Assembly (NCBI GenBank): GCA_020974905.1
Contig: CP087563.1
Span: forward strand, 3,844,001 to 3,908,000
DNA: 64,000 bases
DNA from: Planctomycetes bacterium syqfu
GTDB lineage: Bacteria; Planctomycetota; Phycisphaerae; Phycisphaerales; Phycisphaeraceae
Reading direction: 5' to 3'
The position numbers and the translations under genes were made by a program. This document shows, piece after piece, positions 1-64,000 of this stretch; positions within the stretch are counted from its first letter, which is position 1, and each line of letters begins with the position of its first letter. The notes under the pieces are model-generated. The model saw nothing but the letters and a program-made list of their open reading frames with translations, was not told where the DNA came from and did not search any database.

Positions 1-491
1 TCTTGCCAAACGCGCCTTGGCGAACCATGTGACGGACCTTACGCCAATGATGCAGTGCTTGAAAAGTACCAAGCCTAGCGGGTTTGATTGATGAACTCTG
101 CGAAATCTCAGAAGTACTGGTTCTCTGTGCCGCAGAAAACGACGGGATGCGCAAGGTCATTGGTGCACAACAGATTCAACGTCTGGAAAAACAGACGGTG
201 TTTATCAATGTCGCGCGTTCTGCCTTGGTGGATTATCAGGCGTTAGCCAAACGTCTTGAGCAAGGTGATTTAATTGCAGCATTGGATGTGTTTGATGAAT
301 AACCATTGCCCAAGGACCATGTGTTGCGCAGCTTGCCCAACACTTATCTGACGCCGCATCGTGGTGGCGGTTTGGTTGAATCCCTGAACCGCTGTGTGGG
401 TTGGCTGGTTGATGACCTGCAGGCACTGCAAAGCCACGAAACACGTCTTCATTCGATTGATCAAAAGATGCTTGTGGCGTTGGATGGTTAA
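1..491 (+). pseudogene. Decayed D-2-hydroxyacid dehydrogenase (C-terminal part)
   Basis: The C-terminal half of an NAD-dependent D-2-hydroxyacid dehydrogenase can be read, but only across several lesions. From about base 84 the frame gives the end of the Rossmann domain and the catalytic region (FINVARSALVD, then AALDVFDE). A TAA at 300-302 stands where the family has a second Glu (usual motif DVFDEEPLP). The same frame then continues with PLPKDHVLRSLPNTYLTPH and the rest of the C-terminus to base 491, so one GAA-to-TAA change explains this stop. Upstream of base 84 related sequence (YANDAVLEKYQA) lies in another frame, so at least one indel is also present. The gene runs off the left edge. 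I infer a non-functional copy. Confidence 0.75.
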
Positions 492-651
492 GGTGCAACA
501 TATCGACAAAAGAACATGCGAGGCAATCTATTGTGCTTGTAAACTGCTACACAGTTTCAGCATCACGTTGTGATGCAACTATTGTTACCAATACACGATC
601 ATCGGTTAATCTAGATCGTAGCATGCTTCGTCAATTTGCAGCTTCACATGA

Positions 652-1698
652 TCAATCATGCCAACGGAAGATGGTGGTGATCTGCGCGGTTTGTGGGTCT
701 TTGAGGGATCGATAGGCCGTGGGTGCTTCCGACGGATCGTGGATACGATATAGAAATTCGGGGAAGTGGACTTTGCCTGATTGGATCATCTGGAAGATGG
801 CATCAAGGTCACCGGGTTCCCAATCGCGTGGGAAAAACATCTTGGCTTCACGCTCAAAAAACGGCCAATAGTTGAAGGTGATGTCTGACTTGTAGCTACC
901 CTGAAAGACATAGCGCACGTGTTTATCAAGTTTGATATTCCAATATGGCGCATGCAAGCCATCGACGGCATCATCAATCACAGCAGGTACGCCGGTGGCA
1001 TCGACGATAATGTCTGCACCATTTTCAAAATGTTCGCGAATGTGTTGGGCGATGGCGTGCGTGACGACTTGAGCTTCAATGCCCCACTGCCTGGCAAGAT
1101 CAACACGGGGCGCTGAGCGATCCAAACCGATGACGTCATAACCATGGCTTGCATAAAAACGAGCACTGAATAAACCGATGGACCCAAGTCCAATGACGGC
1201 AATCCGGTCATCATCAAAGCGTGTGACGTTGTTAAAACCGTGACAGGAAATCGCAGCCAAACGGGCGAGAACAGCCTGGACATCGTCAAGGTCATCGGGA
1301 ATGGGAATGAGTTGGTCGATTGTGCAGAGGGCATGGTCGGCCTGCCCGCCCCATTGTCCGACATGCGGCGGGGTGTGATGCGTGCCGATAATGACCACGC
1401 GCTGGCTTTGAGTGAAATCCGTATCTCCCGGATCAATCACGCGCCCGACACGTGCATAGCCGGGGACGATGCTTTTGCCAGCGTGTTCGGAACTGCCATC
1501 GAGCATTTTGCCAAGCTCGCGCAATTCCGTGCCGGGGCTGATGCAGGAGCAGGTGGTCTGTACGAGCAGCTGACCTGCCTGCAATGCAGCAATGGGGAAC
1601 GTGTCGAGTCGGACACCCTTTGCATCAAAGACGATGCAGCGTCCCAGTTGATTTGACTCACGCGATTGACAGTGTGTTTGTGTGGATAGGTTGGTCAT
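652..1698 (-). CDS. MDR-superfamily (alcohol dehydrogenase-like) oxidoreductase
   Basis: This is a 348-residue medium-chain dehydrogenase/reductase. The N-terminal GroES-like domain contains CSCISPGTELREL and a WGGQADHAL segment. A Rossmann fold follows with the dinucleotide-binding motif VIGLGSIGLFSARFY near residue 170. The cysteine cluster of the structural zinc site is absent, so it is not a classical four-Cys alcohol dehydrogenase; it resembles the threonine/sorbitol dehydrogenase-like branch used in sugar or sugar-acid oxidation. The substrate cannot be read from the sequence. It lies downstream of the GH28-like gene on the same strand, separated by 483 bases with a folded leader, so it may be regulated separately. 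No clear ribosome binding site precedes the ATG. Confidence 0.8.
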   Translation of the reverse strand: MTNLSTQTHCQSRESNQLGRCIVFDAKGVRLDTFPIAALQAGQLLVQTTCSCISPGTELRELGKMLDGSSEHAGKSIVPGYARVGRVIDPGDTDFTQSQRVVIIGTHHTPPHVGQWGGQADHALCTIDQLIPIPDDLDDVQAVLARLAAISCHGFNNVTRFDDDRIAVIGLGSIGLFSARFYASHGYDVIGLDRSAPRVDLARQWGIEAQVVTHAIAQHIREHFENGADIIVDATGVPAVIDDAVDGLHAPYWNIKLDKHVRYVFQGSYKSDITFNYWPFFEREAKMFFPRDWEPGDLDAIFQMIQSGKVHFPEFLYRIHDPSEAPTAYRSLKDPQTAQITTIFRWHD

Positions 1699-2181
1699 GA
1701 TATGTGCGATTTAAGAATGAATATAAACGTATCCAGATTGATTAACGCCATCAACCCTAATATGCGATATCAGTCGAAATACAGTCGATCCCAATGTGCG
1801 TAAAAGCAGAGTGCGATACCAATCCCATTTATAACTCGTGCTTTTCAATTCATTGAGCAACGTTGACACAACGGGCACCGGATTACATCCGGTGCTCATA
1901 CAAACACGAGTTATTACCTGAATTGGCATGAAACGCGTTTTGACATCATATCTCTCCAGAATAGGTGGCGGACAAGCCCTGGAAAATCCGGTGTGAGTAT
2001 CAGAAATCCATGAGGCTTGATCCGATGTCCTGGTTATATATTGCAAATAAGTTGCGCCAGGTGATAAAAACATCGCATTCCGTTGCGCGATGTCAATTTT
2101 AGGGTTGATTATGTTGGTTGGCCGACAAGTGTTATGAGTAACCCCCCGCAGGCCATCGTGAAGGCTGATCGTCATATCAAC
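1699..2181. other. Long intergenic leader between GH28-like and MDR genes
   Basis: These 483 bases hold no convincing gene; a 154-codon minus-strand frame covers most of it but shows no recognisable domain. The notable content is the nested inverted repeats at 1831-1914, described separately. As the 5' side of the minus-strand MDR gene, this would be an unusually long leader. Confidence 0.5.
1831..1914 (-). promoter_or_regulatory. Candidate structured leader RNA (nested inverted repeats)
   Basis: Three levels of pairing can be seen. The outer arms 1831-1840 (ATAACTCGTG) and 1905-1914 (CACGAGTTAT) are perfectly complementary. Inside, 1854-1859 (TGAGCA) can pair with 1893-1898 (TGCTCA). The interior holds a 9-bp hairpin, GCACCGGAT/ATCCGGTGC (1875-1883/1887-1895, loop of 3), and a 5-bp hairpin, CGTTG/CAACG (1861-1865/1869-1873). 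The 9-bp hairpin and the TGAGCA pairing share bases at 1893-1895, so they could be alternative states. It does not match a riboswitch class I recognise. It sits about 130-220 bases upstream of the MDR start, consistent with a cis-acting element, though this is inference. Confidence 0.4.
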
Positions 2182-3570
2182 TCAAACATATTCAATACGA
2201 TCTGCTAGGTCTGAATCCACCGTCAGGTTCGCAGGCCCCTTTTCGATTTGCAGTGTTGCATCGGGATGGAGCATGACACTGTTGGCAGTCTTAAGGTGAA
2301 TATCGCGTTGATCATCACTGAAAAGCATCTGTGTCACACCGGGTTTGGCAAAGGTGCATCCGTTAAGAAAAACGGTCATCGGCTCTTCGTGGACCATGTC
2401 TTGGGTTTTGCGGAAGACAGCGAGTTGCTTGCCGATGTGACTGTTGACGATGGTGATCGAATCAATGGGTGTGTTGACGTTCAGTAGACTGCCGGGTTTG
2501 TCATGTGCAACGTGGATACGATCAAGCACGATGCCCTGCTGCAGTGGTAATGGTGCATTGGGGTAATACGAACGGCTGAACTTGCCACTGTCATAATGCA
2601 CCGAAAAACCGATGCGTGGATTTTTGAGCGTGATGTCACGGAAGACAACATTGCGCACGCCTGCGGTGTAAGTCACATCTTCCTGGACCATGTACCACGT
2701 AATGCCATCGAGTTCCTGTGCACCTTGCTCATGGGTCGGTTGCGTCGTTGAAGTGAAGAATCTTCCATCGGCGTCGGCACGGACGCGGTAAAGTCGGCCG
2801 TTACTCACGACAGTGTCGGACTTTTGCACCTGCATGCCTTTAAACCAATCCACCCAGGCGCCTGCGATGATCCGACAGAAAAAGCCAATCTCTCGACCGT
2901 CATCCAGATCGACACACTTTTCGACCACGCCGTCTTCGATCCACCCCATCTCCGGATTGCCCACGTCGTAATCATGAGCATTAAGCGCGATGGCATCATC
3001 ACCCGTTTCAAAGACACCGTTACTCACGACAAAGCGCTTGCCACGACCGAAGTGGACGCCGTCTTTCTTCCCGCGAATGATCACGTCGTTGACGATGACA
3101 TCTTCAAAGGAGCAGATGTGTATGCAGTATTGCAAAGCGCCCACATCATCACAGCGGAAGCGTTCGATGTGCAGATCCTGCACATGGAAGAACGAAACAT
3201 GGCCATGAAGTCCGAAGACTTCGCGAAACGTCCGCACGTCCATGTCATTGACAATCAGCGTCAAACCTTCAAGTCGAATCGCTTTGTCAACGGTGCGGGT
3301 GAGCGCGCCTTTGTTGAGAAAGACATGCGTGAACGGGCCCTGCTCATCGACTTTACGAACAAAGGTGTTGGCATTGAAGATCAGGTCCGTATGACTGGGC
3401 AAAAGCACGGTGTCCGCCAGGTCATAGACACCCGGACGACTGACAATGACCGTCCCCTGCTGATCCACTGCCTTTTGCAATGCTCGGGCGTTATCCAGCC
3501 CCGAAGCCGTTGGCAGGAAGCCAAAGTCAGCGGCATTGACCTCATGATTTTGTTCAAGACTCGCAGGCAC
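2182..3570 (-). CDS. GH28-like right-handed beta-helix protein
   Basis: This 462-residue protein starts like pectin-active beta-helix enzymes (AADFGFLPTASGLDNARALQKAVD). The central part has the repetitive strands of a parallel beta-helix, with KKDGVHFGRG followed by ETGDDAIALNAHD. The latter matches the paired-Asp motif of GH28 polygalacturonases (usually GDDCIAI). The upstream NTD motif is replaced by KDG, so hydrolase activity is likely but not certain. There is no signal peptide, suggesting cytoplasmic action on imported oligosaccharides. The start is a GTG: AGAGG lies 8 bases upstream, while nearby ATGs are out of frame. The divergent neighbour is a GH39-like enzyme, so the two probably share a substrate and a control region. 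Confidence 0.75.
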   Translation of the reverse strand: MPASLEQNHEVNAADFGFLPTASGLDNARALQKAVDQQGTVIVSRPGVYDLADTVLLPSHTDLIFNANTFVRKVDEQGPFTHVFLNKGALTRTVDKAIRLEGLTLIVNDMDVRTFREVFGLHGHVSFFHVQDLHIERFRCDDVGALQYCIHICSFEDVIVNDVIIRGKKDGVHFGRGKRFVVSNGVFETGDDAIALNAHDYDVGNPEMGWIEDGVVEKCVDLDDGREIGFFCRIIAGAWVDWFKGMQVQKSDTVVSNGRLYRVRADADGRFFTSTTQPTHEQGAQELDGITWYMVQEDVTYTAGVRNVVFRDITLKNPRIGFSVHYDSGKFSRSYYPNAPLPLQQGIVLDRIHVAHDKPGSLLNVNTPIDSITIVNSHIGKQLAVFRKTQDMVHEEPMTVFLNGCTFAKPGVTQMLFSDDQRDIHLKTANSVMLHPDATLQIEKGPANLTVDSDLADRIEYV

Positions 3571-3808
3571 AGCATCATCCTCTGCACAAAAAACAGGTTC
3601 GATATCAACTATCGATTTGAATTAAACAGACAGCGCGATACCGTCAAATTTCCAACCGCGCATCGTAGAAAGACAAGCACCTCAACGCAAGTCGATCAGT
3701 CAACCGATTTAATCATGCAGCGTTTGCATTCTGAGTCACAAAGACGAAGAATACGCCATTTGCAATTGCACTTTTTACGTCAGCCTTTTGCCAGTTTGGA
3801 GTTCTTGA

Positions 3809-5206
3809 ATGACAACCACAAGACCAATCGCCGAATCCAATGTGAAAGTCGATTTTTCCAAACACATTGGCAAGATCAAGGCACTGCACAGCGTCAACCG
3901 GGGCCCGATCGGATCATGGGGTGCCGAAGATCATTCCGAGTTCTACAAAAAAGCCAGGTTCCCCCACGCGCGATTGCATGACTGCCCGTTGCACATGATG
4001 GACACCGTGGACATTCACCTGATTTTCCCCAACTGGGATGCAGATGAGAATGATCCAGCCAACTACCGCTTTGCTGCAACGGATCGCTACATCCAGGCAA
4101 CCTTGGAGACCGGCGCGGAGATTGTTTATCGCCTTGGGGAAAGCATCGAACACTACGCGGTCAAGACCTACATTTTCCCACCCAAAGACTACGACAAATG
4201 GGCACGGATCTGCCTGAACATCATCCGGCATTACAACCATGGTTGGGCGAATGGCTTTGAACACAACATCCGTTTCTGGGAAATCTGGAACGAACCGGAC
4301 CTGACAGAGAAGATGTGGTCAGGGACCGCTCAGCAGTATTACGAACTCTATGCCGTGGTTTCCAAAGCGATCAAGGCAGAATTTCCTGAGTTACTGGTGG
4401 GCGGTCCGGGCTTGGCGATGCCTAGTATCCATAAGCCTTGGCCTCAGAACTTTCTGGCATATTGTCGGGATCATGCGCTGCCGATGGACTTCTTCTCATG
4501 GCATCGTTACAGCTGTCGGCCGGAAGAACTCGTTGAGATGGCGCGGAATATCCGTGCGGCGTTGGACGAATATGGTTACACGCAAACACAAAGCCATCTC
4601 AACGAATGGCATTACCTGCCGTTTCAGGATTGGTCGTTTATCAAGTTCGGCACACCCAACAACACCAAGCAAACTGCGGATCATGAGGTCGATTTGTTCA
4701 AAGCGAAGATGGCCATGGAAGCCGCTGCCAGCCATGAAGCCGCTGCATTTACCGCCAGTTCCCTGATTCGATTGCAGGACGAACCGGTCGACGCAGCCAT
4801 GTACTACGTGGGCAATGCCGGACGCTTGGGCCTCTTTGATCTCTCCGGCGGCGCGCCACGCGGTGCCTATTTCGCCCTGGAAACACTGGGCAAAATGGTA
4901 GACATGCAACACCGCGTTTGGACTGATGCCAGCGAAGATGCTGTGAGTTGTCTGGCCTCAGTCGATTCGGCAAGTCTGCAGGCAACAGTGATGATCAGTC
5001 GCTTTGATGCGGGTTGTTATGGTGATCTTGTAATTGATCTGGATAATTTGCCATGGACCGGTCCGACACGTTGCGAACAGTATGTCATCGACAGTCAGCG
5101 TCGTTATCAGCATGTCGAGCGTCGGACATTTGATTCGCCTTGCTGTCATTTTCACTGGTTCATCGAACCCACCGCCATCCTCATCTGCAACTTGAGCCCT
5201 GCCTGA
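3809..5206 (+). CDS. GH39-like clan GH-A glycoside hydrolase
   Basis: This 465-residue protein has the signatures of a retaining clan GH-A TIM-barrel enzyme. WEIWNEPD carries the likely acid/base Glu162 and HLNEWHYLP the likely nucleophile Glu266. The N-terminal region (ALHSVNRGPIGSWGAEDHSE) resembles GH39 beta-xylosidase/iduronidase-type proteins. No signal peptide is visible, so it probably acts in the cytoplasm on oligosaccharides. GGAG lies 7 bases before the ATG. It is divergent from the GH28-like gene across 238 bases, and a hairpin with a T run follows it. The exact glycosidic linkage cannot be read from the sequence. Confidence 0.75.
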   Translation: MTTTRPIAESNVKVDFSKHIGKIKALHSVNRGPIGSWGAEDHSEFYKKARFPHARLHDCPLHMMDTVDIHLIFPNWDADENDPANYRFAATDRYIQATLETGAEIVYRLGESIEHYAVKTYIFPPKDYDKWARICLNIIRHYNHGWANGFEHNIRFWEIWNEPDLTEKMWSGTAQQYYELYAVVSKAIKAEFPELLVGGPGLAMPSIHKPWPQNFLAYCRDHALPMDFFSWHRYSCRPEELVEMARNIRAALDEYGYTQTQSHLNEWHYLPFQDWSFIKFGTPNNTKQTADHEVDLFKAKMAMEAAASHEAAAFTASSLIRLQDEPVDAAMYYVGNAGRLGLFDLSGGAPRGAYFALETLGKMVDMQHRVWTDASEDAVSCLASVDSASLQATVMISRFDAGCYGDLVIDLDNLPWTGPTRCEQYVIDSQRRYQHVERRTFDSPCCHFHWFIEPTAILICNLSPA

Positions 5207-5267
5207 TCATTATGCCTCAAGCAATGAGGAATGTCAGCCCCTCAGCAGACACAATATTCGTGTCCAT

Positions 5268-5315
5268 AAAAAAAACGTCGAACAGTCCCATGAAACAGGG
5301 ATCGTTCGACGTTTT
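5268..5315 (-). terminator. Intrinsic terminator on the minus strand
   Basis: Arms 5272-5289 and 5298-5315 pair over 12 bp (AAAACGTCGAAC/GTTCGACGTTTT), a two-base internal loop and 4 more bp, around an 8-base loop. On the minus strand the stem is followed by eight T residues (5275-5268), the classic Rho-independent layout. On the plus strand only four Ts follow, so it may also stop the GH39-like transcript weakly. No minus-strand protein gene lies nearby to explain it. Confidence 0.7.
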
Positions 5316-5440
5316 GAAGCGGTGTGTTCTGGACGTGAGTCGAACCCGTTGAACCCGCTCCGTGAGGAACTTCTCGAGTCTCTCATTACCCACATTCTGG
5401 CTCATCCAGATGAGCCAATCAGTGCTTTAGGGGTGTAATA
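5316..5440 (-). ncRNA. Candidate small RNA upstream of an orphan terminator
   Basis: The strong minus-strand terminator at 5268-5315 has no minus-strand protein gene within several kilobases, so some untranslated transcript probably ends there. The preceding 120 bases contain a perfect 7-bp hairpin (GGCTCAT/ATGAGCC, 5399-5416) and a T-loop-like GGTTCGACTC on the minus strand. A complete tRNA, tmRNA or SRP RNA fold could not be built. It may be a decayed tRNA or an unrecognised small RNA. Confidence 0.25.
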
Positions 5441-5840
5441 CTCAAGGACAAATGTCTTTTTGAAGCCCTCCCCACACCCCTCCCCGCCATAGGGAACCCG
5501 AGTGTTGTGATTGTGTGTTGTAAAACAACAGGTTACGTCTGCTTGAGGTGTACATTTGCACCCCGACTACTTACGCATTCTGATGGTCCTGATTGCTCGC
5601 TCGGCTCTTTGGATTAGGTTGATGAGCCGAGCTTCGCAAGAACCAACGGGTTGTGGCTTCGCTCACGCTCGCCACGTTGCCTCACGGCCACTGAATGCGT
5701 TGGATTCAACGCATCCCAACCCGTTGCCCAGACGCACGGAAAAAGGGGGAGAACAGCTACAACGAGTATCCATAGCCCCTCAAGATGGCTCATGTCACCA
5801 TGAGCCATCTTCTGTTTTCAAACACACTCTCATAAGTGAA

Positions 5841-5863
5841 AATTTGTAAAAATATTACAAATT
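5841..5863. repeat. Perfect 9-bp inverted repeat, operator-like
   Basis: AATTTGTAA (5841-5849) and TTACAAATT (5855-5863) are perfect inverted copies separated by five bases, in an AT-rich stretch about 320 bases upstream of the first gene of the element. The geometry fits a dimeric repressor site. There is no T run of the kind expected for a terminator. Confidence 0.4.
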
Positions 5864-6184
5864 GGGCTTGTAAACACAATCTATGCGCGTAATATAAGTA
5901 TAAGTTAAAGGCCTAGAACCGATGGGAGAGTCTGTTTGTGAGACTATTGTTCTAGGTGATATTGTAGTTATAGTAATCATTAACCTATCCAACCTAGCCA
6001 TCTAGTGATTGCAAAGACTCTCAACACTGTCAAGGATGACAAAAAAAGTGTATTAAGCAGGATGCTTTTCTCACTGCATGATCTTGAAAGCTGGAATCGG
6101 ATGCTACACGGGAGCCCACAATGAATAACTATGTGGACCTCAAGTTGCGTTCATACCAGCGGCTCCCTCTGGGAGACGCTGGAT

Positions 6185-6547
6185 ATGACGCGACAACATG
6201 AAGATAACATACTTTATCCAAGTACTAACGCTTTTGCTGGCTTAGATGAATATCATGGTTGGCCACAGTTTTTAGGCAAACTACTGAGCCATAATCAAGC
6301 TGTGCCGCTGTGTGTAATACTTGTTATGGGAAGTGTTTGCTACTTCACGTCTCGTATTCACTCACCGACCATTGGGCAAATAGGCATCATGGCTTTAGCG
6401 TTGGTTCTACTCTCCGTAATAGCAATCATCGCACTTAGGAAGTGTCAGGCTAAGCATGCCAAGACTGAAGAAAGACGAGGCTCGGACCCGCCTGAACCTG
6501 GAATTACCACAAACGGCAAGGGACCGTCTGGAAGCCCTCCGTGTTGA
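6185..6547 (+). CDS. Small membrane protein of unknown function
   Basis: This is a predicted 120-residue protein with two hydrophobic segments in the middle (AVPLCVILVMGSVCYFTS and IGIMALALVLLSVIAIIAL) and a basic, Pro/Gly-rich tail. I do not recognise a family. The ATG at 6185 is preferred over an in-frame start at 6131 because GGGAG precedes it by 9 bases and the upstream residues look non-coding. Its end overlaps the CopG-like gene by 92 bases in another frame. That is a long overlap, so the tail or the whole gene may be spurious. Confidence 0.4.
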   Translation: MTRQHEDNILYPSTNAFAGLDEYHGWPQFLGKLLSHNQAVPLCVILVMGSVCYFTSRIHSPTIGQIGIMALALVLLSVIAIIALRKCQAKHAKTEERRGSDPPEPGITTNGKGPSGSPPC

Positions 6548-6683
6548 AACCGAGGCAGATAGCCTTGCGGAAGTCATCCGGCGTTCACTAGCTTTGTATG
6601 AATTGCTGTGGCAACAACAGCAACAGGGAGTTCAGATTATTGCTCGTAAGGGCGATGAAGAAAAACGAGTACTTTTGCTTTAA
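6456..6683 (+). CDS. CopG-like ribbon-helix-helix protein
   Basis: This 75-residue protein begins MPRLKKDEARTRLNLELP, a short basic lead-in to a beta-strand, then two helices (TARDRLEALRVETEADS, LAEVIRRSLALYELLW), as in ribbon-helix-helix DNA-binding proteins. The tail (VQIIARKGDEEKRVLLL) is typical of small accessory RHH proteins carried by mobile elements. It lies immediately upstream of the T4SS-type ATPase gene, so it may bind DNA during transfer or regulate the element. The family assignment is from pattern only. Confidence 0.65.
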   Translation: MPRLKKDEARTRLNLELPQTARDRLEALRVETEADSLAEVIRRSLALYELLWQQQQQGVQIIARKGDEEKRVLLL

Positions 6684-6760
6684 GTTCTTGACACAATCCC
6701 GTACCCCCAGAAGATATAGCTGTAGGCTCAACCTCACGGTCCGCCATTCTGGGGAATCAC

Positions 6761-8424
6761 ATGACCCGACGCCCTTGGCAGAAATCCTCACTCACACTTG
6801 GTACCCGCCTTGATGGTGCTGGTGATCTCAAACTGTCCCCGTCTGACCGAGAAAGCCACCTGTATATCGCAGGTGCTACCCGTACAGGCAAAAGCAAACT
6901 CATTGAATCACTCATCCGTCAGGACATTGCAGGTTGGCGTCGGCACAAGTGCGGCATGCTCCTGATTGACCCGCATGGCGACCTGTATCGGCAGGTCATG
7001 AAAGCGGTCATTGCCAAGGGGAAAACCGACCTGCCCATTGTTCCATTGACCTTACCGATAAAGAATACATCGTCTCGTACAACGTCCTGCGAAAGCAGTC
7101 TGCTGAAACCTCTGCACTGGTTCGTGCCTTTGTTCGGGCGATGGCATACATATGGGGTGCCGATGGAACCGATACCACACCGCGTTTTGAACGTTGGCTC
7201 ACCCATCTTCTGCATGCACTGTATCAACTCAATCACACACTGGTTGAAGCTCCGCGGATGCTTTCACCATACGACCAAAGATTTCGCAGAAATGCCATCC
7301 CCCAATTAACGGGCCCAGTCTCTGAGCATTGGCAATGGGCTTGTACTCTACCCCAAAAACAATTCCAAGAGCAGATTGAATCCACCATCAATCGCCTGCA
7401 ACGTTTTCAAGATTGCGAAAAGCTCAATCTGATGCTCGGTACACATGGCCATACTTTTGATTTTGAGCAGGCCATTGAAGAGGGCTGGATTGTTTTGGTC
7501 AATCTTTCAACCGAAGGATCGTGGGGTGATGAAGAAGATGCCGACACGCTTGCTACACTCATGCTTACTGACCTTTGGACTTCTGCCAAAGCCAGAGGAA
7601 AGAGCAAGAACAACCGACCGTTTCGCGTTGTCATAGATGAATTTCAGAATTTCATCACCCCGACCATTGCCAAGAATCTGGCACAAGCAGCTGGGTTTGG
7701 ACTTCATTTAACGCTCGCGACACAATTTCCTACACAACTGTTATCTGCCGGGAAAATTGGTGAAGACATTTACCGCAATGTCATGGGTAATGCCCGATCC
7801 AAAGTTGTCTTTTCCTTGGAAGAACCCGACTCATTGAAAGCTCTGACCGAATGGCTATTCCGAAGCAGTCTCAATCCTGATGAAGTCAAACATGACTTAT
7901 ACAGCACAAAAGCCCTGGGGCAAAAGCTTGTCACACTGGAAAACAGATCGGAAACCACCACGACATCCGAAAGCGATGGTTTAACTGAAACAGATGACAG
8001 TGATGGCGGCCATATGAGCAGTAGCACCCGTGATCAAACGAGCACGTCAAAGAGTACCAGCACATCCTCCACCGAAGCCTTTGCCACCATCTATGGCAAG
8101 GAGCTTTCCTCTCGCCAATTCCGATCCGTTGAAGAACAGTATTTCATGGCCACCCAAAGGATTGTCAGCCAAAACCAACGGCATGCATTTGTCAGAACCA
8201 TGAGCATGAAAGAACCTGTGCCAATCATTACACCATTAGTTGAGGAAGGTTTGGCACGTGAACCCTACGTGCAGAAAAAGACCCACGAAATGCTTGAAAA
8301 ACTTCCGTTTGCTCATCGGGTTGAATCGGCCCGCAAGCAGTTGGCAGAACGTCAAGCGGTTATTGATGGAGTGAATCTGGATGTTCTTGACGAGCCGATG
8401 ACTGCCAAACGACGTATCAGATAA
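6761..8424 (+). pseudogene. VirD4/TraG-like conjugation ATPase, frameshifted
   Basis: Two frames together encode one AAA-type DNA-transfer ATPase of about 550 residues. The first frame has the Walker A motif GATRTGKSK and LLIDPHGDLY. The second has the Walker B-like VVIDEFQNF, a HLTLATQFPTQLL sensor region and a Ser/Thr-rich tail. The register drops by one near 7040-7050: the second frame can be extended upstream as DLTDKEYIVSYNVLRKQSAE, directly joining the first. One additional base in the short homopolymer there would restore a single frame. It could be real decay in a degraded element or a one-base sequence error. The role would be the coupling or motor ATPase of a conjugative element; no relaxase or pilus genes remain nearby. 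Confidence 0.7.
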
Positions 8425-8743
8425 AGAACCGTTGTCCCGCGAAAGTGTCTGCGATATACTCGCAGCTTAGCGATCAAAAATCCAAGGAGATTTGCACCGA
8501 AGCGTAACACCGCTTCTACAAAAATTTGAATTTTGCAAATGTAGACGCCTGTCTATACGAACTACCACCCCAGTTTTCTGGGACTTCACACAAGGGCGTT
8601 TGCTGGGTGCTCCCTGTATGGGGTCTAGCGCCCGGCGGACTTTATCCATGTGTGGCGGCTGTGGTAGGCGCGTATAGATGGTGCGGTCCGTCGGACACTC
8701 GACCCCGTTTTTTTATGCCCAAATGGCAAGAAAGGATCAAATC
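8425..8743. other. Intergenic region inside the element
   Basis: No gene is supported in these 319 bases. GAAGCG/CGCTTC (8499-8504/8511-8516) can form a small hairpin. A short frame ending MCGGCGRRV vaguely resembles a recombinase zinc ribbon, but it is too short to call. Confidence 0.4.
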
Positions 8744-9040
8744 ATGGGGATGTTCACTTCAGCGCTTTGTGCCTTTTTCTGTTCACCAGTCTACTTCTAT
8801 AAGACCGGCCGGAAGACCGCTTTCAAGGTCCACCTTGTTCTGTACATCTTTTCCGCTCTCACATTCTGGGCTTTCCTTGGTGTGCCCACCTATGCCTTCT
8901 GTGTGATTCACACGCTCTATTGCATCTCGTACGACTTCCGATTGAGTCTAATGAAAAAGCAGGCAGAAATGATTGCCGAGGCTCAGCACAAGTACCAAAC
9001 CAAAGACAAAACCGAAACAAATCAGAAGGTTGAAGCGTAA
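8744..9040 (+). CDS. Small membrane protein, possibly YqaE/Pmp3-like
   Basis: This 98-residue protein has two hydrophobic segments (CAFFCSPVYFY and HLVLYIFSALTFWAFLGV) around TGRKTAF, then HTLYCISYD and a charged coiled tail. The order, TM with proline, TGR..F loop, second TM, then HALY-type motif, recalls the YqaE/Pmp3 family of membrane proteolipids, though with a long extra C-terminus. The ATG at 8744 is chosen because AAAGGA lies 7 bases upstream; earlier in-frame starts lack this. It sits among element remnants, so it may be cargo. Confidence 0.5.
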   Translation: MGMFTSALCAFFCSPVYFYKTGRKTAFKVHLVLYIFSALTFWAFLGVPTYAFCVIHTLYCISYDFRLSLMKKQAEMIAEAQHKYQTKDKTETNQKVEA

Positions 9041-9112
9041 CCCGACGCCCATTTGTGTTGAAGTCAAATGTATCCACGTAATCAAACAAAATCATGAAAT
9101 GGAGAACATGCC

Positions 9113-9301
9113 ATGTATCGGATGATACTTCTCATTGTTGGATTGATCAGTTGTGCAAATCAAATCGTTTTCAGTCAGGAATTCACCAAAGAGATCGCAG
9201 AGAAATTCCTCAAAGATCGATGTGTTGCCTATATGCAAGATTTCAAGAAAGAACAAGGTGGTGATCCTCTCTCATCCAGAGGATATAAGAACGGCATCTA
9301 G
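9113..9301 (+). pseudogene. Small secreted protein, probably truncated
   Basis: The frame encodes 62 residues beginning with a good signal peptide (MYRMILLIVGLISCANQIVFS) after a GGAG 8 bases upstream. A helical, charged segment follows and then stops abruptly at 9299. The adjoining bases belong to a fragment of a different gene on the opposite strand, so I infer the 3' part was lost at a rearrangement point near 9295. The function is unknown. Confidence 0.45.
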
Positions 9302-9475
9302 CCCAAAGTGCCTGACCGTTTCTGGCTTGAGTTCCAGTTCAGCAAAATGTGGATGATTCTGATCCAATCCCTGCAATTCAAAGTCTAGGGGTGGATTGAC
9401 CACCACCTTGGCTTTGCTAGAAGCCTTTTGCTTGCTTGAGGTAGGTGCTTCTCGGTGGGGCTTGTACAGGAACTT
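9272..9475 (-). pseudogene. Fragment of a CHC2/Toprim primase-like protein
   Basis: About 65 residues read LDFELQGLDQNHPHFAE then LKPETVRHFGLD. This matches the segment just before the Toprim domain in primase-like proteins of mobile elements (typical form LDPxHPYLxERGLxxETxxxFGLG). Nothing of the zinc finger or the Toprim core remains, and the frame ends at a stop soon after FGLD. It is a relic showing that a replication/primase gene was once in the element. Confidence 0.5.
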
Positions 9476-9911
9476 ACACAAGCGTCTTGTCTGGATTGTA
9501 CGTTTTCTTGCAATGAGCACACGTCCATGATTCATTTTGATGTATCACACGCTCGCAATGTGGACATTCTAAAACAGATGTCCTTAGTTTTTCTTCAAAG
9601 TATTGTTCAAATGGTTTGTCAATTACAAACAGTTTGACGAGAAAGATACAGATACCCATTAGGAAAAAATTTACTCCATCCGGGTATGTTGTCTGATCAT
9701 ATCGTCCCAATGTTGCAAATATGTATATAACAAGCAAGCATGCTGAGATAATTAAGTCATTTCGGATTGAGCAACGAACCTTCACATAGATTTTCAAATA
9801 CAGTTTGTATCGGTCGGATGCCGAGAGCTTGTTAAAATCAGTCTTCATGTCCTTGTATGCAAACCCTCTGCTAATCAGAAATCCACCATATGACCCGGCA
9901 TATTCATCCAT
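9474..9911 (-). CDS. Small membrane protein with C-terminal zinc ribbon
   Basis: This is a predicted 145-residue protein. A soluble helical start precedes two transmembrane segments (LIISACLLVIYIFATLG and FFLMGICIFLVKLFVI). A C-terminal treble-clef or ribbon follows with two CxxC pairs (CPHC and CAHC) spaced about 12 residues apart. The family is not recognised. The frame is clean, but it is embedded among gene fragments, overlaps the preceding remnant by 37 bases, and abuts the primase-like fragment. It may be intact cargo or itself be shortened. Confidence 0.5.
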   Translation of the reverse strand: MDEYAGSYGGFLISRGFAYKDMKTDFNKLSASDRYKLYLKIYVKVRCSIRNDLIISACLLVIYIFATLGRYDQTTYPDGVNFFLMGICIFLVKLFVIDKPFEQYFEEKLRTSVLECPHCERVIHQNESWTCAHCKKTYNPDKTLV

Positions 9912-10155
9912 CTCTCTATCCTTTCCTCAACAACGTCGCGTTTTGTCCCATACCGCTCGCGTGACGTTTTGATGATCTGCTCACGCTTGCCACATTCCAT
10001 GTCCACTGGCGGGTACATGTCACAGAAAAACGGTTCGCCGTATTCACCACCCGAAAGTTGCTTCACACATGCACGATGATTCCCCAGGTCAGTGAAATGA
10101 CGAGGAACAAGACTTCCGCCAAACTGCTCCGACAGAACGGTAGCATCAGACTGGC
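9875..10155 (-). pseudogene. Remnant ORF cut at its 5' end
   Basis: An open frame of about 93 codons with coding-like sequence (for example LVPRHFTDLGNHRACVKQLS and CDMYPPVD) runs from a stop at 10156 to 9875 without a plausible start at its beginning. The helical tail (SRERYGTKRDVVEERIERW) looks like a small DNA-binding or RHH-type protein, but I do not recognise the family. The open frame ends at almost the same point where the recombinase remnant on the other strand begins, suggesting a shared deletion junction near 10150. Confidence 0.4.
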
Positions 10156-10815
10156 CTACGATGCACTAAGAAGCGCGGTAAATGTTCACAACGGTATCTC
10201 AGAGAAGAAAGGATGACCGAACTGGTCACCGAAACGCTCAAAGACATTTCACTTTGCAAGGACGATGCAAACTGGATGCTCAAGCGTCTGCGACGTCAGC
10301 AGGTCAAAGACCGCAAGCTCGCAGACCAAGCAATTGCATCCATCAGAGAGAACATTGCCGACATTGATCGGCAAACACAGCGACTTCAAACCGCATATTT
10401 AAACGAGGTCGTATCCCTTGAGGAGTTCCGCTCTGCAAAAACCAATCTGGTCGCCAAACGGGCCAAATTGAAAGAGAATTTGACCCAAGCTGACCGAGAT
10501 GAAGCCACACGGCTCGAACCAGTAGAGAAGTTCATAAAGGCAAGCAGAGACTCGTTTTCAGCCGCTTTTGGCACAAACGCAGCTGAAAAACGGGATTGGC
10601 TGAAAAAAGCCGGCTCGAACCGACAAGTTCTCAGCGGTGTTCTGGTTTTTGAGCCACGCGGAGCGTGGAAAATCGTTGCAACTTCAACACTTCTAGCAAA
10701 TAGGCGTCAGGTTCGACAATGCGAACCTGACGCCTATTCACGAGAACTCGTCAAAGTTCCCTCTAAAGCGGAGAGAGTGGGATTCGAACCCACGGTGGAC
10801 CGGAGTCCACACTAG
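10144..10815 (+). pseudogene. Large serine recombinase, C-terminal remnant
   Basis: The frame opens after a stop at 10141 and reads RCTKKRGKCSQRYLREE, the end of the recombinase zinc-ribbon region (family form CTK..G.CSQ.YVREE). A long coiled-coil follows (about residues 25-150) with the family pattern VSLEEFRSAKTNLVAKRAKL. The catalytic resolvase domain and most of the recombinase domain are missing. The last residues (GFEPTVDRSPH) are simply tRNA-Ser bases read in frame. The full protein would have integrated or excised the element; this copy cannot. A perfect 17-bp inverted repeat lies within its distal part. Confidence 0.7.
10699..10738. repeat. Perfect 17-bp inverted repeat near tRNA-Ser
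   Basis: Arms 10699-10715 and 10722-10738 are perfectly complementary around a 6-base loop (ACAATG). The stem would be very stable, but no T run follows on either strand. It lies 31 bases beyond the 3' end of tRNA-Ser, between it and the rest of the element. It could be a tRNA-side processing or termination structure, or part of an attachment region. Confidence 0.6.
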
Positions 10816-10855
10816 TTTTCGAGACTAGCACATTCAACCGCTCTGTCATCTCTCC
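10769..10855 (-). tRNA. tRNA-Ser (anticodon CGA)
   Basis: The minus strand folds as a class II tRNA with acceptor GGAGAGA/TCTCTCC and anticodon stem CTAGT/ACTAG with loop CTCGAAA, giving anticodon CGA. There is a long variable arm (GTGGACTCCGGTCCAC) and a T arm GTGGG-TTCGAAT-CCCAC. The 3' CCA is not encoded. The serine recombinase remnant abuts its 3' side, consistent with the tRNA 3' end having served as an integration site. Confidence 0.95.
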
Positions 10856-10998
10856 GGTTGAGTATTGTGTTGAGCACTATATTGTCTAAGCTTAAGACTA
10901 ATTGTCAAATGCATTTTACGGCTAAAATCAAACTGATGCTTTACACCGATAAATTGTATGATCCCAAACCGTTACAGACATTTTATATATCCTGCGAC

Positions 10999-11949
10999 TT
11001 AAGCCCCCACGGTTTGATCCCCGCGCAGAACGCGTAAGGTCACCGGCAGGTTAAAGTGCATGTCCTCTTCGACAAAGTAAAATTCTTCGACATTGCCACC
11101 ATATTGATCCAGAAGCTCACTGACGATCTCCTGAACCAGATGCTCCGGTGCTGAAGCTCCCGCGGTGATGACCACCGTCTGGTCTGCATGAAACCAATCA
11201 TGTTCCAGTTCGGATTTATCGTCGATGAGTTTGGCGGGTGTGCCATCAAGGTGAGCGATTTCCATCAGGCGAACGGAGTTGGAACTGTTCTTTGAGCCCA
11301 CCACCAACACCATATCAGCATCGGAAGCACCACTGCGAATGGCATCCTGGCGGTTGGTCGTCGCGTAACAGATATCCTCAGACGGTGGGATTTTTGCGTT
11401 GGGATATTTCTTCTTGATCGCACCGATGATCCGCTCTGCATCGTCCCGGCTGAGTGTGGTCTGAGTGATGTAAGCGATCTTGTCTTCGGTGGTGAATGGC
11501 AGATTCTCCACATCCTGAGGCGACTCCACAATGGTGATCGCATTGGGCGCCTCACCAACCGTGCCTTCGACTTCATCGTGGCCGGCATGACCGATGAGCA
11601 GGATGTTGTACCCCTGCCTGGCGTAGCGGATCGCTTCCATGTGCACCTTGGTCACCAGCGGGCAGGTGGCATCAATCATGGTGCACCCGCGCTTCTTGGC
11701 AGCGTTGCGTACCGCAGGTGAAACACCATGAGCACTGAAGATCACCGTGGAATTTGCGGGGACGTCTTCAATGCCATCGACAAAGACAACGCCTTCCTTG
11801 ACGAACTGATCGACCACGTGGCGGTTATGGACAATTTCGTGGTAAACGTACAGGGGCGTACCGACGATCTTGAGCGCTTCTTCGACGGTTTGAATCGCCA
11901 TGTTCACGCCCGCACAAAAGCCACGCGGATTAGCCAGCAGAATTTTCAT
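10999..11949 (-). CDS. ispH: 4-hydroxy-3-methylbut-2-enyl diphosphate reductase
   Basis: IspH (LytB) catalyses the last step of the MEP pathway, reducing HMBPP to IPP and DMAPP with a [4Fe-4S] cluster. The three cluster cysteines are in their expected contexts: Cys12 (RGFCAGV), Cys96 (DATCPLV) and Cys194 (EDICYATTNRQ). Other family motifs are HEIVHN and SAHGVSP. The length of 316 residues from the chosen ATG is normal. This start gives MKILLANPRGFCAG as in most homologues; an in-frame ATG five codons upstream is less likely. The gene is single and housekeeping, unrelated in function to the secreted hydrolase gene upstream of it. Confidence 0.95.
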   Translation of the reverse strand: MKILLANPRGFCAGVNMAIQTVEEALKIVGTPLYVYHEIVHNRHVVDQFVKEGVVFVDGIEDVPANSTVIFSAHGVSPAVRNAAKKRGCTMIDATCPLVTKVHMEAIRYARQGYNILLIGHAGHDEVEGTVGEAPNAITIVESPQDVENLPFTTEDKIAYITQTTLSRDDAERIIGAIKKKYPNAKIPPSEDICYATTNRQDAIRSGASDADMVLVVGSKNSSNSVRLMEIAHLDGTPAKLIDDKSELEHDWFHADQTVVITAGASAPEHLVQEIVSELLDQYGGNVEEFYFVEEDMHFNLPVTLRVLRGDQTVGA

Positions 11950-12051
11950 GAGGTTTACTTCCAATATTCAGCAAATCAAATTGACTCGTTAAACACCCAT
12001 GATAGCTGCTTTGCGGGTTAACGGATAGGCGGGGAGATGATCGAAAACAAA

Positions 12052-12091
12052 CGATGCAAGGTAATGACTGTAACAGTCTCACCTTGCATCG
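12052..12091. terminator. Hairpin between ispH and glycoside hydrolase gene
   Basis: An 11-bp perfect stem (CGATGCAAGGT/ACCTTGCATCG, 12052-12062/12081-12091) encloses a smaller 5-bp hairpin, GACTG/CAGTC. It lies just beyond the stop of the minus-strand hydrolase gene, where a terminator is expected. No T run follows, so the termination role is tentative. Confidence 0.45.
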
Positions 12092-12130
12092 CCTTTAGCG
12101 TTCACTCACAACCGTCATAAACCGTAACAT

Positions 12131-14509
12131 TTACTCATAAATCACATCATCAAAGTAGAAGGTCAACGGTGAACCCTGCCCTGCGACGATCCAGGCGAAG
12201 CCGGTTTTGATGCAACTCATATCCTTGCCTGCCAGGTCGATGGTGTATTGCTGCCAATTGGGGGTAAGGGTGATCTCCTGATCTGCCTTGGCGGTGTCGA
12301 AATAGGGTTTATCACGGCCTAGAAGTCCGAAGGCGATCTTGATTTTCTCACCGCCCTTTTCACCGCGTGCCCAGAAGCTCAGACGTTTTGCACCGGTCAA
12401 ATCAAAACCGCCGCGTTGATCGCCCCAGTCGTTAGCTGGATGTTGCCAGACGACACCGCCCCAGTTATCAACAGCGTTGTAGTCAACTTGTAGACAGGTG
12501 TTACCTGCGTGCGGTTGATGGGTTGAACGGGTATCCATCTTAATGGCACCGGCGTTACCCATGTATCCAGAAGGAATCCACGCTGAACCTTCCATCTGAC
12601 TGGTGAAGATTGGCATGGGTAATTGCGACTTGGCACCTTTGGGCGCGTTCTTGGGTTTGGCAGCCACGAGTTGATTGTTCTGACGCGGCGCGCCGTTTGG
12701 ACCTTCGTAAACAATATCGTCAAGGTAGAAGGTAATCGGCTTGCCTTGGCCTGCGACCACCCACATGAAGCCGGTCTTGATCTGTTTGAGATTCTTGCCT
12801 GCCAAACTGATGCTGTACTGCTTCCAATCATTGGTGAGTGTGAATTCGACTTCACCTTTATCGGTGTCAAAAAAGGGCTTGTCTTTACCGAGTACACCAA
12901 AACCAATTTTGATTTTTTCACCACCAACCTTACCACGAGCATGGAAGCTGAGTTTGGTTGCGCCGGAGAGATTCCAGCCGCCGGGTTGATCGCCCCAGTC
13001 GTTAGCCGGACTCTGCCAGACCACACCGCCCCAACCGTTGGGCGCGTTGTAATTGACTTCGATGCAGGTACTACCGTGATATGGGTTGGTGGTGGCCTGT
13101 TCGTTCATTTTGATATTGCCGGTATCGCCCATCCAACCGGATGCATACCATGGGGCTTTATCCAACCCATCGGTATACAGCCAGACAGGAAGTGGGCTGG
13201 TCTGACCTGCCGAGGCGACCGAATTACCCGTCGGTTCACCCTTGACCAGGATCGGCAAATTCGCCACCGCCGAGGATCCGTTACCATCACGCACGATGGC
13301 AAAGATGCGGTAAACCCCTGGTTTTTGAGGCATTTTCAACGTCACCTGCGCGTTGTCCGCTGAGATGATGGCATTGGGGAACTGCCTGGTTGCCTCTTCT
13401 GAATCACCGCCGACTTTCATTTGTTTGGCTTCTTCGTGGAGTTGCCATTCGACAGTTAATGGATCGTTTTCAGGATCGGTGTTATTGATTTTGGCAATGA
13501 CGGTGGCGCCGGGTTGGACCTGATCACTTCCGTCAATCTGATAACTTTGTATCTCAGGGCAACGATTGGGGGGGAACTTGCCGGCCCACATTTCGGCCAT
13601 AACGTCGACGGCTTGTGTCTTGGTACCATCGGGCATAAGCATGCCAAACCAGGTTGCGGTGGCTTCCTGTTTGAATCCCCATGTAAAGGCATAACCACCC
13701 AGACAGAGTTTGCCTTGTTCTGCGGTAATCGCTTTGAGATAGGCTTCGCGATAACGGGCTGCTTTTTGCGTGCTGGTGAGTTCCTCAACTGTGTCAAAGC
13801 TATTGCGTCCGATTTCCCAGATACCGGGCGGTCCATACTCGGTTAAGACGTAAGGCTTGGTGCCACCAGCAGCGCGATAGCGTGCGGGGATGGAGGTCAC
13901 ACCGCCGTAGGTATTGATACCGATGATGTCGATATCGGGGCAGCGTTTGTTGATCGACTCGACACGCTTGCCACCGATCTCGGCGATGACGGTCATGGTC
14001 GGATGATTGGGGTCCAGCTCCTTGACCATGGCCGCGAGTTTTTGAATGTGATTCCAGATATTGGGATTGTCACCAACAGCATAACCTTCCATCTCATTGC
14101 CAAGCCCCCAGGCCAGGACAGCGGGGTGATCCTTGTACCGCATGACGGCGTCACGCACCATGGCTGTCTGTTCGCGAAGCGAGTTGGCGTTGGTGTAGTC
14201 AAAACCATGACGTTCATGTCCAAGCCACAAACCAAGTGTAACTGTCAGACCGAGTTTGTGTGCTTCGTCGAGTTGCGCCTTGGTACCGCGACCGACACCC
14301 CACGTGCGAAAGCCGTTGCCACCAAGCTTGGCCATGAGTTGTTTATCGCCATCACCGCCTGCACCTTTGATAAAGTACGGCTTGCCATCGCGGAGTAACT
14401 GGTATTGACCTGAAGCAGTCTGTTGGATTTGAACTTTCACCGCCTGGGCATGCAGCGATCCGGTGATCAGACAGACAAGCGCAGTACAGGTACAGAGTAA
14501 TCGATTCAT
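12131..14509 (-). CDS. Secreted clan GH-A glycoside hydrolase with two CBM-like repeats
   Basis: This 792-residue protein has a signal peptide (MNRLLCTCTALVCLITGSLHA) and then a GH2/GH5-type TIM barrel. GLGNEMEG holds the likely acid/base Glu139 and LTEYGPPG the likely nucleophile Glu224. An Ig-like or PKD-like segment follows near 320-420. Two homologous carbohydrate-binding-like modules occupy about 430-595 and 635-792, each with a WGGVVWQ.PANDWGDQ core and ending FYxDDxxYE. AGGG lies 7 bases before the ATG. The genes upstream on the same strand encode a prepilin-type protein and a LacI regulator, forming a three-gene set. The polysaccharide target is not readable from sequence. Confidence 0.8.
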   Translation of the reverse strand: MNRLLCTCTALVCLITGSLHAQAVKVQIQQTASGQYQLLRDGKPYFIKGAGGDGDKQLMAKLGGNGFRTWGVGRGTKAQLDEAHKLGLTVTLGLWLGHERHGFDYTNANSLREQTAMVRDAVMRYKDHPAVLAWGLGNEMEGYAVGDNPNIWNHIQKLAAMVKELDPNHPTMTVIAEIGGKRVESINKRCPDIDIIGINTYGGVTSIPARYRAAGGTKPYVLTEYGPPGIWEIGRNSFDTVEELTSTQKAARYREAYLKAITAEQGKLCLGGYAFTWGFKQEATATWFGMLMPDGTKTQAVDVMAEMWAGKFPPNRCPEIQSYQIDGSDQVQPGATVIAKINNTDPENDPLTVEWQLHEEAKQMKVGGDSEEATRQFPNAIISADNAQVTLKMPQKPGVYRIFAIVRDGNGSSAVANLPILVKGEPTGNSVASAGQTSPLPVWLYTDGLDKAPWYASGWMGDTGNIKMNEQATTNPYHGSTCIEVNYNAPNGWGGVVWQSPANDWGDQPGGWNLSGATKLSFHARGKVGGEKIKIGFGVLGKDKPFFDTDKGEVEFTLTNDWKQYSISLAGKNLKQIKTGFMWVVAGQGKPITFYLDDIVYEGPNGAPRQNNQLVAAKPKNAPKGAKSQLPMPIFTSQMEGSAWIPSGYMGNAGAIKMDTRSTHQPHAGNTCLQVDYNAVDNWGGVVWQHPANDWGDQRGGFDLTGAKRLSFWARGEKGGEKIKIAFGLLGRDKPYFDTAKADQEITLTPNWQQYTIDLAGKDMSCIKTGFAWIVAGQGSPLTFYFDDVIYE

Positions 14510-14588
14510 CGTTTATCCCTATCAAAAACCAGGTTGATTCGTTCTGTCAGATCCAACGCATCCGTTGACAAATGGTATGTCTGTCGGA

Positions 14589-15335
14589 TCAATAAGTCGT
14601 CGCAATGTTTTGCTGTGTGATGGTATCGGTTGCACGAGTCTGGGCGTGACCATCCATGAAAACCACATTGGCCTGCCCATCACCGGGCGAAGATTCAAAG
14701 TGCCTGAAGCGAACATGTGTCGGCCCCATCTGCCCATCGAGTTGATTCCATTGCGGAATCAATAGATCACGGTTGATGTTCACCGCGTTGGTTGGGTTGA
14801 AGCTCTCAGCATGAAAGTCATCAAAATAGAACCAGACGTCACCTGTGGGGAAAGCCTGAATCGCATCGGCCATGGCCATCACCTGGCTGGGACGCGGGAT
14901 CTGTTCCAGGCGCATGGTCGGGATCGAAGGGTTGTAGTCCGCACGTTTGAAACCAGCAGGATTGGGTGCGTAGGTCACCATCTTGTAATTGGCAGGTTGA
15001 ATCTTGATCTTCATCGACGGGCACCAGTACAACCGGGTATTGCCACTTTCAGATGTCAGCCGCGGTGCATAGTGATCCAGGGTGTCCCGCCAGTTGCTTG
15101 TCCCCGATGGCCCCCATGAGTATGGGAGCATGCCGTCACTGTCTTGAGAATAGATTGTTACATAGAGCATCAACTGCCGCTGATTGGTCATGCACTGGGT
15201 GTTAAACGCCGACTTGCGTGCGCCCGCCAATGCAGGGAGCAAAATAGAGATTAACAGCGAAATGATGGAAATCACCACCAGCAATTCAATGAGTGTAAAG
15301 GCAGCGATACGTGCGTGCGAATGCAATTTGGACAT
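14589..15335 (-). CDS. Prepilin-type secreted protein (DUF1559-like)
   Basis: This 248-residue protein begins with a type IV prepilin leader: a short basic lead, then FTLIELLVVISIISLLISIL, with cleavage expected before Phe and Glu at +5. The mature part has the family's CMTNQRQLMLY helix and a C-terminal VVFMDGHAQTR, the DGH signature of planctomycete DUF1559-like proteins. ATG 15335 is chosen because GAGGAG lies 9 bases upstream; upstream in-frame codons look non-coding. It stands between a LacI regulator and a secreted hydrolase gene on one strand. The same arrangement recurs at 20.8-26.9 kb. Confidence 0.85.
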   Translation of the reverse strand: MSKLHSHARIAAFTLIELLVVISIISLLISILLPALAGARKSAFNTQCMTNQRQLMLYVTIYSQDSDGMLPYSWGPSGTSNWRDTLDHYAPRLTSESGNTRLYWCPSMKIKIQPANYKMVTYAPNPAGFKRADYNPSIPTMRLEQIPRPSQVMAMADAIQAFPTGDVWFYFDDFHAESFNPTNAVNINRDLLIPQWNQLDGQMGPTHVRFRHFESSPGDGQANVVFMDGHAQTRATDTITQQNIATTY

Positions 15336-15396
15336 GACCCAACTCCTCGAACCCGATAAGAACATCGGCAGATAGAAATGACCTCTATGGTTATCT

Positions 15397-16416
15397 TCAG
15401 GACGCACTGACCGGATTGGCCGGCGCAGCCGTGGTTTCGTGAACTTCCAACCAACACTCAAGTGTCTTCCTTGCCACCTGTATCGAATCGGATGAACGCA
15501 GCAGTGATTGAAGCATGCTAAACGCTTCGCGTCCCAATAACTCGGCATCCTGTGCGACCGTGGTTAACTGCGGGAAAGTGACCATATGCTGCGGGGCATC
15601 GTTAAACCCGACAATGGACAAATCATCAGGCACGCGAATGCCACTGCGCATCGCTTCGTTAACCAAACCTAACGATGTATACGGATCAATGACAAACACC
15701 GCGGTCGGCTTGGGATTCATACATTGGATCTGGCGATAAGCCAACGTACCCCCTTCAATGTAGGCAGGGACACGAATCACCAGACGCGGATCAAACTCCA
15801 TCCCTGCTTCATGCAACGCCTGCTTATAGGCTTCCAGCCGCTCTGCATGATCATGGTCATCAACCACATTCGTCACCACAGCGATTTTCTGATGCCCCAG
15901 GTTCAATAGCATCTCAACTGCTCGGAGTGATGCATTACTGGCATCAGAACGAATGAAGCTGACTTCCGGTTCATCAAATCGGTCTGCAACGACGACTGCG
16001 GGAAATTGTTCTTTCGCGATTTCCAGACACTGCCATCGCGTTGCCGTGGTGGTGCGAATGATTGCTCCGCGAATGCCCTTGCGTTTGAACATCTGTGTGA
16101 AGGTCTCACCTTCCTGACGACAACGCTGTGCATTGAGCACCATCAGATCAAAGCCGGAGACTTCCAGCTGACAACTGATGCCCTGCGTTAAGGCTGCATC
16201 AAATGCCGAGCCCATGGAGGACTCGCCGGTATAAACCAGCGCGATGTTGTCCGCAGCAGGAGCAGCCCCCGCCATGGAAGCCTTCTTGGCCGCATTGACC
16301 ACGGTGAGTACTTTCTGTCGGGCATGATCGCTAACGGACGGGTGATTGTTAAGCACACGCGAGACCGTGGTGATCGACACACCAGTCTGTTTTGCAATAT
16401 CGCGAACGGAAGGCAT
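15397..16416 (-). CDS. LacI-family transcriptional regulator
   Basis: This 339-residue regulator has an N-terminal LacI helix-turn-helix (VRDIAKQTGVSITTVSRVLN, with the hinge NNHPSVSDHARQKV) followed by a periplasmic-binding-protein-like effector domain ending GFNDAPQHMVTFPQLTTV. The start at 16416 puts MPSVRDIA at the N-terminus, with GAGG 6 bases upstream. It lies directly upstream of the prepilin and hydrolase genes and probably controls them and itself. Perfect LacI-type half-sites occur in its own upstream region (16432 and 16655). The effector is probably a sugar released by the hydrolase. Confidence 0.88.
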   Translation of the reverse strand: MPSVRDIAKQTGVSITTVSRVLNNHPSVSDHARQKVLTVVNAAKKASMAGAAPAADNIALVYTGESSMGSAFDAALTQGISCQLEVSGFDLMVLNAQRCRQEGETFTQMFKRKGIRGAIIRTTTATRWQCLEIAKEQFPAVVVADRFDEPEVSFIRSDASNASLRAVEMLLNLGHQKIAVVTNVVDDHDHAERLEAYKQALHEAGMEFDPRLVIRVPAYIEGGTLAYRQIQCMNPKPTAVFVIDPYTSLGLVNEAMRSGIRVPDDLSIVGFNDAPQHMVTFPQLTTVAQDAELLGREAFSMLQSLLRSSDSIQVARKTLECWLEVHETTAAPANPVSAS

Positions 16417-16654
16417 TGAACACCTCAAATATGAAACACTTTGAAAACCTGCGAAACTTTAGACACACACATCTGGCGAGTCAAACCCTCCATCCAGAAG
16501 TTGAGTTCAACAGATCAGAATCGACCAGCCATATTTATCCTATATTATTTTAAAAATAAACACTTATAATATTTTTACATTTGGAAAAATTTTCTTTACG
16601 ACGATATCAAGCCTGCTCTCAAATCATTACCATATGATTTTAACAGCTCTTTTA

Positions 16655-16691
16655 TGAAACACTTTGTTTCATAATTTCGTCAAAGTGTTTC
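16655..16691. promoter_or_regulatory. Candidate LacI-type operator sites
   Basis: TGAAAC (16655-16660) and GTTTCA (16666-16671) form a 6-bp inverted repeat with a five-base spacer, the shape of a LacI-family operator. The half-sequence GAAACACTTTG recurs inverted at 16681-16691 (CAAAGTGTTTC) and again directly at 16433-16443, immediately upstream of the LacI start. Repetition of the same 11-mer three times in this short region supports a genuine binding array. Confidence 0.5.
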
Positions 16692-16728
16692 GCGTCGACA
16701 ATGAACAACTCAGGCGCCTGAGGAATGT

Positions 16729-16792
16729 AAAAAAAAACGCATCACTGTTGGGTATCATCCCCCGGAAGACGATATCCACAACAGCAATGCGT
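16729..16792 (-). terminator. Intrinsic terminator of the VWA lipoprotein gene
   Basis: On the minus strand a near-perfect stem (ACGCATTGCTGTTG pairing with CAACAGTGATGCGT, arms 16776-16792 and 16737-16752) is followed by a run of nine T residues. It lies 25 bases beyond the VWA stop codon. Confidence 0.75.
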
Positions 16793-16816
16793 CTCTTGTG
16801 CAACGGCATACTGATG

Positions 16817-18451
16817 TCAATCAATGCGCTGGTAGCGTTCGACGAGTTTGATGAACTGCTTGCGATAGCCATGAAAATCATCGCCGAGTGATGCCTTGGC
16901 CCACTGGCGGACTTTGCCAAGCGAGCAATTCCCTGCTTCTGCATCATCACGCAGGATCATGCCGAACCCTGCCACCGCTGCAGCAAACTGCGTATCCCTG
17001 GAAAGAAACTGTGAACCGTTGTCATACACCACGCGCGTGATGCGTTGGCTGCGGTCACCTTCGGGTTGCTTGTATCGCAGTTTCACAGTCAATAATTCAT
17101 CACTGCCTGCACGCGGCGTCACCACCGAAGACCGTTGGTATTTCAACGGGTCAACGGACGGTCGATCCACACCTTCCCCCACAGGCACCAACTCATACAA
17201 CGCAGTCACCGTATGCCCCGCCCCGACATCGCCTGCGTCTTTTGTGTCATCATTGAAATCCTCCTTGGCCATCACGCGATTTTCATAACCGATCAACCGA
17301 TATGCCTGAACCTGTTGAGGATTGAACTCGATCTGAATTTTCACATCCTTGGCAATGGTGGCCAACGTGCTCGTTGCCTGTTGCACAAGAACTTTTTTCG
17401 CTTCCATGATCGAATCAATGTAAGCGTGATTGCCGTTACCCATGTTGGAAATCTGCTCGAGCATGGCATCGTTGTAGTTGCCCTGCCCAAAACTCAAAAT
17501 GGAGAGATAGATATTGTCTTTCGCCTGCTCCTTGACCAGATCAACCAATTCACTGCGACTGGTCAGGCCAACGTTAAAATCACCGTCCGTACAGAGAATC
17601 ACACGATTCACACCACCGTCAATGAAGTATCGCCTTGCCAATCGATAGGCCGTTTGAATCCCCTGCCCACCATTGGTCGAACCGCCTGCATGGAGTTTTC
17701 GCAAGGCAGAATAAATCTTGCGAGGTTGATCACATGCCGTCGGTTTAAGAACAACCCCACTGGCGCCAGCATAGACCACGATCCCAACACGATTCTTGTG
17801 ACCCAACTCCTTAACCAACATTTTCAATGAATCAATTACCAATGGTAATTTGTCTGGTGAACCCATCGAACCTGAAACATCGATCAGAAAAATCAAATTG
17901 CTTCGAATACAGCTGCAATGCTCAGTCTCTCTAGCCTTGATCCCCAACCGCAGCAACCGATGATTGTCATCCCAAGGACATGGGCCGACCTCTGCATTGA
18001 TCGAAAACGGGTGATCTCCCTGAGGCTGGGGATAGTCATACGAAAAATAATTCACCATCTCCTCAATGCGTACCGCACCGGCTGGCGGAACCACACCATC
18101 GTTAATCATCCGACGGAGATTGGCATACGATGCCGTATCCACATCAACCGAGAAAGTCGATAACGGGTCACTGGATACCGAGCGAAAAGTATCATGAGAA
18201 ATGTAGTCGTATTTCTCGGTGCTCATCGATTGATCGATGATGTTCGAATCTGGCCGAAGGGTCATTTCCGCATTCGAAAAATATCCCTGCATCTGAACTT
18301 TCTGCGTTGGTGAACCACTGCTTTGCTCGTAGTGTCGAATAGACCGTTGAATTCTCGGATCAACCTGACAGGCTGAGAGTATGATTAGAAAAAAACCACA
18401 CAGACCAATCGTCAAGCAACAAACAAACCATTTAACGCGAATACTTTTCAT
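16817..18451 (-). CDS. YfbK-type von Willebrand factor A lipoprotein
   Basis: This 544-residue protein has a lipoprotein signal (hydrophobic stretch ending LIILSAC, lipid-attached Cys28). An N-terminal YfbK-type domain (SSDPLSTFSVDVDTASYAN and EEMVNYFSYDYPQP) is followed by a VWA domain with the MIDAS motif DVSGSMGS near residue 195 and later LCTDGDFNVG. The C-terminus matches the DUF3520 tail found with YfbK proteins. It is an outer-surface or periplasmic metal-dependent adhesion/scaffold protein of uncertain partner. ATG 18451 is chosen for the lipoprotein signal and the AAGGGG upstream; a frame extension to 18580 lacks both. It diverges from an ECF sigma factor 145 bases away. Confidence 0.85.
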   Translation of the reverse strand: MKSIRVKWFVCCLTIGLCGFFLIILSACQVDPRIQRSIRHYEQSSGSPTQKVQMQGYFSNAEMTLRPDSNIIDQSMSTEKYDYISHDTFRSVSSDPLSTFSVDVDTASYANLRRMINDGVVPPAGAVRIEEMVNYFSYDYPQPQGDHPFSINAEVGPCPWDDNHRLLRLGIKARETEHCSCIRSNLIFLIDVSGSMGSPDKLPLVIDSLKMLVKELGHKNRVGIVVYAGASGVVLKPTACDQPRKIYSALRKLHAGGSTNGGQGIQTAYRLARRYFIDGGVNRVILCTDGDFNVGLTSRSELVDLVKEQAKDNIYLSILSFGQGNYNDAMLEQISNMGNGNHAYIDSIMEAKKVLVQQATSTLATIAKDVKIQIEFNPQQVQAYRLIGYENRVMAKEDFNDDTKDAGDVGAGHTVTALYELVPVGEGVDRPSVDPLKYQRSSVVTPRAGSDELLTVKLRYKQPEGDRSQRITRVVYDNGSQFLSRDTQFAAAVAGFGMILRDDAEAGNCSLGKVRQWAKASLGDDFHGYRKQFIKLVERYQRID

Positions 18452-18596
18452 AGCAAACCCCTTGTTTGGAAATCTCGTACACACGCTGGTATCCAACCCC
18501 AATTCGTTTGCGCAGGTTGTGATGCGATTATTCTGACAATAAAATTTTTTGATTTGACGGCTGCGCATCGGCCAACACAATGGATACCAACTTCCG

Positions 18597-19166
18597 ATGG
18601 GCCGATTGACTTTGCGTGATTCAGACTTGCAATGCGTGCATCAATGCCTTGCTGGTGACAAAACAGCCAGCCAGCGGTTTTACGCCCAGCATGCGCCGCG
18701 CGTTCTGGCATACTTGCTGCGAAGCGGGTTCGAACGTGCCACCGCCGATGACCTGTTACAGGACATTTTTCTACGCATCTTCAGGTCTCTGTATACCTAC
18801 GATTCAGACAAAGGACCGCTGCTGCCATGGATCGCAACCATCGCCAGAAACGTCGCCCGAAAGCACTGGCAGAAACATCAGTTGCAAACCGATTTTGACA
18901 TCCATTTGGCCCAGGAGGTTTTAACCTGTGATATCCGCCCTGAACAACCGCTGGAACAACGTGAGCAATCCACAGCCTTGCAAGACTGTATCAGCCTGCT
19001 ACCTGAGGAGATGGGGCAACTCATTGAGCTTCGCTATGTCCGATGTATGACCACACGGCTGATTGCGGATGTCATGGAACTCGCGGAGTCCACCGTGCGA
19101 TCACGTTTGAATATGGCCAAAAAGCAACTTGAAGCATGTATGAATAACAAGGGATACTCGGCATAA
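18597..19166 (+). CDS. ECF-type RNA polymerase sigma factor
   Basis: This 189-residue sigma-70 family protein has region 2 (LLRSGFERATADDLLQDIFLR, preceded by a region 1.2-like start) and region 4 (LIADVMELAESTVRSRLN, a helix-turn-helix). Region 3 is missing, as in ECF sigmas. It directs polymerase to a small regulon. The next gene downstream encodes a membrane protein placed where an anti-sigma factor usually lies, and the divergent VWA lipoprotein is probably in the same regulon. The ATG opens a normal sigma N-terminus. Confidence 0.88.
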   Translation: MGRLTLRDSDLQCVHQCLAGDKTASQRFYAQHAPRVLAYLLRSGFERATADDLLQDIFLRIFRSLYTYDSDKGPLLPWIATIARNVARKHWQKHQLQTDFDIHLAQEVLTCDIRPEQPLEQREQSTALQDCISLLPEEMGQLIELRYVRCMTTRLIADVMELAESTVRSRLNMAKKQLEACMNNKGYSA

Positions 19167-19219
19167 CACATCATCCATACATCAGGCAATCAACCAATGG
19201 ATGGATAAAATAAAAGCAC

Positions 19220-20221
19220 ATGGACCAACAACCATCACAACACGACGATGCCATGGAACGGGCATTACGCCAATGGGGAGCGCAGCAAGCGATTGACGAC
19301 GCGTCGCTGTCACTTACCCCCATGCGCGATCCGTCACCTGTGCGTTCATCCCATCGCTGGTGGCCTCAGGTTCCCCTTGCAATGGCAGCATCGATTCTGC
19401 TTATGGTCCTTGGCGGGGTGTTTGTCATTTTGTTTGAACAATGGACCGCATCACCTGCGATGACATCCAATCGTGAAACAACACATAATGGTTTCGTTCA
19501 ATCACCGGATTCCATCATCGTAAGACGTGCCGAATCTCAGCAGCCTGTCACACGCGATCCCCAACTCTCCCTGCTGCTAGAACAAACACGTCAACGCAAT
19601 GAATCACTGCAGAAGCAACTCAACGATGTACTCAACAAACAGGAGCACAGTCAACAAAAACAGGAACAGTTAACCCAGCAAATCACCACACTCACTGAGC
19701 AACTCATCCTTTCGAATCGAACACAAACTACCATGACTCAACAAGTCGAAAAACTCCGCAAGCAACTGGTCGACCAACAGCAGTATGCCCAGGCGCTCAA
19801 ACAAACCACGTTGGGTCTAGAGCAACAACTCACCGATCAACAGACTAGCTACCAACAGCAGTTGTCGGACATGCAATCGCTGTATTTACAGGCCATCACG
19901 TTAGCCAAAGCCGACCTGCCAGCCAGACAACAAGCAGCCCGTGAACACCGAATGCTTGCACGGCTCAGTACCTTCCGCCAACAGACTTCTGATCCCAAGA
20001 CACATCATCTGCTTGATCAATTGGAAGTTGCGTTTACCCGTCTTGAATTGCTTGATGCCCAAAATAACCAGGCAATTGAGCATTTAAACCAAACACTCAA
20101 ACAGCAGGCCATCGACAATATTATCGAGCAAACACTCCAATCACAGACCGAGCAATCAGCGTTTCGAACATGGCTATTGGAAGCCCGGCTGATTCTGTCA
20201 GGAGTAGATTATGCCAGTTAA
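19220..20221 (+). CDS. Single-pass membrane protein with long coiled coil
   Basis: This 333-residue protein has a 50-residue cytoplasmic N-terminus, one transmembrane helix at about 51-72 (VPLAMAASILLMVLGGVFVI), and a glutamine-rich heptad-repeat coiled coil at about 110-225. The topology (short cytoplasmic part, TM, extracytoplasmic domain) and its place directly after the sigma gene suggest an anti-sigma or signal-transducing role. However, the N-terminus lacks the zinc anti-sigma HxxxCxxC motif. Its last 11 bases overlap the start of the lipoprotein gene, implying translational coupling. No family is recognised. Confidence 0.65.
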   Translation: MDQQPSQHDDAMERALRQWGAQQAIDDASLSLTPMRDPSPVRSSHRWWPQVPLAMAASILLMVLGGVFVILFEQWTASPAMTSNRETTHNGFVQSPDSIIVRRAESQQPVTRDPQLSLLLEQTRQRNESLQKQLNDVLNKQEHSQQKQEQLTQQITTLTEQLILSNRTQTTMTQQVEKLRKQLVDQQQYAQALKQTTLGLEQQLTDQQTSYQQQLSDMQSLYLQAITLAKADLPARQQAAREHRMLARLSTFRQQTSDPKTHHLLDQLEVAFTRLELLDAQNNQAIEHLNQTLKQQAIDNIIEQTLQSQTEQSAFRTWLLEARLILSGVDYAS

Positions 20222-20729
20222 AACACCATACCTGATCCTATGTGCGATCCTGCTATCAGGTTGCAGTTCGACTTATTACATGAAGAAACAACAAGCCGAC
20301 GATCTTGATTTGCCGCGCTACCGACCACCTGCTCAAACTGTCAATCAAAATGCACACACCAAAGCCAGCCAATCTGATCCATCAACACCGCAGGCATATT
20401 TTATGATTGAGCCCCAACAGCCAATCAAAATAAAACCTCAGCGTACACTTACCGAGTTGGTTGAAGCGTATGAACAAGCCTTGCTGGCAGTCTCCAAGCT
20501 GCACTATGACAAAGTGGTCAGTGACTTTAAGCATTTGGCTGAGCGTTTTGTCAATGTTGGTGACACATCACGTGCTGCAGAAGCCTTGTTCTGGCATGGG
20601 TACTGCCTGGAGAAACTGGGGCGCAAGGATGATGCGATCACGGTGTATGATCGCATCATGCAAAGCCATCCCAAATCCAAAGTCGGTCAACAGGCAAGTC
20701 TACGCAAGCATGGTTTACAGACCAAGTAA
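20211..20729 (+). CDS. Lipoprotein with TPR-like repeat
   Basis: This 172-residue protein has a lipobox (LLSGCSS, Cys18), a Pro-rich linker, and a C-terminal alpha-solenoid with TPR character (AAEALFWHGYCLEKLGRKDDA then AITVYDRIMQSHPKS). It resembles the short outer-membrane tetratricopeptide lipoproteins such as those in the YbgF group. It overlaps the coiled-coil membrane protein gene by 11 bases and so belongs to the sigma operon. It may work with that protein and the VWA lipoprotein at the envelope. Confidence 0.75.
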   Translation: MPVKTPYLILCAILLSGCSSTYYMKKQQADDLDLPRYRPPAQTVNQNAHTKASQSDPSTPQAYFMIEPQQPIKIKPQRTLTELVEAYEQALLAVSKLHYDKVVSDFKHLAERFVNVGDTSRAAEALFWHGYCLEKLGRKDDAITVYDRIMQSHPKSKVGQQASLRKHGLQTK

Positions 20730-20757
20730 ATCAACAACACGCGCTTGATTGCTTGTA

Positions 20758-23700
20758 TCACTGCTGTTTCAACGTTGCCTTGAGATAATGTGCAGCACTG
20801 CTCCATGCTTCGTTGGTGCCTGTGCCGTAGGTCATTTGTAAAGTCTTACCAATCTCTGGGCGGGCAAAGTCCACCTGGAACTCCAGGCCGAAGGTGCTTT
20901 CGGGCAGCGACTTGAAACCCAGCGTATGCCAGGGGATCATCGCTTCAAGCAGGTAGCCGGTGTCGGTTGGTGTGCGTGCGATTTGGATATTCGAATCGCT
21001 GGCAGCAGCAAACGGACTCCCGGGACGACTGTATGCCAGAAAAAGCTGCTTCGTCGGTTTCTTGCCTTCGTTGCTGACATCTGAAAAAACTTCCAGACAA
21101 TCGCCCATGTACCAATCGGATTTCTCCGTCGCGATAGGTAAGCCCCCTTTGTCGATGTGAGCAAGTAACGCCAAACCTTTCTGCGTTGCGATCATCCAAT
21201 AGGTCGCGCCTTCCTCATTGAGTTGACTGCCAAAGACGACATGCGAGCCAAAGAAATGCCAATCCGGGACATTGTCTTCATCCATCGCAAGGCCATACGA
21301 TTGAGCCCACAGTTTGTCATCAGGCATACCGTCTACATCAATTTGACCCTTTAAAACAAGCGGTAAATCAATCGCAACGGATTTGGGGGTCTGAACCTTG
21401 GGCATCATGCTCAGAAGTTTTTCTTTGGCAATCGAGCTATTGTCCGCAGGCTTGTCCAGCAGGAACTCTACGCGTTTGAAGTTGCCAACGGCTGCACTGT
21501 TCATGATTGGGCCGACCACGCCAAAGTCCATTCGCTTGACAGTGGACCAGTCAATGGACTCGGGGACATCGGTTTTGCCCTTGGCCGATTTTTTCTGGAG
21601 TTTGAAATCCGATGCCGTAAGCAGGACATCATGCCACTGGTCATTTTCAAAGATGTAGTTGATCTGTTTGGACTTGTATTTCAGACCACCTTCACAGGTC
21701 AGCGTCAGGAAAGCATCACGCGGCTGCGTGCCATCACCTTTGAAATGCAGGATGATGCCCTTGCAGTTCTCCGGCTTGGTTTGCGGTGCGGTAAGATCAG
21801 CAAAGCATCCGCCGAACCATTCCTGATTGACTTTCCCGAAGGTGATTTTTGAATACTTGCCGTTGCTGTCCGTCACTTTGCTTGCCTTGGCATTGACGTA
21901 GGCAAAGGGGAATTTGCTCTGCGAAAAGTCCGCGGAAGTAAAGCGGATATCCCCCTGCTGGACCTCAGTGTCATCGACCACTTTACTTTTCGCGGATCGA
22001 ACAAAAAGCTCCCGGGCATCCATGAGCGGTGCAGCCGGTGGTTGCGTTGAACGTGACGCAACTTCGGTTGGGAAGCCCGTAAATTTTTCATTCACCGGTG
22101 CATCGAAGCCTTGTGTTGCAACTTCAAACCAGATGGTCTGCCAACGCGGGGTGAGTTCAAGTTGGATGCTGTTCCCACTCCGATTAACGGGAACTTCGCC
22201 GATCCGGCAACCTTTGGAGTCCAGTGCGTAGACATGCAGTTTCGAAGCGATGTTGGATCGCAAAGTCAGCTGACCACGCAGCCCTTCGACAAAACACGGG
22301 GATTGACCGGCCTTGAGCACCACGGTCTTGCCTGCCTTGTTGGGGCCGACTTCCATGCCGGTGTTCTTCATGCGACCGGCAGCGGTGAGGATCATGCGTT
22401 GTGATTGATTAATGGGTTTGTTATCTGCGGAGGTGATGAGCACATTGCCATAGGGCACATCGATTTCACATTGCAGGTTGTCGGTCTTGTTGTTGTCCCG
22501 CCAACCCATGAGGCCGGAAAAGCCCTGTGTTTTAGGGGTATCGACAACCAGCGTGCCACGCCCCCAGTCGAACGTCAGTTCGCCGGTGTCCGAGGTGTAC
22601 CATGTGTTTTGGACATCATTATCCGCGATGGGAATGCCCCAGCGTTTGGCAGCATGCAGATACAAACGCAACAACCAACGTGCGTCCTTGGACTTCTTGT
22701 CAAAGCTGCCTGCATTGGGGAAGACCACGTTGCGATCGTTGATCCAGCCGAGTGTATATTTCTTATCTTCACTGACACCGATAGGTGAACTGCCTGCGGG
22801 GATACTCTTGATGTCGATCGCAGCTTCAAGTGTCGGGAAGTTGATCGTTGTATCCGACTGCCAGGGCTTGGTGAGTGTGAACGTGGTGGGCTGATCGAGC
22901 TTGACGATCTTGACTGCAGGATGAATCTTGCGAACCGGATACGCCAGGTCACGCGATTTACGATAGGGATCGTTGTAGGGGTTATCGCCGAGAATCACAG
23001 CATGTTTTGCATTGCTGTAATCACCAGAAGCACTGCGACCGGTGGTGAAGACGACATCGGCTTTGCCATCGTAGACGTCATCAAAAAAGTAGTTGGTCAC
23101 ATCATGGATCATGGGCATGAAAAGCGCCAAGCCACCGATACTCCCCGTGCCGTTGGCTTTACCCGGTGCATGGAGATTTTGCTCCATGCGGTCAACTGCT
23201 GAGCAGGCGATATGCACTTTGACTTTGGGGCGTGAGATATCCTGTCGGATGAACATGGGCGCGATGATGCGGTTGGTTGCCATCCACGGGAAGTCATGCA
23301 ATGAGCTGAAGGATCGGGAGATTTTCTTTTTGTAACCGATATAGCGGAAGGTGTAGTCGAAGTCGGGCATACGTTCACCGCGCCAACGGTGAGCCAGGGT
23401 GAAATGCAGGGATTGGCTGATGTTCTGGTAACTGGAGATGGTTGCCACCGCCATGTTCACATCCGCACGTTGGGTGAACGTCCCGCCGGTCCATTCACCG
23501 TTGATCGCTGCAACTCCTTCGGCTTTCACACGTGGAATATTGGAGAACCAGTTGTTGACGCGCAGGTCCACGCCTTCGAGTTCACCGCCGGTGACGCCGG
23601 GGCGTGCGTTGAAGACCGTGTTACCGTTGGCATAGAGGTGGGCAGCAAGCACGCGTCCATCTTGAATCTCAGCATACTGATTGGCGGGGCCGTAAAGTTC

Positions 23701-24879
23701 ATGCGACCCCAGGACCAACCCCTTGTAACCAAGTGAACGAATGTGTTGCGTTGCATCGCGGTAGAAGTCCGCTGCCGTTTCACTGAGATAGTTAAAGTAA
23801 TCATTGACGCGCGAGGCACCACGGGTCTTGGAGCGATGCGGCCGATCCCACTTGGTAAAGGCCATCAGGCGCGGGGCGAAGACGGTGTTCTTCGTCGGAT
23901 CTTCGTTTGCAAAGAGGCCTTGCGTCCCCTCAAGGTCCGTCCAGGCTTTATCGAGTTTTTCCCTTGTCCCATAGCGTTTAACCAGCCACTGGTTCCACTG
24001 TTGGTTATGCCATTTCGTCATCGAGTCGGTGAGTTTGAAACTCCAATCCCAGAACAGGCCGTTCTCGTTGATGATCTCAATGGTGACAACGCCCGGCTCA
24101 TCGCCCCAGCGATTGCCGGTGTATGGGTTAACGTGATTCAGAAACTCGGTGACGAATCGTTTCCATGCATTGACGATAGCCGGATGCGGGAAAAGCCCCT
24201 TCCAACCTTTGCCGTTGATCTTCTTAAGTTTCTCAAAGTCCGGCACGTCCAGACCATCTTCCTCAAGCAGGTCGCGATAGTCAATCAAGTCCAGATAGAC
24301 ATAAATGCCACGCTTGTACAACTCGGCTGCTAGCTTATCCAGACGATCCATCTCACTGGGTTCAAGCAGGTAATTGCTCTTGGGGTTAACCTGCAAAAAG
24401 CCAAGCCCCTTGGCATTCATGTCGTTGTGATGGAAGCGAACCAGGTTGTATCCCTTGGCAGCAATCGCATCGGCCAACACCTCAATTTCCTGCGGTTTTT
24501 CCGGGAAAGTCGCACCAAAGGCCAACGTCGTCCCCCAGAACCGAATCGGTGTCCCGTCGGCAAAGGCTATGGAACCGTCGGCGTTCGTCTTGATATGACC
24601 ATGCTTCCCCGCAGGCTTGTCAAAAAGCCACGGCCCGACATTGATCACTGAGTCCTCAGCAAAACGTGGGTAACGCGACATCGGCCAGGGAATCAAATCT
24701 GCCTCATCAGGCAGTGTCTCAGCAGGCACCTGCGAAAGCACCTGATCTGCGGCATCAACATCATGCATCGGCAGTATGACCAAACAACCCATCACCAAAA
24801 CTACCAAACCCAGTAAGCCTTGTTTGATAGATTTGAGTGTCATGGATTGCATCAGGAACGAACAACGAAAACTAAACAT
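20758..24879 (-). CDS. Giant secreted GH5-like hydrolase with CBM9-like C-terminus
   Basis: This protein of about 1370 residues has an N-terminal hydrophobic signal (GLLGLVVLVMGCLVILP) and a clan GH-A TIM barrel starting at IRFWGTTLAFGATFPEK. A likely acid/base Glu lies in VTIEIINENGLFWDW (near 270) and a nucleophile in AAINGEWTGGTF (near 460). Long beta-rich middle modules follow. The last about 200 residues resemble a CBM9/DOMON-type binding domain (IDVDGMPDDKLWAQS, later GDCLEVFSD). ATG 24879 is chosen because GGAG lies 6 bases upstream; the frame extends to 24975 without such support. Upstream are a prepilin-type gene and a divergent LacI regulator, repeating the layout at 12-16 kb. The substrate is unknown. 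Confidence 0.78.
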   Translation of the reverse strand: MFSFRCSFLMQSMTLKSIKQGLLGLVVLVMGCLVILPMHDVDAADQVLSQVPAETLPDEADLIPWPMSRYPRFAEDSVINVGPWLFDKPAGKHGHIKTNADGSIAFADGTPIRFWGTTLAFGATFPEKPQEIEVLADAIAAKGYNLVRFHHNDMNAKGLGFLQVNPKSNYLLEPSEMDRLDKLAAELYKRGIYVYLDLIDYRDLLEEDGLDVPDFEKLKKINGKGWKGLFPHPAIVNAWKRFVTEFLNHVNPYTGNRWGDEPGVVTIEIINENGLFWDWSFKLTDSMTKWHNQQWNQWLVKRYGTREKLDKAWTDLEGTQGLFANEDPTKNTVFAPRLMAFTKWDRPHRSKTRGASRVNDYFNYLSETAADFYRDATQHIRSLGYKGLVLGSHELYGPANQYAEIQDGRVLAAHLYANGNTVFNARPGVTGGELEGVDLRVNNWFSNIPRVKAEGVAAINGEWTGGTFTQRADVNMAVATISSYQNISQSLHFTLAHRWRGERMPDFDYTFRYIGYKKKISRSFSSLHDFPWMATNRIIAPMFIRQDISRPKVKVHIACSAVDRMEQNLHAPGKANGTGSIGGLALFMPMIHDVTNYFFDDVYDGKADVVFTTGRSASGDYSNAKHAVILGDNPYNDPYRKSRDLAYPVRKIHPAVKIVKLDQPTTFTLTKPWQSDTTINFPTLEAAIDIKSIPAGSSPIGVSEDKKYTLGWINDRNVVFPNAGSFDKKSKDARWLLRLYLHAAKRWGIPIADNDVQNTWYTSDTGELTFDWGRGTLVVDTPKTQGFSGLMGWRDNNKTDNLQCEIDVPYGNVLITSADNKPINQSQRMILTAAGRMKNTGMEVGPNKAGKTVVLKAGQSPCFVEGLRGQLTLRSNIASKLHVYALDSKGCRIGEVPVNRSGNSIQLELTPRWQTIWFEVATQGFDAPVNEKFTGFPTEVASRSTQPPAAPLMDARELFVRSAKSKVVDDTEVQQGDIRFTSADFSQSKFPFAYVNAKASKVTDSNGKYSKITFGKVNQEWFGGCFADLTAPQTKPENCKGIILHFKGDGTQPRDAFLTLTCEGGLKYKSKQINYIFENDQWHDVLLTASDFKLQKKSAKGKTDVPESIDWSTVKRMDFGVVGPIMNSAAVGNFKRVEFLLDKPADNSSIAKEKLLSMMPKVQTPKSVAIDLPLVLKGQIDVDGMPDDKLWAQSYGLAMDEDNVPDWHFFGSHVVFGSQLNEEGATYWMIATQKGLALLAHIDKGGLPIATEKSDWYMGDCLEVFSDVSNEGKKPTKQLFLAYSRPGSPFAAASDSNIQIARTPTDTGYLLEAMIPWHTLGFKSLPESTFGLEFQVDFARPEIGKTLQMTYGTGTNEAWSSAAHYLKATLKQQ

Positions 24880-24985
24880 AATAACTCCATACAACATATC
24901 GTTGATACGCAGGTAAGTCTCAATCAAATCGAACTGCATCGGATTGACTGATACTGATCGTGATTCAAAATACAAGGGTCAACGG

Positions 24986-25630
24986 TCAGAATCCCAAGCC
25001 CCAGCGTTTGGCAATATTCGGATCGCGTCGCAAAACAACATGGCCATCCAGATACAACCGACTTTGTGATTCCACTGAGCCATCGGGGTGTTTGTGCATG
25101 TTGATGTACGAGGAACTGGTCACGCCGACATCATTGGCGGTGTCCCAAATAATGGCTTTGGAAGAGGGCTGGATATCCACATCATGCAACGTCATGGGTT
25201 TATAGGTGCTGAGTTTGTAATAACTCCCACGTGTCATGATGTAAAAATAAGAACTGCGGCTGTTCCATTTCTTCATCCAGACACCCTTCCAGTTTGGCTT
25301 ACCCAGGGGGCACTGTGCGATTTCACCGTTGAAGTTGTAAGGCAGGAAGGTCTTCCACATGTAATCCAACCGCGTCTTGCCCGATGCGCCAGCCCGGGCG
25401 GCATCGACATTCGACGCACACCAAATCGGCAACGTGTCACCGTAGTCCACCGCATAACTCGTCACCACCAAGCCGATCTGACGCAGATTCGTCTGACATT
25501 TGGTCAACGTGGTCGTCCGTCGCGCTTTAGCCAATGCTGGCAGCAAGATCGAAATCAACAACGCAACAATACTGATGACCACCAACAACTCAATGAGCGT
25601 GAATCCGAGCGTGTGGCGAAATCTGACCAT
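24986..25630 (-). CDS. Prepilin-type secreted protein, second copy
   Basis: This 214-residue protein has a prepilin leader MVRFRHTLG then FTLIELLVVISIVALLISIL, close to the copy at 14.6 kb. The helix continues with CQTNLRQIGLVV, and the C-terminus has LYLDGHVVLRRDP with the DGH signature. ATG 25630 is chosen because GGAG lies 6 bases upstream. It precedes the giant hydrolase gene on the same strand with a 106-base gap and is divergent from a LacI regulator. It would be processed by a prepilin peptidase and inserted in or exported across the membrane. Confidence 0.85.
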   Translation of the reverse strand: MVRFRHTLGFTLIELLVVISIVALLISILLPALAKARRTTTLTKCQTNLRQIGLVVTSYAVDYGDTLPIWCASNVDAARAGASGKTRLDYMWKTFLPYNFNGEIAQCPLGKPNWKGVWMKKWNSRSSYFYIMTRGSYYKLSTYKPMTLHDVDIQPSSKAIIWDTANDVGVTSSSYINMHKHPDGSVESQSRLYLDGHVVLRRDPNIAKRWGLGF

Positions 25631-25691
25631 GTCATTCTCCAGAACAGGAGGTGTGAACAAAAGAATCATAACAAAAATAACACTTGCGACT

Positions 25692-25710
25692 GTTTACGCA
25701 AAGTGTAAAC
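25692..25710. promoter_or_regulatory. Candidate LacI-family operator
   Basis: GTTTAC (25692-25697) and GTAAAC (25705-25710) are perfect inverted half-sites with a seven-base spacer, located in the 141-base divergent region between the prepilin-type gene and the LacI regulator. This is where a shared operator would be expected. The sequence differs from the candidate operator of the other LacI set, suggesting separate specificity. Confidence 0.5.
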
Positions 25711-25771
25711 TTGATATATTATGAAGTCAATGTTCGCACCAATTTTTTTTTGAATTTATGATGGGACCGTT

Positions 25772-26875
25772 ATGGCCAGTCTCAGACAAATTGCCAAAAA
25801 AGCCGGGGTCAGCCCCACCACGGTCAGTCGTGTTCTCAATGACGCGAAATATGCGGATCAGGTTTCCGAAGCCTGCCGCAAGCGTGTTCAGGAGATCGCC
25901 AAGGAAGCTGGGTATCAGAGCAGCTATCACCGCCGCGCGATTCAGAAGTCCGTGGCGGAGACGATCGCTCTGGTCCTGCCGTTTGGTCAACACAAACCTG
26001 ACGAAACCAACCCTGACTCCCTGTTAGAGCCGGTGTTTCATGGGTTGATTGCGGGTATCGAATCGGCCATGCACGGCTCGGGTTATGCCCTGAGTCTCGT
26101 TGGTCCGGGGCGAACCAAGCGTGCTGAGGAACTGGGTATTGCCGGACTTCAGAGCAAGCGGTATGACGCGTTGATTTTGCCGACACTCACCAGCCTGTAC
26201 GAAGATGTAACCACCCAGATCAGACACACCATTGATCACGCTCAGAACAACGCGCGCATTGTCCAGATCGATTACCACAACACCGCTCAATCCAATCACC
26301 CATCGATTTATTTTGATGAAGCACAAGCCTGCCACATGGTGCTCCAACACCTTTATGCGCAAGGCCATCGCAATGTGCTGATGTTAAACCGCAGTCATAC
26401 ATCCAATCGTGATCACTACTATCAGCAGGCCGGCCAATCACTGGGGATGACGGTGCAAACGCAGACGGTCAAAATCGACAGTGCAGCCAAAAGCTCGCTG
26501 GCGGGTCACACCGACACCACCGAAGCTGCAGAGAACAGCATGCTCGTTCGCCTTGCCACCGGGCCGCATGATTACACCGCGGCGATCGGTTACAACGACT
26601 CGATGGCGATGGGCATCATTCGCGCACTGCATCGCGGCGGCAAACGCATTCCCGAGGATGTCTGCGTCGTCGGTTGGGATAACACGTTGGCACCCTTCGC
26701 TTCGCCTGCTCTGACAAGTATCGACTCACAGTTCGTGGAGATGGGACGCCAGGCCGGCAAGCTTGCCATCGAACTCGCCAGTGCAGACGAAAACAAACTT
26801 GCAGACATTCAGGACAAGCGTATTGTTTTGGATCCCAAACTCATCTGCCGAACCAGTACGCAGAAAACGATCTGA
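25772..26875 (+). CDS. LacI-family transcriptional regulator
   Basis: This 367-residue protein has an N-terminal helix-turn-helix MASLRQIAKKAGVSPTTVSR with VLND, and an effector domain with AIGYNDSMAMGIIRALHRGG and VVGWDNTLAPFASPALTSID. It is divergent from the prepilin and giant hydrolase genes and likely represses them in response to a breakdown sugar. The operator candidate at 25692-25710 lies in its promoter region. The N-terminus is the usual start of the family, supporting the ATG. Confidence 0.88.
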   Translation: MASLRQIAKKAGVSPTTVSRVLNDAKYADQVSEACRKRVQEIAKEAGYQSSYHRRAIQKSVAETIALVLPFGQHKPDETNPDSLLEPVFHGLIAGIESAMHGSGYALSLVGPGRTKRAEELGIAGLQSKRYDALILPTLTSLYEDVTTQIRHTIDHAQNNARIVQIDYHNTAQSNHPSIYFDEAQACHMVLQHLYAQGHRNVLMLNRSHTSNRDHYYQQAGQSLGMTVQTQTVKIDSAAKSSLAGHTDTTEAAENSMLVRLATGPHDYTAAIGYNDSMAMGIIRALHRGGKRIPEDVCVVGWDNTLAPFASPALTSIDSQFVEMGRQAGKLAIELASADENKLADIQDKRIVLDPKLICRTSTQKTI

Positions 26876-26943
26876 CACTGCGACATAAAACGTCAACAAG
26901 CACACACCCCAATCATGCTCATTGACGTACAATTCAAAGCACT

Positions 26944-28818
26944 ATGACACAGATCACTTCCGGGCTGACGTCACCTTTTCTGATTCTATTACTCTGTCTC
27001 TTAGCAACAGGCAGTTGGCTCTGCTTCTTCGCCCTTCGCCGAAAACGCAAAGGCGATCAACCGCACTGCCGCAAGTGTGAATACCAACTCACCGGCATAG
27101 CCACCGAGCAGACGCATTGCCCGGAGTGTGGCCAATCACTGGGTACCGCCAAGGCCATCGCACGCGGGAAGCGATACACCCATATCCCCCTGCTTTTGAC
27201 CGGCATTTTGCTGATCCTGATCACACTGAGTTTAAGTGGTCATCACGTGTACCAGACTGTCCAAACCCATGGCTGGATCAAACTCAAACCGACATCGTGG
27301 CTCATCTCCGATGCTGTTGACGAGTTTAATTACTTTTCCAAAGCCTTCACCAGCACATCTCCGTATTTACCACTCCCCACCAGCTCTAGCTGGATAAATT
27401 CACAGGAACTTTTCGTACGACTCAGAGCTGACACACTCTCGACAACGCAGTGTCAAATTCTGGTGAACCAAACCATCAAACTTCAAGCCCAACATCACAT
27501 TTGGACAATCGCTCAGGATTGGAACGGAATCCTCGACGAACTGATCATTGCCAAGGCGTTTTCACAGGAACAGATCGAAAAACTCATCACACAGAATCAC
27601 AGTGTTGAACTCCAGTGCAAACCAGCCATCCGACGCAAGCGATCATTCAATTGCGATTCGCGTGATATCGAACATGACATCAGCAACAAGCTTCAACTCT
27701 CATTCAAAGAGACCTACTGTGCCATCCATTTCAACGATCAACTGGTCAAGGATGTGACGACTCGATCAGAGCGATACAACAAACGTGGTCCATGGGGTAC
27801 GACCAGTGGCTACTCACTAGAGTTGTACAAGGAACCGTTCAATTCTGCGCCGGATGGCAAAGGAACACTCAGCTATCAGATCAAGGTCATGGTCAACGTC
27901 GAGGAACCGGCCATTTATCAACCGTTTGAAATTGCACTCAAAACCACCCAATCAATCCGCCTGGAACCGGCTGACGCCATCGTGGACAACTTCATCACAG
28001 ATGATAACTTTGCCAAACCTGTCGAAGACGCCTGGCAGCAAACACGTGTCCAAACAACAGACAATAAAACCAAGATCTGGCTTCAACTCGATAGTCTTCC
28101 CATTAATCTGGCAATGAATGTTTTCATTATCGATGCAAATAAAGAAATCCCGTTCGGCGGATTTATGCGCCAAAGCAATCAAGACAAACAATGGGAACTC
28201 ATTCGCTCCAGCAAAAAATACACCTTCTCCCCCAATGTCCACGTCGAATTGCGCCCCAGCCAGGACGTTGCTGACCAGATCAAAACACTTGCTGACTACT
28301 GGGGCAAAACCATGCGCAGGGAGAACATCACGGTCAACACGCCCTACTCGCCCCCCTTTAACATGGATCGGAGTTTGGTCGATCAAATGACCAAAGCAGT
28401 GGGCATTCGGCTCTCAGGACGCAGCAAGAAACATGCTGTGGGTATCCATTTCAATTTCCATAACAACCCCGTCGACGTTGCCTACATCCCCATGTATTGG
28501 ATCAATGGAAGCTGGAAACCCATCGAACGCAGTTACCACAAAACAATCAGCTACCGTGCACAAAAACGGGGGATCAATAGTTATGGCAAATCACTCCGTG
28601 TCAAACCGGATCAGAAAACCATCAGTCTCCGACTGGAACCAGACATTGATTGGGAAGGCCTGAGATACAATCGCGTGGATTCCCCATGGGGTTATGCCAT
28701 CGAGTTTCACGACCTGCCACTGCCTGAAGTCGGGGGCAAACACACCGACACACGTTACACCGGCAAGGTGATTCTGCCGGACGATGTCTTGCAAGTCCCT
28801 GCGTTGAATGAAAAATGA
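26944..28818 (+). CDS. Membrane protein with planctomycete-type zinc ribbon
   Basis: This 624-residue protein has a first transmembrane helix at about 11-31, a cytoplasmic zinc ribbon (Cys42xxCys45 in CRKCEYQLTG, then Cys59xxCys62 in CPECG), a second transmembrane helix at about 81-99, and a large predicted extracytoplasmic region of beta-rich character. The CxKCxYxLxG...CPECG form is common in Planctomycetota membrane proteins of unknown function. No enzyme motif is visible in the long C-terminal part. It follows the LacI gene with a 68-base gap, so it could be co-transcribed. Confidence 0.75.
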   Translation: MTQITSGLTSPFLILLLCLLATGSWLCFFALRRKRKGDQPHCRKCEYQLTGIATEQTHCPECGQSLGTAKAIARGKRYTHIPLLLTGILLILITLSLSGHHVYQTVQTHGWIKLKPTSWLISDAVDEFNYFSKAFTSTSPYLPLPTSSSWINSQELFVRLRADTLSTTQCQILVNQTIKLQAQHHIWTIAQDWNGILDELIIAKAFSQEQIEKLITQNHSVELQCKPAIRRKRSFNCDSRDIEHDISNKLQLSFKETYCAIHFNDQLVKDVTTRSERYNKRGPWGTTSGYSLELYKEPFNSAPDGKGTLSYQIKVMVNVEEPAIYQPFEIALKTTQSIRLEPADAIVDNFITDDNFAKPVEDAWQQTRVQTTDNKTKIWLQLDSLPINLAMNVFIIDANKEIPFGGFMRQSNQDKQWELIRSSKKYTFSPNVHVELRPSQDVADQIKTLADYWGKTMRRENITVNTPYSPPFNMDRSLVDQMTKAVGIRLSGRSKKHAVGIHFNFHNNPVDVAYIPMYWINGSWKPIERSYHKTISYRAQKRGINSYGKSLRVKPDQKTISLRLEPDIDWEGLRYNRVDSPWGYAIEFHDLPLPEVGGKHTDTRYTGKVILPDDVLQVPALNEK

Positions 28819-29125
28819 TCTTCCCAATTACAGACAACAGCACCAAAGCCGTGTCGCGCCTACAACCTATTTCACCTTTGCCGTAATCTCGTGTTCGTTA
28901 TTGTCTTGACCTGCGATCACACAAGGCATTGATTGCATCGTCACTCCCGCGCAGGCGGGAGTCCAGTGAGAACTGCAAGCGTCAACTGAATACCACTGGA
29001 TTCCCGCCTGTGCGGGAATGACAGACCTAAGGCACGGGTTATCTTTGACACAATGCACATGCGACACGTGACCCGGGAGGATCACGGCTTTCATTGGCTA
29101 TTCGATTGGCACAATATGCGTTAAC
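28819..29125. other. Intergenic region with palindromic element
   Basis: No gene is seen in these 307 bases. They contain the 83-bp repeat at 28940-29022 and lie between two convergent genes, so terminators would be expected; the palindromic element may serve that purpose. Confidence 0.5.
28940..29022. repeat. 83-bp palindromic (MITE-like) element, copy 1
   Basis: Ends of about 29 bp (28940-28968 and 28994-29022) are imperfect inverted repeats, each carrying its own CCCGC...GCGGG stem. The whole unit is 83 bp and matches another 83-bp unit at 54498-54580 in both ends and part of the centre. No coding capacity. The pattern fits a non-autonomous mobile or REP-type repeat. Confidence 0.75.
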
Positions 29126-30193
29126 TCACACTGACACCGATGCCAGACGTTGTGCCTGTACCAGTGAGAGCATCAGTGGGGCAAAGCTGTGCGGATCGTC
29201 CTTGACCGGTGACTTTTCGGTGACATAGGCATGCGTACATCCGAACTTTCTTCCCAGGAGTCCGGGGCACAAACAACCGGGGCAACACAGTTCGGTGGAG
29301 CCGTCATCGTTGATGCAGTACTTGATCATGCCTTCTAGCGCCTTGTCGAAGGATGCCTTGAATTCTTCACCGAGAATGCCCTGCTCGACACCCACGCCAT
29401 AGGCATAGGCAATCAGGCCGGTACCCGAACTTTCTTCCCAGGAGTCCGGCGCTTCTTCGAGGACCAGATGCTGACGCCAGAGACCCCGTTCGGATTGGTG
29501 TGGCAGCATGGCTTTGCAGTGATCCACAAAGTATTGCTTGCAGGTTTCATACTTGGGATGATCCTTGGGCAAGTACTGCATCAACTCAGTAAGAGCGATA
29601 ATCCCCCAACCCTGCCCGCGGCCCCAGTAGTCGGTGGAGAATTTGTCCGGCCCGTTAAAGCCACGACTCTGATGCAGCAGGCCGGTCTTCTCATTGCGGA
29701 ACGCGTCATACATCAATAAAGTCTGATTGACGCCTTCGTCGATGTATTCCTGATTACCCAGATTCAGACCTGCAAAGAGCAAATATGGCGTGATCGCCAT
29801 CGCGCAGTCGATCCAGATACGATTGGATGTTGCAAGATAGGGATGCGACATAATCCCCTGCGGATCACGTTGGGCAACGAGCATTTCGTCTGCATAGTGA
29901 TCGACATATTTCTTGGTCTTCTCGTCGGTCATCAAGCCCGAATACAGCGCGTAGGCACGGGCTATCCCGCCGATGCGATAGCTGGGGAAATTGTAAGCAG
30001 AGTGCTTCTCAATCAGGTCGGGGAAGCGTTCAAGTTCCTTGACGCATTTTGCTTTGAGCGCTTCATCGCCAGACTCAACCGCGGTGCGACATAAGCCAAA
30101 AATCGCCAGGACACCGAAGTAGTGAAAGACATTGTCAACGGACTTGTAGTGATCAAAAAGTTTGACGGATGTTTCAAGGTAATTCATGTTCAT
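29126..30193 (-). CDS. GH105-type unsaturated glucuronyl/rhamnogalacturonyl hydrolase
   Basis: This 355-residue (alpha/alpha)6-barrel protein has GH88/GH105 features: RIWIDCAMAITPYLLFAG, with the Asp used for hydration of the 4,5-unsaturated uronic acid, then STDYWGRGQGWG and DSWEESSGTGLIAYAYG. Such enzymes release unsaturated uronate from oligosaccharides made by polysaccharide lyases. No signal peptide, so action is cytoplasmic. The next gene on the strand is a KduD-like dehydrogenase of the same uronate route, and an AraC regulator lies beyond. The ATG pair at the start leaves a two-residue uncertainty. Confidence 0.85.
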   Translation of the reverse strand: MNMNYLETSVKLFDHYKSVDNVFHYFGVLAIFGLCRTAVESGDEALKAKCVKELERFPDLIEKHSAYNFPSYRIGGIARAYALYSGLMTDEKTKKYVDHYADEMLVAQRDPQGIMSHPYLATSNRIWIDCAMAITPYLLFAGLNLGNQEYIDEGVNQTLLMYDAFRNEKTGLLHQSRGFNGPDKFSTDYWGRGQGWGIIALTELMQYLPKDHPKYETCKQYFVDHCKAMLPHQSERGLWRQHLVLEEAPDSWEESSGTGLIAYAYGVGVEQGILGEEFKASFDKALEGMIKYCINDDGSTELCCPGCLCPGLLGRKFGCTHAYVTEKSPVKDDPHSFAPLMLSLVQAQRLASVSV

Positions 30194-30282
30194 GCTCGTT
30201 TGTGAAATGTAAATCGGTTGTGTAATTGTTGTGACCGCTCAATAGAACATGTCACTTTTGTGTTGATATAAGCCTTAATGGA

Positions 30283-31041
30283 TCAGCGTGAGAGCCAACC
30301 ACCATCGACGTTAATGGTTGTGCCATGCAAGTACTTGGCAGCATCGGATGCAAGGAAGACCGCAGTGCCTGCGAGGTCCGACGGATCACCCCAGCGACCT
30401 GCGGGGATGCGTGCCAGGATCGCTTCATTGCGCACCGGATCATCGCGCAGCGCCTGCGTGTTGTCGGTTGCCATGTAACCAGGAGCGATGGCATTGACGT
30501 TGATGTTATACGGTGCCAACTCATTGGCCATGATACGGGTCAAGCCCATCACGCCATGCTTGGATGCTGTGTAGGAAGGCACACGAATCCCGCCCTGGAA
30601 GCTGAGCATCGAAGCGATGTGAATGATCTTGCCAGCCTTATTGGCCATCATCTGCTTGCTGACGATCTGGCTGAGAATGAAGATACTTTTAAGGTTGACG
30701 TTCATCACATCATCCCAGTCCGCTTCGGTGAAATCCGGCCAATCGTTGCGGCGGATGATACCTGCGTTGTTGAGCAGAATGTCCACGGGTTGATCCAGTG
30801 ACGTAAGCTTCTCACCCAATGCTTTGGTCGCATCAATATCGCAGAGATTGGCCTGGATACCAATGAACTTGCGGCCGGTGGCTTCGATGGCTTGTTTGAT
30901 TTCGTCGGGTATATGCGCGTTGTAAACCCCCACGATATCCGCCCCGGCATTGGCAAGCCCCAACGCCATCCCACTTCCAAGGCCTGTGCTCACACCGGTG
31001 ACCACGGCCTGTTTACCTTCGAGAGAAAAATTGATCGACAT
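30283..31041 (-). CDS. kduD: KduD-like SDR dehydrogenase
   Basis: This 252-residue short-chain dehydrogenase resembles 2-dehydro-3-deoxy-D-gluconate 5-dehydrogenase, which interconverts the ketosugar acids formed from unsaturated uronate. The NAD-binding motif is TGVSTGLG, NNAG follows (LLNNAGIIRRNDW), and the catalytic Ser...YxxxK appears as SMLSFQGG...YTASK. The C-terminus GTTINVDGGWLSR is typical of KduD. ATG 31041 is used because GGAG lies 8 bases upstream; an extended frame has no such signal. It pairs with the GH105 gene, supporting the pathway call. Confidence 0.82.
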   Translation of the reverse strand: MSINFSLEGKQAVVTGVSTGLGSGMALGLANAGADIVGVYNAHIPDEIKQAIEATGRKFIGIQANLCDIDATKALGEKLTSLDQPVDILLNNAGIIRRNDWPDFTEADWDDVMNVNLKSIFILSQIVSKQMMANKAGKIIHIASMLSFQGGIRVPSYTASKHGVMGLTRIMANELAPYNINVNAIAPGYMATDNTQALRDDPVRNEAILARIPAGRWGDPSDLAGTAVFLASDAAKYLHGTTINVDGGWLSR

Positions 31042-31152
31042 GTCTGTCACTCCGTACGTCTTAATGGACAATGTGCAGATGAGTTTAGGCAAAACACCTG
31101 TTTAAGACCATGTATGCCAAGGCAAGTGTTTGCACAAAATGACTGCAATATC

Positions 31153-31234
31153 ATATTTAGCCACATCGCTTGCGATGCGCGCTTTCTAACCATCAACAAC
31201 AACGAAGCGCATCACAAGTGATGCGGCTAAATAT
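31153..31234. repeat. 82-bp imperfect palindrome
   Basis: Arms of 28 bp (31153-31180 and 31207-31234) are inverted copies with three mismatches, beginning ATATTTAGCC and ending GGCTAAATAT. It lies between the kduD and AraC genes, outside coding sequence. It resembles a small non-autonomous element or REP sequence. Confidence 0.65.
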
Positions 31235-31245
31235 CAAGTGTAAAC

Positions 31246-32061
31246 TCAAATATTCCGGTAATACGATGGACTCACGCCGACCAATCGTTTGAACAGGCGG
31301 CTGAAGTAGTACACGTCTTCAAAACCGGTTTCCGCTGCTGCCGTGGTGACGGTATAACCGCCGGAGAGTAGCAGGTCTCGGGCACGATACATGCGGATGA
31401 GATTCTGATAATGCGTGGGGGAATAGCCGGTCATCTGCCGGAACAGGACGCGAAATCGTGACGGGGAGAGTTCTGCCATTTGCGCCAGTTCATCACAGCT
31501 GTAGGTGGTGCCGGAACATTCCTGGAGCATGGACAAAATGTCATTGATTTTTGAGGCATGCAGGATGCGCCCGGATTGGCGGATGTGGGTTAAAACCAAC
31601 TCGTGAAGCAGTTCGAGAATGATGCCACGCACGCGCATCATGAACCCTGGCTCGCGGCCAACCCAACAGCGTTCCAGTTCCCGAAAGCGGCTGCGCACCT
31701 GTGCAAGATTACTGACTTTGAGATTCGGGTCGATGGCATTGAACGCATCGCGCGCTTCGTCATTAACAGGTTGCAGATCAAACTGAACCGTGTAAAACGA
31801 CCACGGCGAAGACGGGTCACTGTAAGCGCTGTGTTCGGTTCCCTTGGGGAAAAACAACATGCTCCCAGGCTCGGTGGTGAAGCGTTTTTTGCCACAGGTG
31901 TAATGTGACTTACCCTGCACGCAAAGACAGAGAATGTCATAGCGGTGATTGGCCAGGTTGCGAATCCGCCAATCTGCCATGGGTTGGCGACAGATCACCA
32001 TCCCGACATTGCCGACCCCAGCATCGTATAGTGTTTCCAAGTCTTCGGGGCGTTTACTCAT
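31246..32061 (-). CDS. AraC-family regulator
   Basis: This protein of about 271 residues has an N-terminal cupin-like effector domain (CLCVQGKSHYTCGKKRF, PGSMLFFPKGTEHSAY) and a C-terminal double helix-turn-helix of the AraC type (CDELAQMAELSPSRFRVLFR, later FEDVYYFSRLFKRLVGVSPS). It probably activates the adjoining uronate genes on sensing a sugar acid. The start is uncertain: ATG 32061 follows GAGAG at 10 bases; an in-frame ATG at 32082 and a GTG at 32136 are alternatives. It is divergent from the RraA-like gene. Confidence 0.85.
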   Translation of the reverse strand: MSKRPEDLETLYDAGVGNVGMVICRQPMADWRIRNLANHRYDILCLCVQGKSHYTCGKKRFTTEPGSMLFFPKGTEHSAYSDPSSPWSFYTVQFDLQPVNDEARDAFNAIDPNLKVSNLAQVRSRFRELERCWVGREPGFMMRVRGIILELLHELVLTHIRQSGRILHASKINDILSMLQECSGTTYSCDELAQMAELSPSRFRVLFRQMTGYSPTHYQNLIRMYRARDLLLSGGYTVTTAAAETGFEDVYYFSRLFKRLVGVSPSYYRNI

Positions 32062-32223
32062 TGTTTGTGAACTCTCAGCCATATTACAGTCAAATTGTAC
32101 AAATTCACGCGATTCCTGCCATGGTATTTTTGGCACAAAATGGATTGAATATCAAGTCTCCATTAGAAAAAGAAATGGATTTAACGAATATCCACCAAAC
32201 ATCAACATGCGAGGTTTGAGCAC

Positions 32224-32934
32224 ATGACCACTTTCAACACAGACAAATCGTCCAGTCTCAACACTGATGAGAATCTGCCGGACATCCCGGAAAAAGAACT
32301 CGTCGAACGGTACCAGAAACTCTACGGCGGGTTGGTCAACGACACGCTCCGCGAGATGGGTTACGTGCATCAGACACTGCCGAATGACATCATGCCGTTG
32401 CGTGATCACATGTGTGTTGCAGGGATCGCCTTTACTGTCCGCGGTCGCAAAAGCACCGAGACCGAAGGTGAAATGGAACAACGCGCCCAGATGCTCGATT
32501 CGCTTCACGAAAACTCCGTGGTCGTCTGGGATACGCACCGCGATGACGAATCAGCACACTGGGGCGAAGTGATGACCAAGGCAGCGATCCGGGCAGGCTG
32601 TCGCGGCGCGATTGTCGACGGCGGTGTCCGCGATACGCATCTGGTCCTCGATCAGAACTTCCCCGTCTTCATCCGCTACCGTTCCTCCAACGGCATGCTC
32701 GGTCGCTTCCGCATGACCGACTTCCAACAACCCATCACCATCGGTCACGTGATGATTTATCCCGGCGATGTCATCTTTGCGGACATTGACGGTGCGATCG
32801 TTGTCCCCCGCAAACTGGCGGTCAAAGTCCTGCTCCGCTCCGAAGAAATCCGCGGCGAAGAGCAGGTCTACAAACAATGGATCGACGACGGCATGAGCCC
32901 CGAAGAAGTCGTCAAGCGCGGTGGCTATTTTTAA
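32224..32934 (+). CDS. RraA-like / HMG-type aldolase family protein
   Basis: This 236-residue protein has the RraA fold signatures: GAIVDGGVRDTHLV (with the catalytic-type Arg-Asp) and GDVIFADIDGAIVVP. Such proteins act as 4-hydroxy-4-methyl-2-oxoglutarate/oxaloacetate aldolases or related enolate enzymes; others bind RNase E, unlikely here. GAGG stands 9 bases before the ATG. It is divergent from the AraC gene and followed by two dehydrogenase genes, suggesting an aldolase or demethylmenaquinone-like step in sugar-acid breakdown. The substrate is inferred, not shown. Confidence 0.8.
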   Translation: MTTFNTDKSSSLNTDENLPDIPEKELVERYQKLYGGLVNDTLREMGYVHQTLPNDIMPLRDHMCVAGIAFTVRGRKSTETEGEMEQRAQMLDSLHENSVVVWDTHRDDESAHWGEVMTKAAIRAGCRGAIVDGGVRDTHLVLDQNFPVFIRYRSSNGMLGRFRMTDFQQPITIGHVMIYPGDVIFADIDGAIVVPRKLAVKVLLRSEEIRGEEQVYKQWIDDGMSPEEVVKRGGYF

Positions 32935-33034
32935 CCCCCGGAAGCTTTTTCAAAGCAATATGTCAGCGTCACGTGAAAACGTAAAAATGATAAATTGTGC
33001 CTCGAAACATTATTCATTATCAAGAGTCCACACC

Positions 33035-34066
33035 ATGAAAGCAGTTGTTACCAATCAGTGGCATGATGCCACGTTGCAGGATGTTGACAAACCCACCGTC
33101 AGTGATGGTGAATGTCTGATCCAACTCAAACTCGCAGGCATCTGCGGGTCGGATGTGCATATTTACGAAGGCCATCACCCCACCGCCAAAGCACCCATCA
33201 TCCAGGGACACGAATTCGTTGGCACACTGGTCGAAGCGGGTGGCGATCTGCCTGACGGATTGACGGTCGGTGATCGCGTCGTCGTCGAACCGTTGATCTC
33301 CTGCGGGACATGTGAGGCTTGTGTTGCAGGCAATACGCATGTGTGTCGGAGCCTGAAATTACTGGGGATTCACGAGCACGGCGGGTTTGCTGAGTACGTG
33401 AAAGTGCCGACCGCCAAGGTCATTCGCGTGCCGGACAACGTGCCGGATCGTTTGGCGGTCTTGACTGAGCCCTTCGCGGTGGGCTTTCATGTTTGCCAGC
33501 GTGCGGAACTGAAGAACGGTCAACGCGCCTTGGTCATTGGTGCAGGGCCAATCGGTTTGATTGTTGCGATGGTCGCTGCGATGAGTGGTGCCGAAGTCAC
33601 GATCAGCGAAGTCAGTGACGAACGTCTTCGTCAGGCTGAGAATGATTTTGGTTTCATGACGATTGATGCCAAAAACGATCCCATTTCACAAGCCAATAAA
33701 ATCACCGACGGTGATGGGTTTGATGTGGTGTTTGAAGTATCCGGCACGGCACCGGGTTTGACGTTTGCGATGAATGCCTGCCGCGTGCGGGGGCGGATTG
33801 TGCAGGTTGGATTCTTTGGTAAGCCCATTGAAGTAAATCTCATGCCGGTGATTCTGCGTGAACAGACATTGGTGGGTTCGCGTGTTTATGCACCGTTGCA
33901 CTTTAAGCGGACTTTGCCGATGCTTGGGAGATTGCTTGCTGAGAAGCGATTTGATGCAGAAAAACTCATTGCCGAAGTCCGACCGCTGGGGACAGTGCAG
34001 CAGTCGATTCACGATATGATTGAAGGCAAAGTGACTGGCAAGATTTTAATTGACCCGAAACTGTAA
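33035..34066 (+). CDS. Zinc-dependent sugar/threonine-type dehydrogenase
   Basis: This 343-residue medium-chain dehydrogenase has a catalytic zinc site (CGSD at about 37-40 and GHEF) and the structural zinc cysteines in CGTCEACVAGNTHVC. The Rossmann motif is VIGAGPIGLIVAMVAA. Overall form matches sorbitol or L-threonine dehydrogenase-like enzymes that oxidise sugar alcohols or sugar acids. ATG 33035 gives MKAVVTNQWHD, the usual family start; an upstream in-frame GTG/ATG lacks homology. It sits between RraA-like and SDR genes and probably oxidises an intermediate in that pathway. Confidence 0.87.
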   Translation: MKAVVTNQWHDATLQDVDKPTVSDGECLIQLKLAGICGSDVHIYEGHHPTAKAPIIQGHEFVGTLVEAGGDLPDGLTVGDRVVVEPLISCGTCEACVAGNTHVCRSLKLLGIHEHGGFAEYVKVPTAKVIRVPDNVPDRLAVLTEPFAVGFHVCQRAELKNGQRALVIGAGPIGLIVAMVAAMSGAEVTISEVSDERLRQAENDFGFMTIDAKNDPISQANKITDGDGFDVVFEVSGTAPGLTFAMNACRVRGRIVQVGFFGKPIEVNLMPVILREQTLVGSRVYAPLHFKRTLPMLGRLLAEKRFDAEKLIAEVRPLGTVQQSIHDMIEGKVTGKILIDPKL

Positions 34067-34136
34067 TTGATATTTATCAAAGCGCCGGGAGCGCTAAACC
34101 GCAAGCGGTTTTAAACTGAGGAAGGAACACAACACG

Positions 34137-34865
34137 ATGAGTAGTAGCGATAAAGTTTTTCTGGTGACCGGTGTGACCGGTGGGATCGGCAGCGCAACGG
34201 CAGCATGGCTTGCCAAACAGGGCGCCAAGCTGGTGATCTCCGGGCGTGATCAGGCCAAGCTCGATGAAGCTGCCAAGTTGATCGCAGCCGAAGCAGCCAG
34301 TGACACCCAAATCAAAACCGTCACCATGGACATGACCTGTGAAGATTCGGTCAAGGACGGGATGGACAAAGCGCTCGCGGCGTTCGGCAAGCTCAACACA
34401 CTGATCAACATCCCGGGCATGAGCATTCCCGGCAAGATCACCGAAACCGAACTGGAAAGTTACCGCACGATGATTGACGTGAATGTCACCAGCGTGTTCC
34501 TGGCGGCCAAGCACTTCGTGCCCAAGGTCAATGCTGAGGAAGGTGGTCACATCATCAACATCAGTTCGGTTGCAGGTAAAGCTGCCAACCCTAACGCCCC
34601 GATTTACTGCACCGCCAAGGCTGCGATGAACATGCTCTCTGCGGGACTTGCTTTGCAACTTAAAGCCAACAACATCCGCGTGTCGATCGTGAGTCCGGGG
34701 GCAACCAGCACGACCGGTTTCTGGGGTGATCGTCCCGTGCCGCATGACAAATTCCTCAAGCCGTCTGATGTCGCATTGGTGATCGGCTTTGTGGCCACCT
34801 TGCCCGAAAGCATTGTGCTTCACGACGTGGTGGTCGAGCCGTGGGAGTTTTATCGCAGCAAGTAA
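34137..34865 (+). CDS. Short-chain dehydrogenase/reductase
   Basis: This 242-residue SDR has the cofactor motif TGVTGGIG, the catalytic Ser in INISSVAG and YxxxK in YCTAKAA. The Asn-Ala-Gly motif is altered to NIPG, which is unusual in this family. It closes the uronate-related run with a 70-base gap after the zinc dehydrogenase, preceded by an AGGAAGGA ribosome site. The substrate is unknown; a sugar or sugar acid is likely from context. Confidence 0.85.
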   Translation: MSSSDKVFLVTGVTGGIGSATAAWLAKQGAKLVISGRDQAKLDEAAKLIAAEAASDTQIKTVTMDMTCEDSVKDGMDKALAAFGKLNTLINIPGMSIPGKITETELESYRTMIDVNVTSVFLAAKHFVPKVNAEEGGHIINISSVAGKAANPNAPIYCTAKAAMNMLSAGLALQLKANNIRVSIVSPGATSTTGFWGDRPVPHDKFLKPSDVALVIGFVATLPESIVLHDVVVEPWEFYRSK

Positions 34866-35286
34866 AGCCAGTCTCAAAGGCTTCACCACAGAGGCACAGA
34901 GACACAGAGCTCAAGACAGAGTTTGTTTCTCATGTTTTCCTCTGTGACTCTGTGGCTCTGTGGTAAAAGCCACCCAAGCTCAGATACCCCAGCGGGAATC
35001 GTGTTCAGCACGGCTCCTGCTTTTTTTTTGAGCGGACCCAGTCGCAACGTCCGGATAATTCGGCTACCCAAACCCTACAACCGCTACACCCTTACCGGCT
35101 CTGAATTTACGTTTAGCAGACAGTGCGTTTTTCCCGTGTTTTGAGCCCTTTTTGCCAATTGACCAACTTTCCCAAAACCCGCTGATCACTTAAGATATCC
35201 CGTTCCCCCCGGAAGATCCCCCGGAAGTTCCCCCGGAATTTTTCCTTGGAAATTCCGAGTGGACACGGGACAGTGAAAGGTGTGAT
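34866..35286. other. Intergenic region upstream of the pfa genes
   Basis: No gene is seen in these 421 bases. They contain an 80-bp imperfect palindrome at 34885-34964 and, 47-82 bases before the pfaD start, three units of a 12-base repeat (GGAAGATCCCCC type, 35205-35240). The pfa promoter should lie between them, but I could not identify it with confidence. Confidence 0.5.
34885..34964. repeat. 80-bp imperfect palindrome
   Basis: Two 25-bp arms (34885-34909 and 34940-34964) are inverted copies with two mismatches, beginning ACCACAGAGG and ending CTCTGTGGT. It lies just after the SDR stop codon. Repeats of this type occur widely as small intergenic palindromes. Confidence 0.65.
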
Positions 35287-36929
35287 GTGACGCAGTCAAC
35301 GCAAGCGATGACAACCCGCAATGCAATGGGCACATGGTCCGGCCAGGCGTCCGACCTGGTGACCGATCCCAAGGCGATTGGCGACCTGCTTGGCCAACTC
35401 GATGTGCCGGTCTATTTGGTGATGCTCGATGGCCAACTGGCTGCGACCCCCCAAGGCCATGCCACGCTCGGTGATGATGCAGACGGCTTGCCATTGGTCG
35501 GGTTTGTCCCTGCGACATCGATGCAGCAGATGGGTGACGTGTCCTTCTGCGAAGACCACGGTCTGAAATTCGCCTATATGACCGGCGCCATGGCCAACGG
35601 CATCGCCTCCGAAGCGATGGTCATTGCTGCCGCCAAGGCAGGCATGATGGGTAGCTACGGTGCTGCAGGTCAATCGCTCCAGGCGGTCGAAGCTGCGATC
35701 GACACCATCCAAAGCGCGGTCGGTGATCTGCCTTACTGCTTTAACCTGATTCACTCACCCAACGAACCGCAACACGAAATCAACGTCGTCGAACTGTACA
35801 TCAAACGCGGCGTCACCTGTGTGGAAGCTTCGGCGTACCTTGGCATGGCATTGCCTGCTGTCCGTTACCGCACGCATGGCATTCACCGCGACAGTAGTGG
35901 CAACATCGTCACGCCCAATCGCATCATCGCCAAAGCTTCACGCACGGAAGTGGCAACGCATTGGTTTAGTCCCCCGCCGCAAAAAATGGTCGACGAACTG
36001 GTCAGCCAAGGCCATCTCACCATTGAGCAGGCTGCACTCTGCCGCGAGATTCCGATGGCTCAGGATCTCACCGCGGAAGCAGACTCCGGCGGGCATACCG
36101 ACAATCGCCCTGCGATTTCACTTTGGCCGACGATGATCGATCTGAAAAACCAGATGCAGGCCAAGTTCAACTATCAGCAAAAACTCCGCGTCGGAGCAGG
36201 CGGTGGCATCAGTACGCCAATTTCCGCAGCAGCAGCGTTGGCGATGGGGGCGGACTTCCTCGTCACCGGCTCGGTGAATCAGGCATGTGTCGAATCGGGT
36301 TCCTGTGATTATGTCCGGCAAGCACTCGCACAAGCCCAGCAAGCCGACATCACCATGGCGCCGGCAGCAGACATGTTCGAGATGGGCGTGAAACTCCAGG
36401 TCCTCAAACGCGGCACGATGTTCCCCATGCGAGCGGGCAAGTTGTATGACCTTTACAAAACATACAACAGCCTTGACGAAATTCCCGCACCCATCCGCAG
36501 CAACCTTGAAAAGACGATTTTCCTGCAACCCATTGATGATGTCTGGAATCAGACACGCGAGTTTTTCCTCAAGCGTGAACCGGCGCAAGCGCAAAAGCAG
36601 ACCGCGATCCCAAGCACAAAATGGCGTTGGTGTTCCGTTGGTATCTTGGCTTATCCAGTCGCTGGGCCAACGCGGGGGATCTCTCCCGCAAGATGGATTT
36701 CCAGATCTGGTGCGGACCTGCCATGGGTGCGTTTAACCAATGGACGACCGACACCTTTCTGGCAGACTATCAAAACCGTGACACCGTGACGGTCGGACTG
36801 AACCTGATCTACGGCGCTGCAGTAGCATCGCGTTTGACCATGTTGGCAGCCCAGGGCGTTCGCTTGGATGAATCGATCAAACAGATCAAGCCGCAGACTT
36901 CTGACGCATTGGAGGCGTATTGCAAGTGA
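35287..36929 (+). CDS. pfaD: PfaD-type trans-acting enoyl reductase (one-base frameshift)
   Basis: This FMN-dependent NPD-like TIM barrel reduces chain double bonds for the PUFA synthase. The first frame gives 35287-36597: VPATSMQQMGDVSFCEDHGL, YCFNLIHSPNEP, GVTCVEASAY and the FMN phosphate-binding GAGGGISTPIS. It would then run into unrelated residues. The true C-terminus (KMALVFRWYLGLSSRWA, then MDFQIWCGPAMGAFN) continues one frame back to a TGA at 36927, for about 547 residues in all, the family length. One extra A in the AAAA at 36593-36596 would restore a single frame. GTG 35287 follows AAGG. The stop overlaps the pfaA start (GTGA). Confidence 0.88.
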
Positions 36930-39900
36930 GTACCCCGCCCCCGGAACAATCCAAACAGAATGTCACGCCAGTCCCGCTAGCCATTGTGGGCATGGGCTGT
37001 CTGTTCCCCAAAGCTGACAACGTCGGTGCCTACTGGTCGAACATCCGCGATGGCGTTGATGCGATCACCGAAATCCCCGCGGATACGCACTGGAACCCAG
37101 CAGACTATTTTGATGATGACAAGACCGCCCCGGACAAAACCTATGCCAAGACCGGTGGCCTCATCAACAAACAATCCTTCGATCCATTGCACTACGGCAT
37201 CTCGCCCAACAACATCGAAGCGACCGACACCACGCAACTGCTGGGTATGATGGCCTGCGAACAGGCACTGCTCGATGCAGGTTACTGCACCGATAAGTCC
37301 GGCAAGGATGGTCGCGAATTTAACCGCGACCGTGCAAGTGTCATCATGGGTGTCACCGGCACACTTGAACTGGTCATCCCCCTGGGTGCTCGCCTCAGTC
37401 ATCCGCTTTGGAAAAAAGCATTGGCCGATGCAGGTGTCGATGAAGACACGGCAAAAGATGTCGTCGCACGCATCAGTGAAGGCTATGTCCCCTGGCAGGA
37501 AAATTCGTTCCCCGGTTTATTGGGCAACGTCGCTGCCGGTCGCATCGCCAATCGTTTTGATTTAGGCGGAACCAACTGCGTGGTCGATGCCGCGTGCGCC
37601 AGTTCACTGTCCGCGATGCACATGGGTGTGATGGAACTTTACACCGGTCGCTCGGACATGGTCATCACCGGTGGGCTCGACACCTTCAACGACATCTTCA
37701 TGTTCATGTGCTTCAGTAAAACACCGGCGATGAGTCCGTCGGGACATGCGCGTCCGTTCGCCAAACTTGCAGATGGCACGATTCTCGGTGAAGGCCTGGG
37801 CATCACCGTCATCAAACGTCTTGATGATGCCCAGCGTGATGGTGATCAAATCTACGCGGTCCTCAATGCCATCGGCACATCAAGCGATGGCCGCGGCAAT
37901 GCGATCTACGCTCCCAGTGATGCCGGCCAGGCCAAGTGTCTGCGTGATGCATATGACCAAGCGGGTATCACCCCGCGCGATATCGACCTCGTCGAAGCGC
38001 ATGGCACGGGCACCAAGGCTGGTGATGCCACCGAAATCAAAGCCATCACCGAAGTCTACTCCCAAGCCAGTGACGATAACTCGTGGGCGGCAATCGGTTC
38101 GGTCAAATCCATGATCGGTCACACCAAGGCTGCTGCTGGCAGTGCAGGTTTCATCAAGGCTGCCATGGCATTACATCACAAGGTGCTCCCGCCAACGATC
38201 AAGGTCGATGAACCAGCGGACATTCTCAAGCCGTATTCATCACCGTTTTACGTGAACACCGAAAAACGCCCGTGGGTCAGCCGCATGGATGGCAAACCCC
38301 GCCGCGCTGCGTTGTCCGCGTTTGGTTTTGGGGGCAGCAATTATCACGCAGTCTTGCAAGAGTATCCGCAGACCGCCAAGCCCATCGACTGGGATGGCAA
38401 AGTGTTGATCATCGCGCTTTGCGGTGATGATGCCAACACCATTGGTAAACAACTTGATGCACTGGATGCTAACGCCGATTGGAACAACCTGCGAACCGTT
38501 GCAGCCGAATCACGTAAGACATTCGACCGTCAAGCCAACGCACGTTTGATCCTCGTGATTCAGCAAGATCAAACCGACCTTGCCAAGTTGGTCAAGTCCG
38601 CCAAGACGCAGTTGGCCACCGACAAGAAGCAGTGGCAGACGCCCGATGGTGCTTTCTTTGGTAGTGGTCAACAAGCTGGCAAACTCGCTGTCCTCTTCCC
38701 CGGGCAAGGTGCTCAGTACACCGGTATGCTCCGCGACCTGGCCTGCCAATTCCCGCAGATGTTAAACGCCCTGGACTTGGGGAACGCCACCTTCGGCCAA
38801 ACCAAGCCCAACGAAAAACTCAGCGACCTGATCTACCCCATCCCTGTTTTTACGGATGAAGACAAAGCCGCCCAAGCCGCCAAACTCGGTGACACACGCA
38901 ACACGCAGCCGGCACTTGGCGCAGTCTCACTCGGTGCATGGCAGGTGTTACAACACTTTGACATCACCGCAAACTTCACCGCTGGACACAGCTTCGGCGA
39001 ACTCGTTGCCCTGCATGCAGCAGGCCGGATCTCTGCCAGCGACTTGATGAAGCTCGCCCTGGTCCGCGGGCAATTGATGTCGCAAACAAGCGAATCAGAA
39101 AGTAAAGGTTCGATGATGGCGGTCATGCTTGACAAGGCATCCGTCGAAGCGTTCCTTGCTGAACATAAACTTGATGGTCTGATCGTTGCCAACCACAATT
39201 CACCGCAACAGGTTGTGCTCTCGGGGCCGGTGGATCAAATTGACCAAGCCCAGAAACTGTTCAAAGCTCAGAAGACCCGCTGCAAGAAGTTGGCGGTTTC
39301 ATCGGCATTTCACAGTAGCTTTGTCAGTGATGCTGCAAAGCCGTTCGCCCAGGCATTGGCGGAAGTCGACTTTACCAACACGGATATAAAAGTCTTTGCC
39401 AACACCACAGCCGATAGCTATCCCGACGATGTGAACACCTGTCGCGATCTCTTAGCCAATCAGTTGGCCAAGCCGGTTCGCTTTGTGGAGCAGATTGAAA
39501 ACCTGCACAAAGCAGGCGCTCGCACCTTCATCGAAGTCGGCCCCAACCGTCACCTGGCGGGGATGGTCAGCAGTATTCTCGATGGCAAGGATCATGCGCT
39601 CTTCACACTCGATAACTCTGCAGGCCGCAAGTCCGGTCAACTTGATCTGGCGATGTTGCTTGCTGGCATTGCAAGCAGTGGGCATCACGTCCAACTCACC
39701 GCATGGGACAGCCAGTGGCTTGATGATGTCGCCAAGCAACCCAAACGCAAGAAGGGTTTCACGGTTCCCGTCTGTGGTGCCAACGCCAAACCCAAGCCGT
39801 CGAATCGCAAGTCCGTCGCCCCCAAGCCCAAAGCACAGCCGACCGCTGCACCGCAACCGACAAGTGCATCGACACCGCCCCAAAACACTGAAAAACAAGC

Positions 39901-42900
39901 TCTATCTCAACCCCTCAACACCACGAGGTCTAACAACGTGACACAACAACCCCAACCGCAAAACAGCCAGGCAGCACCTGTCAATTCGCAGGCCATGGCA
40001 TTTGCTCAGCAGAGTATTCTCGCGCTGCAGCAACTCCAGCAACAGACCGCTGCCCTGCATCACCAGTACCTGCTGGGCCAGGAAGCCAATCAGCGCACCA
40101 TCGAAACGCTGATCAATCAGCAAATGCAGCTGATGTCTCAACCCGGTACGCAAATTCCTGTGGCACCAATGCCGAACATGCAGCAGCAACCTGTCCAACA
40201 GGTCCCGATGCCGCAGTTCCCCCCCCCCGTGCAACCGCAGCAGCCCGTGTACCAGCAGCCGCAACAACCCGTCGCCCAACAGCCTGTTGCTCAACCGGCA
40301 CCGCAGCCTGCACCGCAAGCCGCTGCACCATCACCTGCTCCAGTTGTCCAACCGACCGCACCAGCTTCTCCAGTCCAAACTTCCGGCGGCGGGGGCAACT
40401 CAAAGGCCAGCGAAGTACTGCTTGAAGTCGTTGCAGAAAAGACCGGCTATCCCACCGAGATGCTCGAACTCTCCATGTCCCTCGACGAAGACCTGGGCAT
40501 CGACTCGATCAAGCGTGTGGAAATTCTCTCATCACTCCAGGAGAAAATGCCCGAAGCGCCTGCCATCAAACCCGATGACTTAAGCTCGCTGCATACGCTT
40601 CAGCAGATTGTCGATTTCCTCGACGCCAACATCTCAAGTGATGTTTCCGACACAAAGCCGCAGGTTTCCCAACCTGCGGGTCAACCCCCGGAAGCCCCGG
40701 AAGCGACTTCATCACCAACGGCACTCTCCGGTGTCAGCGAAGTGCTCCTTGAAGTCATTGCTGAGAAGACCGGCTATCCCACCGAGATGCTCGAACTTTC
40801 CATGTCCCTCGACGAAGACCTGGGCATCGACTCGATCAAGCGTGTGGAAATTCTCTCATCGCTTCAAGAGAAAATGCCCGAGGCGCCGCCGATCAAACCC
40901 GACGACTTATCGAGCTTGCAAACCTTGCAACAGATTGTCGATTTCCTGGAGAAAAACGGCCCTTTTGTGACCGCGCCGTCGCAGCAGCTCATTGATGCTG
41001 ATGCTGTGATGGCGCTTGATCAGAGCGTTGCAACCCCCAACATTCCTTTTAACTTCAAACTCGATCGTCACATCCTTGCGACCACCGAGCTTGATGCTTC
41101 GTCCCAATCACCATTGACTTTGCCCAAGGGGCAGACCGTTGTCATTGCAGACGATGGCACGGACCTGCCCGAAGAAATTGCCATGCAGTTGGCTGAACAT
41201 GATCTGCAAAGCGCAATCGTCGGCCCGCATGATGAATTGCCAGATCACACAACCGTGTGTGGCTTGATTCTCATGCTCCCGGAAACGGCAGACACACAGG
41301 AAGTCATCGACGCCTTTACATTGATGCAACAACTCGGCCCTGCACTCAAACACTCGGTCGATCAAAACGGCAGCGCCCTGCTTGCCTGCATCACCCGACT
41401 GGATGGCAAGCTGGGACTTGGCGGTGGCGCGATCCATTCGCCCATTACCGCATCGCTTGCAGGCATGGTCAAAACCGCGTCCCACGAATGGTCATCTGTC
41501 ACCTGTCGTATCATCGACATGGATGACAAAACCTCCGCAGACAACATCGCAAACCAACTGCTTAGCACCGGTCCAACGGAAGTGGGTATCAGTTCAGATC
41601 AACTTGTTCAGACGCAATTGATCGCCGAGTCGATTGATAACAAGCTTTCGGAAAAACTGCCTCTCAAAGCAGAAGACACCGTCATCGTCACGGGTGGCGC
41701 ACGTGGCGTGACTGCGGAAGTGGCCACCGCGATTGCACGCATTTACAAGTGTCGTTTGCTTCTGGTGGGTCGAAGCCCGATTCCTGAAAGTGAACCGGCA
41801 TGGTTGCGTGACGCGAAGACCGAAGCCGAAATTAAAAAAGCGATCGTTGCCAATGCGACTTCGCGCTTGATGCCCAAGGACGTTCAGGTGCGGTATCAGA
41901 AAGTCGCTGCCAACCGACAGATCGTTGAAACCCTCGGTCGCATCGAGCAAGCCGGTGGCAAGGCAACGTACGCGACCGCCGATGTCCGTAACGCCAAGGC
42001 CATCGAAGAGATTCTCGATGCAGCCCGCACGCGCGGTCCCGTTGCTGGCATCATTCACGGTGCAGGTGTCCTCGCAGATCGTCACATCGAAGACAAAACC
42101 ACCGAGCAATTCGACATGGTGTTCGGCACGAAAGTCGAAGGCTTTAACAATCTCATGCGGGCTGCAGATCGCGATGAACTCAAAGTCATCATCAACTTCT
42201 CAAGCTCCACCGGTCGCTTCGGTCGCAAAGGTCAGATCGACTACGCTGCTGCCAACGACACGCTCAACAAGCTTGCCCAGCAGCAAAAATCGCTCCGCCC
42301 CAACTGTCGCGTGCTCAGTATTAACTGGGGACCGTGGGACGGGGGCATGGTCAATGATGATCTAAAAAAACTCTTTGCTTCCGAAGGCATCCAAGTCATT
42401 CCCCTGACCGATGGTGCCAACTATCTGGCGCGTGAGATTGATACGCCTGTTGAGGGTCCGGTAGAAATTGTAATCCTGGGTCAAGGCAGCGATCTCTCGC
42501 TGAGTATGCCCAAGCTGGAAACAGCGACTGCCAAACCGCAAGCGGTTAAAGCAGGCAAACCCGCGATGCCGTTGCCGCCCTTGGCATTTGACCGTGTGGT
42601 GAGTGTGGAACAGTTGCCGATTCTCAAAGATCATGTGATGAACGCCAAGGCGGTGTTGCCTGCCGCATTGATGTTGGAGTATCTCGGTGCTGCTGCCATT
42701 GCGGAGAACCCGGGCATGTCCATGATTGGCGTTGCCGATTTCACCGTGTTTAAAGGTATTATTGTTGATCGCAATGAAGCACTGACGCTGCATGTCCACG
42801 CGGACTTTGCGCAAGCGGATGGTGATGTCAACAAAGCCGTCACCGAAATTCGCAGCGGTGATGACAGCAGGATCCTTCACGCCCGCGCGACGATCCTGCT

Positions 42901-43438
42901 TGGTCAACTCACCCATGCACCTGCAGCATCAGACTTGTCACAACCGCAGATGCCTTACCCGTTGACCGGTGACAAAATTTACACGACGCCCGGCCTGCTG
43001 TTTCATGGTGAACAACTCCATGCCATCGTCGGCGTGGATGCCTGTGATGATATGGGAATCAGCGGACGCTTAAGCAGTGCACCATCACCGTCACAGTGGA
43101 TCAGCCAACCCACTCGCACCACGTGGCTGACCGATCCATTGCTCATCGATGGCGTGTTCCAGTTGATGATTCTCTGGACTCAGCAGAAGCTTGATCAACC
43201 ATCACTTCCCACGAAAATCGAACGGTATGAGCAGTATGTCGACCGCCTGCCATCATCGGGTGTGAAATGTGTCTGTCGCATCGTCAAACAGACTGCCCAC
43301 GAGATCACCGTCAATGTCGAATTGCTCGACAACTTCGGCACGCTGGTTGCCACGATCACCGGTTACCACTGCATCGTCGACAGCTCATTGCGTGATGCTT
43401 TCCTCGACAACCAGTTGGGACAGAAAGTGCAGGCATAA
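36926..43438 (+). CDS. pfaA: PUFA synthase subunit PfaA: KS-AT-ACP-ACP-KR-DH
   Basis: This 2170-residue iterative synthase builds polyunsaturated acyl chains. KS: Cys224 in DAACASS, His359 in EAHGTGT, His399. AT: Ser689 in GHSFGE. A Gln/Pro-rich linker spans about 980-1160. There are two ACPs with phosphopantetheine sites Ser1194 and Ser1303 (LGIDSIKR), 109 residues apart and nearly identical. KR at about 1580-1810 has TGGARGVT and INFSSSTGRFG...YAAAN. The C-terminal hotdog DH has His1903 in LKDHVMNAKAVLPAA. GTG 36926 is chosen because it overlaps the pfaD stop and GGAGG lies 10 bases upstream. ACP modification needs a PPTase not present here. Two ACPs is few; other Pfa proteins carry about four to nine. 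Confidence 0.93.
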   Translation: MSTPPPEQSKQNVTPVPLAIVGMGCLFPKADNVGAYWSNIRDGVDAITEIPADTHWNPADYFDDDKTAPDKTYAKTGGLINKQSFDPLHYGISPNNIEATDTTQLLGMMACEQALLDAGYCTDKSGKDGREFNRDRASVIMGVTGTLELVIPLGARLSHPLWKKALADAGVDEDTAKDVVARISEGYVPWQENSFPGLLGNVAAGRIANRFDLGGTNCVVDAACASSLSAMHMGVMELYTGRSDMVITGGLDTFNDIFMFMCFSKTPAMSPSGHARPFAKLADGTILGEGLGITVIKRLDDAQRDGDQIYAVLNAIGTSSDGRGNAIYAPSDAGQAKCLRDAYDQAGITPRDIDLVEAHGTGTKAGDATEIKAITEVYSQASDDNSWAAIGSVKSMIGHTKAAAGSAGFIKAAMALHHKVLPPTIKVDEPADILKPYSSPFYVNTEKRPWVSRMDGKPRRAALSAFGFGGSNYHAVLQEYPQTAKPIDWDGKVLIIALCGDDANTIGKQLDALDANADWNNLRTVAAESRKTFDRQANARLILVIQQDQTDLAKLVKSAKTQLATDKKQWQTPDGAFFGSGQQAGKLAVLFPGQGAQYTGMLRDLACQFPQMLNALDLGNATFGQTKPNEKLSDLIYPIPVFTDEDKAAQAAKLGDTRNTQPALGAVSLGAWQVLQHFDITANFTAGHSFGELVALHAAGRISASDLMKLALVRGQLMSQTSESESKGSMMAVMLDKASVEAFLAEHKLDGLIVANHNSPQQVVLSGPVDQIDQAQKLFKAQKTRCKKLAVSSAFHSSFVSDAAKPFAQALAEVDFTNTDIKVFANTTADSYPDDVNTCRDLLANQLAKPVRFVEQIENLHKAGARTFIEVGPNRHLAGMVSSILDGKDHALFTLDNSAGRKSGQLDLAMLLAGIASSGHHVQLTAWDSQWLDDVAKQPKRKKGFTVPVCGANAKPKPSNRKSVAPKPKAQPTAAPQPTSASTPPQNTEKQALSQPLNTTRSNNVTQQPQPQNSQAAPVNSQAMAFAQQSILALQQLQQQTAALHHQYLLGQEANQRTIETLINQQMQLMSQPGTQIPVAPMPNMQQQPVQQVPMPQFPPPVQPQQPVYQQPQQPVAQQPVAQPAPQPAPQAAAPSPAPVVQPTAPASPVQTSGGGGNSKASEVLLEVVAEKTGYPTEMLELSMSLDEDLGIDSIKRVEILSSLQEKMPEAPAIKPDDLSSLHTLQQIVDFLDANISSDVSDTKPQVSQPAGQPPEAPEATSSPTALSGVSEVLLEVIAEKTGYPTEMLELSMSLDEDLGIDSIKRVEILSSLQEKMPEAPPIKPDDLSSLQTLQQIVDFLEKNGPFVTAPSQQLIDADAVMALDQSVATPNIPFNFKLDRHILATTELDASSQSPLTLPKGQTVVIADDGTDLPEEIAMQLAEHDLQSAIVGPHDELPDHTTVCGLILMLPETADTQEVIDAFTLMQQLGPALKHSVDQNGSALLACITRLDGKLGLGGGAIHSPITASLAGMVKTASHEWSSVTCRIIDMDDKTSADNIANQLLSTGPTEVGISSDQLVQTQLIAESIDNKLSEKLPLKAEDTVIVTGGARGVTAEVATAIARIYKCRLLLVGRSPIPESEPAWLRDAKTEAEIKKAIVANATSRLMPKDVQVRYQKVAANRQIVETLGRIEQAGGKATYATADVRNAKAIEEILDAARTRGPVAGIIHGAGVLADRHIEDKTTEQFDMVFGTKVEGFNNLMRAADRDELKVIINFSSSTGRFGRKGQIDYAAANDTLNKLAQQQKSLRPNCRVLSINWGPWDGGMVNDDLKKLFASEGIQVIPLTDGANYLAREIDTPVEGPVEIVILGQGSDLSLSMPKLETATAKPQAVKAGKPAMPLPPLAFDRVVSVEQLPILKDHVMNAKAVLPAALMLEYLGAAAIAENPGMSMIGVADFTVFKGIIVDRNEALTLHVHADFAQADGDVNKAVTEIRSGDDSRILHARATILLGQLTHAPAASDLSQPQMPYPLTGDKIYTTPGLLFHGEQLHAIVGVDACDDMGISGRLSSAPSPSQWISQPTRTTWLTDPLLIDGVFQLMILWTQQKLDQPSLPTKIERYEQYVDRLPSSGVKCVCRIVKQTAHEITVNVELLDNFGTLVATITGYHCIVDSSLRDAFLDNQLGQKVQA
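40411..40947 (+). repeat. Tandem ACP-coding repeat in pfaA
   Basis: Two units of about 210 bp (40411-40620 and 40738-40947) lie 327 bp apart, exactly 109 codons. They encode nearly identical ACPs and stay close at the DNA level including third positions, so I infer recent duplication or ongoing gene conversion. Such arrays expand and contract easily by recombination. Confidence 0.85.
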
Positions 43439-43440
43439 GC

Positions 43441-46400
43441 GTGACGGATCGGATTGCCATCGTTGGTATGGGTGGGATTTTTCCCGATGCACATGACCTG
43501 AATACGTTTTGGGAAAACATTCTCAATGGTCATTCTGCAGCCAAACCCGCCCCTGCAAATCGCTGGACTTTATCAGCAGATGATGCACTCTCCGAAGACA
43601 CCGCGCCCGATCGTGTCTATTCACATCGCGCCTGCTTTGTCGAACATTTCAAACTCGATTTATCGCAGTACGATCTTGATGATGAACTCGCCGACCTCAT
43701 CGCGCAATTGGATGTGATGAACCACCTGGCAATCCATGCGGGACATCAGGCGTGGCAAGACGCGCAGATGGACTCCATCGATCACAACCGCGTGGGCATC
43801 ATCATCGGTAACATTGCGCTACCCACCGACAGTGTTTCGCAACATGCCCAACAAGTCATCGGCCCGGCCTATGCAGCAGCGCTCTCCAATATCCTCGGCC
43901 ACAAACTGGATTGGCAACACACCCCCACGCACGTCCTGAATCGCTATGTCGCTGGACTCCCTGGTGGATTGCTTGCTCAAACGTTGGGGATTGGTGGTGG
44001 CGCACACACGCTTGATGCCGCATGCGCTTCATCACTCTACGCACTGAAATATGCCTGTGATGAACTGCATGCCGGACGTGCCGACGCGATGATTGCTGGC
44101 GGACTATCACGGCCGGATTGCCTGTATACGCAAATGGGTTTTAGCCAACTTCATGCACTCTCCAAAACCGGCGTGTGCGCCCCCTTCTCCGACCGTGCTG
44201 ATGGCCTGGTCGTCGGTGAAGGTGCGGGCATGTTGATCCTCAAACGTCTTGAAGACGCGATTGAACATGGCGATCACATCTATGCCACCATCGCAGGCAT
44301 TGGCTTATCCAACGATATCACGGGCAACATCATGGCTCCCGATGTCGAAGGCCAGGGACGTGCGATGCGTAAAGCCTACGAACTTGCAGGCTGGAAACCT
44401 TCCGACGTCGATCACATCGAATGTCATGGCACGGGTACGCCGGTCGGTGATAACGTCGAATTCACGAGTCTCAAAAATTTATGGTCCAACGAATCGTCAC
44501 GAGACACACGCTGTGTGATCGGTTCAGTCAAGAGTAACGTCGGACACCTGCTTACTGGCGCAGGCGGTGCTGGACTGATCAAGACACTGCTTGCCATCAA
44601 ACACAAGACACTGCCACCGACTGCGAATTTCACTTCGCCGAACCCAAAGATGGGGATTCCTGAAAGTCCGTTTGAAGTGCTCAGCCAGGCACGTTCGTGG
44701 AACACACCTGAAAATACACCGCGTAAAGCAGCGGTCAGTGCGTTTGGTTTTGGTGGCATCAATGCTCACGTGTTGCTTGAAGAATACGTCGAACCCAAGG
44801 CTGTGAGTATCACGTCTGATCTTCCGGGGGCCAAAGAGTCCGACGAGCCCATTGCGATCGTTGGCATGGCAGGTCACTTTGGACCCTACAAAAACCTCGA
44901 CGATTTGCGACGGTTGTTTATTGATGGTGAGAAACAAGCTGCGTTACCCATCGGCCAAACATGGGGTGTTGCGTTGGCCAACAAGACCGGCCATGTGATT
45001 GAGGACATTGCCATCGAGCTTGGGCGATTCCCGATCCCGCCGCTGGAGTTGCAGGACATGCTTCCTCAGCAACTGTTGATGTTGCTTGCTGCTGCCAATG
45101 CACTCAAGGATGCTGGGATTGAAGAGACCGATGCACCACGATTGGACATGGGTGTTTACATCGGCATCGGCCTTGATTTGAACACCACCAATTTCCACCT
45201 GCGTTGGGAGCTTGCCAATCAAGCTAAACGTTGGGCGGATCAGTTGGGAGTGCCTTACCCTGAGCAGTGGCTTGATGATTTGCGCGATGCGATGAATCCG
45301 CCGCTGACCGCCAACCGCACGATGGGTGCCTTGGGCGGCATCGTTGCTTCGCGCGTGGCTCGGGCGTTTAAAGTCGGTGGCCCCAGTTTCACGATCTCCA
45401 GCGAACAGACATCCACGTTGCATGCCATCACACAGGCGGTCACCTCACTGCGTCGTGGTGAGATTAATAGTGCGATTGTCGGTGCCGTCGAGCAAGGTTG
45501 TGATGTCCGACATGTTGCAACCGACAGCAGCAATACCCCCTGCTGCGATGGTGCAGGCGCGGTGATTCTCAAACGACTATCCGATGCACGAGAAGATGGT
45601 GATACCATCTATGCGGTGATCGATCAGACGTCGCGGTTTGGTGTGATTGATAGCGATACTGCGGTACCTGTAGATGCAATGGACGATCTGGGTGATCTTG
45701 GCCCTGCGACTTCCATCGCTTCGACCATCAAGGCAGCGTTGTGTTTGTATCACCGTTTTGACCTGCAAAACAAGGGATATTGGCTCGCGGACCAATCCGA
45801 AGAAGTCCGCCAATGCCTCATCGCAACCGACAGCATTGATGGCAACACCGCAAGCATCACGCTCTGTGAAGCGGACGTTTGCCCGACGGTTGAATTGGAC
45901 ATCAACGACCAAAGCACATTCGATCTCACCGATGAAGTCTCCGAAGGTAAGATTGCATTCGTCTTCCCGGGGGCCGGCAATCAGTTTGCCAACATGGGCA
46001 AAGACTTGTGTACCAGGTTCTCGCATGTCATCGAACAGATGCATGTCGAAAACGACAAACTCAAATCGCAATTCGCTTCCGGCCAATTCTGGGACGGCAC
46101 GCCGGTTTCGCAGATCAGTCACAAGGATGTGATCTTCGGGCAAGTCTGCCTGGGCACCATGATCAGCGATATCGCGTTATCGCTGGGCATCAAACCCGAT
46201 GCGATGATCGGCTACAGTCTCGGTGAGACCACGAGCATGTTCGCATCACGCAGTTGGACCACGCGTGATGAAATGCTTGAGCGCATGAACAACTCAAGCT
46301 TGTTTACCACGGACCTGGCAGGCCCCTGTGATGCAGCACGCAAGACCTGGCAGCTTGATGACGATGAACCGGTGGACTGGGTGGTCACCGTGGTACCCCG

Positions 46401-49400
46401 CAGCCCGGAAGTGATTCGCGAAACACTTAAACATTTTGACCGTGCTTATCTGCTGATCATCAACAAGGCAGATGAATGTGTCATCGGCGGTGATCGCCTG
46501 CAAGTCCGCCAAGCGGTGCAGCAGTTGGGGGCAAGCTGGCATCCGGTGGAAGGTGTGACAACGGTGCATTGTAAGGTCGCCCATGCGATTCGTGATGCAT
46601 ATCGCGATTTGCATCTCATGCCAACCGATCCACCTGCGGACATTGCGTTTTACAGTGGGATTGCAGGCAAGTCGTATCAAGTCACCAGTGAGTCAATTGC
46701 GGATTCAATTGTCGGGCAGGCAATGGAGCCGTTTGATTTTTCGAAGGTGATTGAAGCTGCCTATGCCGATGGCGTGCGGGTGTTCATTGAGATGGGGCCG
46801 GGCAATTCGTGCACGCGGTTGATCGATCAGATTCTTGGTGACCGTGAACATCTGGCCGTGAGTTTGTGTCGTGAAAAGCAGGACAATGTTGCGACACTGT
46901 TGAAGGTCGCGCGAACGATTGAAGCGATGGGACAGGAGATTGTCTTGCCGATCGCGCCATCAATTCAAGAAAAACAACTCAAGACGATTCACGTGACAGC
47001 GATGCGACGCGGTTTTGAAATCCCGCAACCGCCCTTTGTGATTGATAAACAGGAAGAACACGTGGCAGAACCGGTGATGCGTGAGGAAGTAATCGAACAG
47101 GTCCGTGATGAGCCTAGCTCACGCTCGGACCGGGCTGACACAGCCCAGCTCGCTGGTGTGAATACGAACGTTGCGATGGATAACACTGTTGTTGCGCAAG
47201 CCATTGCCGCGCAGCAGGCACACGTTGCAACACAACAAACCTTCATGCGTGTGTCACAAAATCTCAACAACACCATGGCCAAAGCGATCAGCATGTATCA
47301 CGCGGCGATGGGTAACGGTGATTTTTCTGCGGACCTGCAACAAGTCGCACCGATGCAGGTGCAGGTCACACAGACCACCACTGACCGTGAGCCGATACTG
47401 GATCGCAACCAGTGTATGGAGTTTGCCATTGGTTCAATCGGTAAAGCACTCGGCGAAAAGTTTGCGGAGATTGATGCACACCCGACGCGCGTGCGTTTGC
47501 CTGATGAACCGTTGATGCTTGTTGATCGCATCATGGCAATTGAAGGCGAAGCCTGCTCGATGACTTCCGGCCGCGTCGTGACCGAACACGACATTCTTCC
47601 GGGGGCGTGGTATCTGGATGGCGGTGTGATCCCCACGTGTATCGCAGTCGAAGCGGGACAGGCGGACCTCTTCCTTTCTGGATACCTGGGTATCGACTTT
47701 ATCACCAAGGGCAAAGCGGTCTACCGGTTACTCGATGCTGAAGTCACCTTCCATGCTCCTCTTCCGGGGGCGGGCAAGACGATTGTCTACGACATTCACA
47801 TTGACGAATTCTTCCGACAGGATGATACGTATCTCTTCCGCTTCCGCTTTGATGCAACGGTGGACGGCAAGTTATTTTTGACCATGCACAAAGGCTGTGC
47901 AGGCTTCTTTACCCAGGCTGAACTGGATGCAGGTCAAGGCATTGTCTTGACCAAGCTGGATAAACAACCTGCTGATGGAATCAAGGCAGGTGGTTTTGAA
48001 CCGTTAACCAATTTGTCCGGCGAAGAAAGCTACTCCACCGAGCAGATCAATGCGCTGCGTCATGGCAATCTGGCTGCCTGCTTTGGTGATGTCTTTGCCA
48101 ATCTTGGGTTGCAGCAGGCCAAGGGACTTCCGGGGGCCAACGGTGGTCGGATGAATCTGGTACATCGTATTCTGTCGATGAATCCGGACGGCGGACGCTT
48201 CGGACTTGGGCAGATTGTTGGTGAAGCGGACATTCATCCTGATGACTGGTTTATCACCTGCCACTTCTGTGATGACCAGGTCATGCCCGGCACGTTGATG
48301 TACGAGTGTTGTCTGCACACGCTGCGCGTTTACCTGCTTCGCCTGGGTTGGGTCGGTGAAGAAACCGAGTTTCTTTACGAACCCAAACCCGGCATCCCCG
48401 GCCAACTCAAATGTCGCGGGCAAGTCCTGGCGAGCACGAAGAAAGTCTGGTACGAAATCACCGTCAAGGAGATCGGCTATGACGAAACTGCTAAACCCTA
48501 CGCTATCGCAGACGCCTTGATGTATGGGGATGGCAAACCCATCGTGCAGATGAAAAACATGTCGTTGCAACTTTCAGGTTTGACCAAACAGGCTTTGGAA
48601 GCGCGTTGGGGTAAAGTCAATGACGGCCCGCGCAGAATCGCTCAAAGCAGCTCATCTGCGGGCTTGGGTAAGACAGATAAGCCCACGCTGTTCGACAATG
48701 CCTCGATTGTTGCCTTTGCGGAAGGGAATCCGTCGGAGGCGTTTGGTGATCGATATAAGGTGTTCGACAACGAACGCAAGATCGCCCGTTTGCCACGTGC
48801 GCCGTACAAGTTCCTGGATCGCATTGTGCACATTGAAAACTGTGAACAATGGAAACTTGCTGCTGGTGGTGTGATTGAAGCTCAATACGATGTGCCAACA
48901 GACGAGTGGTATTTCGCGCAGGATCGTCAACCGGTGATGCCGTTTGCCGTGTTGTTGGAAGTCGCACTTCAACCCTGCGGTTGGCTAGCAGCCTATCTGG
49001 GTTCGGCACTCACCAGTGAGACCGACCTGCGATTCCGAAACCTCGGCGGTGATGCGGTCCAACTGCTCCCCGTCATGCCTGACATCGGCACACTCACCAC
49101 CCGCATCAAGATCACCAACGTCAGCCAATCCGGTGGCATGATCATCCAACACTTTGACATGCACACCTATGCTGACCGTGGTGATGTCTACAAAGGCACC
49201 ACGTACTTCGGCTTCTTCACCGCTGATGCACTGGCCAACCAAGTCGGCATCCGCGAAGCGCAAGTCTACGAACCGACCGATCGTGAATTCGTCCGCACCG
49301 AGCCATTCGACTATCCGACGACCGCCCCCTATCCCGATGACATGATGCGCATGCTCGACCGCATCGTCGTCTTCGATCCGGCAGGCGGTCCCAACGGTCT

Positions 49401-49761
49401 TGGCATAATCCGTGGTGAGATGGATGTGAATCCCGATCGCTGGTTCTTTAAAGCACACTTCTACCAAGACCCCGTCTGCCCCGGCTCACTGGGGTTGGAG
49501 TCGTTCCTGCAACTGCTCAAGGTCTATGCAGTCGATCGCTGGGGGGCATCGGAGCAAACGCAATTTGAGTGCATGGCAATAGGTGAAAAACACAAGTGGG
49601 TTTACCGCGGGCAGATCATTCCCGCAGACTCACTGGTCACCGTGCAGGCTGTCATCAAGGCGGTCGATGATGCGACACACACAATCGTCGCAGACGGATT
49701 CCTCATCGTTGATGGGCGTGTGATTTATCAGATGATCGACTTTGCGATTCGCGCTCGGTAA
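43441..49761 (+). CDS. pfaC: PUFA synthase subunit PfaC: KS-CLF-AT-DH-DH
   Basis: This 2106-residue protein starts with a GTG two bases after the pfaA stop. Domains in order: KS with Cys195 in DAACASS; chain-length-factor-like KS where that Cys is replaced by Gln656 (SSEQTST); AT with Ser926 in GYSLGE; a linker; then two FabA-like dehydratases, each a double hotdog, with catalytic-type His in ITCHFCDDQVMPG and KAHFYQDPVCPGS. The DHs place the cis double bonds. The internal AT replaces the separate PfaB of gamma-proteobacteria. From memory, myxobacterial pfa3 proteins have this order plus a C-terminal acyltransferase (AGPAT), which is absent here. Confidence 0.93.
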   Translation: MTDRIAIVGMGGIFPDAHDLNTFWENILNGHSAAKPAPANRWTLSADDALSEDTAPDRVYSHRACFVEHFKLDLSQYDLDDELADLIAQLDVMNHLAIHAGHQAWQDAQMDSIDHNRVGIIIGNIALPTDSVSQHAQQVIGPAYAAALSNILGHKLDWQHTPTHVLNRYVAGLPGGLLAQTLGIGGGAHTLDAACASSLYALKYACDELHAGRADAMIAGGLSRPDCLYTQMGFSQLHALSKTGVCAPFSDRADGLVVGEGAGMLILKRLEDAIEHGDHIYATIAGIGLSNDITGNIMAPDVEGQGRAMRKAYELAGWKPSDVDHIECHGTGTPVGDNVEFTSLKNLWSNESSRDTRCVIGSVKSNVGHLLTGAGGAGLIKTLLAIKHKTLPPTANFTSPNPKMGIPESPFEVLSQARSWNTPENTPRKAAVSAFGFGGINAHVLLEEYVEPKAVSITSDLPGAKESDEPIAIVGMAGHFGPYKNLDDLRRLFIDGEKQAALPIGQTWGVALANKTGHVIEDIAIELGRFPIPPLELQDMLPQQLLMLLAAANALKDAGIEETDAPRLDMGVYIGIGLDLNTTNFHLRWELANQAKRWADQLGVPYPEQWLDDLRDAMNPPLTANRTMGALGGIVASRVARAFKVGGPSFTISSEQTSTLHAITQAVTSLRRGEINSAIVGAVEQGCDVRHVATDSSNTPCCDGAGAVILKRLSDAREDGDTIYAVIDQTSRFGVIDSDTAVPVDAMDDLGDLGPATSIASTIKAALCLYHRFDLQNKGYWLADQSEEVRQCLIATDSIDGNTASITLCEADVCPTVELDINDQSTFDLTDEVSEGKIAFVFPGAGNQFANMGKDLCTRFSHVIEQMHVENDKLKSQFASGQFWDGTPVSQISHKDVIFGQVCLGTMISDIALSLGIKPDAMIGYSLGETTSMFASRSWTTRDEMLERMNNSSLFTTDLAGPCDAARKTWQLDDDEPVDWVVTVVPRSPEVIRETLKHFDRAYLLIINKADECVIGGDRLQVRQAVQQLGASWHPVEGVTTVHCKVAHAIRDAYRDLHLMPTDPPADIAFYSGIAGKSYQVTSESIADSIVGQAMEPFDFSKVIEAAYADGVRVFIEMGPGNSCTRLIDQILGDREHLAVSLCREKQDNVATLLKVARTIEAMGQEIVLPIAPSIQEKQLKTIHVTAMRRGFEIPQPPFVIDKQEEHVAEPVMREEVIEQVRDEPSSRSDRADTAQLAGVNTNVAMDNTVVAQAIAAQQAHVATQQTFMRVSQNLNNTMAKAISMYHAAMGNGDFSADLQQVAPMQVQVTQTTTDREPILDRNQCMEFAIGSIGKALGEKFAEIDAHPTRVRLPDEPLMLVDRIMAIEGEACSMTSGRVVTEHDILPGAWYLDGGVIPTCIAVEAGQADLFLSGYLGIDFITKGKAVYRLLDAEVTFHAPLPGAGKTIVYDIHIDEFFRQDDTYLFRFRFDATVDGKLFLTMHKGCAGFFTQAELDAGQGIVLTKLDKQPADGIKAGGFEPLTNLSGEESYSTEQINALRHGNLAACFGDVFANLGLQQAKGLPGANGGRMNLVHRILSMNPDGGRFGLGQIVGEADIHPDDWFITCHFCDDQVMPGTLMYECCLHTLRVYLLRLGWVGEETEFLYEPKPGIPGQLKCRGQVLASTKKVWYEITVKEIGYDETAKPYAIADALMYGDGKPIVQMKNMSLQLSGLTKQALEARWGKVNDGPRRIAQSSSSAGLGKTDKPTLFDNASIVAFAEGNPSEAFGDRYKVFDNERKIARLPRAPYKFLDRIVHIENCEQWKLAAGGVIEAQYDVPTDEWYFAQDRQPVMPFAVLLEVALQPCGWLAAYLGSALTSETDLRFRNLGGDAVQLLPVMPDIGTLTTRIKITNVSQSGGMIIQHFDMHTYADRGDVYKGTTYFGFFTADALANQVGIREAQVYEPTDREFVRTEPFDYPTTAPYPDDMMRMLDRIVVFDPAGGPNGLGIIRGEMDVNPDRWFFKAHFYQDPVCPGSLGLESFLQLLKVYAVDRWGASEQTQFECMAIGEKHKWVYRGQIIPADSLVTVQAVIKAVDDATHTIVADGFLIVDGRVIYQMIDFAIRAR

Positions 49762-49789
49762 AGCTTTGGGATTCGTGCGATTTGTTTTT

Positions 49790-50091
49790 AACGCGAAGGC
49801 ACGAAGGACACGAAGTTCAAGACAGTTCTTTGAGAGCGTTTCCAATCCATCTTTAGTGGTTCGTTGCAGCTGTTTTGAAAGGCACCATTCCAAGGCAACC
49901 GAGCCAAAATGGCTCGGCTATTTATACATAGACCGACCATCTTGGCCGGGTCTCAAACGCAATAAATCAGATGCAATAAACCACTAGTTTTAAGACAGCA
50001 TCGCTTTGATCAATACCAATGCGCATAGATAGAGAAGCAAGTCATCTTTGACTTTTCTTCGCGACCTTCGTGACCTTCGCGCCTTCGTGTT
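49790..50091. repeat. 302-bp unit bounded by 26-bp inverted repeats
   Basis: Arms 49790-49815 (starting AACGCGAAGG) and 50066-50091 (ending CCTTCGTGTT) are inverted copies with three mismatches, 250 bp apart. The interior has no gene. It resembles a small non-autonomous element inserted between the convergent pfa and ole genes. Confidence 0.5.
49899..49917. terminator. Terminator-like hairpin after pfaC
   Basis: CCGAGCCA and TGGCTCGG form a perfect 8-bp stem around a three-base loop, 138 bases after the pfaC stop. No good T run follows, so function as an intrinsic terminator is uncertain. Confidence 0.4.
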
Positions 50092-50116
50092 AATGAAATA
50101 CCCCAACAACAAGCCA

Positions 50117-51076
50117 TCAAACAAACTGCTTGATCAACGGCACGACATCCTCATGGGCGTCTTCGAGAATATAGTGACCGGCGTCCTGGAACTTGCGAAC
50201 CGTTGCGTTTGGGAAGCGGTCGGTCCAGCCTTTCAGGAAGTGATGATCGAAGACGAAGTCCTTCATGCCCCAACAGATGAGCATGGGTTTATCTGCGAAC
50301 TTGCTGAGGTTCTCATCGGTGTTGGTGATGATGTCATAGCCACGATCACCGGGCTTAAGCGGGATATCCTGCACGAAGCGGTGGACGGCGATGCGGTTGG
50401 CCCAACTGTCATAAGGCAACACAAAACCGCGCGCCACATCGGATGTCATGGGATGTCGGGTGACACAGTTTTTCACGCCACCTTTGACAAAGCCGTTGAA
50501 CCCTCGGACGAGTAATGCACCAAGGGGTGACCGGCAGATGCCGATCTGCCAGGGCAGGGGTTTATCTTTGGGCAGTCCGAAGGCTGCGGTGTTCAGGACG
50601 ACGAGTTTGGTGATGCGGTCTGCGTGGCGAAGCGCCCAGGTGCTGCCGATCATGCCTCCCCAGTCGTGGACGACGAGCGTGATGTCGTTACCGATGTCCA
50701 GCGATTCGATGAGGGCATCAAGATTGTCAACGCGGTTTTTGAGTGTGTAGTCGTATTGGTCATCGGTGGGTTTGTCGGAGAGGCCCATGCCGATGTGATC
50801 GGGGACGATGCAGCGGTGTGTTTTGCTGAGGGCGTTGGCCAGTCGACGGTAATAGAACGACCAGGTCGGATTGCCATGCACCATGACGACCGCGGGTGGC
50901 CCCGGAAGATCAGAATCGGGTTGGCGTGGTCCCTGATCGAGGTAATGCAATTGGAGATCGCTGCCATCTTTGCCAGTGACGGGGAACCAATTGGATTGGA
51001 ATTTATAATCGGGGAGGCTCAGGTGATCCGTGGTGGATGGTCGAGCGTTTGAGGCTGTGTTCACTTCGCTTACCAC
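50117..51076 (-). CDS. oleB: OleB-like alpha/beta-hydrolase (beta-lactone decarboxylase type)
   Basis: This 319-residue haloalkane-dehalogenase-like alpha/beta-hydrolase has HGNPTWSF (oxyanion and halide-side Asn69/Trp72), nucleophile Asp138 in VVHDWGG and His301 in DAGHYILED. In the Ole pathway OleB converts the beta-lactone made by OleC into a cis-alkene plus CO2. The OleB call rests largely on context: its start overlaps the oleA stop by 7 bases on the same strand. Taken alone, it could be a haloalkane dehalogenase. It lies convergent to the pfa genes. Confidence 0.82.
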   Translation of the reverse strand: MVSEVNTASNARPSTTDHLSLPDYKFQSNWFPVTGKDGSDLQLHYLDQGPRQPDSDLPGPPAVVMVHGNPTWSFYYRRLANALSKTHRCIVPDHIGMGLSDKPTDDQYDYTLKNRVDNLDALIESLDIGNDITLVVHDWGGMIGSTWALRHADRITKLVVLNTAAFGLPKDKPLPWQIGICRSPLGALLVRGFNGFVKGGVKNCVTRHPMTSDVARGFVLPYDSWANRIAVHRFVQDIPLKPGDRGYDIITNTDENLSKFADKPMLICWGMKDFVFDHHFLKGWTDRFPNATVRKFQDAGHYILEDAHEDVVPLIKQFV

Positions 51077-52275
51077 TCCCAGCCGAGCATGAGGCAGTTG
51101 AGGCCTGAGCCGATGCCCAGGAATCCAACGCGGTCACCGGGCTTGAGGAACTTGCGTTGCTCAGCCAGAGCTGCGGTTAACGGGAGTGACACCGTGCCGA
51201 TGTTGCCAAGGTAAGGATAGGTTGAATATTCCTTTTCAGGCGGGATGCCAAGAGCGCGGAGGATGGTATCGCGATGACCACTGCCGACCTGGTGGCAGAT
51301 GATCTTGTCGACATTGTCGACCGCCCAACCCATGCGGGAGAGGAAGCTGCCCCAGGTTCGCACGCCCAGTTCCACGCCATGCTTGAGCACAGCGACGGAG
51401 TCGGTCTGCATGAACTGCGTCAACGCAGCAGGGAGTTTTTCCTTGGGCATCAGGTTGGCAAGCACCGGCGGGAGTTTCTCGCTGGTGTGTTCCATCAGTT
51501 CCTTGAGCGTCTCGGGAATCGTGTCCGGCTGCATGATCTCATCGAGCGCCAGCTTCAGACGATCAGGTGAAAAGACCATTTTGCCCATCTGGATCGGTGA
51601 TAAGGTTACACCCCAGCGACAGAGTTTGTGATGTTCGGGTGCTGCCTTGGAAGTCGCACCACTGAGTCGCGGGCGGTCTTTGGTGCCGAACGAGCCATCG
51701 GTTAAAAGGACAGCCGCGGCACCGGAGCCACCGGTGAGGGTTGCCAGCGAACTTGAGTACATTTCCATGGTCGGATTTTCGAGCATCCGCTGGATCATGA
51801 TTTCGTTGATCTCACGTGATGACTCGCAACTGACGACCATACCTGCACGGATCTGGCCAAGCTCAATACGGTTGGCGACATCAATGATGCCGTTAAGGAC
51901 ACCTAAGCAGGCGTTGGAGATATCGTAGATAAAGGCATCGTTGGTGATACCCAAAGCGTCGGCAACCACGCATGCCGTAGCAGGCTCAAACTGTTCACGG
52001 CAGACACCGGTGTAGACAAGGACTTCGATGTCCTTGACCTGCACATTGGACTGCTGGAGTGCTTTTTGAGCTGCAGCCGATGAGCCTTCTGAGAGTGTGG
52101 TCCCTTCGTCCCACCAGCGACGCTCTTCGATGCCGGTGAGGGCTTTGAGCTGTCCCTGAGACATGTGCAATTTTTCGTACATGGGCGCAAGTCGACCTTC
52201 CAGTTCGTCGCTGGTGACGACGACCGGGCCGAGCTTGTAGCCGATGGACTCAATTTGGACGCGGGAGTATCTCAT
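51070..52275 (-). CDS. oleA: OleA-like head-to-head acyl condensing enzyme
   Basis: OleA is a thiolase-fold enzyme that condenses two acyl-CoA chains into a 2-alkyl-3-ketoacid. Cys123 (NACLGVLNG), Glu97 (EQFEPATA), His328 (ICHQVGSGH) and Asn358 (YLGNIGTVS) match the known Cys/Glu/His/Asn set; spacings Glu-Cys (26) and His-Asn (30) equal those of Xanthomonas OleA as I recall it. The Cys-to-His interval is about 60 residues longer, owing to an insertion near 225-300 containing PIQMGKMVFSPDRLKL. The 401 residues compare with about 340 in typical OleA. The gene is first in its operon, 226 bases from a divergent glycosyltransferase gene. Confidence 0.9.
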   Translation of the reverse strand: MRYSRVQIESIGYKLGPVVVTSDELEGRLAPMYEKLHMSQGQLKALTGIEERRWWDEGTTLSEGSSAAAQKALQQSNVQVKDIEVLVYTGVCREQFEPATACVVADALGITNDAFIYDISNACLGVLNGIIDVANRIELGQIRAGMVVSCESSREINEIMIQRMLENPTMEMYSSSLATLTGGSGAAAVLLTDGSFGTKDRPRLSGATSKAAPEHHKLCRWGVTLSPIQMGKMVFSPDRLKLALDEIMQPDTIPETLKELMEHTSEKLPPVLANLMPKEKLPAALTQFMQTDSVAVLKHGVELGVRTWGSFLSRMGWAVDNVDKIICHQVGSGHRDTILRALGIPPEKEYSTYPYLGNIGTVSLPLTAALAEQRKFLKPGDRVGFLGIGSGLNCLMLGWEW

Positions 52276-52501
52276 AAGCGCAGCGTATTCTAGTGAATTA
52301 TCGACCCATTAGCCAGAATTGATCGAAAAAAAGAATCAACAAGTCCTGATGTTTGTCGGATTGTGCAGCATGTGTAGCGGGATATGAACGCTATCTTCTT
52401 CACTGAACGTATGTTTGGATCTATCAGGCAAATAAAAAACCACTCATCCTGTTCATCAAAAAACTGAAATCCGAGTCAAGCTGCGGTATCATGCTCCGTT
52501 G

Positions 52502-53275
52502 ATGACACAGTCCCCCTCGATGAACCGATTTCACCTGCACGATGGACGCCCAGCCCGGTGTCTGGCCATAGTGCCGGCTTACAATGAGTCAGGCTCGATC
52601 GCCAAAGTGGTCAACGGTCTGAATGAGCACCTGCCGGAGTTGGATGTGGTGGTGATTGATGATGGTTCGGTGGACCGGACGCACCAGTATGTCCCAGAGT
52701 CGGCAACGGTGATCCGCCTGCCGTTCAACTTGGGGATCGGCGGTGCCATGCAGACCGGCTATCGCTATGCGGATCAATTTGGTTATGACGTAGCGATCCA
52801 GGTCGATGGTGACGGGCAGCATCCGCCGACCGAGGTCGCCCGACTCATCGAGCACTTGCTGAGCAATGATTATGACCTGGTGGTGGGTTCGCGTTTCAAG
52901 GACACCATTGCTTATCGCCAATCCAAATCACGCATGCTTGGGATTCACTGCCTGCAATTCTGGATTCGCCTGCTCACCGGCAGAAGCTTCTCGGACTGCA
53001 CCAGTGGCTTTCGCGCTGCCAATCGTCATGTGATCGACTGCTACGCCCATTGGTATCCTGATGACTATCCTGAACCGGAGGTGCTGGTGCTTCTGACCAA
53101 TCAGAAAATGCGCATCGAAGAGTTACAGGTTCACATGGAACAGCGAAGCACAGGGCAAACCAGCATCCCGCTGACCCGGGGTGTGTTCTACGTGGTCAAG
53201 GTGGCTGTCGCGGTGTTGCTGGATATGGTTCGTGATCCCTGGCCTCACCGCAAACACAAGGAGATCACCCCATGA
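52502..53275 (+). CDS. Family 2 glycosyltransferase, DPM1-like
   Basis: This protein of about 257 residues has the GT-A glycosyltransferase motifs VIDDGSVDRT and QVDGDGQH (DxD metal site), a GGAMQTGYRYA segment and DCTSGFRA. It resembles dolichyl/undecaprenyl-phosphate mannosyl- or glucosyl-transferases, and the following gene encodes a DUF2304 protein, a known partner. It overlaps that gene by 4 bases (ATGA). It probably makes a lipid-linked sugar for cell-envelope glycan or glycoprotein modification. ATG 52502 is taken as the start; a TTG is one codon earlier. Confidence 0.85.
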   Translation: MTQSPSMNRFHLHDGRPARCLAIVPAYNESGSIAKVVNGLNEHLPELDVVVIDDGSVDRTHQYVPESATVIRLPFNLGIGGAMQTGYRYADQFGYDVAIQVDGDGQHPPTEVARLIEHLLSNDYDLVVGSRFKDTIAYRQSKSRMLGIHCLQFWIRLLTGRSFSDCTSGFRAANRHVIDCYAHWYPDDYPEPEVLVLLTNQKMRIEELQVHMEQRSTGQTSIPLTRGVFYVVKVAVAVLLDMVRDPWPHRKHKEITP

Positions 53276-53673
53276 TTCGCAGCCTTGTGCTTGTTGGTTT
53301 TGGTTTGTTGCTGCTGTATCTTTCGCTGCGTCGCCTGCGTCAACTGCGGATGCAGGAACGCTGGATGCTGCTGTTTTTTGTCACCGGCCTGCCGTTTTTG
53401 GTGCTGGCTGTCTGGCCCGATGGGATCGTGTGGTTGTCCAATCAGATGAATATGGAAAAGCCCACCCTCATGGTCTTCTGCCTGGGTGCGTTCACCATCC
53501 TGCTACTACTCAAACTTTTTTCGATTATCAGTGTCCAGCAACGTCAGATCACCACGCTGGCCCAGACCGTGGGCATCCTCCGTAAACAGCTTGACGCTAT
53601 CGCCCCAAAAGACGCATCAGACGATACGCCCACACCACCTTCTCAACATTCACTCGATGAATCAGCCGACTGA
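53272..53673 (+). CDS. DUF2304 membrane protein
   Basis: This 133-residue protein has three hydrophobic segments (LVLVGFGLLLLYLSLR, WMLLFFVTGLPFLVLAV and MVFCLGAFTILLLLKLF) followed by a helical, polar tail. This matches DUF2304 proteins that accompany DPM1-like transferases. It starts within the transferase stop (ATGA) and so is coupled to it. Its last 77 bases overlap the end of the convergent glycosyltransferase gene on the other strand. Confidence 0.85.
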   Translation: MIRSLVLVGFGLLLLYLSLRRLRQLRMQERWMLLFFVTGLPFLVLAVWPDGIVWLSNQMNMEKPTLMVFCLGAFTILLLLKLFSIISVQQRQITTLAQTVGILRKQLDAIAPKDASDDTPTPPSQHSLDESAD

Positions 53674-54433
53674 TCGGATCACCCACAAGATGCGGTGAGG
53701 CAACCTGATACTGTTCGTCGAACTGCTTGCGATTGATCTTGCCAGACTTGCTGTTGGCATACCATCTGAAACACCCCAGATTTTCAGTCAAAACCACCGG
53801 ATCGCTGACCTTGCTCATTCGCAGCCAGAGGTCATAGTCCATGGTGTAATACAAATCCTCATTGAGCAGACCAACTTGCTTACCCAGATCATTCCGCCAG
53901 AACACCGACATCTGACTGATGAAATTCTCCCGCAGTAATCTCCGTCGTGAGTACCGGGCAAGCTGCCGATTCTTGTATCGCGCAATGCTTTGGCGAATGG
54001 GGTGATCCTGTTCATCAATGATCACGCATTGGCCGATGAGCCAACGTGCCTGCGGGTTCTGAGAAAAGGTTCCTGACACCTTTTTCAAGGCATCGTCGCA
54101 GTAAATGTCATCACTGTTCAGCCAGGTTACAATGTCGCCCGACGCCTTGGCCAAGCCTTTGTTGATGGCATCACTCTGGCCGTTATCCTCCCCACTGATC
54201 CACGCCACACGCTCATCATCAAGATTCTTGAGAATCTCAAGTGTGCCATCCGTGCTGCCACCATCAATGATCAATACTTCCAATGCAAAGTCACCACGTT
54301 GCGAAAGAATGCTCTCCAAAGTACGTGGCAAATAATCTGCCTGATTGTAACTGGGCACCACGATCGAAATCGTCAACGGACTGGGCATCGTACTCTCGGA
54401 CTGCTGCATGACATAGTTATACCAACCTGCCAT
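53597..54433 (-). CDS. Family 2 glycosyltransferase
   Basis: This protein of about 278 residues has an N-terminal GT-A domain: ISIVVPSYNQADYLPRTLES, LIIDGGSTDGTLEIL, SGEDNGQSDAINKGLAKASG and the DxD-like WLNSDDIY. It is of the WsbD/rhamnosyltransferase-like surface-polysaccharide group. Several in-frame starts exist (54433, 54409, 54388); the GT-A core begins near residue 22 in all. Its 3' end overlaps the DUF2304 gene on the opposite strand by 77 bases. A role in surface glycan assembly is likely. Confidence 0.85.
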   Translation of the reverse strand: MAGWYNYVMQQSESTMPSPLTISIVVPSYNQADYLPRTLESILSQRGDFALEVLIIDGGSTDGTLEILKNLDDERVAWISGEDNGQSDAINKGLAKASGDIVTWLNSDDIYCDDALKKVSGTFSQNPQARWLIGQCVIIDEQDHPIRQSIARYKNRQLARYSRRRLLRENFISQMSVFWRNDLGKQVGLLNEDLYYTMDYDLWLRMSKVSDPVVLTENLGCFRWYANSKSGKINRKQFDEQYQVASPHLVGDPISRLIHRVNVEKVVWAYRLMRLLGR

Positions 54434-54497
54434 CAACTTGTCCGGTTAACAATATTAACCATGCCAGAGCAGTTCATATCATCCATCTCCACTTTCC

Positions 54498-54580
54498 GTC
54501 ACTCCCGCGCAGGCGGGAGTCCAGTAAGACTTGCAAGTGGGCACAGAATGCCACTGGATTCCCGCCTGCGCGGGAATGAC
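54498..54580. repeat. 83-bp palindromic (MITE-like) element, copy 2
   Basis: Same length and same terminal inverted repeats as the unit at 28940-29022, with each end holding a CCCGC...GCGGG stem; the centre has diverged. It lies between two minus-strand genes. Two copies 25 kb apart indicate a dispersed family. Confidence 0.75.
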
Positions 54581-54644
54581 GAGATGAGAGATAGCATGGA
54601 GATTAATTGTTTGAAACGTTCTGGTTCCATCCGGGTATGGTCCG

Positions 54645-54679
54645 AAAAAAAATGAGCACCGGCAGTAAACCAGTGCTCA
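54645..54679 (-). terminator. Intrinsic terminator of the double-FAD gene
   Basis: On the minus strand TGAGCACTGG (54679-54670) pairs with CCGGTGCTCA (54662-54653, one G-U pair) around a 7-base loop, followed by eight Ts (54652-54645). It lies 58 bases past the stop of the FAD oxidoreductase gene. Confidence 0.8.
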
Positions 54680-54736
54680 TCAAGATTGTTTTTCGTGTGA
54701 TCACTTCAGTGAGTCATCACATTGCTATTACATTAA

Positions 54737-57649
54737 TCACGCCCCCACCGGCTCCGATGCAAACTCCGCCAAGGCGCGGCGAACCAGCAACCGCTGATCC
54801 GAGCTAGCCATCGTCTGTAACTGGGCAGGCACATCCAAACCAAGCTTCATGCACAAGCGTCCCTTGAGCAATAACAACCGCCATGTGTGATCTTCCTGTG
54901 TGTTGGACCAGGGCCAGTTGGCTGGTTTGGAGTCAGGCAACTGCTCGCCGCGCAATGCCATGTCCGCCAATCCCGACAGAATCGGCTGCGGATGTACAAA
55001 GCGATTGGGCGTGCTTTCCAGATCAATCGCATTGACGATCCGGGCAGCCTTGGCCTTGTCGGTGATCCGACCATCTTTAAGCATGCGATCCAACGTGGTG
55101 AACACACTGACCACCGTCATCATCGTCGGCTTGTGTTGGGTCACCAGATCAAGCAGCGTATCCAGACAGGCATCCGAACCACACATACGCAACATGCACA
55201 CCGCCGACATCCAGTCCGGTGTCTTGCGGGGCATGACCACCGGGTCGCTCTGTGCACGTGTCTTGGTGGTATCACCACGCGGCTCATAGCCATATTGCTT
55301 AGCTTTAATCGCTTCAATAAAAACCGGCTCGGCCTCGGCGAGACCCCAGAATCCGACAATCCCTGCTGCAAACCAGCGTGCTTTTTCGTTCTCCGAATTA
55401 CGCATGATGCTCAAAACCTCCGACTCAACCGCATCACGATTCTGAGCCAGCAACCAGAGTTCACGGCCCCATTCGCCTTGATGTAATTGTTCCAAAGCAT
55501 CTGCCAACACCTTATCGTTAACACTCAAGTCAAGTGTATCCGTGTGAATACTGCCTGCAAAAATCGATCGCGCCCAGACGGCTTTGATCTGCGTGGTGTC
55601 ATCGACAATCGCGCCGGTCTCTTTGAGCTTGGCCTGCAATTGATCCATCGGAACCTCACGCAAATCCTCCAGATCACCTGCAGCAAACATCGCTGCCGCA
55701 TCACCGATGGCTTCACCGATACGTTGCATGTCACGCATCATGCGCGTTGCGTGATGTGCATCCTGCGTCAGTCCCATGCAGCGTGATGCAATGCCCACGT
55801 TCTTGAGAGTCTTGGGAAGCAGAATGCGGTAAGGCAACGGATGGGCAAATGCCGTGAACCAGTTCCGCGTCATGTTGATCCAGAACACGGCTTCGTCGGA
55901 CTCCATCGCGTAATCCACAAAGTGCGTATCGTGATTGGAGCCTGCAAAACCAATGACATCATCAAACTGGTGATTGGAAATCTGATCGTTGAATGTCAAT
56001 GTGTAATCGGTGTCGATCTGTCGGGTCTGACGCAAACCAATCGCCGGGGCAACCATGGTGATGCGCTCGGTGTTCTGGGCTTTCTCCAGTTGATGTTGCG
56101 CGATCCCAACCAAACGGGCGCGGGTGAGATCTTCACTGTCGGTTGCATCACACCAACCTGCATCAAAGTTGCGACCGGTCACGACCATGTGCTCTTCGCG
56201 GATGGCAATGCCGTAGCTGACCTGCGAGTAAGCGTGAGGCAGGCCGTCACTGGTCCGACCATAGCTGTAATCCGCGCCAGCCAACACACACAGATCACCA
56301 TCACCGGTGCCATCAATAAACGCTTTGGCTTCGACGGCAACCGGTCCTTGGGGAGTCGTCAGCAATGCGGCGGTCACCGTGCCGTTCTCGACGGTGACAT
56401 CACAGAGCATCGCCCGGGACATGAAGTCCACGCCAGCATCGAGCAGGTGATTTTCGAGCACCACCATTTTGGCGACCGGGTTGAATGTGAAGTTGGCTAA
56501 AACATTGCCATAGGTTTTCATCAGTTGGCTGATCTGCTTGTCAGTGGTTTCCTGGAGTCCGCCGGGGATGCCGTAGTAATAACCGTGAATCCCGCCACCG
56601 GTCCCGATGCCGCCTGCATAGGTGAAGGGGTCCGCACAGATGACCTTGGCACCTTGCTTGCCTGCACAAATCGCAGCGAAGGCGCCGCCGGTTCCAGCAC
56701 CAATGACCAGGACATCCGTGTTGCGCGTCTTGATCGGCTTTGGTATGTCGATGGCTTGCTTGAGCATCGACGCATCGACATCGGCCTTGGGCAAATTGGT
56801 TAACTGCTTGATCGCATCAAGGCCCAGTTCAAATCGGTCCGCCAATGTGTTGATGGCTTTGGATGCGCCACCGGGGACAGCCACCGCGACATTGCCAAAG
56901 GCTTGGAGTGGTGACGGTGATGCATCGTAGGTCGGGTACGGATCGACACTGTTATGCGACAGGCGCGCCTGCTGTGTGTCCGCATCCATCTGTTCAATGA
57001 TGCGGATCGTTGCCTGACGTGTGGTCTCATCGCCATGGACTTTGCCAGTCACATAACGCTGCGTCGGCCAGACGGTGGTTGGCAGTGTTGAATCCGCCCA
57101 ATCGAGTTTCTGTAAATACAGGTACAGTTCTTCGGAGACTGGTTTGCTAAGTTGTGGTGCCTTGCCTGCCAGATGGAACAAGGTCGCGGTTTCCGATGCA
57201 TCAACAAACTGTTTGGCAACGATGCGACGCATGCCCGACTTGGTGGCAACGATCATGGCGGTGATGTTCTGGCCATCCTGTTCCACAGCAACCGGGTGAG
57301 CGTAATACAGCGGTGTCACGTCGGAGGCTTCGAGGATGCAGGTCGCGGAGACTTCTGCCATCGCACCATCCAGGAAGTTGGCGTCGGCGCCACCACGCAT
57401 GGCAACATCATCGACCAACTCCTTGAACAATGGGTGATTCGACTCACCGGTCGTGGGGACGAAACACCGACCTGACTCCCAGATCAGATCGGCCATCGGT
57501 TCGACGAGCAGAACCTTGCTGCCCTGCCTGGCCAACTGCATCGCGGCTGCGTAGCCAGCATAACCGCCGCCGAGAACCGCGACATCAAAGACCTGTTCGT
57601 AGACACTGACAATGGGCTGATCGCTGAGAAAATTCCGTGCTTGGGACAT
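54737..57649 (-). CDS. FAD-dependent oxidoreductase with two FAD-binding modules
   Basis: This 970-residue protein carries two FAD_oxidored-type Rossmann modules in tandem: VLGGGYAGYAAAMQLARQG near residue 25 and VIGAGTGGAFAAICAGKQG near 313. The second is the better conserved, with GGIGTGGGIHGYYYGIPGG and FIDGTGDGDL. The final about 200 residues are helical and HEAT-like (SEVLSIMRNSENEKARWFAAG). The substrate is unknown; family members oxidise sugar or amine derivatives. No signal peptide. It diverges from a PocR/AraC regulator across 137 bases, which probably controls it. Fusion of two homologous modules is unusual. Confidence 0.82.
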   Translation of the reverse strand: MSQARNFLSDQPIVSVYEQVFDVAVLGGGYAGYAAAMQLARQGSKVLLVEPMADLIWESGRCFVPTTGESNHPLFKELVDDVAMRGGADANFLDGAMAEVSATCILEASDVTPLYYAHPVAVEQDGQNITAMIVATKSGMRRIVAKQFVDASETATLFHLAGKAPQLSKPVSEELYLYLQKLDWADSTLPTTVWPTQRYVTGKVHGDETTRQATIRIIEQMDADTQQARLSHNSVDPYPTYDASPSPLQAFGNVAVAVPGGASKAINTLADRFELGLDAIKQLTNLPKADVDASMLKQAIDIPKPIKTRNTDVLVIGAGTGGAFAAICAGKQGAKVICADPFTYAGGIGTGGGIHGYYYGIPGGLQETTDKQISQLMKTYGNVLANFTFNPVAKMVVLENHLLDAGVDFMSRAMLCDVTVENGTVTAALLTTPQGPVAVEAKAFIDGTGDGDLCVLAGADYSYGRTSDGLPHAYSQVSYGIAIREEHMVVTGRNFDAGWCDATDSEDLTRARLVGIAQHQLEKAQNTERITMVAPAIGLRQTRQIDTDYTLTFNDQISNHQFDDVIGFAGSNHDTHFVDYAMESDEAVFWINMTRNWFTAFAHPLPYRILLPKTLKNVGIASRCMGLTQDAHHATRMMRDMQRIGEAIGDAAAMFAAGDLEDLREVPMDQLQAKLKETGAIVDDTTQIKAVWARSIFAGSIHTDTLDLSVNDKVLADALEQLHQGEWGRELWLLAQNRDAVESEVLSIMRNSENEKARWFAAGIVGFWGLAEAEPVFIEAIKAKQYGYEPRGDTTKTRAQSDPVVMPRKTPDWMSAVCMLRMCGSDACLDTLLDLVTQHKPTMMTVVSVFTTLDRMLKDGRITDKAKAARIVNAIDLESTPNRFVHPQPILSGLADMALRGEQLPDSKPANWPWSNTQEDHTWRLLLLKGRLCMKLGLDVPAQLQTMASSDQRLLVRRALAEFASEPVGA

Positions 57650-57786
57650 GTTGAATTCCTGAGTTAACTGTAAATCGTTGTATCAGTGTAGCGCGTCAGC
57701 ATGTCATTTCGATGGACAGATTGGTTGATTATCTGGACATATATGCGTTATGGCGTAAAATGATGCTAATTTACACCCAATAAGCC

Positions 57787-58593
57787 ATGACACAACCCAT
57801 TGCATCCGACAACCAGGCGATCCGCAAACTCATTCGATCCTACGAACGGGCGACGGGGCTGACGAGTTGTTTCCGACCTACCGGGCCGGTATTTGAGCAG
57901 CTTGGTGGCTTGACGGGATTGCATGTCTCACCGTTCTGCGTGATCCCCAGGCGGGATCAGATGGATCTGTGTCGTCGGGATGATGCAGCGGATTTGCATG
58001 AACAGTTCGCCCAGCCGACTTTGCCTTTGGTGCGGACCTGTCATGCGGGAGCCAGTGAGATCATCCTGCCGGTGCATTGGCAGAATCAGTTGGTGTTGGT
58101 GGTGTTCTTTGGACAGTTCCGACATAGCGATGATCAACCGTCGTCTCTGCCACGCTGGTCGGAAGCGAAGATCAAGCATGCCATCCAGTTGCTGACGACG
58201 CTGCAAAGTCACCTGCTTGCGATTTATCAGCAGCGATTAGCCAACCGACCCAAGCCTGACGATCCGAGATTGGAGCAGGTCATCGACTGGTTGACGATGC
58301 ACATCTCGGACGACCCATCATTGGAGGCGTTGGCCAACATGCTTTGCGTCTCACCCACATGGGCAAGCCACCTGATCCGACAGTTGGCAGGCAAGCCGTT
58401 TACCCAACTCAAGGACGACATTCGCATCGAACGTGCCAAGCATCTGCTGGCCAACTCACCGTTGAAGGTTGCCAGCATTGCAGCGCAGTTGGGCATGGAT
58501 GATGCGAACTATTTCAGTCGGTTCTTCAAACGCAAAACCGGCACCACCGCGTCGAACTACCGCAAGGTGCATCAGGTGACGTGGGATGTGTGA
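57787..58593 (+). CDS. AraC-family regulator with PocR-like sensor domain
   Basis: This 268-residue protein has an N-terminal PocR-like ligand domain (residues about 10-130, with DLCRRDDAADLHEQF, RTCHAGASEIILPV and VVFFGQFRHSD) and a C-terminal AraC helix-turn-helix pair (LEALANMLCVSPTWASHLIR, DDANYFSRFFKRKTGTTASN). PocR domains bind small hydrocarbon derivatives such as diols in other systems. It is divergent from the double-FAD oxidoreductase and is the likely activator of that gene. Confidence 0.85.
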   Translation: MTQPIASDNQAIRKLIRSYERATGLTSCFRPTGPVFEQLGGLTGLHVSPFCVIPRRDQMDLCRRDDAADLHEQFAQPTLPLVRTCHAGASEIILPVHWQNQLVLVVFFGQFRHSDDQPSSLPRWSEAKIKHAIQLLTTLQSHLLAIYQQRLANRPKPDDPRLEQVIDWLTMHISDDPSLEALANMLCVSPTWASHLIRQLAGKPFTQLKDDIRIERAKHLLANSPLKVASIAAQLGMDDANYFSRFFKRKTGTTASNYRKVHQVTWDV

Positions 58594-58598
58594 TGATC

Positions 58599-58724
58599 TC
58601 AGGCGAGTTGCGTCGTGTCGACGCGGGATTCGATGTCATCGAAACTCGCTTCAAATCAATCACAATGTATCAATCAGATTTGAGCTTCGCTCAATCCCGC
58701 GGTGACACACCGCGGCTCGCCTGA
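58599..58724. repeat. 126-bp imperfect palindrome
   Basis: Arms of 32 bp (58599-58630 and 58693-58724) are imperfect inverted copies, sharing TCAGGCGAG and CGCGGGATT at corresponding positions. It starts a few bases after the AraC stop codon. It is another member of the intergenic palindrome population seen across the window. Confidence 0.6.
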
Positions 58725-58782
58725 AACGAATCAATAATCTTGCCTGCCTTATCTCTGCGACACTGCGGTGAAAAAATGGATC

Positions 58783-58818
58783 AAAAAAAACGGGACGATC
58801 ACCTGGATCATCCCGTTT
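58783..58818 (-). terminator. Intrinsic terminator of secDF
   Basis: On the minus strand a 13-bp stem (AAACGGGATGATC with GATCGTCCCGTTT, one G-U pair, loop of 5) is followed by eight Ts at 58790-58783, 31 bases after the secDF stop. It is a textbook Rho-independent terminator. Confidence 0.85.
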
Positions 58819-58848
58819 GCATTGGTTATTGAATGGTTGATCGGTATA

Positions 58849-61800
58849 TTACTCGGTTGAAGCAACTTCGCCCTTGGCAGCGATCTTGCCAGCGGCTTTG
58901 CGACCCAGAAGCAGGATCGGCGAGGCAATGGCGATCGAGGAGTAGGTACCGACGAAGACACCCACAAGCATGGCAAAGGCAAAGCCATGCACACCATCAC
59001 CGCCCCAGATGTAGAGCACGATGACCGCCAGGAAGGTGGTCAACGACGTCATGATCGTACGGCTGATCGTCTGGTTGATCGAGCTGTTGATGATTTCCGG
59101 GGTGGCTTCTGCCAGGCGTCCGCGGTTTTCACGAATACGGTCAAACACAACGATGGTGTCGTTGAGCGAGTAACCGACAATCGTCAGCAAGGCAGCGACA
59201 ATGGCCAGGTTCACCTTGAAGTCCGAAAGCATCAACGCTGCACCAAAGACGGTGTCATAGACATAGTAGCTGATAGCCAGGAAACCAAGCGTGATCGACA
59301 CGTCATGGACCAAGGCCACGATGGCAGCCAGACCGTAAGTGATCTTACCGAATCGCAACCAGATGTAGATGACGACAGCAAGCAACGACAATGCCATGGC
59401 CTGGATCGCCTTGTACTTCATGGTCGTGGAGATCTGACTTGAGAAGCTTGAAACACTGCCCAGCGAAGTGTCGCGGGTGAGGGCTTCCTTGACCAGTCCC
59501 CATTCGGTGGTCGCCAGGCCGGTGGCATCTTCGGTGAAGGCGGTCGGCTCGTCGATGTAGTTGGTGGTTTCATCATGGATAACAATCACTGCGGAACTGT
59601 AGGTTGCAGCATTACCCGCAGAGCTTGATGCCAGGTCCAGACCGATGACTTCAAACTGACGGTAAGGCAACTGCTCGTAAGCCGGCTGCAGACGCATGCG
59701 CTGAATACGCTGCGTCAAATCCGCTTCAGTAACAGCAGGCTGGATATCATCGAGCACGATGGCAACACCACCGAGGAAGTCGCTGACATCATCACTGACC
59801 GTTCGGTCAATGACGTCACCGAGATTCGACTGATTGATGATAAACGCAGGAGCTTCACCGATGCGCTGGGCATCCATACCTTTGAAAGTCAGCGGACGTT
59901 CTTCATCGAGCACGTCGGAGAAGGCTTGTTTGACAGCTTTACTGACAGCGGTTGAATCCGGCTCAAGTGTCTGAATGCTAAAGGCGTTGGAGGTATGTCC
60001 ATCGGCATCACCGACGGTGACCACGCGGGCCTGCTCGCCGGAGAGTTCGGGAATGTTGACTTCTTCGGAGACGATGTTCAGACGCTCACGCACCTGTTCG
60101 AGGGTCATGGTCTGATCGTTGGCAAGTTCGAAACTCACTTCGGTACCCGAACGGAATTCGATGTCGAGCATGTCCTTGCCACGACTGGATGTCATGAAGA
60201 TACCCGCTGCAACCAGGACGACACTGATGGACATAAAGATGCCCTTCTTGCCAATCCAGTCGGCATTGGGACTCAGCAGCTTGCGGACGGCGGGGACCAC
60301 CATCGGCAGCATCGGCAGACTCTTGGGCTTGGCAATGCGAATCCACAGTTCAAAGACAACACGCGTGCAGAACAAAGCGGTGAACAACGTGGCGACAATA
60401 CCGATACCCAGCACCAAAGCAAAGCCCTTGATGTCAGCGGTCGCGGTGTGATACAGCACCACGCAGGTGATCAGCGTGGTGATGTTGGCGTCGAGAATGG
60501 TACTCAGAGCCTTTTCATAACCACGTCGCACAGCCACGAGCATTTTCTCGCCGGCTTCAAGTTCTTCACGGATACGTTCGAAAATCAGCACATTGGCGTC
60601 GACGGCCATACCGATGGTCAGAATGATGCCTGCGATACCGGGCAGCGTGAAGGTCGCCTGAATCGCTGCCATGACGCCGAGGATCACAACCATGTTGGCA
60701 AGCAAAGCCAGCACGGTGACGATACCGCCGAAGAAGTAATAGACGATCATGAAACAGGCCACGACGATCAAGGCGACGATCGAGGCTTTCAGACCTGCCA
60801 TCAGGTGGTCATGCCCCAATGATGAACCGACGGTCTTGATGCTGATGGGTTTGTCACTGACGCGGGACTGCAGGGCACCGGCATTGAGTGTACGGATGAG
60901 GTAGGTCAGTTCCGAGTTGGAGAAACCACCCTGGCCGCCGGTGATGATGCCTGAGCCGTGAATGCGGTCATTGATGCGCGGGGCGGAGATGACCTTGCCA
61001 TCGAGGCAGATGGCCATCGGTTCATTGATGTTGTTGCCGGTGAGATCAGCCATCATGGAACCGCCGATGCTGTTGAGTCGGAAACTCACAGCGGGGAAAC
61101 CGGACTGGTCGCGGTCAGCAAAGGCGCGGGAAAGTTCCCAACCATGCTGCGCCTGAGTCAGTGAGTCATCGGGGGTGTTGGACAGAAGGATGTAATACTC
61201 ACCGTTGTATTCCTGGCCGATGAGATTCTGGTTGGCAAAGAAGGAAACGGGGTCTTTAGCCAATGCTTCACGTTCACGGCTGGTCTCGGTGAACTTGGGA
61301 TTGCCGTTTTCATCACGGTCAACCTGCAGCCAGACATAAGGCTTGTCACGGCCGGTACGCGGACCCTTTTCTTCGAGTTGCTTGCGGTAGGTATCCGCAT
61401 CGGTCATGGTGCGGACGCTGGGAGCGATACGGAATTCAAGCACACCCGAACCACGCAGTAGCGCGATCAGGTCAGCCGGATCATCCAACGGACCCTTGAC
61501 TTGTTCATACGCGGCATAGGCGTCGGCAACGGCTTGAATGTCATCGGCACGACCGGGGGCTTCTTCCTTGAGACGTTCAATGCCCTTCTCACGGGGCGAC
61601 TTCAAATCTTCCGGTGATTCGGCTTCGGCAATCGCCTTGGCGGACTTCACTTCGTTGGGCAGAGCCAACACGGCCTGGAGTTCAGCCGGATCGACATTGT
61701 TCTTCAATGCAATGTCGCGGGCTTCTTCGTAGGTGGACTTGGCGTTGCGAAGCAGACGTGAAGCGTCGACCATTTGCTCGATGAGCGAGGTCTTGCGCTG

Positions 61801-62397
61801 CGTCATTTCCGTCTTCTGCTCAGCCGGCGCATCTTCGGGGAGTTTTTCAAGATTGGCTTCGATACCAGCGATCATCTTCTCAAGATCGGCCACCGGCTTT
61901 TGTGTCTGGACATACTTGTCGTACGCCTGAGCCATCTGTTTGAAATCGGCGAGCATTTGATCATGACCTGCAGCAAGCTTGGCCAACTCGGCGTCACGCT
62001 TGGCAGGGTCGAGCTTGATGATACGGTCGAGTTGACGGGCCGAGAGATTGCCTTCGGTGATCGCTTCGAGTTGTTCCTGATAAGCAGCACGGCGTTTCTT
62101 GGTTTCCTCGGTCGCCAGCGCCATCTGGATCTCAAAACGGTTACCTGCCAGGCGTCGCCAGACCAGGTTACGCACGCCCTGGGGGTCGACACGTTTACGC
62201 AGCGAACTGATGACCTGATCCACCGCGGTGCCGGCATCCATATCATCGGGGATATCGACCTGGTAAACGAGGATGGTACCGCCGGCAAGGTCCAAGCCCG
62301 GCTTGAGCTTGCGCGATGGCGGGTAGAGCATCAGGGCAAAAAAAGCAATCACGGCAACAATCAGTGCCGGCTTCCAGATGGGGAATTTGTCTTCCAT
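58849..62397 (-). CDS. secDF: Fused SecD/SecF protein-export subunit
   Basis: This 1182-residue membrane protein unites SecD and SecF, which use the proton gradient to help Sec-exported proteins leave the channel. SecD starts with a TM helix (LIVAVIAFFALMLYPP) and GLDLAGGTILVYQVD, then a long periplasmic region with an extra helical insertion (about 80-260) rich in charged residues. TM helices follow with TIGMAVDANVLIFERI. SecF begins near 715 (SVVLVAAGIFM, then DIEFRSGTEVSFEL) and ends with its own TM bundle (VGYSLNDTIVVFDRIREN). The operon order with yajC and tgt is the conserved one. Confidence 0.95.
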   Translation of the reverse strand: MEDKFPIWKPALIVAVIAFFALMLYPPSRKLKPGLDLAGGTILVYQVDIPDDMDAGTAVDQVISSLRKRVDPQGVRNLVWRRLAGNRFEIQMALATEETKKRRAAYQEQLEAITEGNLSARQLDRIIKLDPAKRDAELAKLAAGHDQMLADFKQMAQAYDKYVQTQKPVADLEKMIAGIEANLEKLPEDAPAEQKTEMTQRKTSLIEQMVDASRLLRNAKSTYEEARDIALKNNVDPAELQAVLALPNEVKSAKAIAEAESPEDLKSPREKGIERLKEEAPGRADDIQAVADAYAAYEQVKGPLDDPADLIALLRGSGVLEFRIAPSVRTMTDADTYRKQLEEKGPRTGRDKPYVWLQVDRDENGNPKFTETSREREALAKDPVSFFANQNLIGQEYNGEYYILLSNTPDDSLTQAQHGWELSRAFADRDQSGFPAVSFRLNSIGGSMMADLTGNNINEPMAICLDGKVISAPRINDRIHGSGIITGGQGGFSNSELTYLIRTLNAGALQSRVSDKPISIKTVGSSLGHDHLMAGLKASIVALIVVACFMIVYYFFGGIVTVLALLANMVVILGVMAAIQATFTLPGIAGIILTIGMAVDANVLIFERIREELEAGEKMLVAVRRGYEKALSTILDANITTLITCVVLYHTATADIKGFALVLGIGIVATLFTALFCTRVVFELWIRIAKPKSLPMLPMVVPAVRKLLSPNADWIGKKGIFMSISVVLVAAGIFMTSSRGKDMLDIEFRSGTEVSFELANDQTMTLEQVRERLNIVSEEVNIPELSGEQARVVTVGDADGHTSNAFSIQTLEPDSTAVSKAVKQAFSDVLDEERPLTFKGMDAQRIGEAPAFIINQSNLGDVIDRTVSDDVSDFLGGVAIVLDDIQPAVTEADLTQRIQRMRLQPAYEQLPYRQFEVIGLDLASSSAGNAATYSSAVIVIHDETTNYIDEPTAFTEDATGLATTEWGLVKEALTRDTSLGSVSSFSSQISTTMKYKAIQAMALSLLAVVIYIWLRFGKITYGLAAIVALVHDVSITLGFLAISYYVYDTVFGAALMLSDFKVNLAIVAALLTIVGYSLNDTIVVFDRIRENRGRLAEATPEIINSSINQTISRTIMTSLTTFLAVIVLYIWGGDGVHGFAFAMLVGVFVGTYSSIAIASPILLLGRKAAGKIAAKGEVASTE

Positions 62398-62444
62398 GGG
62401 ATTGTGTCAACCAGAGATAGGAAAAATGTTCTGTCAGTTATATC

Positions 62445-62540
62445 AGGGAGTAGTGATTAGGGAGTAGGGAAAGACAGATAATGCAAATCCAAACGCTTGC
62501 GTGTCTTTTCCTATTCCCTATTCCCTAATCACTACTCCCT
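62445..62540. repeat. 96-bp imperfect palindrome between secDF and yajC
   Basis: Arms of 26 bp (62445-62470 and 62515-62540) are inverted copies with one mismatch, made of repeated GGGAGTA/TACTCCC motifs, with a 44-base loop. It lies within the tgt-yajC-secDF run, in the transcribed spacer, so it would form a hairpin in the mRNA and could affect relative expression. Confidence 0.7.
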
Positions 62541-62545
62541 ATCAT

Positions 62546-62962
62546 TTACTCTTCGATTTTGTTTTGAATCGCAGAGCGTGCGAACTTCATTTTGGTGTTG
62601 TTGTTTTCGTCGATCTTGATGACGACTTCGTTATCGCGGATTTCAACGACATTGCCGATGATCCCGCCGATGGTTTGCACCTTGTCGCCTTTACCCAAAG
62701 CCGCAAGCAGTGCAGCGCGCTTCTTCTTTTCCTTGGATTGGCTGCGGAAGGTCATGAAGATCATCACGCCCATCAATGCCATGAGGATGAGCATGAAGCT
62801 GCCACCCATTGGATTGGGTGCGGCCTGACCGGTGGGTCCGATGGGCTGGCCATCTGCGCCGGTCGTTGCCGTCTGATCACCCGTTGCGGCCGGTGCCGGT
62901 GAAACGGCGGTGTCCGCCGGGGCCATGTTTTCCTGCGCCAGTGTCAAAGGCAAGTGCATCAC
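62546..62962 (-). CDS. yajC: YajC preprotein translocase accessory subunit
   Basis: This protein of about 138 residues has an Ala/Pro/Thr-rich N-terminal extension, one transmembrane segment (GGSFMLILMALMGVMIFMTF) and the conserved cytoplasmic YajC domain (LGKGDKVQTIGGIIGNVVEI, VVIKIDENNNTKMKFARSAI). It partners with SecDF next to it. The extension is longer than in E. coli YajC. A GTG at 62962 has GGGAG 8 bases upstream; an ATG follows at once (62959) and either may be used. Confidence 0.9.
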   Translation of the reverse strand: MMHLPLTLAQENMAPADTAVSPAPAATGDQTATTGADGQPIGPTGQAAPNPMGGSFMLILMALMGVMIFMTFRSQSKEKKKRAALLAALGKGDKVQTIGGIIGNVVEIRDNEVVIKIDENNNTKMKFARSAIQNKIEE

Positions 62963-63064
62963 AGTTGAAACTCCCTCAAGAATCGAGCGGCTTGACGACA
63001 CCTGCTCTCTCACCTCCAAGGTGATAGACCCACGTGCCCGGCCGACCATTCATCCTTATATGGT

Positions 63065-64000
63065 TCATACACACGCCACCGGCCAACGCTCGGTGACGAA
63101 AGACCAGTCATTGTCTCTGATCGCAGTGCGAATGTCCAATAGGAACCGCTGGAAATGACGCAGATTGTGCAACGTCACCAGGATCGGCCCGAGCATCTCC
63201 CCTGCCATGAACATATGTCGCAGGTAACTTCGACTGTATCCCCGGCTGCAACACGCACAGTCACACCCCTCGACAATCGGCCTGGGATCGTCTGCAAACT
63301 GGGCATTTCGCAACCGCATCTGACCCGTCGGCGTAAAGGCGTTGGCGTTCCGCGCATTTCGCGTCGGCAAGACACAGTCGAACATGTCCACCCCAGCCTG
63401 AACCGCAGTCAAAATGTCGCGTTCGTAGCCTACGCCCATCAAATACCGGGGTTTATCGGACGGCATCAGCGGTGCTGTGTACTCCACCACCCGCTTAAGC
63501 TGCTCAAAACCCTCACCCACGGCCACCCCGCCGATGGCATAACCGGGTAAATCATGGCTGCAGACTTCGTCCACACACCACTTGCGCTGCTCCAGGTCGA
63601 TCCCACCCTGAATGATGCCGAACAGAGACTGCTCGGACTTGCGGGCATGGGCTTTGACACAGCGTCCTAACCAGCGATTGGACCGCTCGCAGGCCAGTTT
63701 CAGTCGCTTGTGATATTTTTCCTGCTCAATGGCATGACGGGTCAAACCGCTCCCGGAAGTCGACTGCCCTTCCGACGCATCCCGCTGAGCTGCTGGCGGG
63801 CAGTCGTCAAAGGCCATCATGATGTCCGCGCCCAATTCATTCTGGACCTGCATCGAACGTTCCGGCGTCAACTCGATCCGCGCACCATTGAGATGACTTT
63901 TGAAGACCACGCCATCCTCGGTGATTTTGTTGGCATCCGATAAGCTGAAGACCTGGAACCCACCCGAGTCGGTGAGCATGGGTTTGCCCCACGTGGTCCA
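63065..64000 (-). CDS. tgt: Queuine tRNA-ribosyltransferase (partial, right edge)
   Basis: The 3' part of Tgt, which exchanges guanine-34 for the queuosine precursor in tRNAs with GUN anticodons. DSGGFQVFSL holds the general-base Asp, DMFDCVLPTRNARNANAF the nucleophile Asp, and the zinc site appears as CDCACCSRGYSRSYLRH. The gene continues past the right end of the window, so about the first 60 residues are missing. It is first of the conserved tgt-yajC-secDF run. Confidence 0.95.
   Translation of the reverse strand, partial: WTTWGKPMLTDSGGFQVFSLSDANKITEDGVVFKSHLNGARIELTPERSMQVQNELGADIMMAFDDCPPAAQRDASEGQSTSGSGLTRHAIEQEKYHKRLKLACERSNRWLGRCVKAHARKSEQSLFGIIQGGIDLEQRKWCVDEVCSHDLPGYAIGGVAVGEGFEQLKRVVEYTAPLMPSDKPRYLMGVGYERDILTAVQAGVDMFDCVLPTRNARNANAFTPTGQMRLRNAQFADDPRPIVEGCDCACCSRGYSRSYLRHMFMAGEMLGPILVTLHNLRHFQRFLLDIRTAIRDNDWSFVTERWPVACV

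Follow-up and report, generated by a model that had tools for sequence, protein, structure and literature searches.

Shewanella has its pfa and ole genes in two distinct operons and encodes PfaB as a protein of its own. When the S. pealeana pfa genes and oleA are expressed in E. coli a 31:8 ketone is formed and OleA draws on the Pfa synthase; with OleBCD the route continues to the 31:9 olefin (PMC6463001). Geobacter bemidjiensis has a tandem pfaD-A-B-C-oleABCD-pfaE cluster and produces hentriacontanonaene (C31:9) (PMC4882568), an organization corresponding to the Type I secondary lipid synthase of PMC3098273. The locus described here has the same gene set as that of G. bemidjiensis: pfaD opens it, pfaB and pfaC are fused (Type I), and the ole genes come behind the pfa genes. 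It differs in that oleBA is convergent in this genus, oleCD are 2.1 Mb away and the phosphopantetheinyl transferase (PPTase) gene is elsewhere. We propose, with a probability of roughly 0.8, that the locus contains the chain-building and first-step genes of a Pfa-Ole pathway predicted to make a very long polyunsaturated hydrocarbon.

The window, by which we mean the whole 64,000-nucleotide stretch analysed (G000:C1:3844001-3908000), is part of a host genome assembled as one contig of 7.38 Mb. ORF predictions and family scans agree with the layout given in the first-pass annotation, in which three plus-strand pfa genes end 355 bases from an overlapping minus-strand oleB-oleA pair (a 7-base overlap, 51070-51076); one correction is that pfaD is frameshifted in the assembly. 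The two gene sets adjoin, but they are convergent and not collinear (Table 1). Promoter and terminator scans gave results near chance, and pattern matches in the gap region are not clearly above the shuffled expectation.

Table 1. Coordinates and features of the pfa-ole locus, in window positions.
Feature	Position	Strand	Notes
pfaD (enoyl reductase)	35287..36929	+	ORF as read 35287-36789, frameshifted; intact frame to 36929
pfaA	36926..43438	+	KS - MAT - two ACPs - KR - PS-DH; Pfam, TIGR02813, motif count
pfaBC fusion ('pfaC')	43441..49761	+	KS - CLF - AT (PfaB-like) - two FabA-type dehydratase regions
Convergent intergenic gap, 355 bases	49762..50116		one terminator-like hairpin at 49899-49917
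oleB (alpha/beta hydrolase)	50117..51076	-	family scans; HGNP, HDWGG, GHYILED motifs
oleA (head-to-head thiolase)	51070..52275	-	NF006720; C123, E97, H328, N358 conserved (alignments)
OleA insertion, residues about 223-288	51412..51609	-	not present in solved OleA structures; modelled as a helical arm at low confidence

Several other genes lie beyond oleA. A GT2 glycosyltransferase gene, overlapping a DUF2304 gene, is divergent from oleA (52499-53673), and these flanks are kept in the congener G201. Further to the right is a gene (54737-57649) for a 970-aa protein with several matches to FAD-dependent oxidoreductases and a Rossmann motif at around residue 20 and another at around residue 310, and beside it an AraC/PocR-type regulator (57787-58593).

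The family scan names pfaD by TIGR02814 (496 bits) and pfaA by TIGR02813 (1508 bits), and the solved PDB relatives of the pfaD product are PfaD proteins (4yx6 and 6lkc). The two ACPs of PfaA were counted by their GIDSIKRVEI motif, and the gene likely starts at a GTG at 36926, where the ORF tool gives a TTG at 36920. The pfaBC product is 84% identical to that of the congener, its domains are supported by Pfam, TIGR02816 and FabA domains, and its dehydratase regions contain the motifs HF..D..MPG and HF..D..CPG. Together, PfaD, PfaA and PfaBC constitute the gene set of a Pfa-type PUFA synthase, with the pfaBC fusion being Type I-like.

The pfaD lesion consists of one A missing from an A5 run at about 36593-36597, such that the TIGR02814 match is split over two frames; each of the 29 other genomes with pfa in our class sample gives an unbroken match. 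Alignment shows five A at this position both in G201 and in the MAG NAT22, the source of locus L120. The OleA proteins of NAT22 and the window are identical. In the intact frame the end of pfaD at 36929 overlaps the GTG start of pfaA, and the three pfa genes are thus coupled. The one-base deletion and the broken-up cluster could be taken as signs of a decaying locus, with a real frameshift and a Pfa synthase inactive in this strain. However, 20 of the 24 differences from NAT22 past the lesion share one codon position in the intact frame, suggesting that this frame was under selection until recently, and pfaA, pfaBC, oleA and oleB all remain open, with 80-96% identity to the congener. A homopolymer is also a typical site of sequencing error. 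Decay therefore seems unlikely, and because the two related genomes are intact we read the lesion as a probable sequencing error or else a very recent mutation.

The oleA gene matches the OleA model PRK09258/NF006720 at 488 bits (cut-off 285), and solved structures of OleA, 3fk5 and 3row among them, align with its product. These two, along with 4ktm and 5vxh, are structures of Xanthomonas campestris OleA, to which the window protein is closest among solved relatives when the whole core is compared. OleA of X. campestris condenses both saturated and unsaturated fatty acids (PMC7064751). The catalytic cysteine has the same number, C123, as in Shewanella OleA. No second OleA was found in the host genome, where there is only a weak match at another ketoacyl-synthase III gene; a PF08545 search of the genome did not retrieve the window oleA. 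The oleB product is an alpha/beta hydrolase that in family scans is nearest to haloalkane dehalogenases, the superfamily to which OleB belongs, and in relatives oleB comes after oleA.

Window OleA is about 66 residues longer than solved OleA at residues 223-288, and its insertion is also longer than in Geobacter-type OleA. Relatives have between about 14 and 68 residues here, with lengths of 66-68 seen only in the window's clade, including its Gammaproteobacteria with the same cluster. An AlphaFold model has a confident core (mean pLDDT 85) and a helical arm of low confidence (pLDDT <50 at residues 243-282), with no stable fold predicted for the insertion. The existence of linked genomes with 14-residue loops rules out a long insertion as a requirement for pfa linkage, and any role of the insertion in binding the Pfa synthase is speculation.

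We scored OleA and PfaD against model cut-offs in a sample of 298 genomes of the class, and found OleA above cut-off in 48 and PfaD in 30; OleC was found in 50, in 49 of them above cut-off. All 30 PfaD genomes contain both OleA and OleC (hypergeometric 5e-29, computed ignoring relatedness), none of the 298 has pfa without ole, and 18 of the 48 OleA-positive genomes have ole without pfa. Of the 65 genomes sampled from the window's taxonomic order, PfaD or OleA is above cut-off in only four, all of which have both. This strict co-occurrence is a hint that the Pfa synthases of the class serve hydrocarbon rather than fatty acid synthesis. Synteny in the class had been proposed at the outset as a check. 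Of the 30 pfa-positive genomes, 13 have PfaD and OleA no more than about 17 kb from each other on one contig, four (G002, G038, G124 and G296) have them far apart on one contig, and 13 have them on separate contigs.

The order pfaD-pfaA-pfaC-oleA is unidirectional in every linked class genome mapped except in the window genus, and in part of these oleA is followed by oleB and oleC, in some by oleD as well; G066, G269 and many of the named loci described below have the fully collinear order pfaD-pfaA-pfaBC-oleA-oleB-oleC-oleD. Within the window genus oleBA is inverted and oleCD lie apart from it, at a site that the two species share, and the flanks of the locus are common to the genus and not shared with G297 or G066. 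That this oleCD site is also shared by G297, which represents a genus of the same family and has its oleCD on a separate contig, found no support, since the alignment covers oleCD but not their flanks. It is the breaking up of a formerly collinear operon, by inversion and scattering, that is particular to the window genus.

A wider view comes from 80 named genome loci nearest by OleA, which were picked by OleA similarity and so are not a census of all bacteria. In 65 of the 74 loci testable for adjacency, pfaC immediately precedes oleA on its strand, often with a 4-base overlap. Of the nine scored as lacking this arrangement, three (L167, L177 and L179) were missed only through upstream over-extension of the oleA ORF. 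The oleB, oleC and oleD genes are also present in 47 of the 65, and at least 23 named loci have a PPTase gene near the cluster end, usually directly after oleD. The loci are from Planctomycetota, Desulfuromonadales, Gammaproteobacteria, Verrucomicrobiota and Elusimicrobiota. The first-pass annotation had regarded pfa-ole linkage as exceptional, with ole usually away from pfa; within this OleA lineage it is instead what is usually found, and it has already been published (PMC3098273, PMC4882568).

Some of the named loci have peculiarities of their own. A Y-family DNA polymerase gene (IMS domains, Pfam) is situated between oleA and oleB in L123 (11269-12375), and one is inferred at the same coordinates in L124 from ORF position and length; both hosts are Thiotrichaceae-type Gammaproteobacteria. 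In L174, from Candidatus Uabimicrobium amorphum, pfaD (14529-16049) follows oleD and is not at the cluster start. L137 and L190 are MAGs with pfa-ole clusters titled Kuenenia stuttgartiensis and Akkermansia muciniphila, labels that look doubtful; the gene map of L137 is the same as that of loci titled Planctomycetaceae (L136 and L146).

Quick maximum-likelihood trees, with SH-aLRT support only, place the window genus in a 13-row group with G297, G066, G210, G098 and the Thiotrichaceae-type Gammaproteobacteria in both the OleA and OleC trees, with support of 97 for OleC (starred) and only 92 for OleA. The PfaC tree contains the same group minus G098, for which no PfaC was available. Window OleC, though unlinked, groups with the linked OleC of relatives, supporting dispersal of one ancestral cluster, and the matching OleA, OleC and PfaC groups indicate that the relocated oleCD are of the same lineage as the linked oleCD. 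The OleC tree led us to reject a separate acquisition of oleCD. These groupings also support transfer of a putative ancestral cluster between phyla.

That pfa and ole act in one pathway, as was first suggested from their position, is supported by their adjacency, their co-occurrence without exception in the class sample and their shared gene-tree groups. Alternatively, the pfa genes could make polyunsaturated fatty acid for membrane lipids while OleA acts mainly on FAS II chains, the adjacency being historical. The class genomes with ole and no pfa would be in keeping with this, as would the four with the two sets far apart. Against it stand the lack of pfa without ole in the 298 genomes, the close abutment of pfaC and oleA in most named loci and the matching trees, and we regard it as quite improbable.

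Searching the genome for oleC, oleD and a PPTase, as the first-pass annotation had advised, located all three. The oleC gene (1,770,999-1,772,735) is a 583-aa frame with a score of 699 bits (cut-off 478), and is overlapped by oleD, which runs to 1,773,739; both are intact with family motifs and are at the same chromosomal site in the congener. The sole PPTase found is Sfp-type, at 5.04 Mb, and is 33-39% identical to cluster-borne PPTases. The arrangement of oleABCD in one cluster is the usual one, but the chemistry does not require it, and OleB, OleC and OleD are all encoded in the same genome as OleA. With these genes found, the pathway is complete in gene content. Of the two options offered for the oleC and oleD not seen beside oleAB, the first, that they lie elsewhere, is correct. 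The other, that with oleC and oleD missing the pathway ends at a polyunsaturated ketone or OleB acts otherwise, draws on the separation of oleCD from oleAB and on the spontaneous decarboxylation by which OleA alone gives a ketone (PMC6463001), but is very hard to sustain given intact oleCD conserved in position, and neither end point is needed.

In the proposed Pfa-Ole pathway, the PPTase would arm the PfaA ACPs, and PfaA, PfaBC and PfaD would assemble all-cis polyene chains with a length of about C16. OleA would take two such chains from the synthase ACPs, much as the Pfa synthase feeds OleA in Shewanella (PMC6463001; for the window by homology), and condense them head to head; OleD would then reduce the beta-keto acid, OleC would form the beta-lactone, and OleB would decarboxylate it to the olefin. 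The product is probably a very long polyene, C31:9-like or a close homologue, with the chain length predicted by homology. Counting against this prediction, P. profundum has both operons and no hydrocarbon was detected in it (PMC6463001), pfaD is frameshifted in the assembly, and the pfaDAC, oleAB and oleCD groups are not co-transcribed here. As a consequence of the oleBA inversion oleAB must have its own promoter, raising the possibility of regulation apart from pfa. A broader proposal, that the Pfa synthases of the class are dedicated to hydrocarbon, that the inversion uncoupled oleAB expression and that the OleA insertion is a Pfa-ACP docking arm, we consider doubtful as a combination.

Because the enzyme set is normally encoded in one operon and is only rearranged here, the system is essentially a known one; what is new is the arrangement, inverted and scattered over three chromosomal sites, and the location of the missing oleC, oleD and PPTase genes is now settled. 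The pfaD-pfaA-pfaBC-oleABCD(-PPTase) unit is widespread over several phyla and has probably moved between them as one unit, and it can later be broken up with all of its parts kept.
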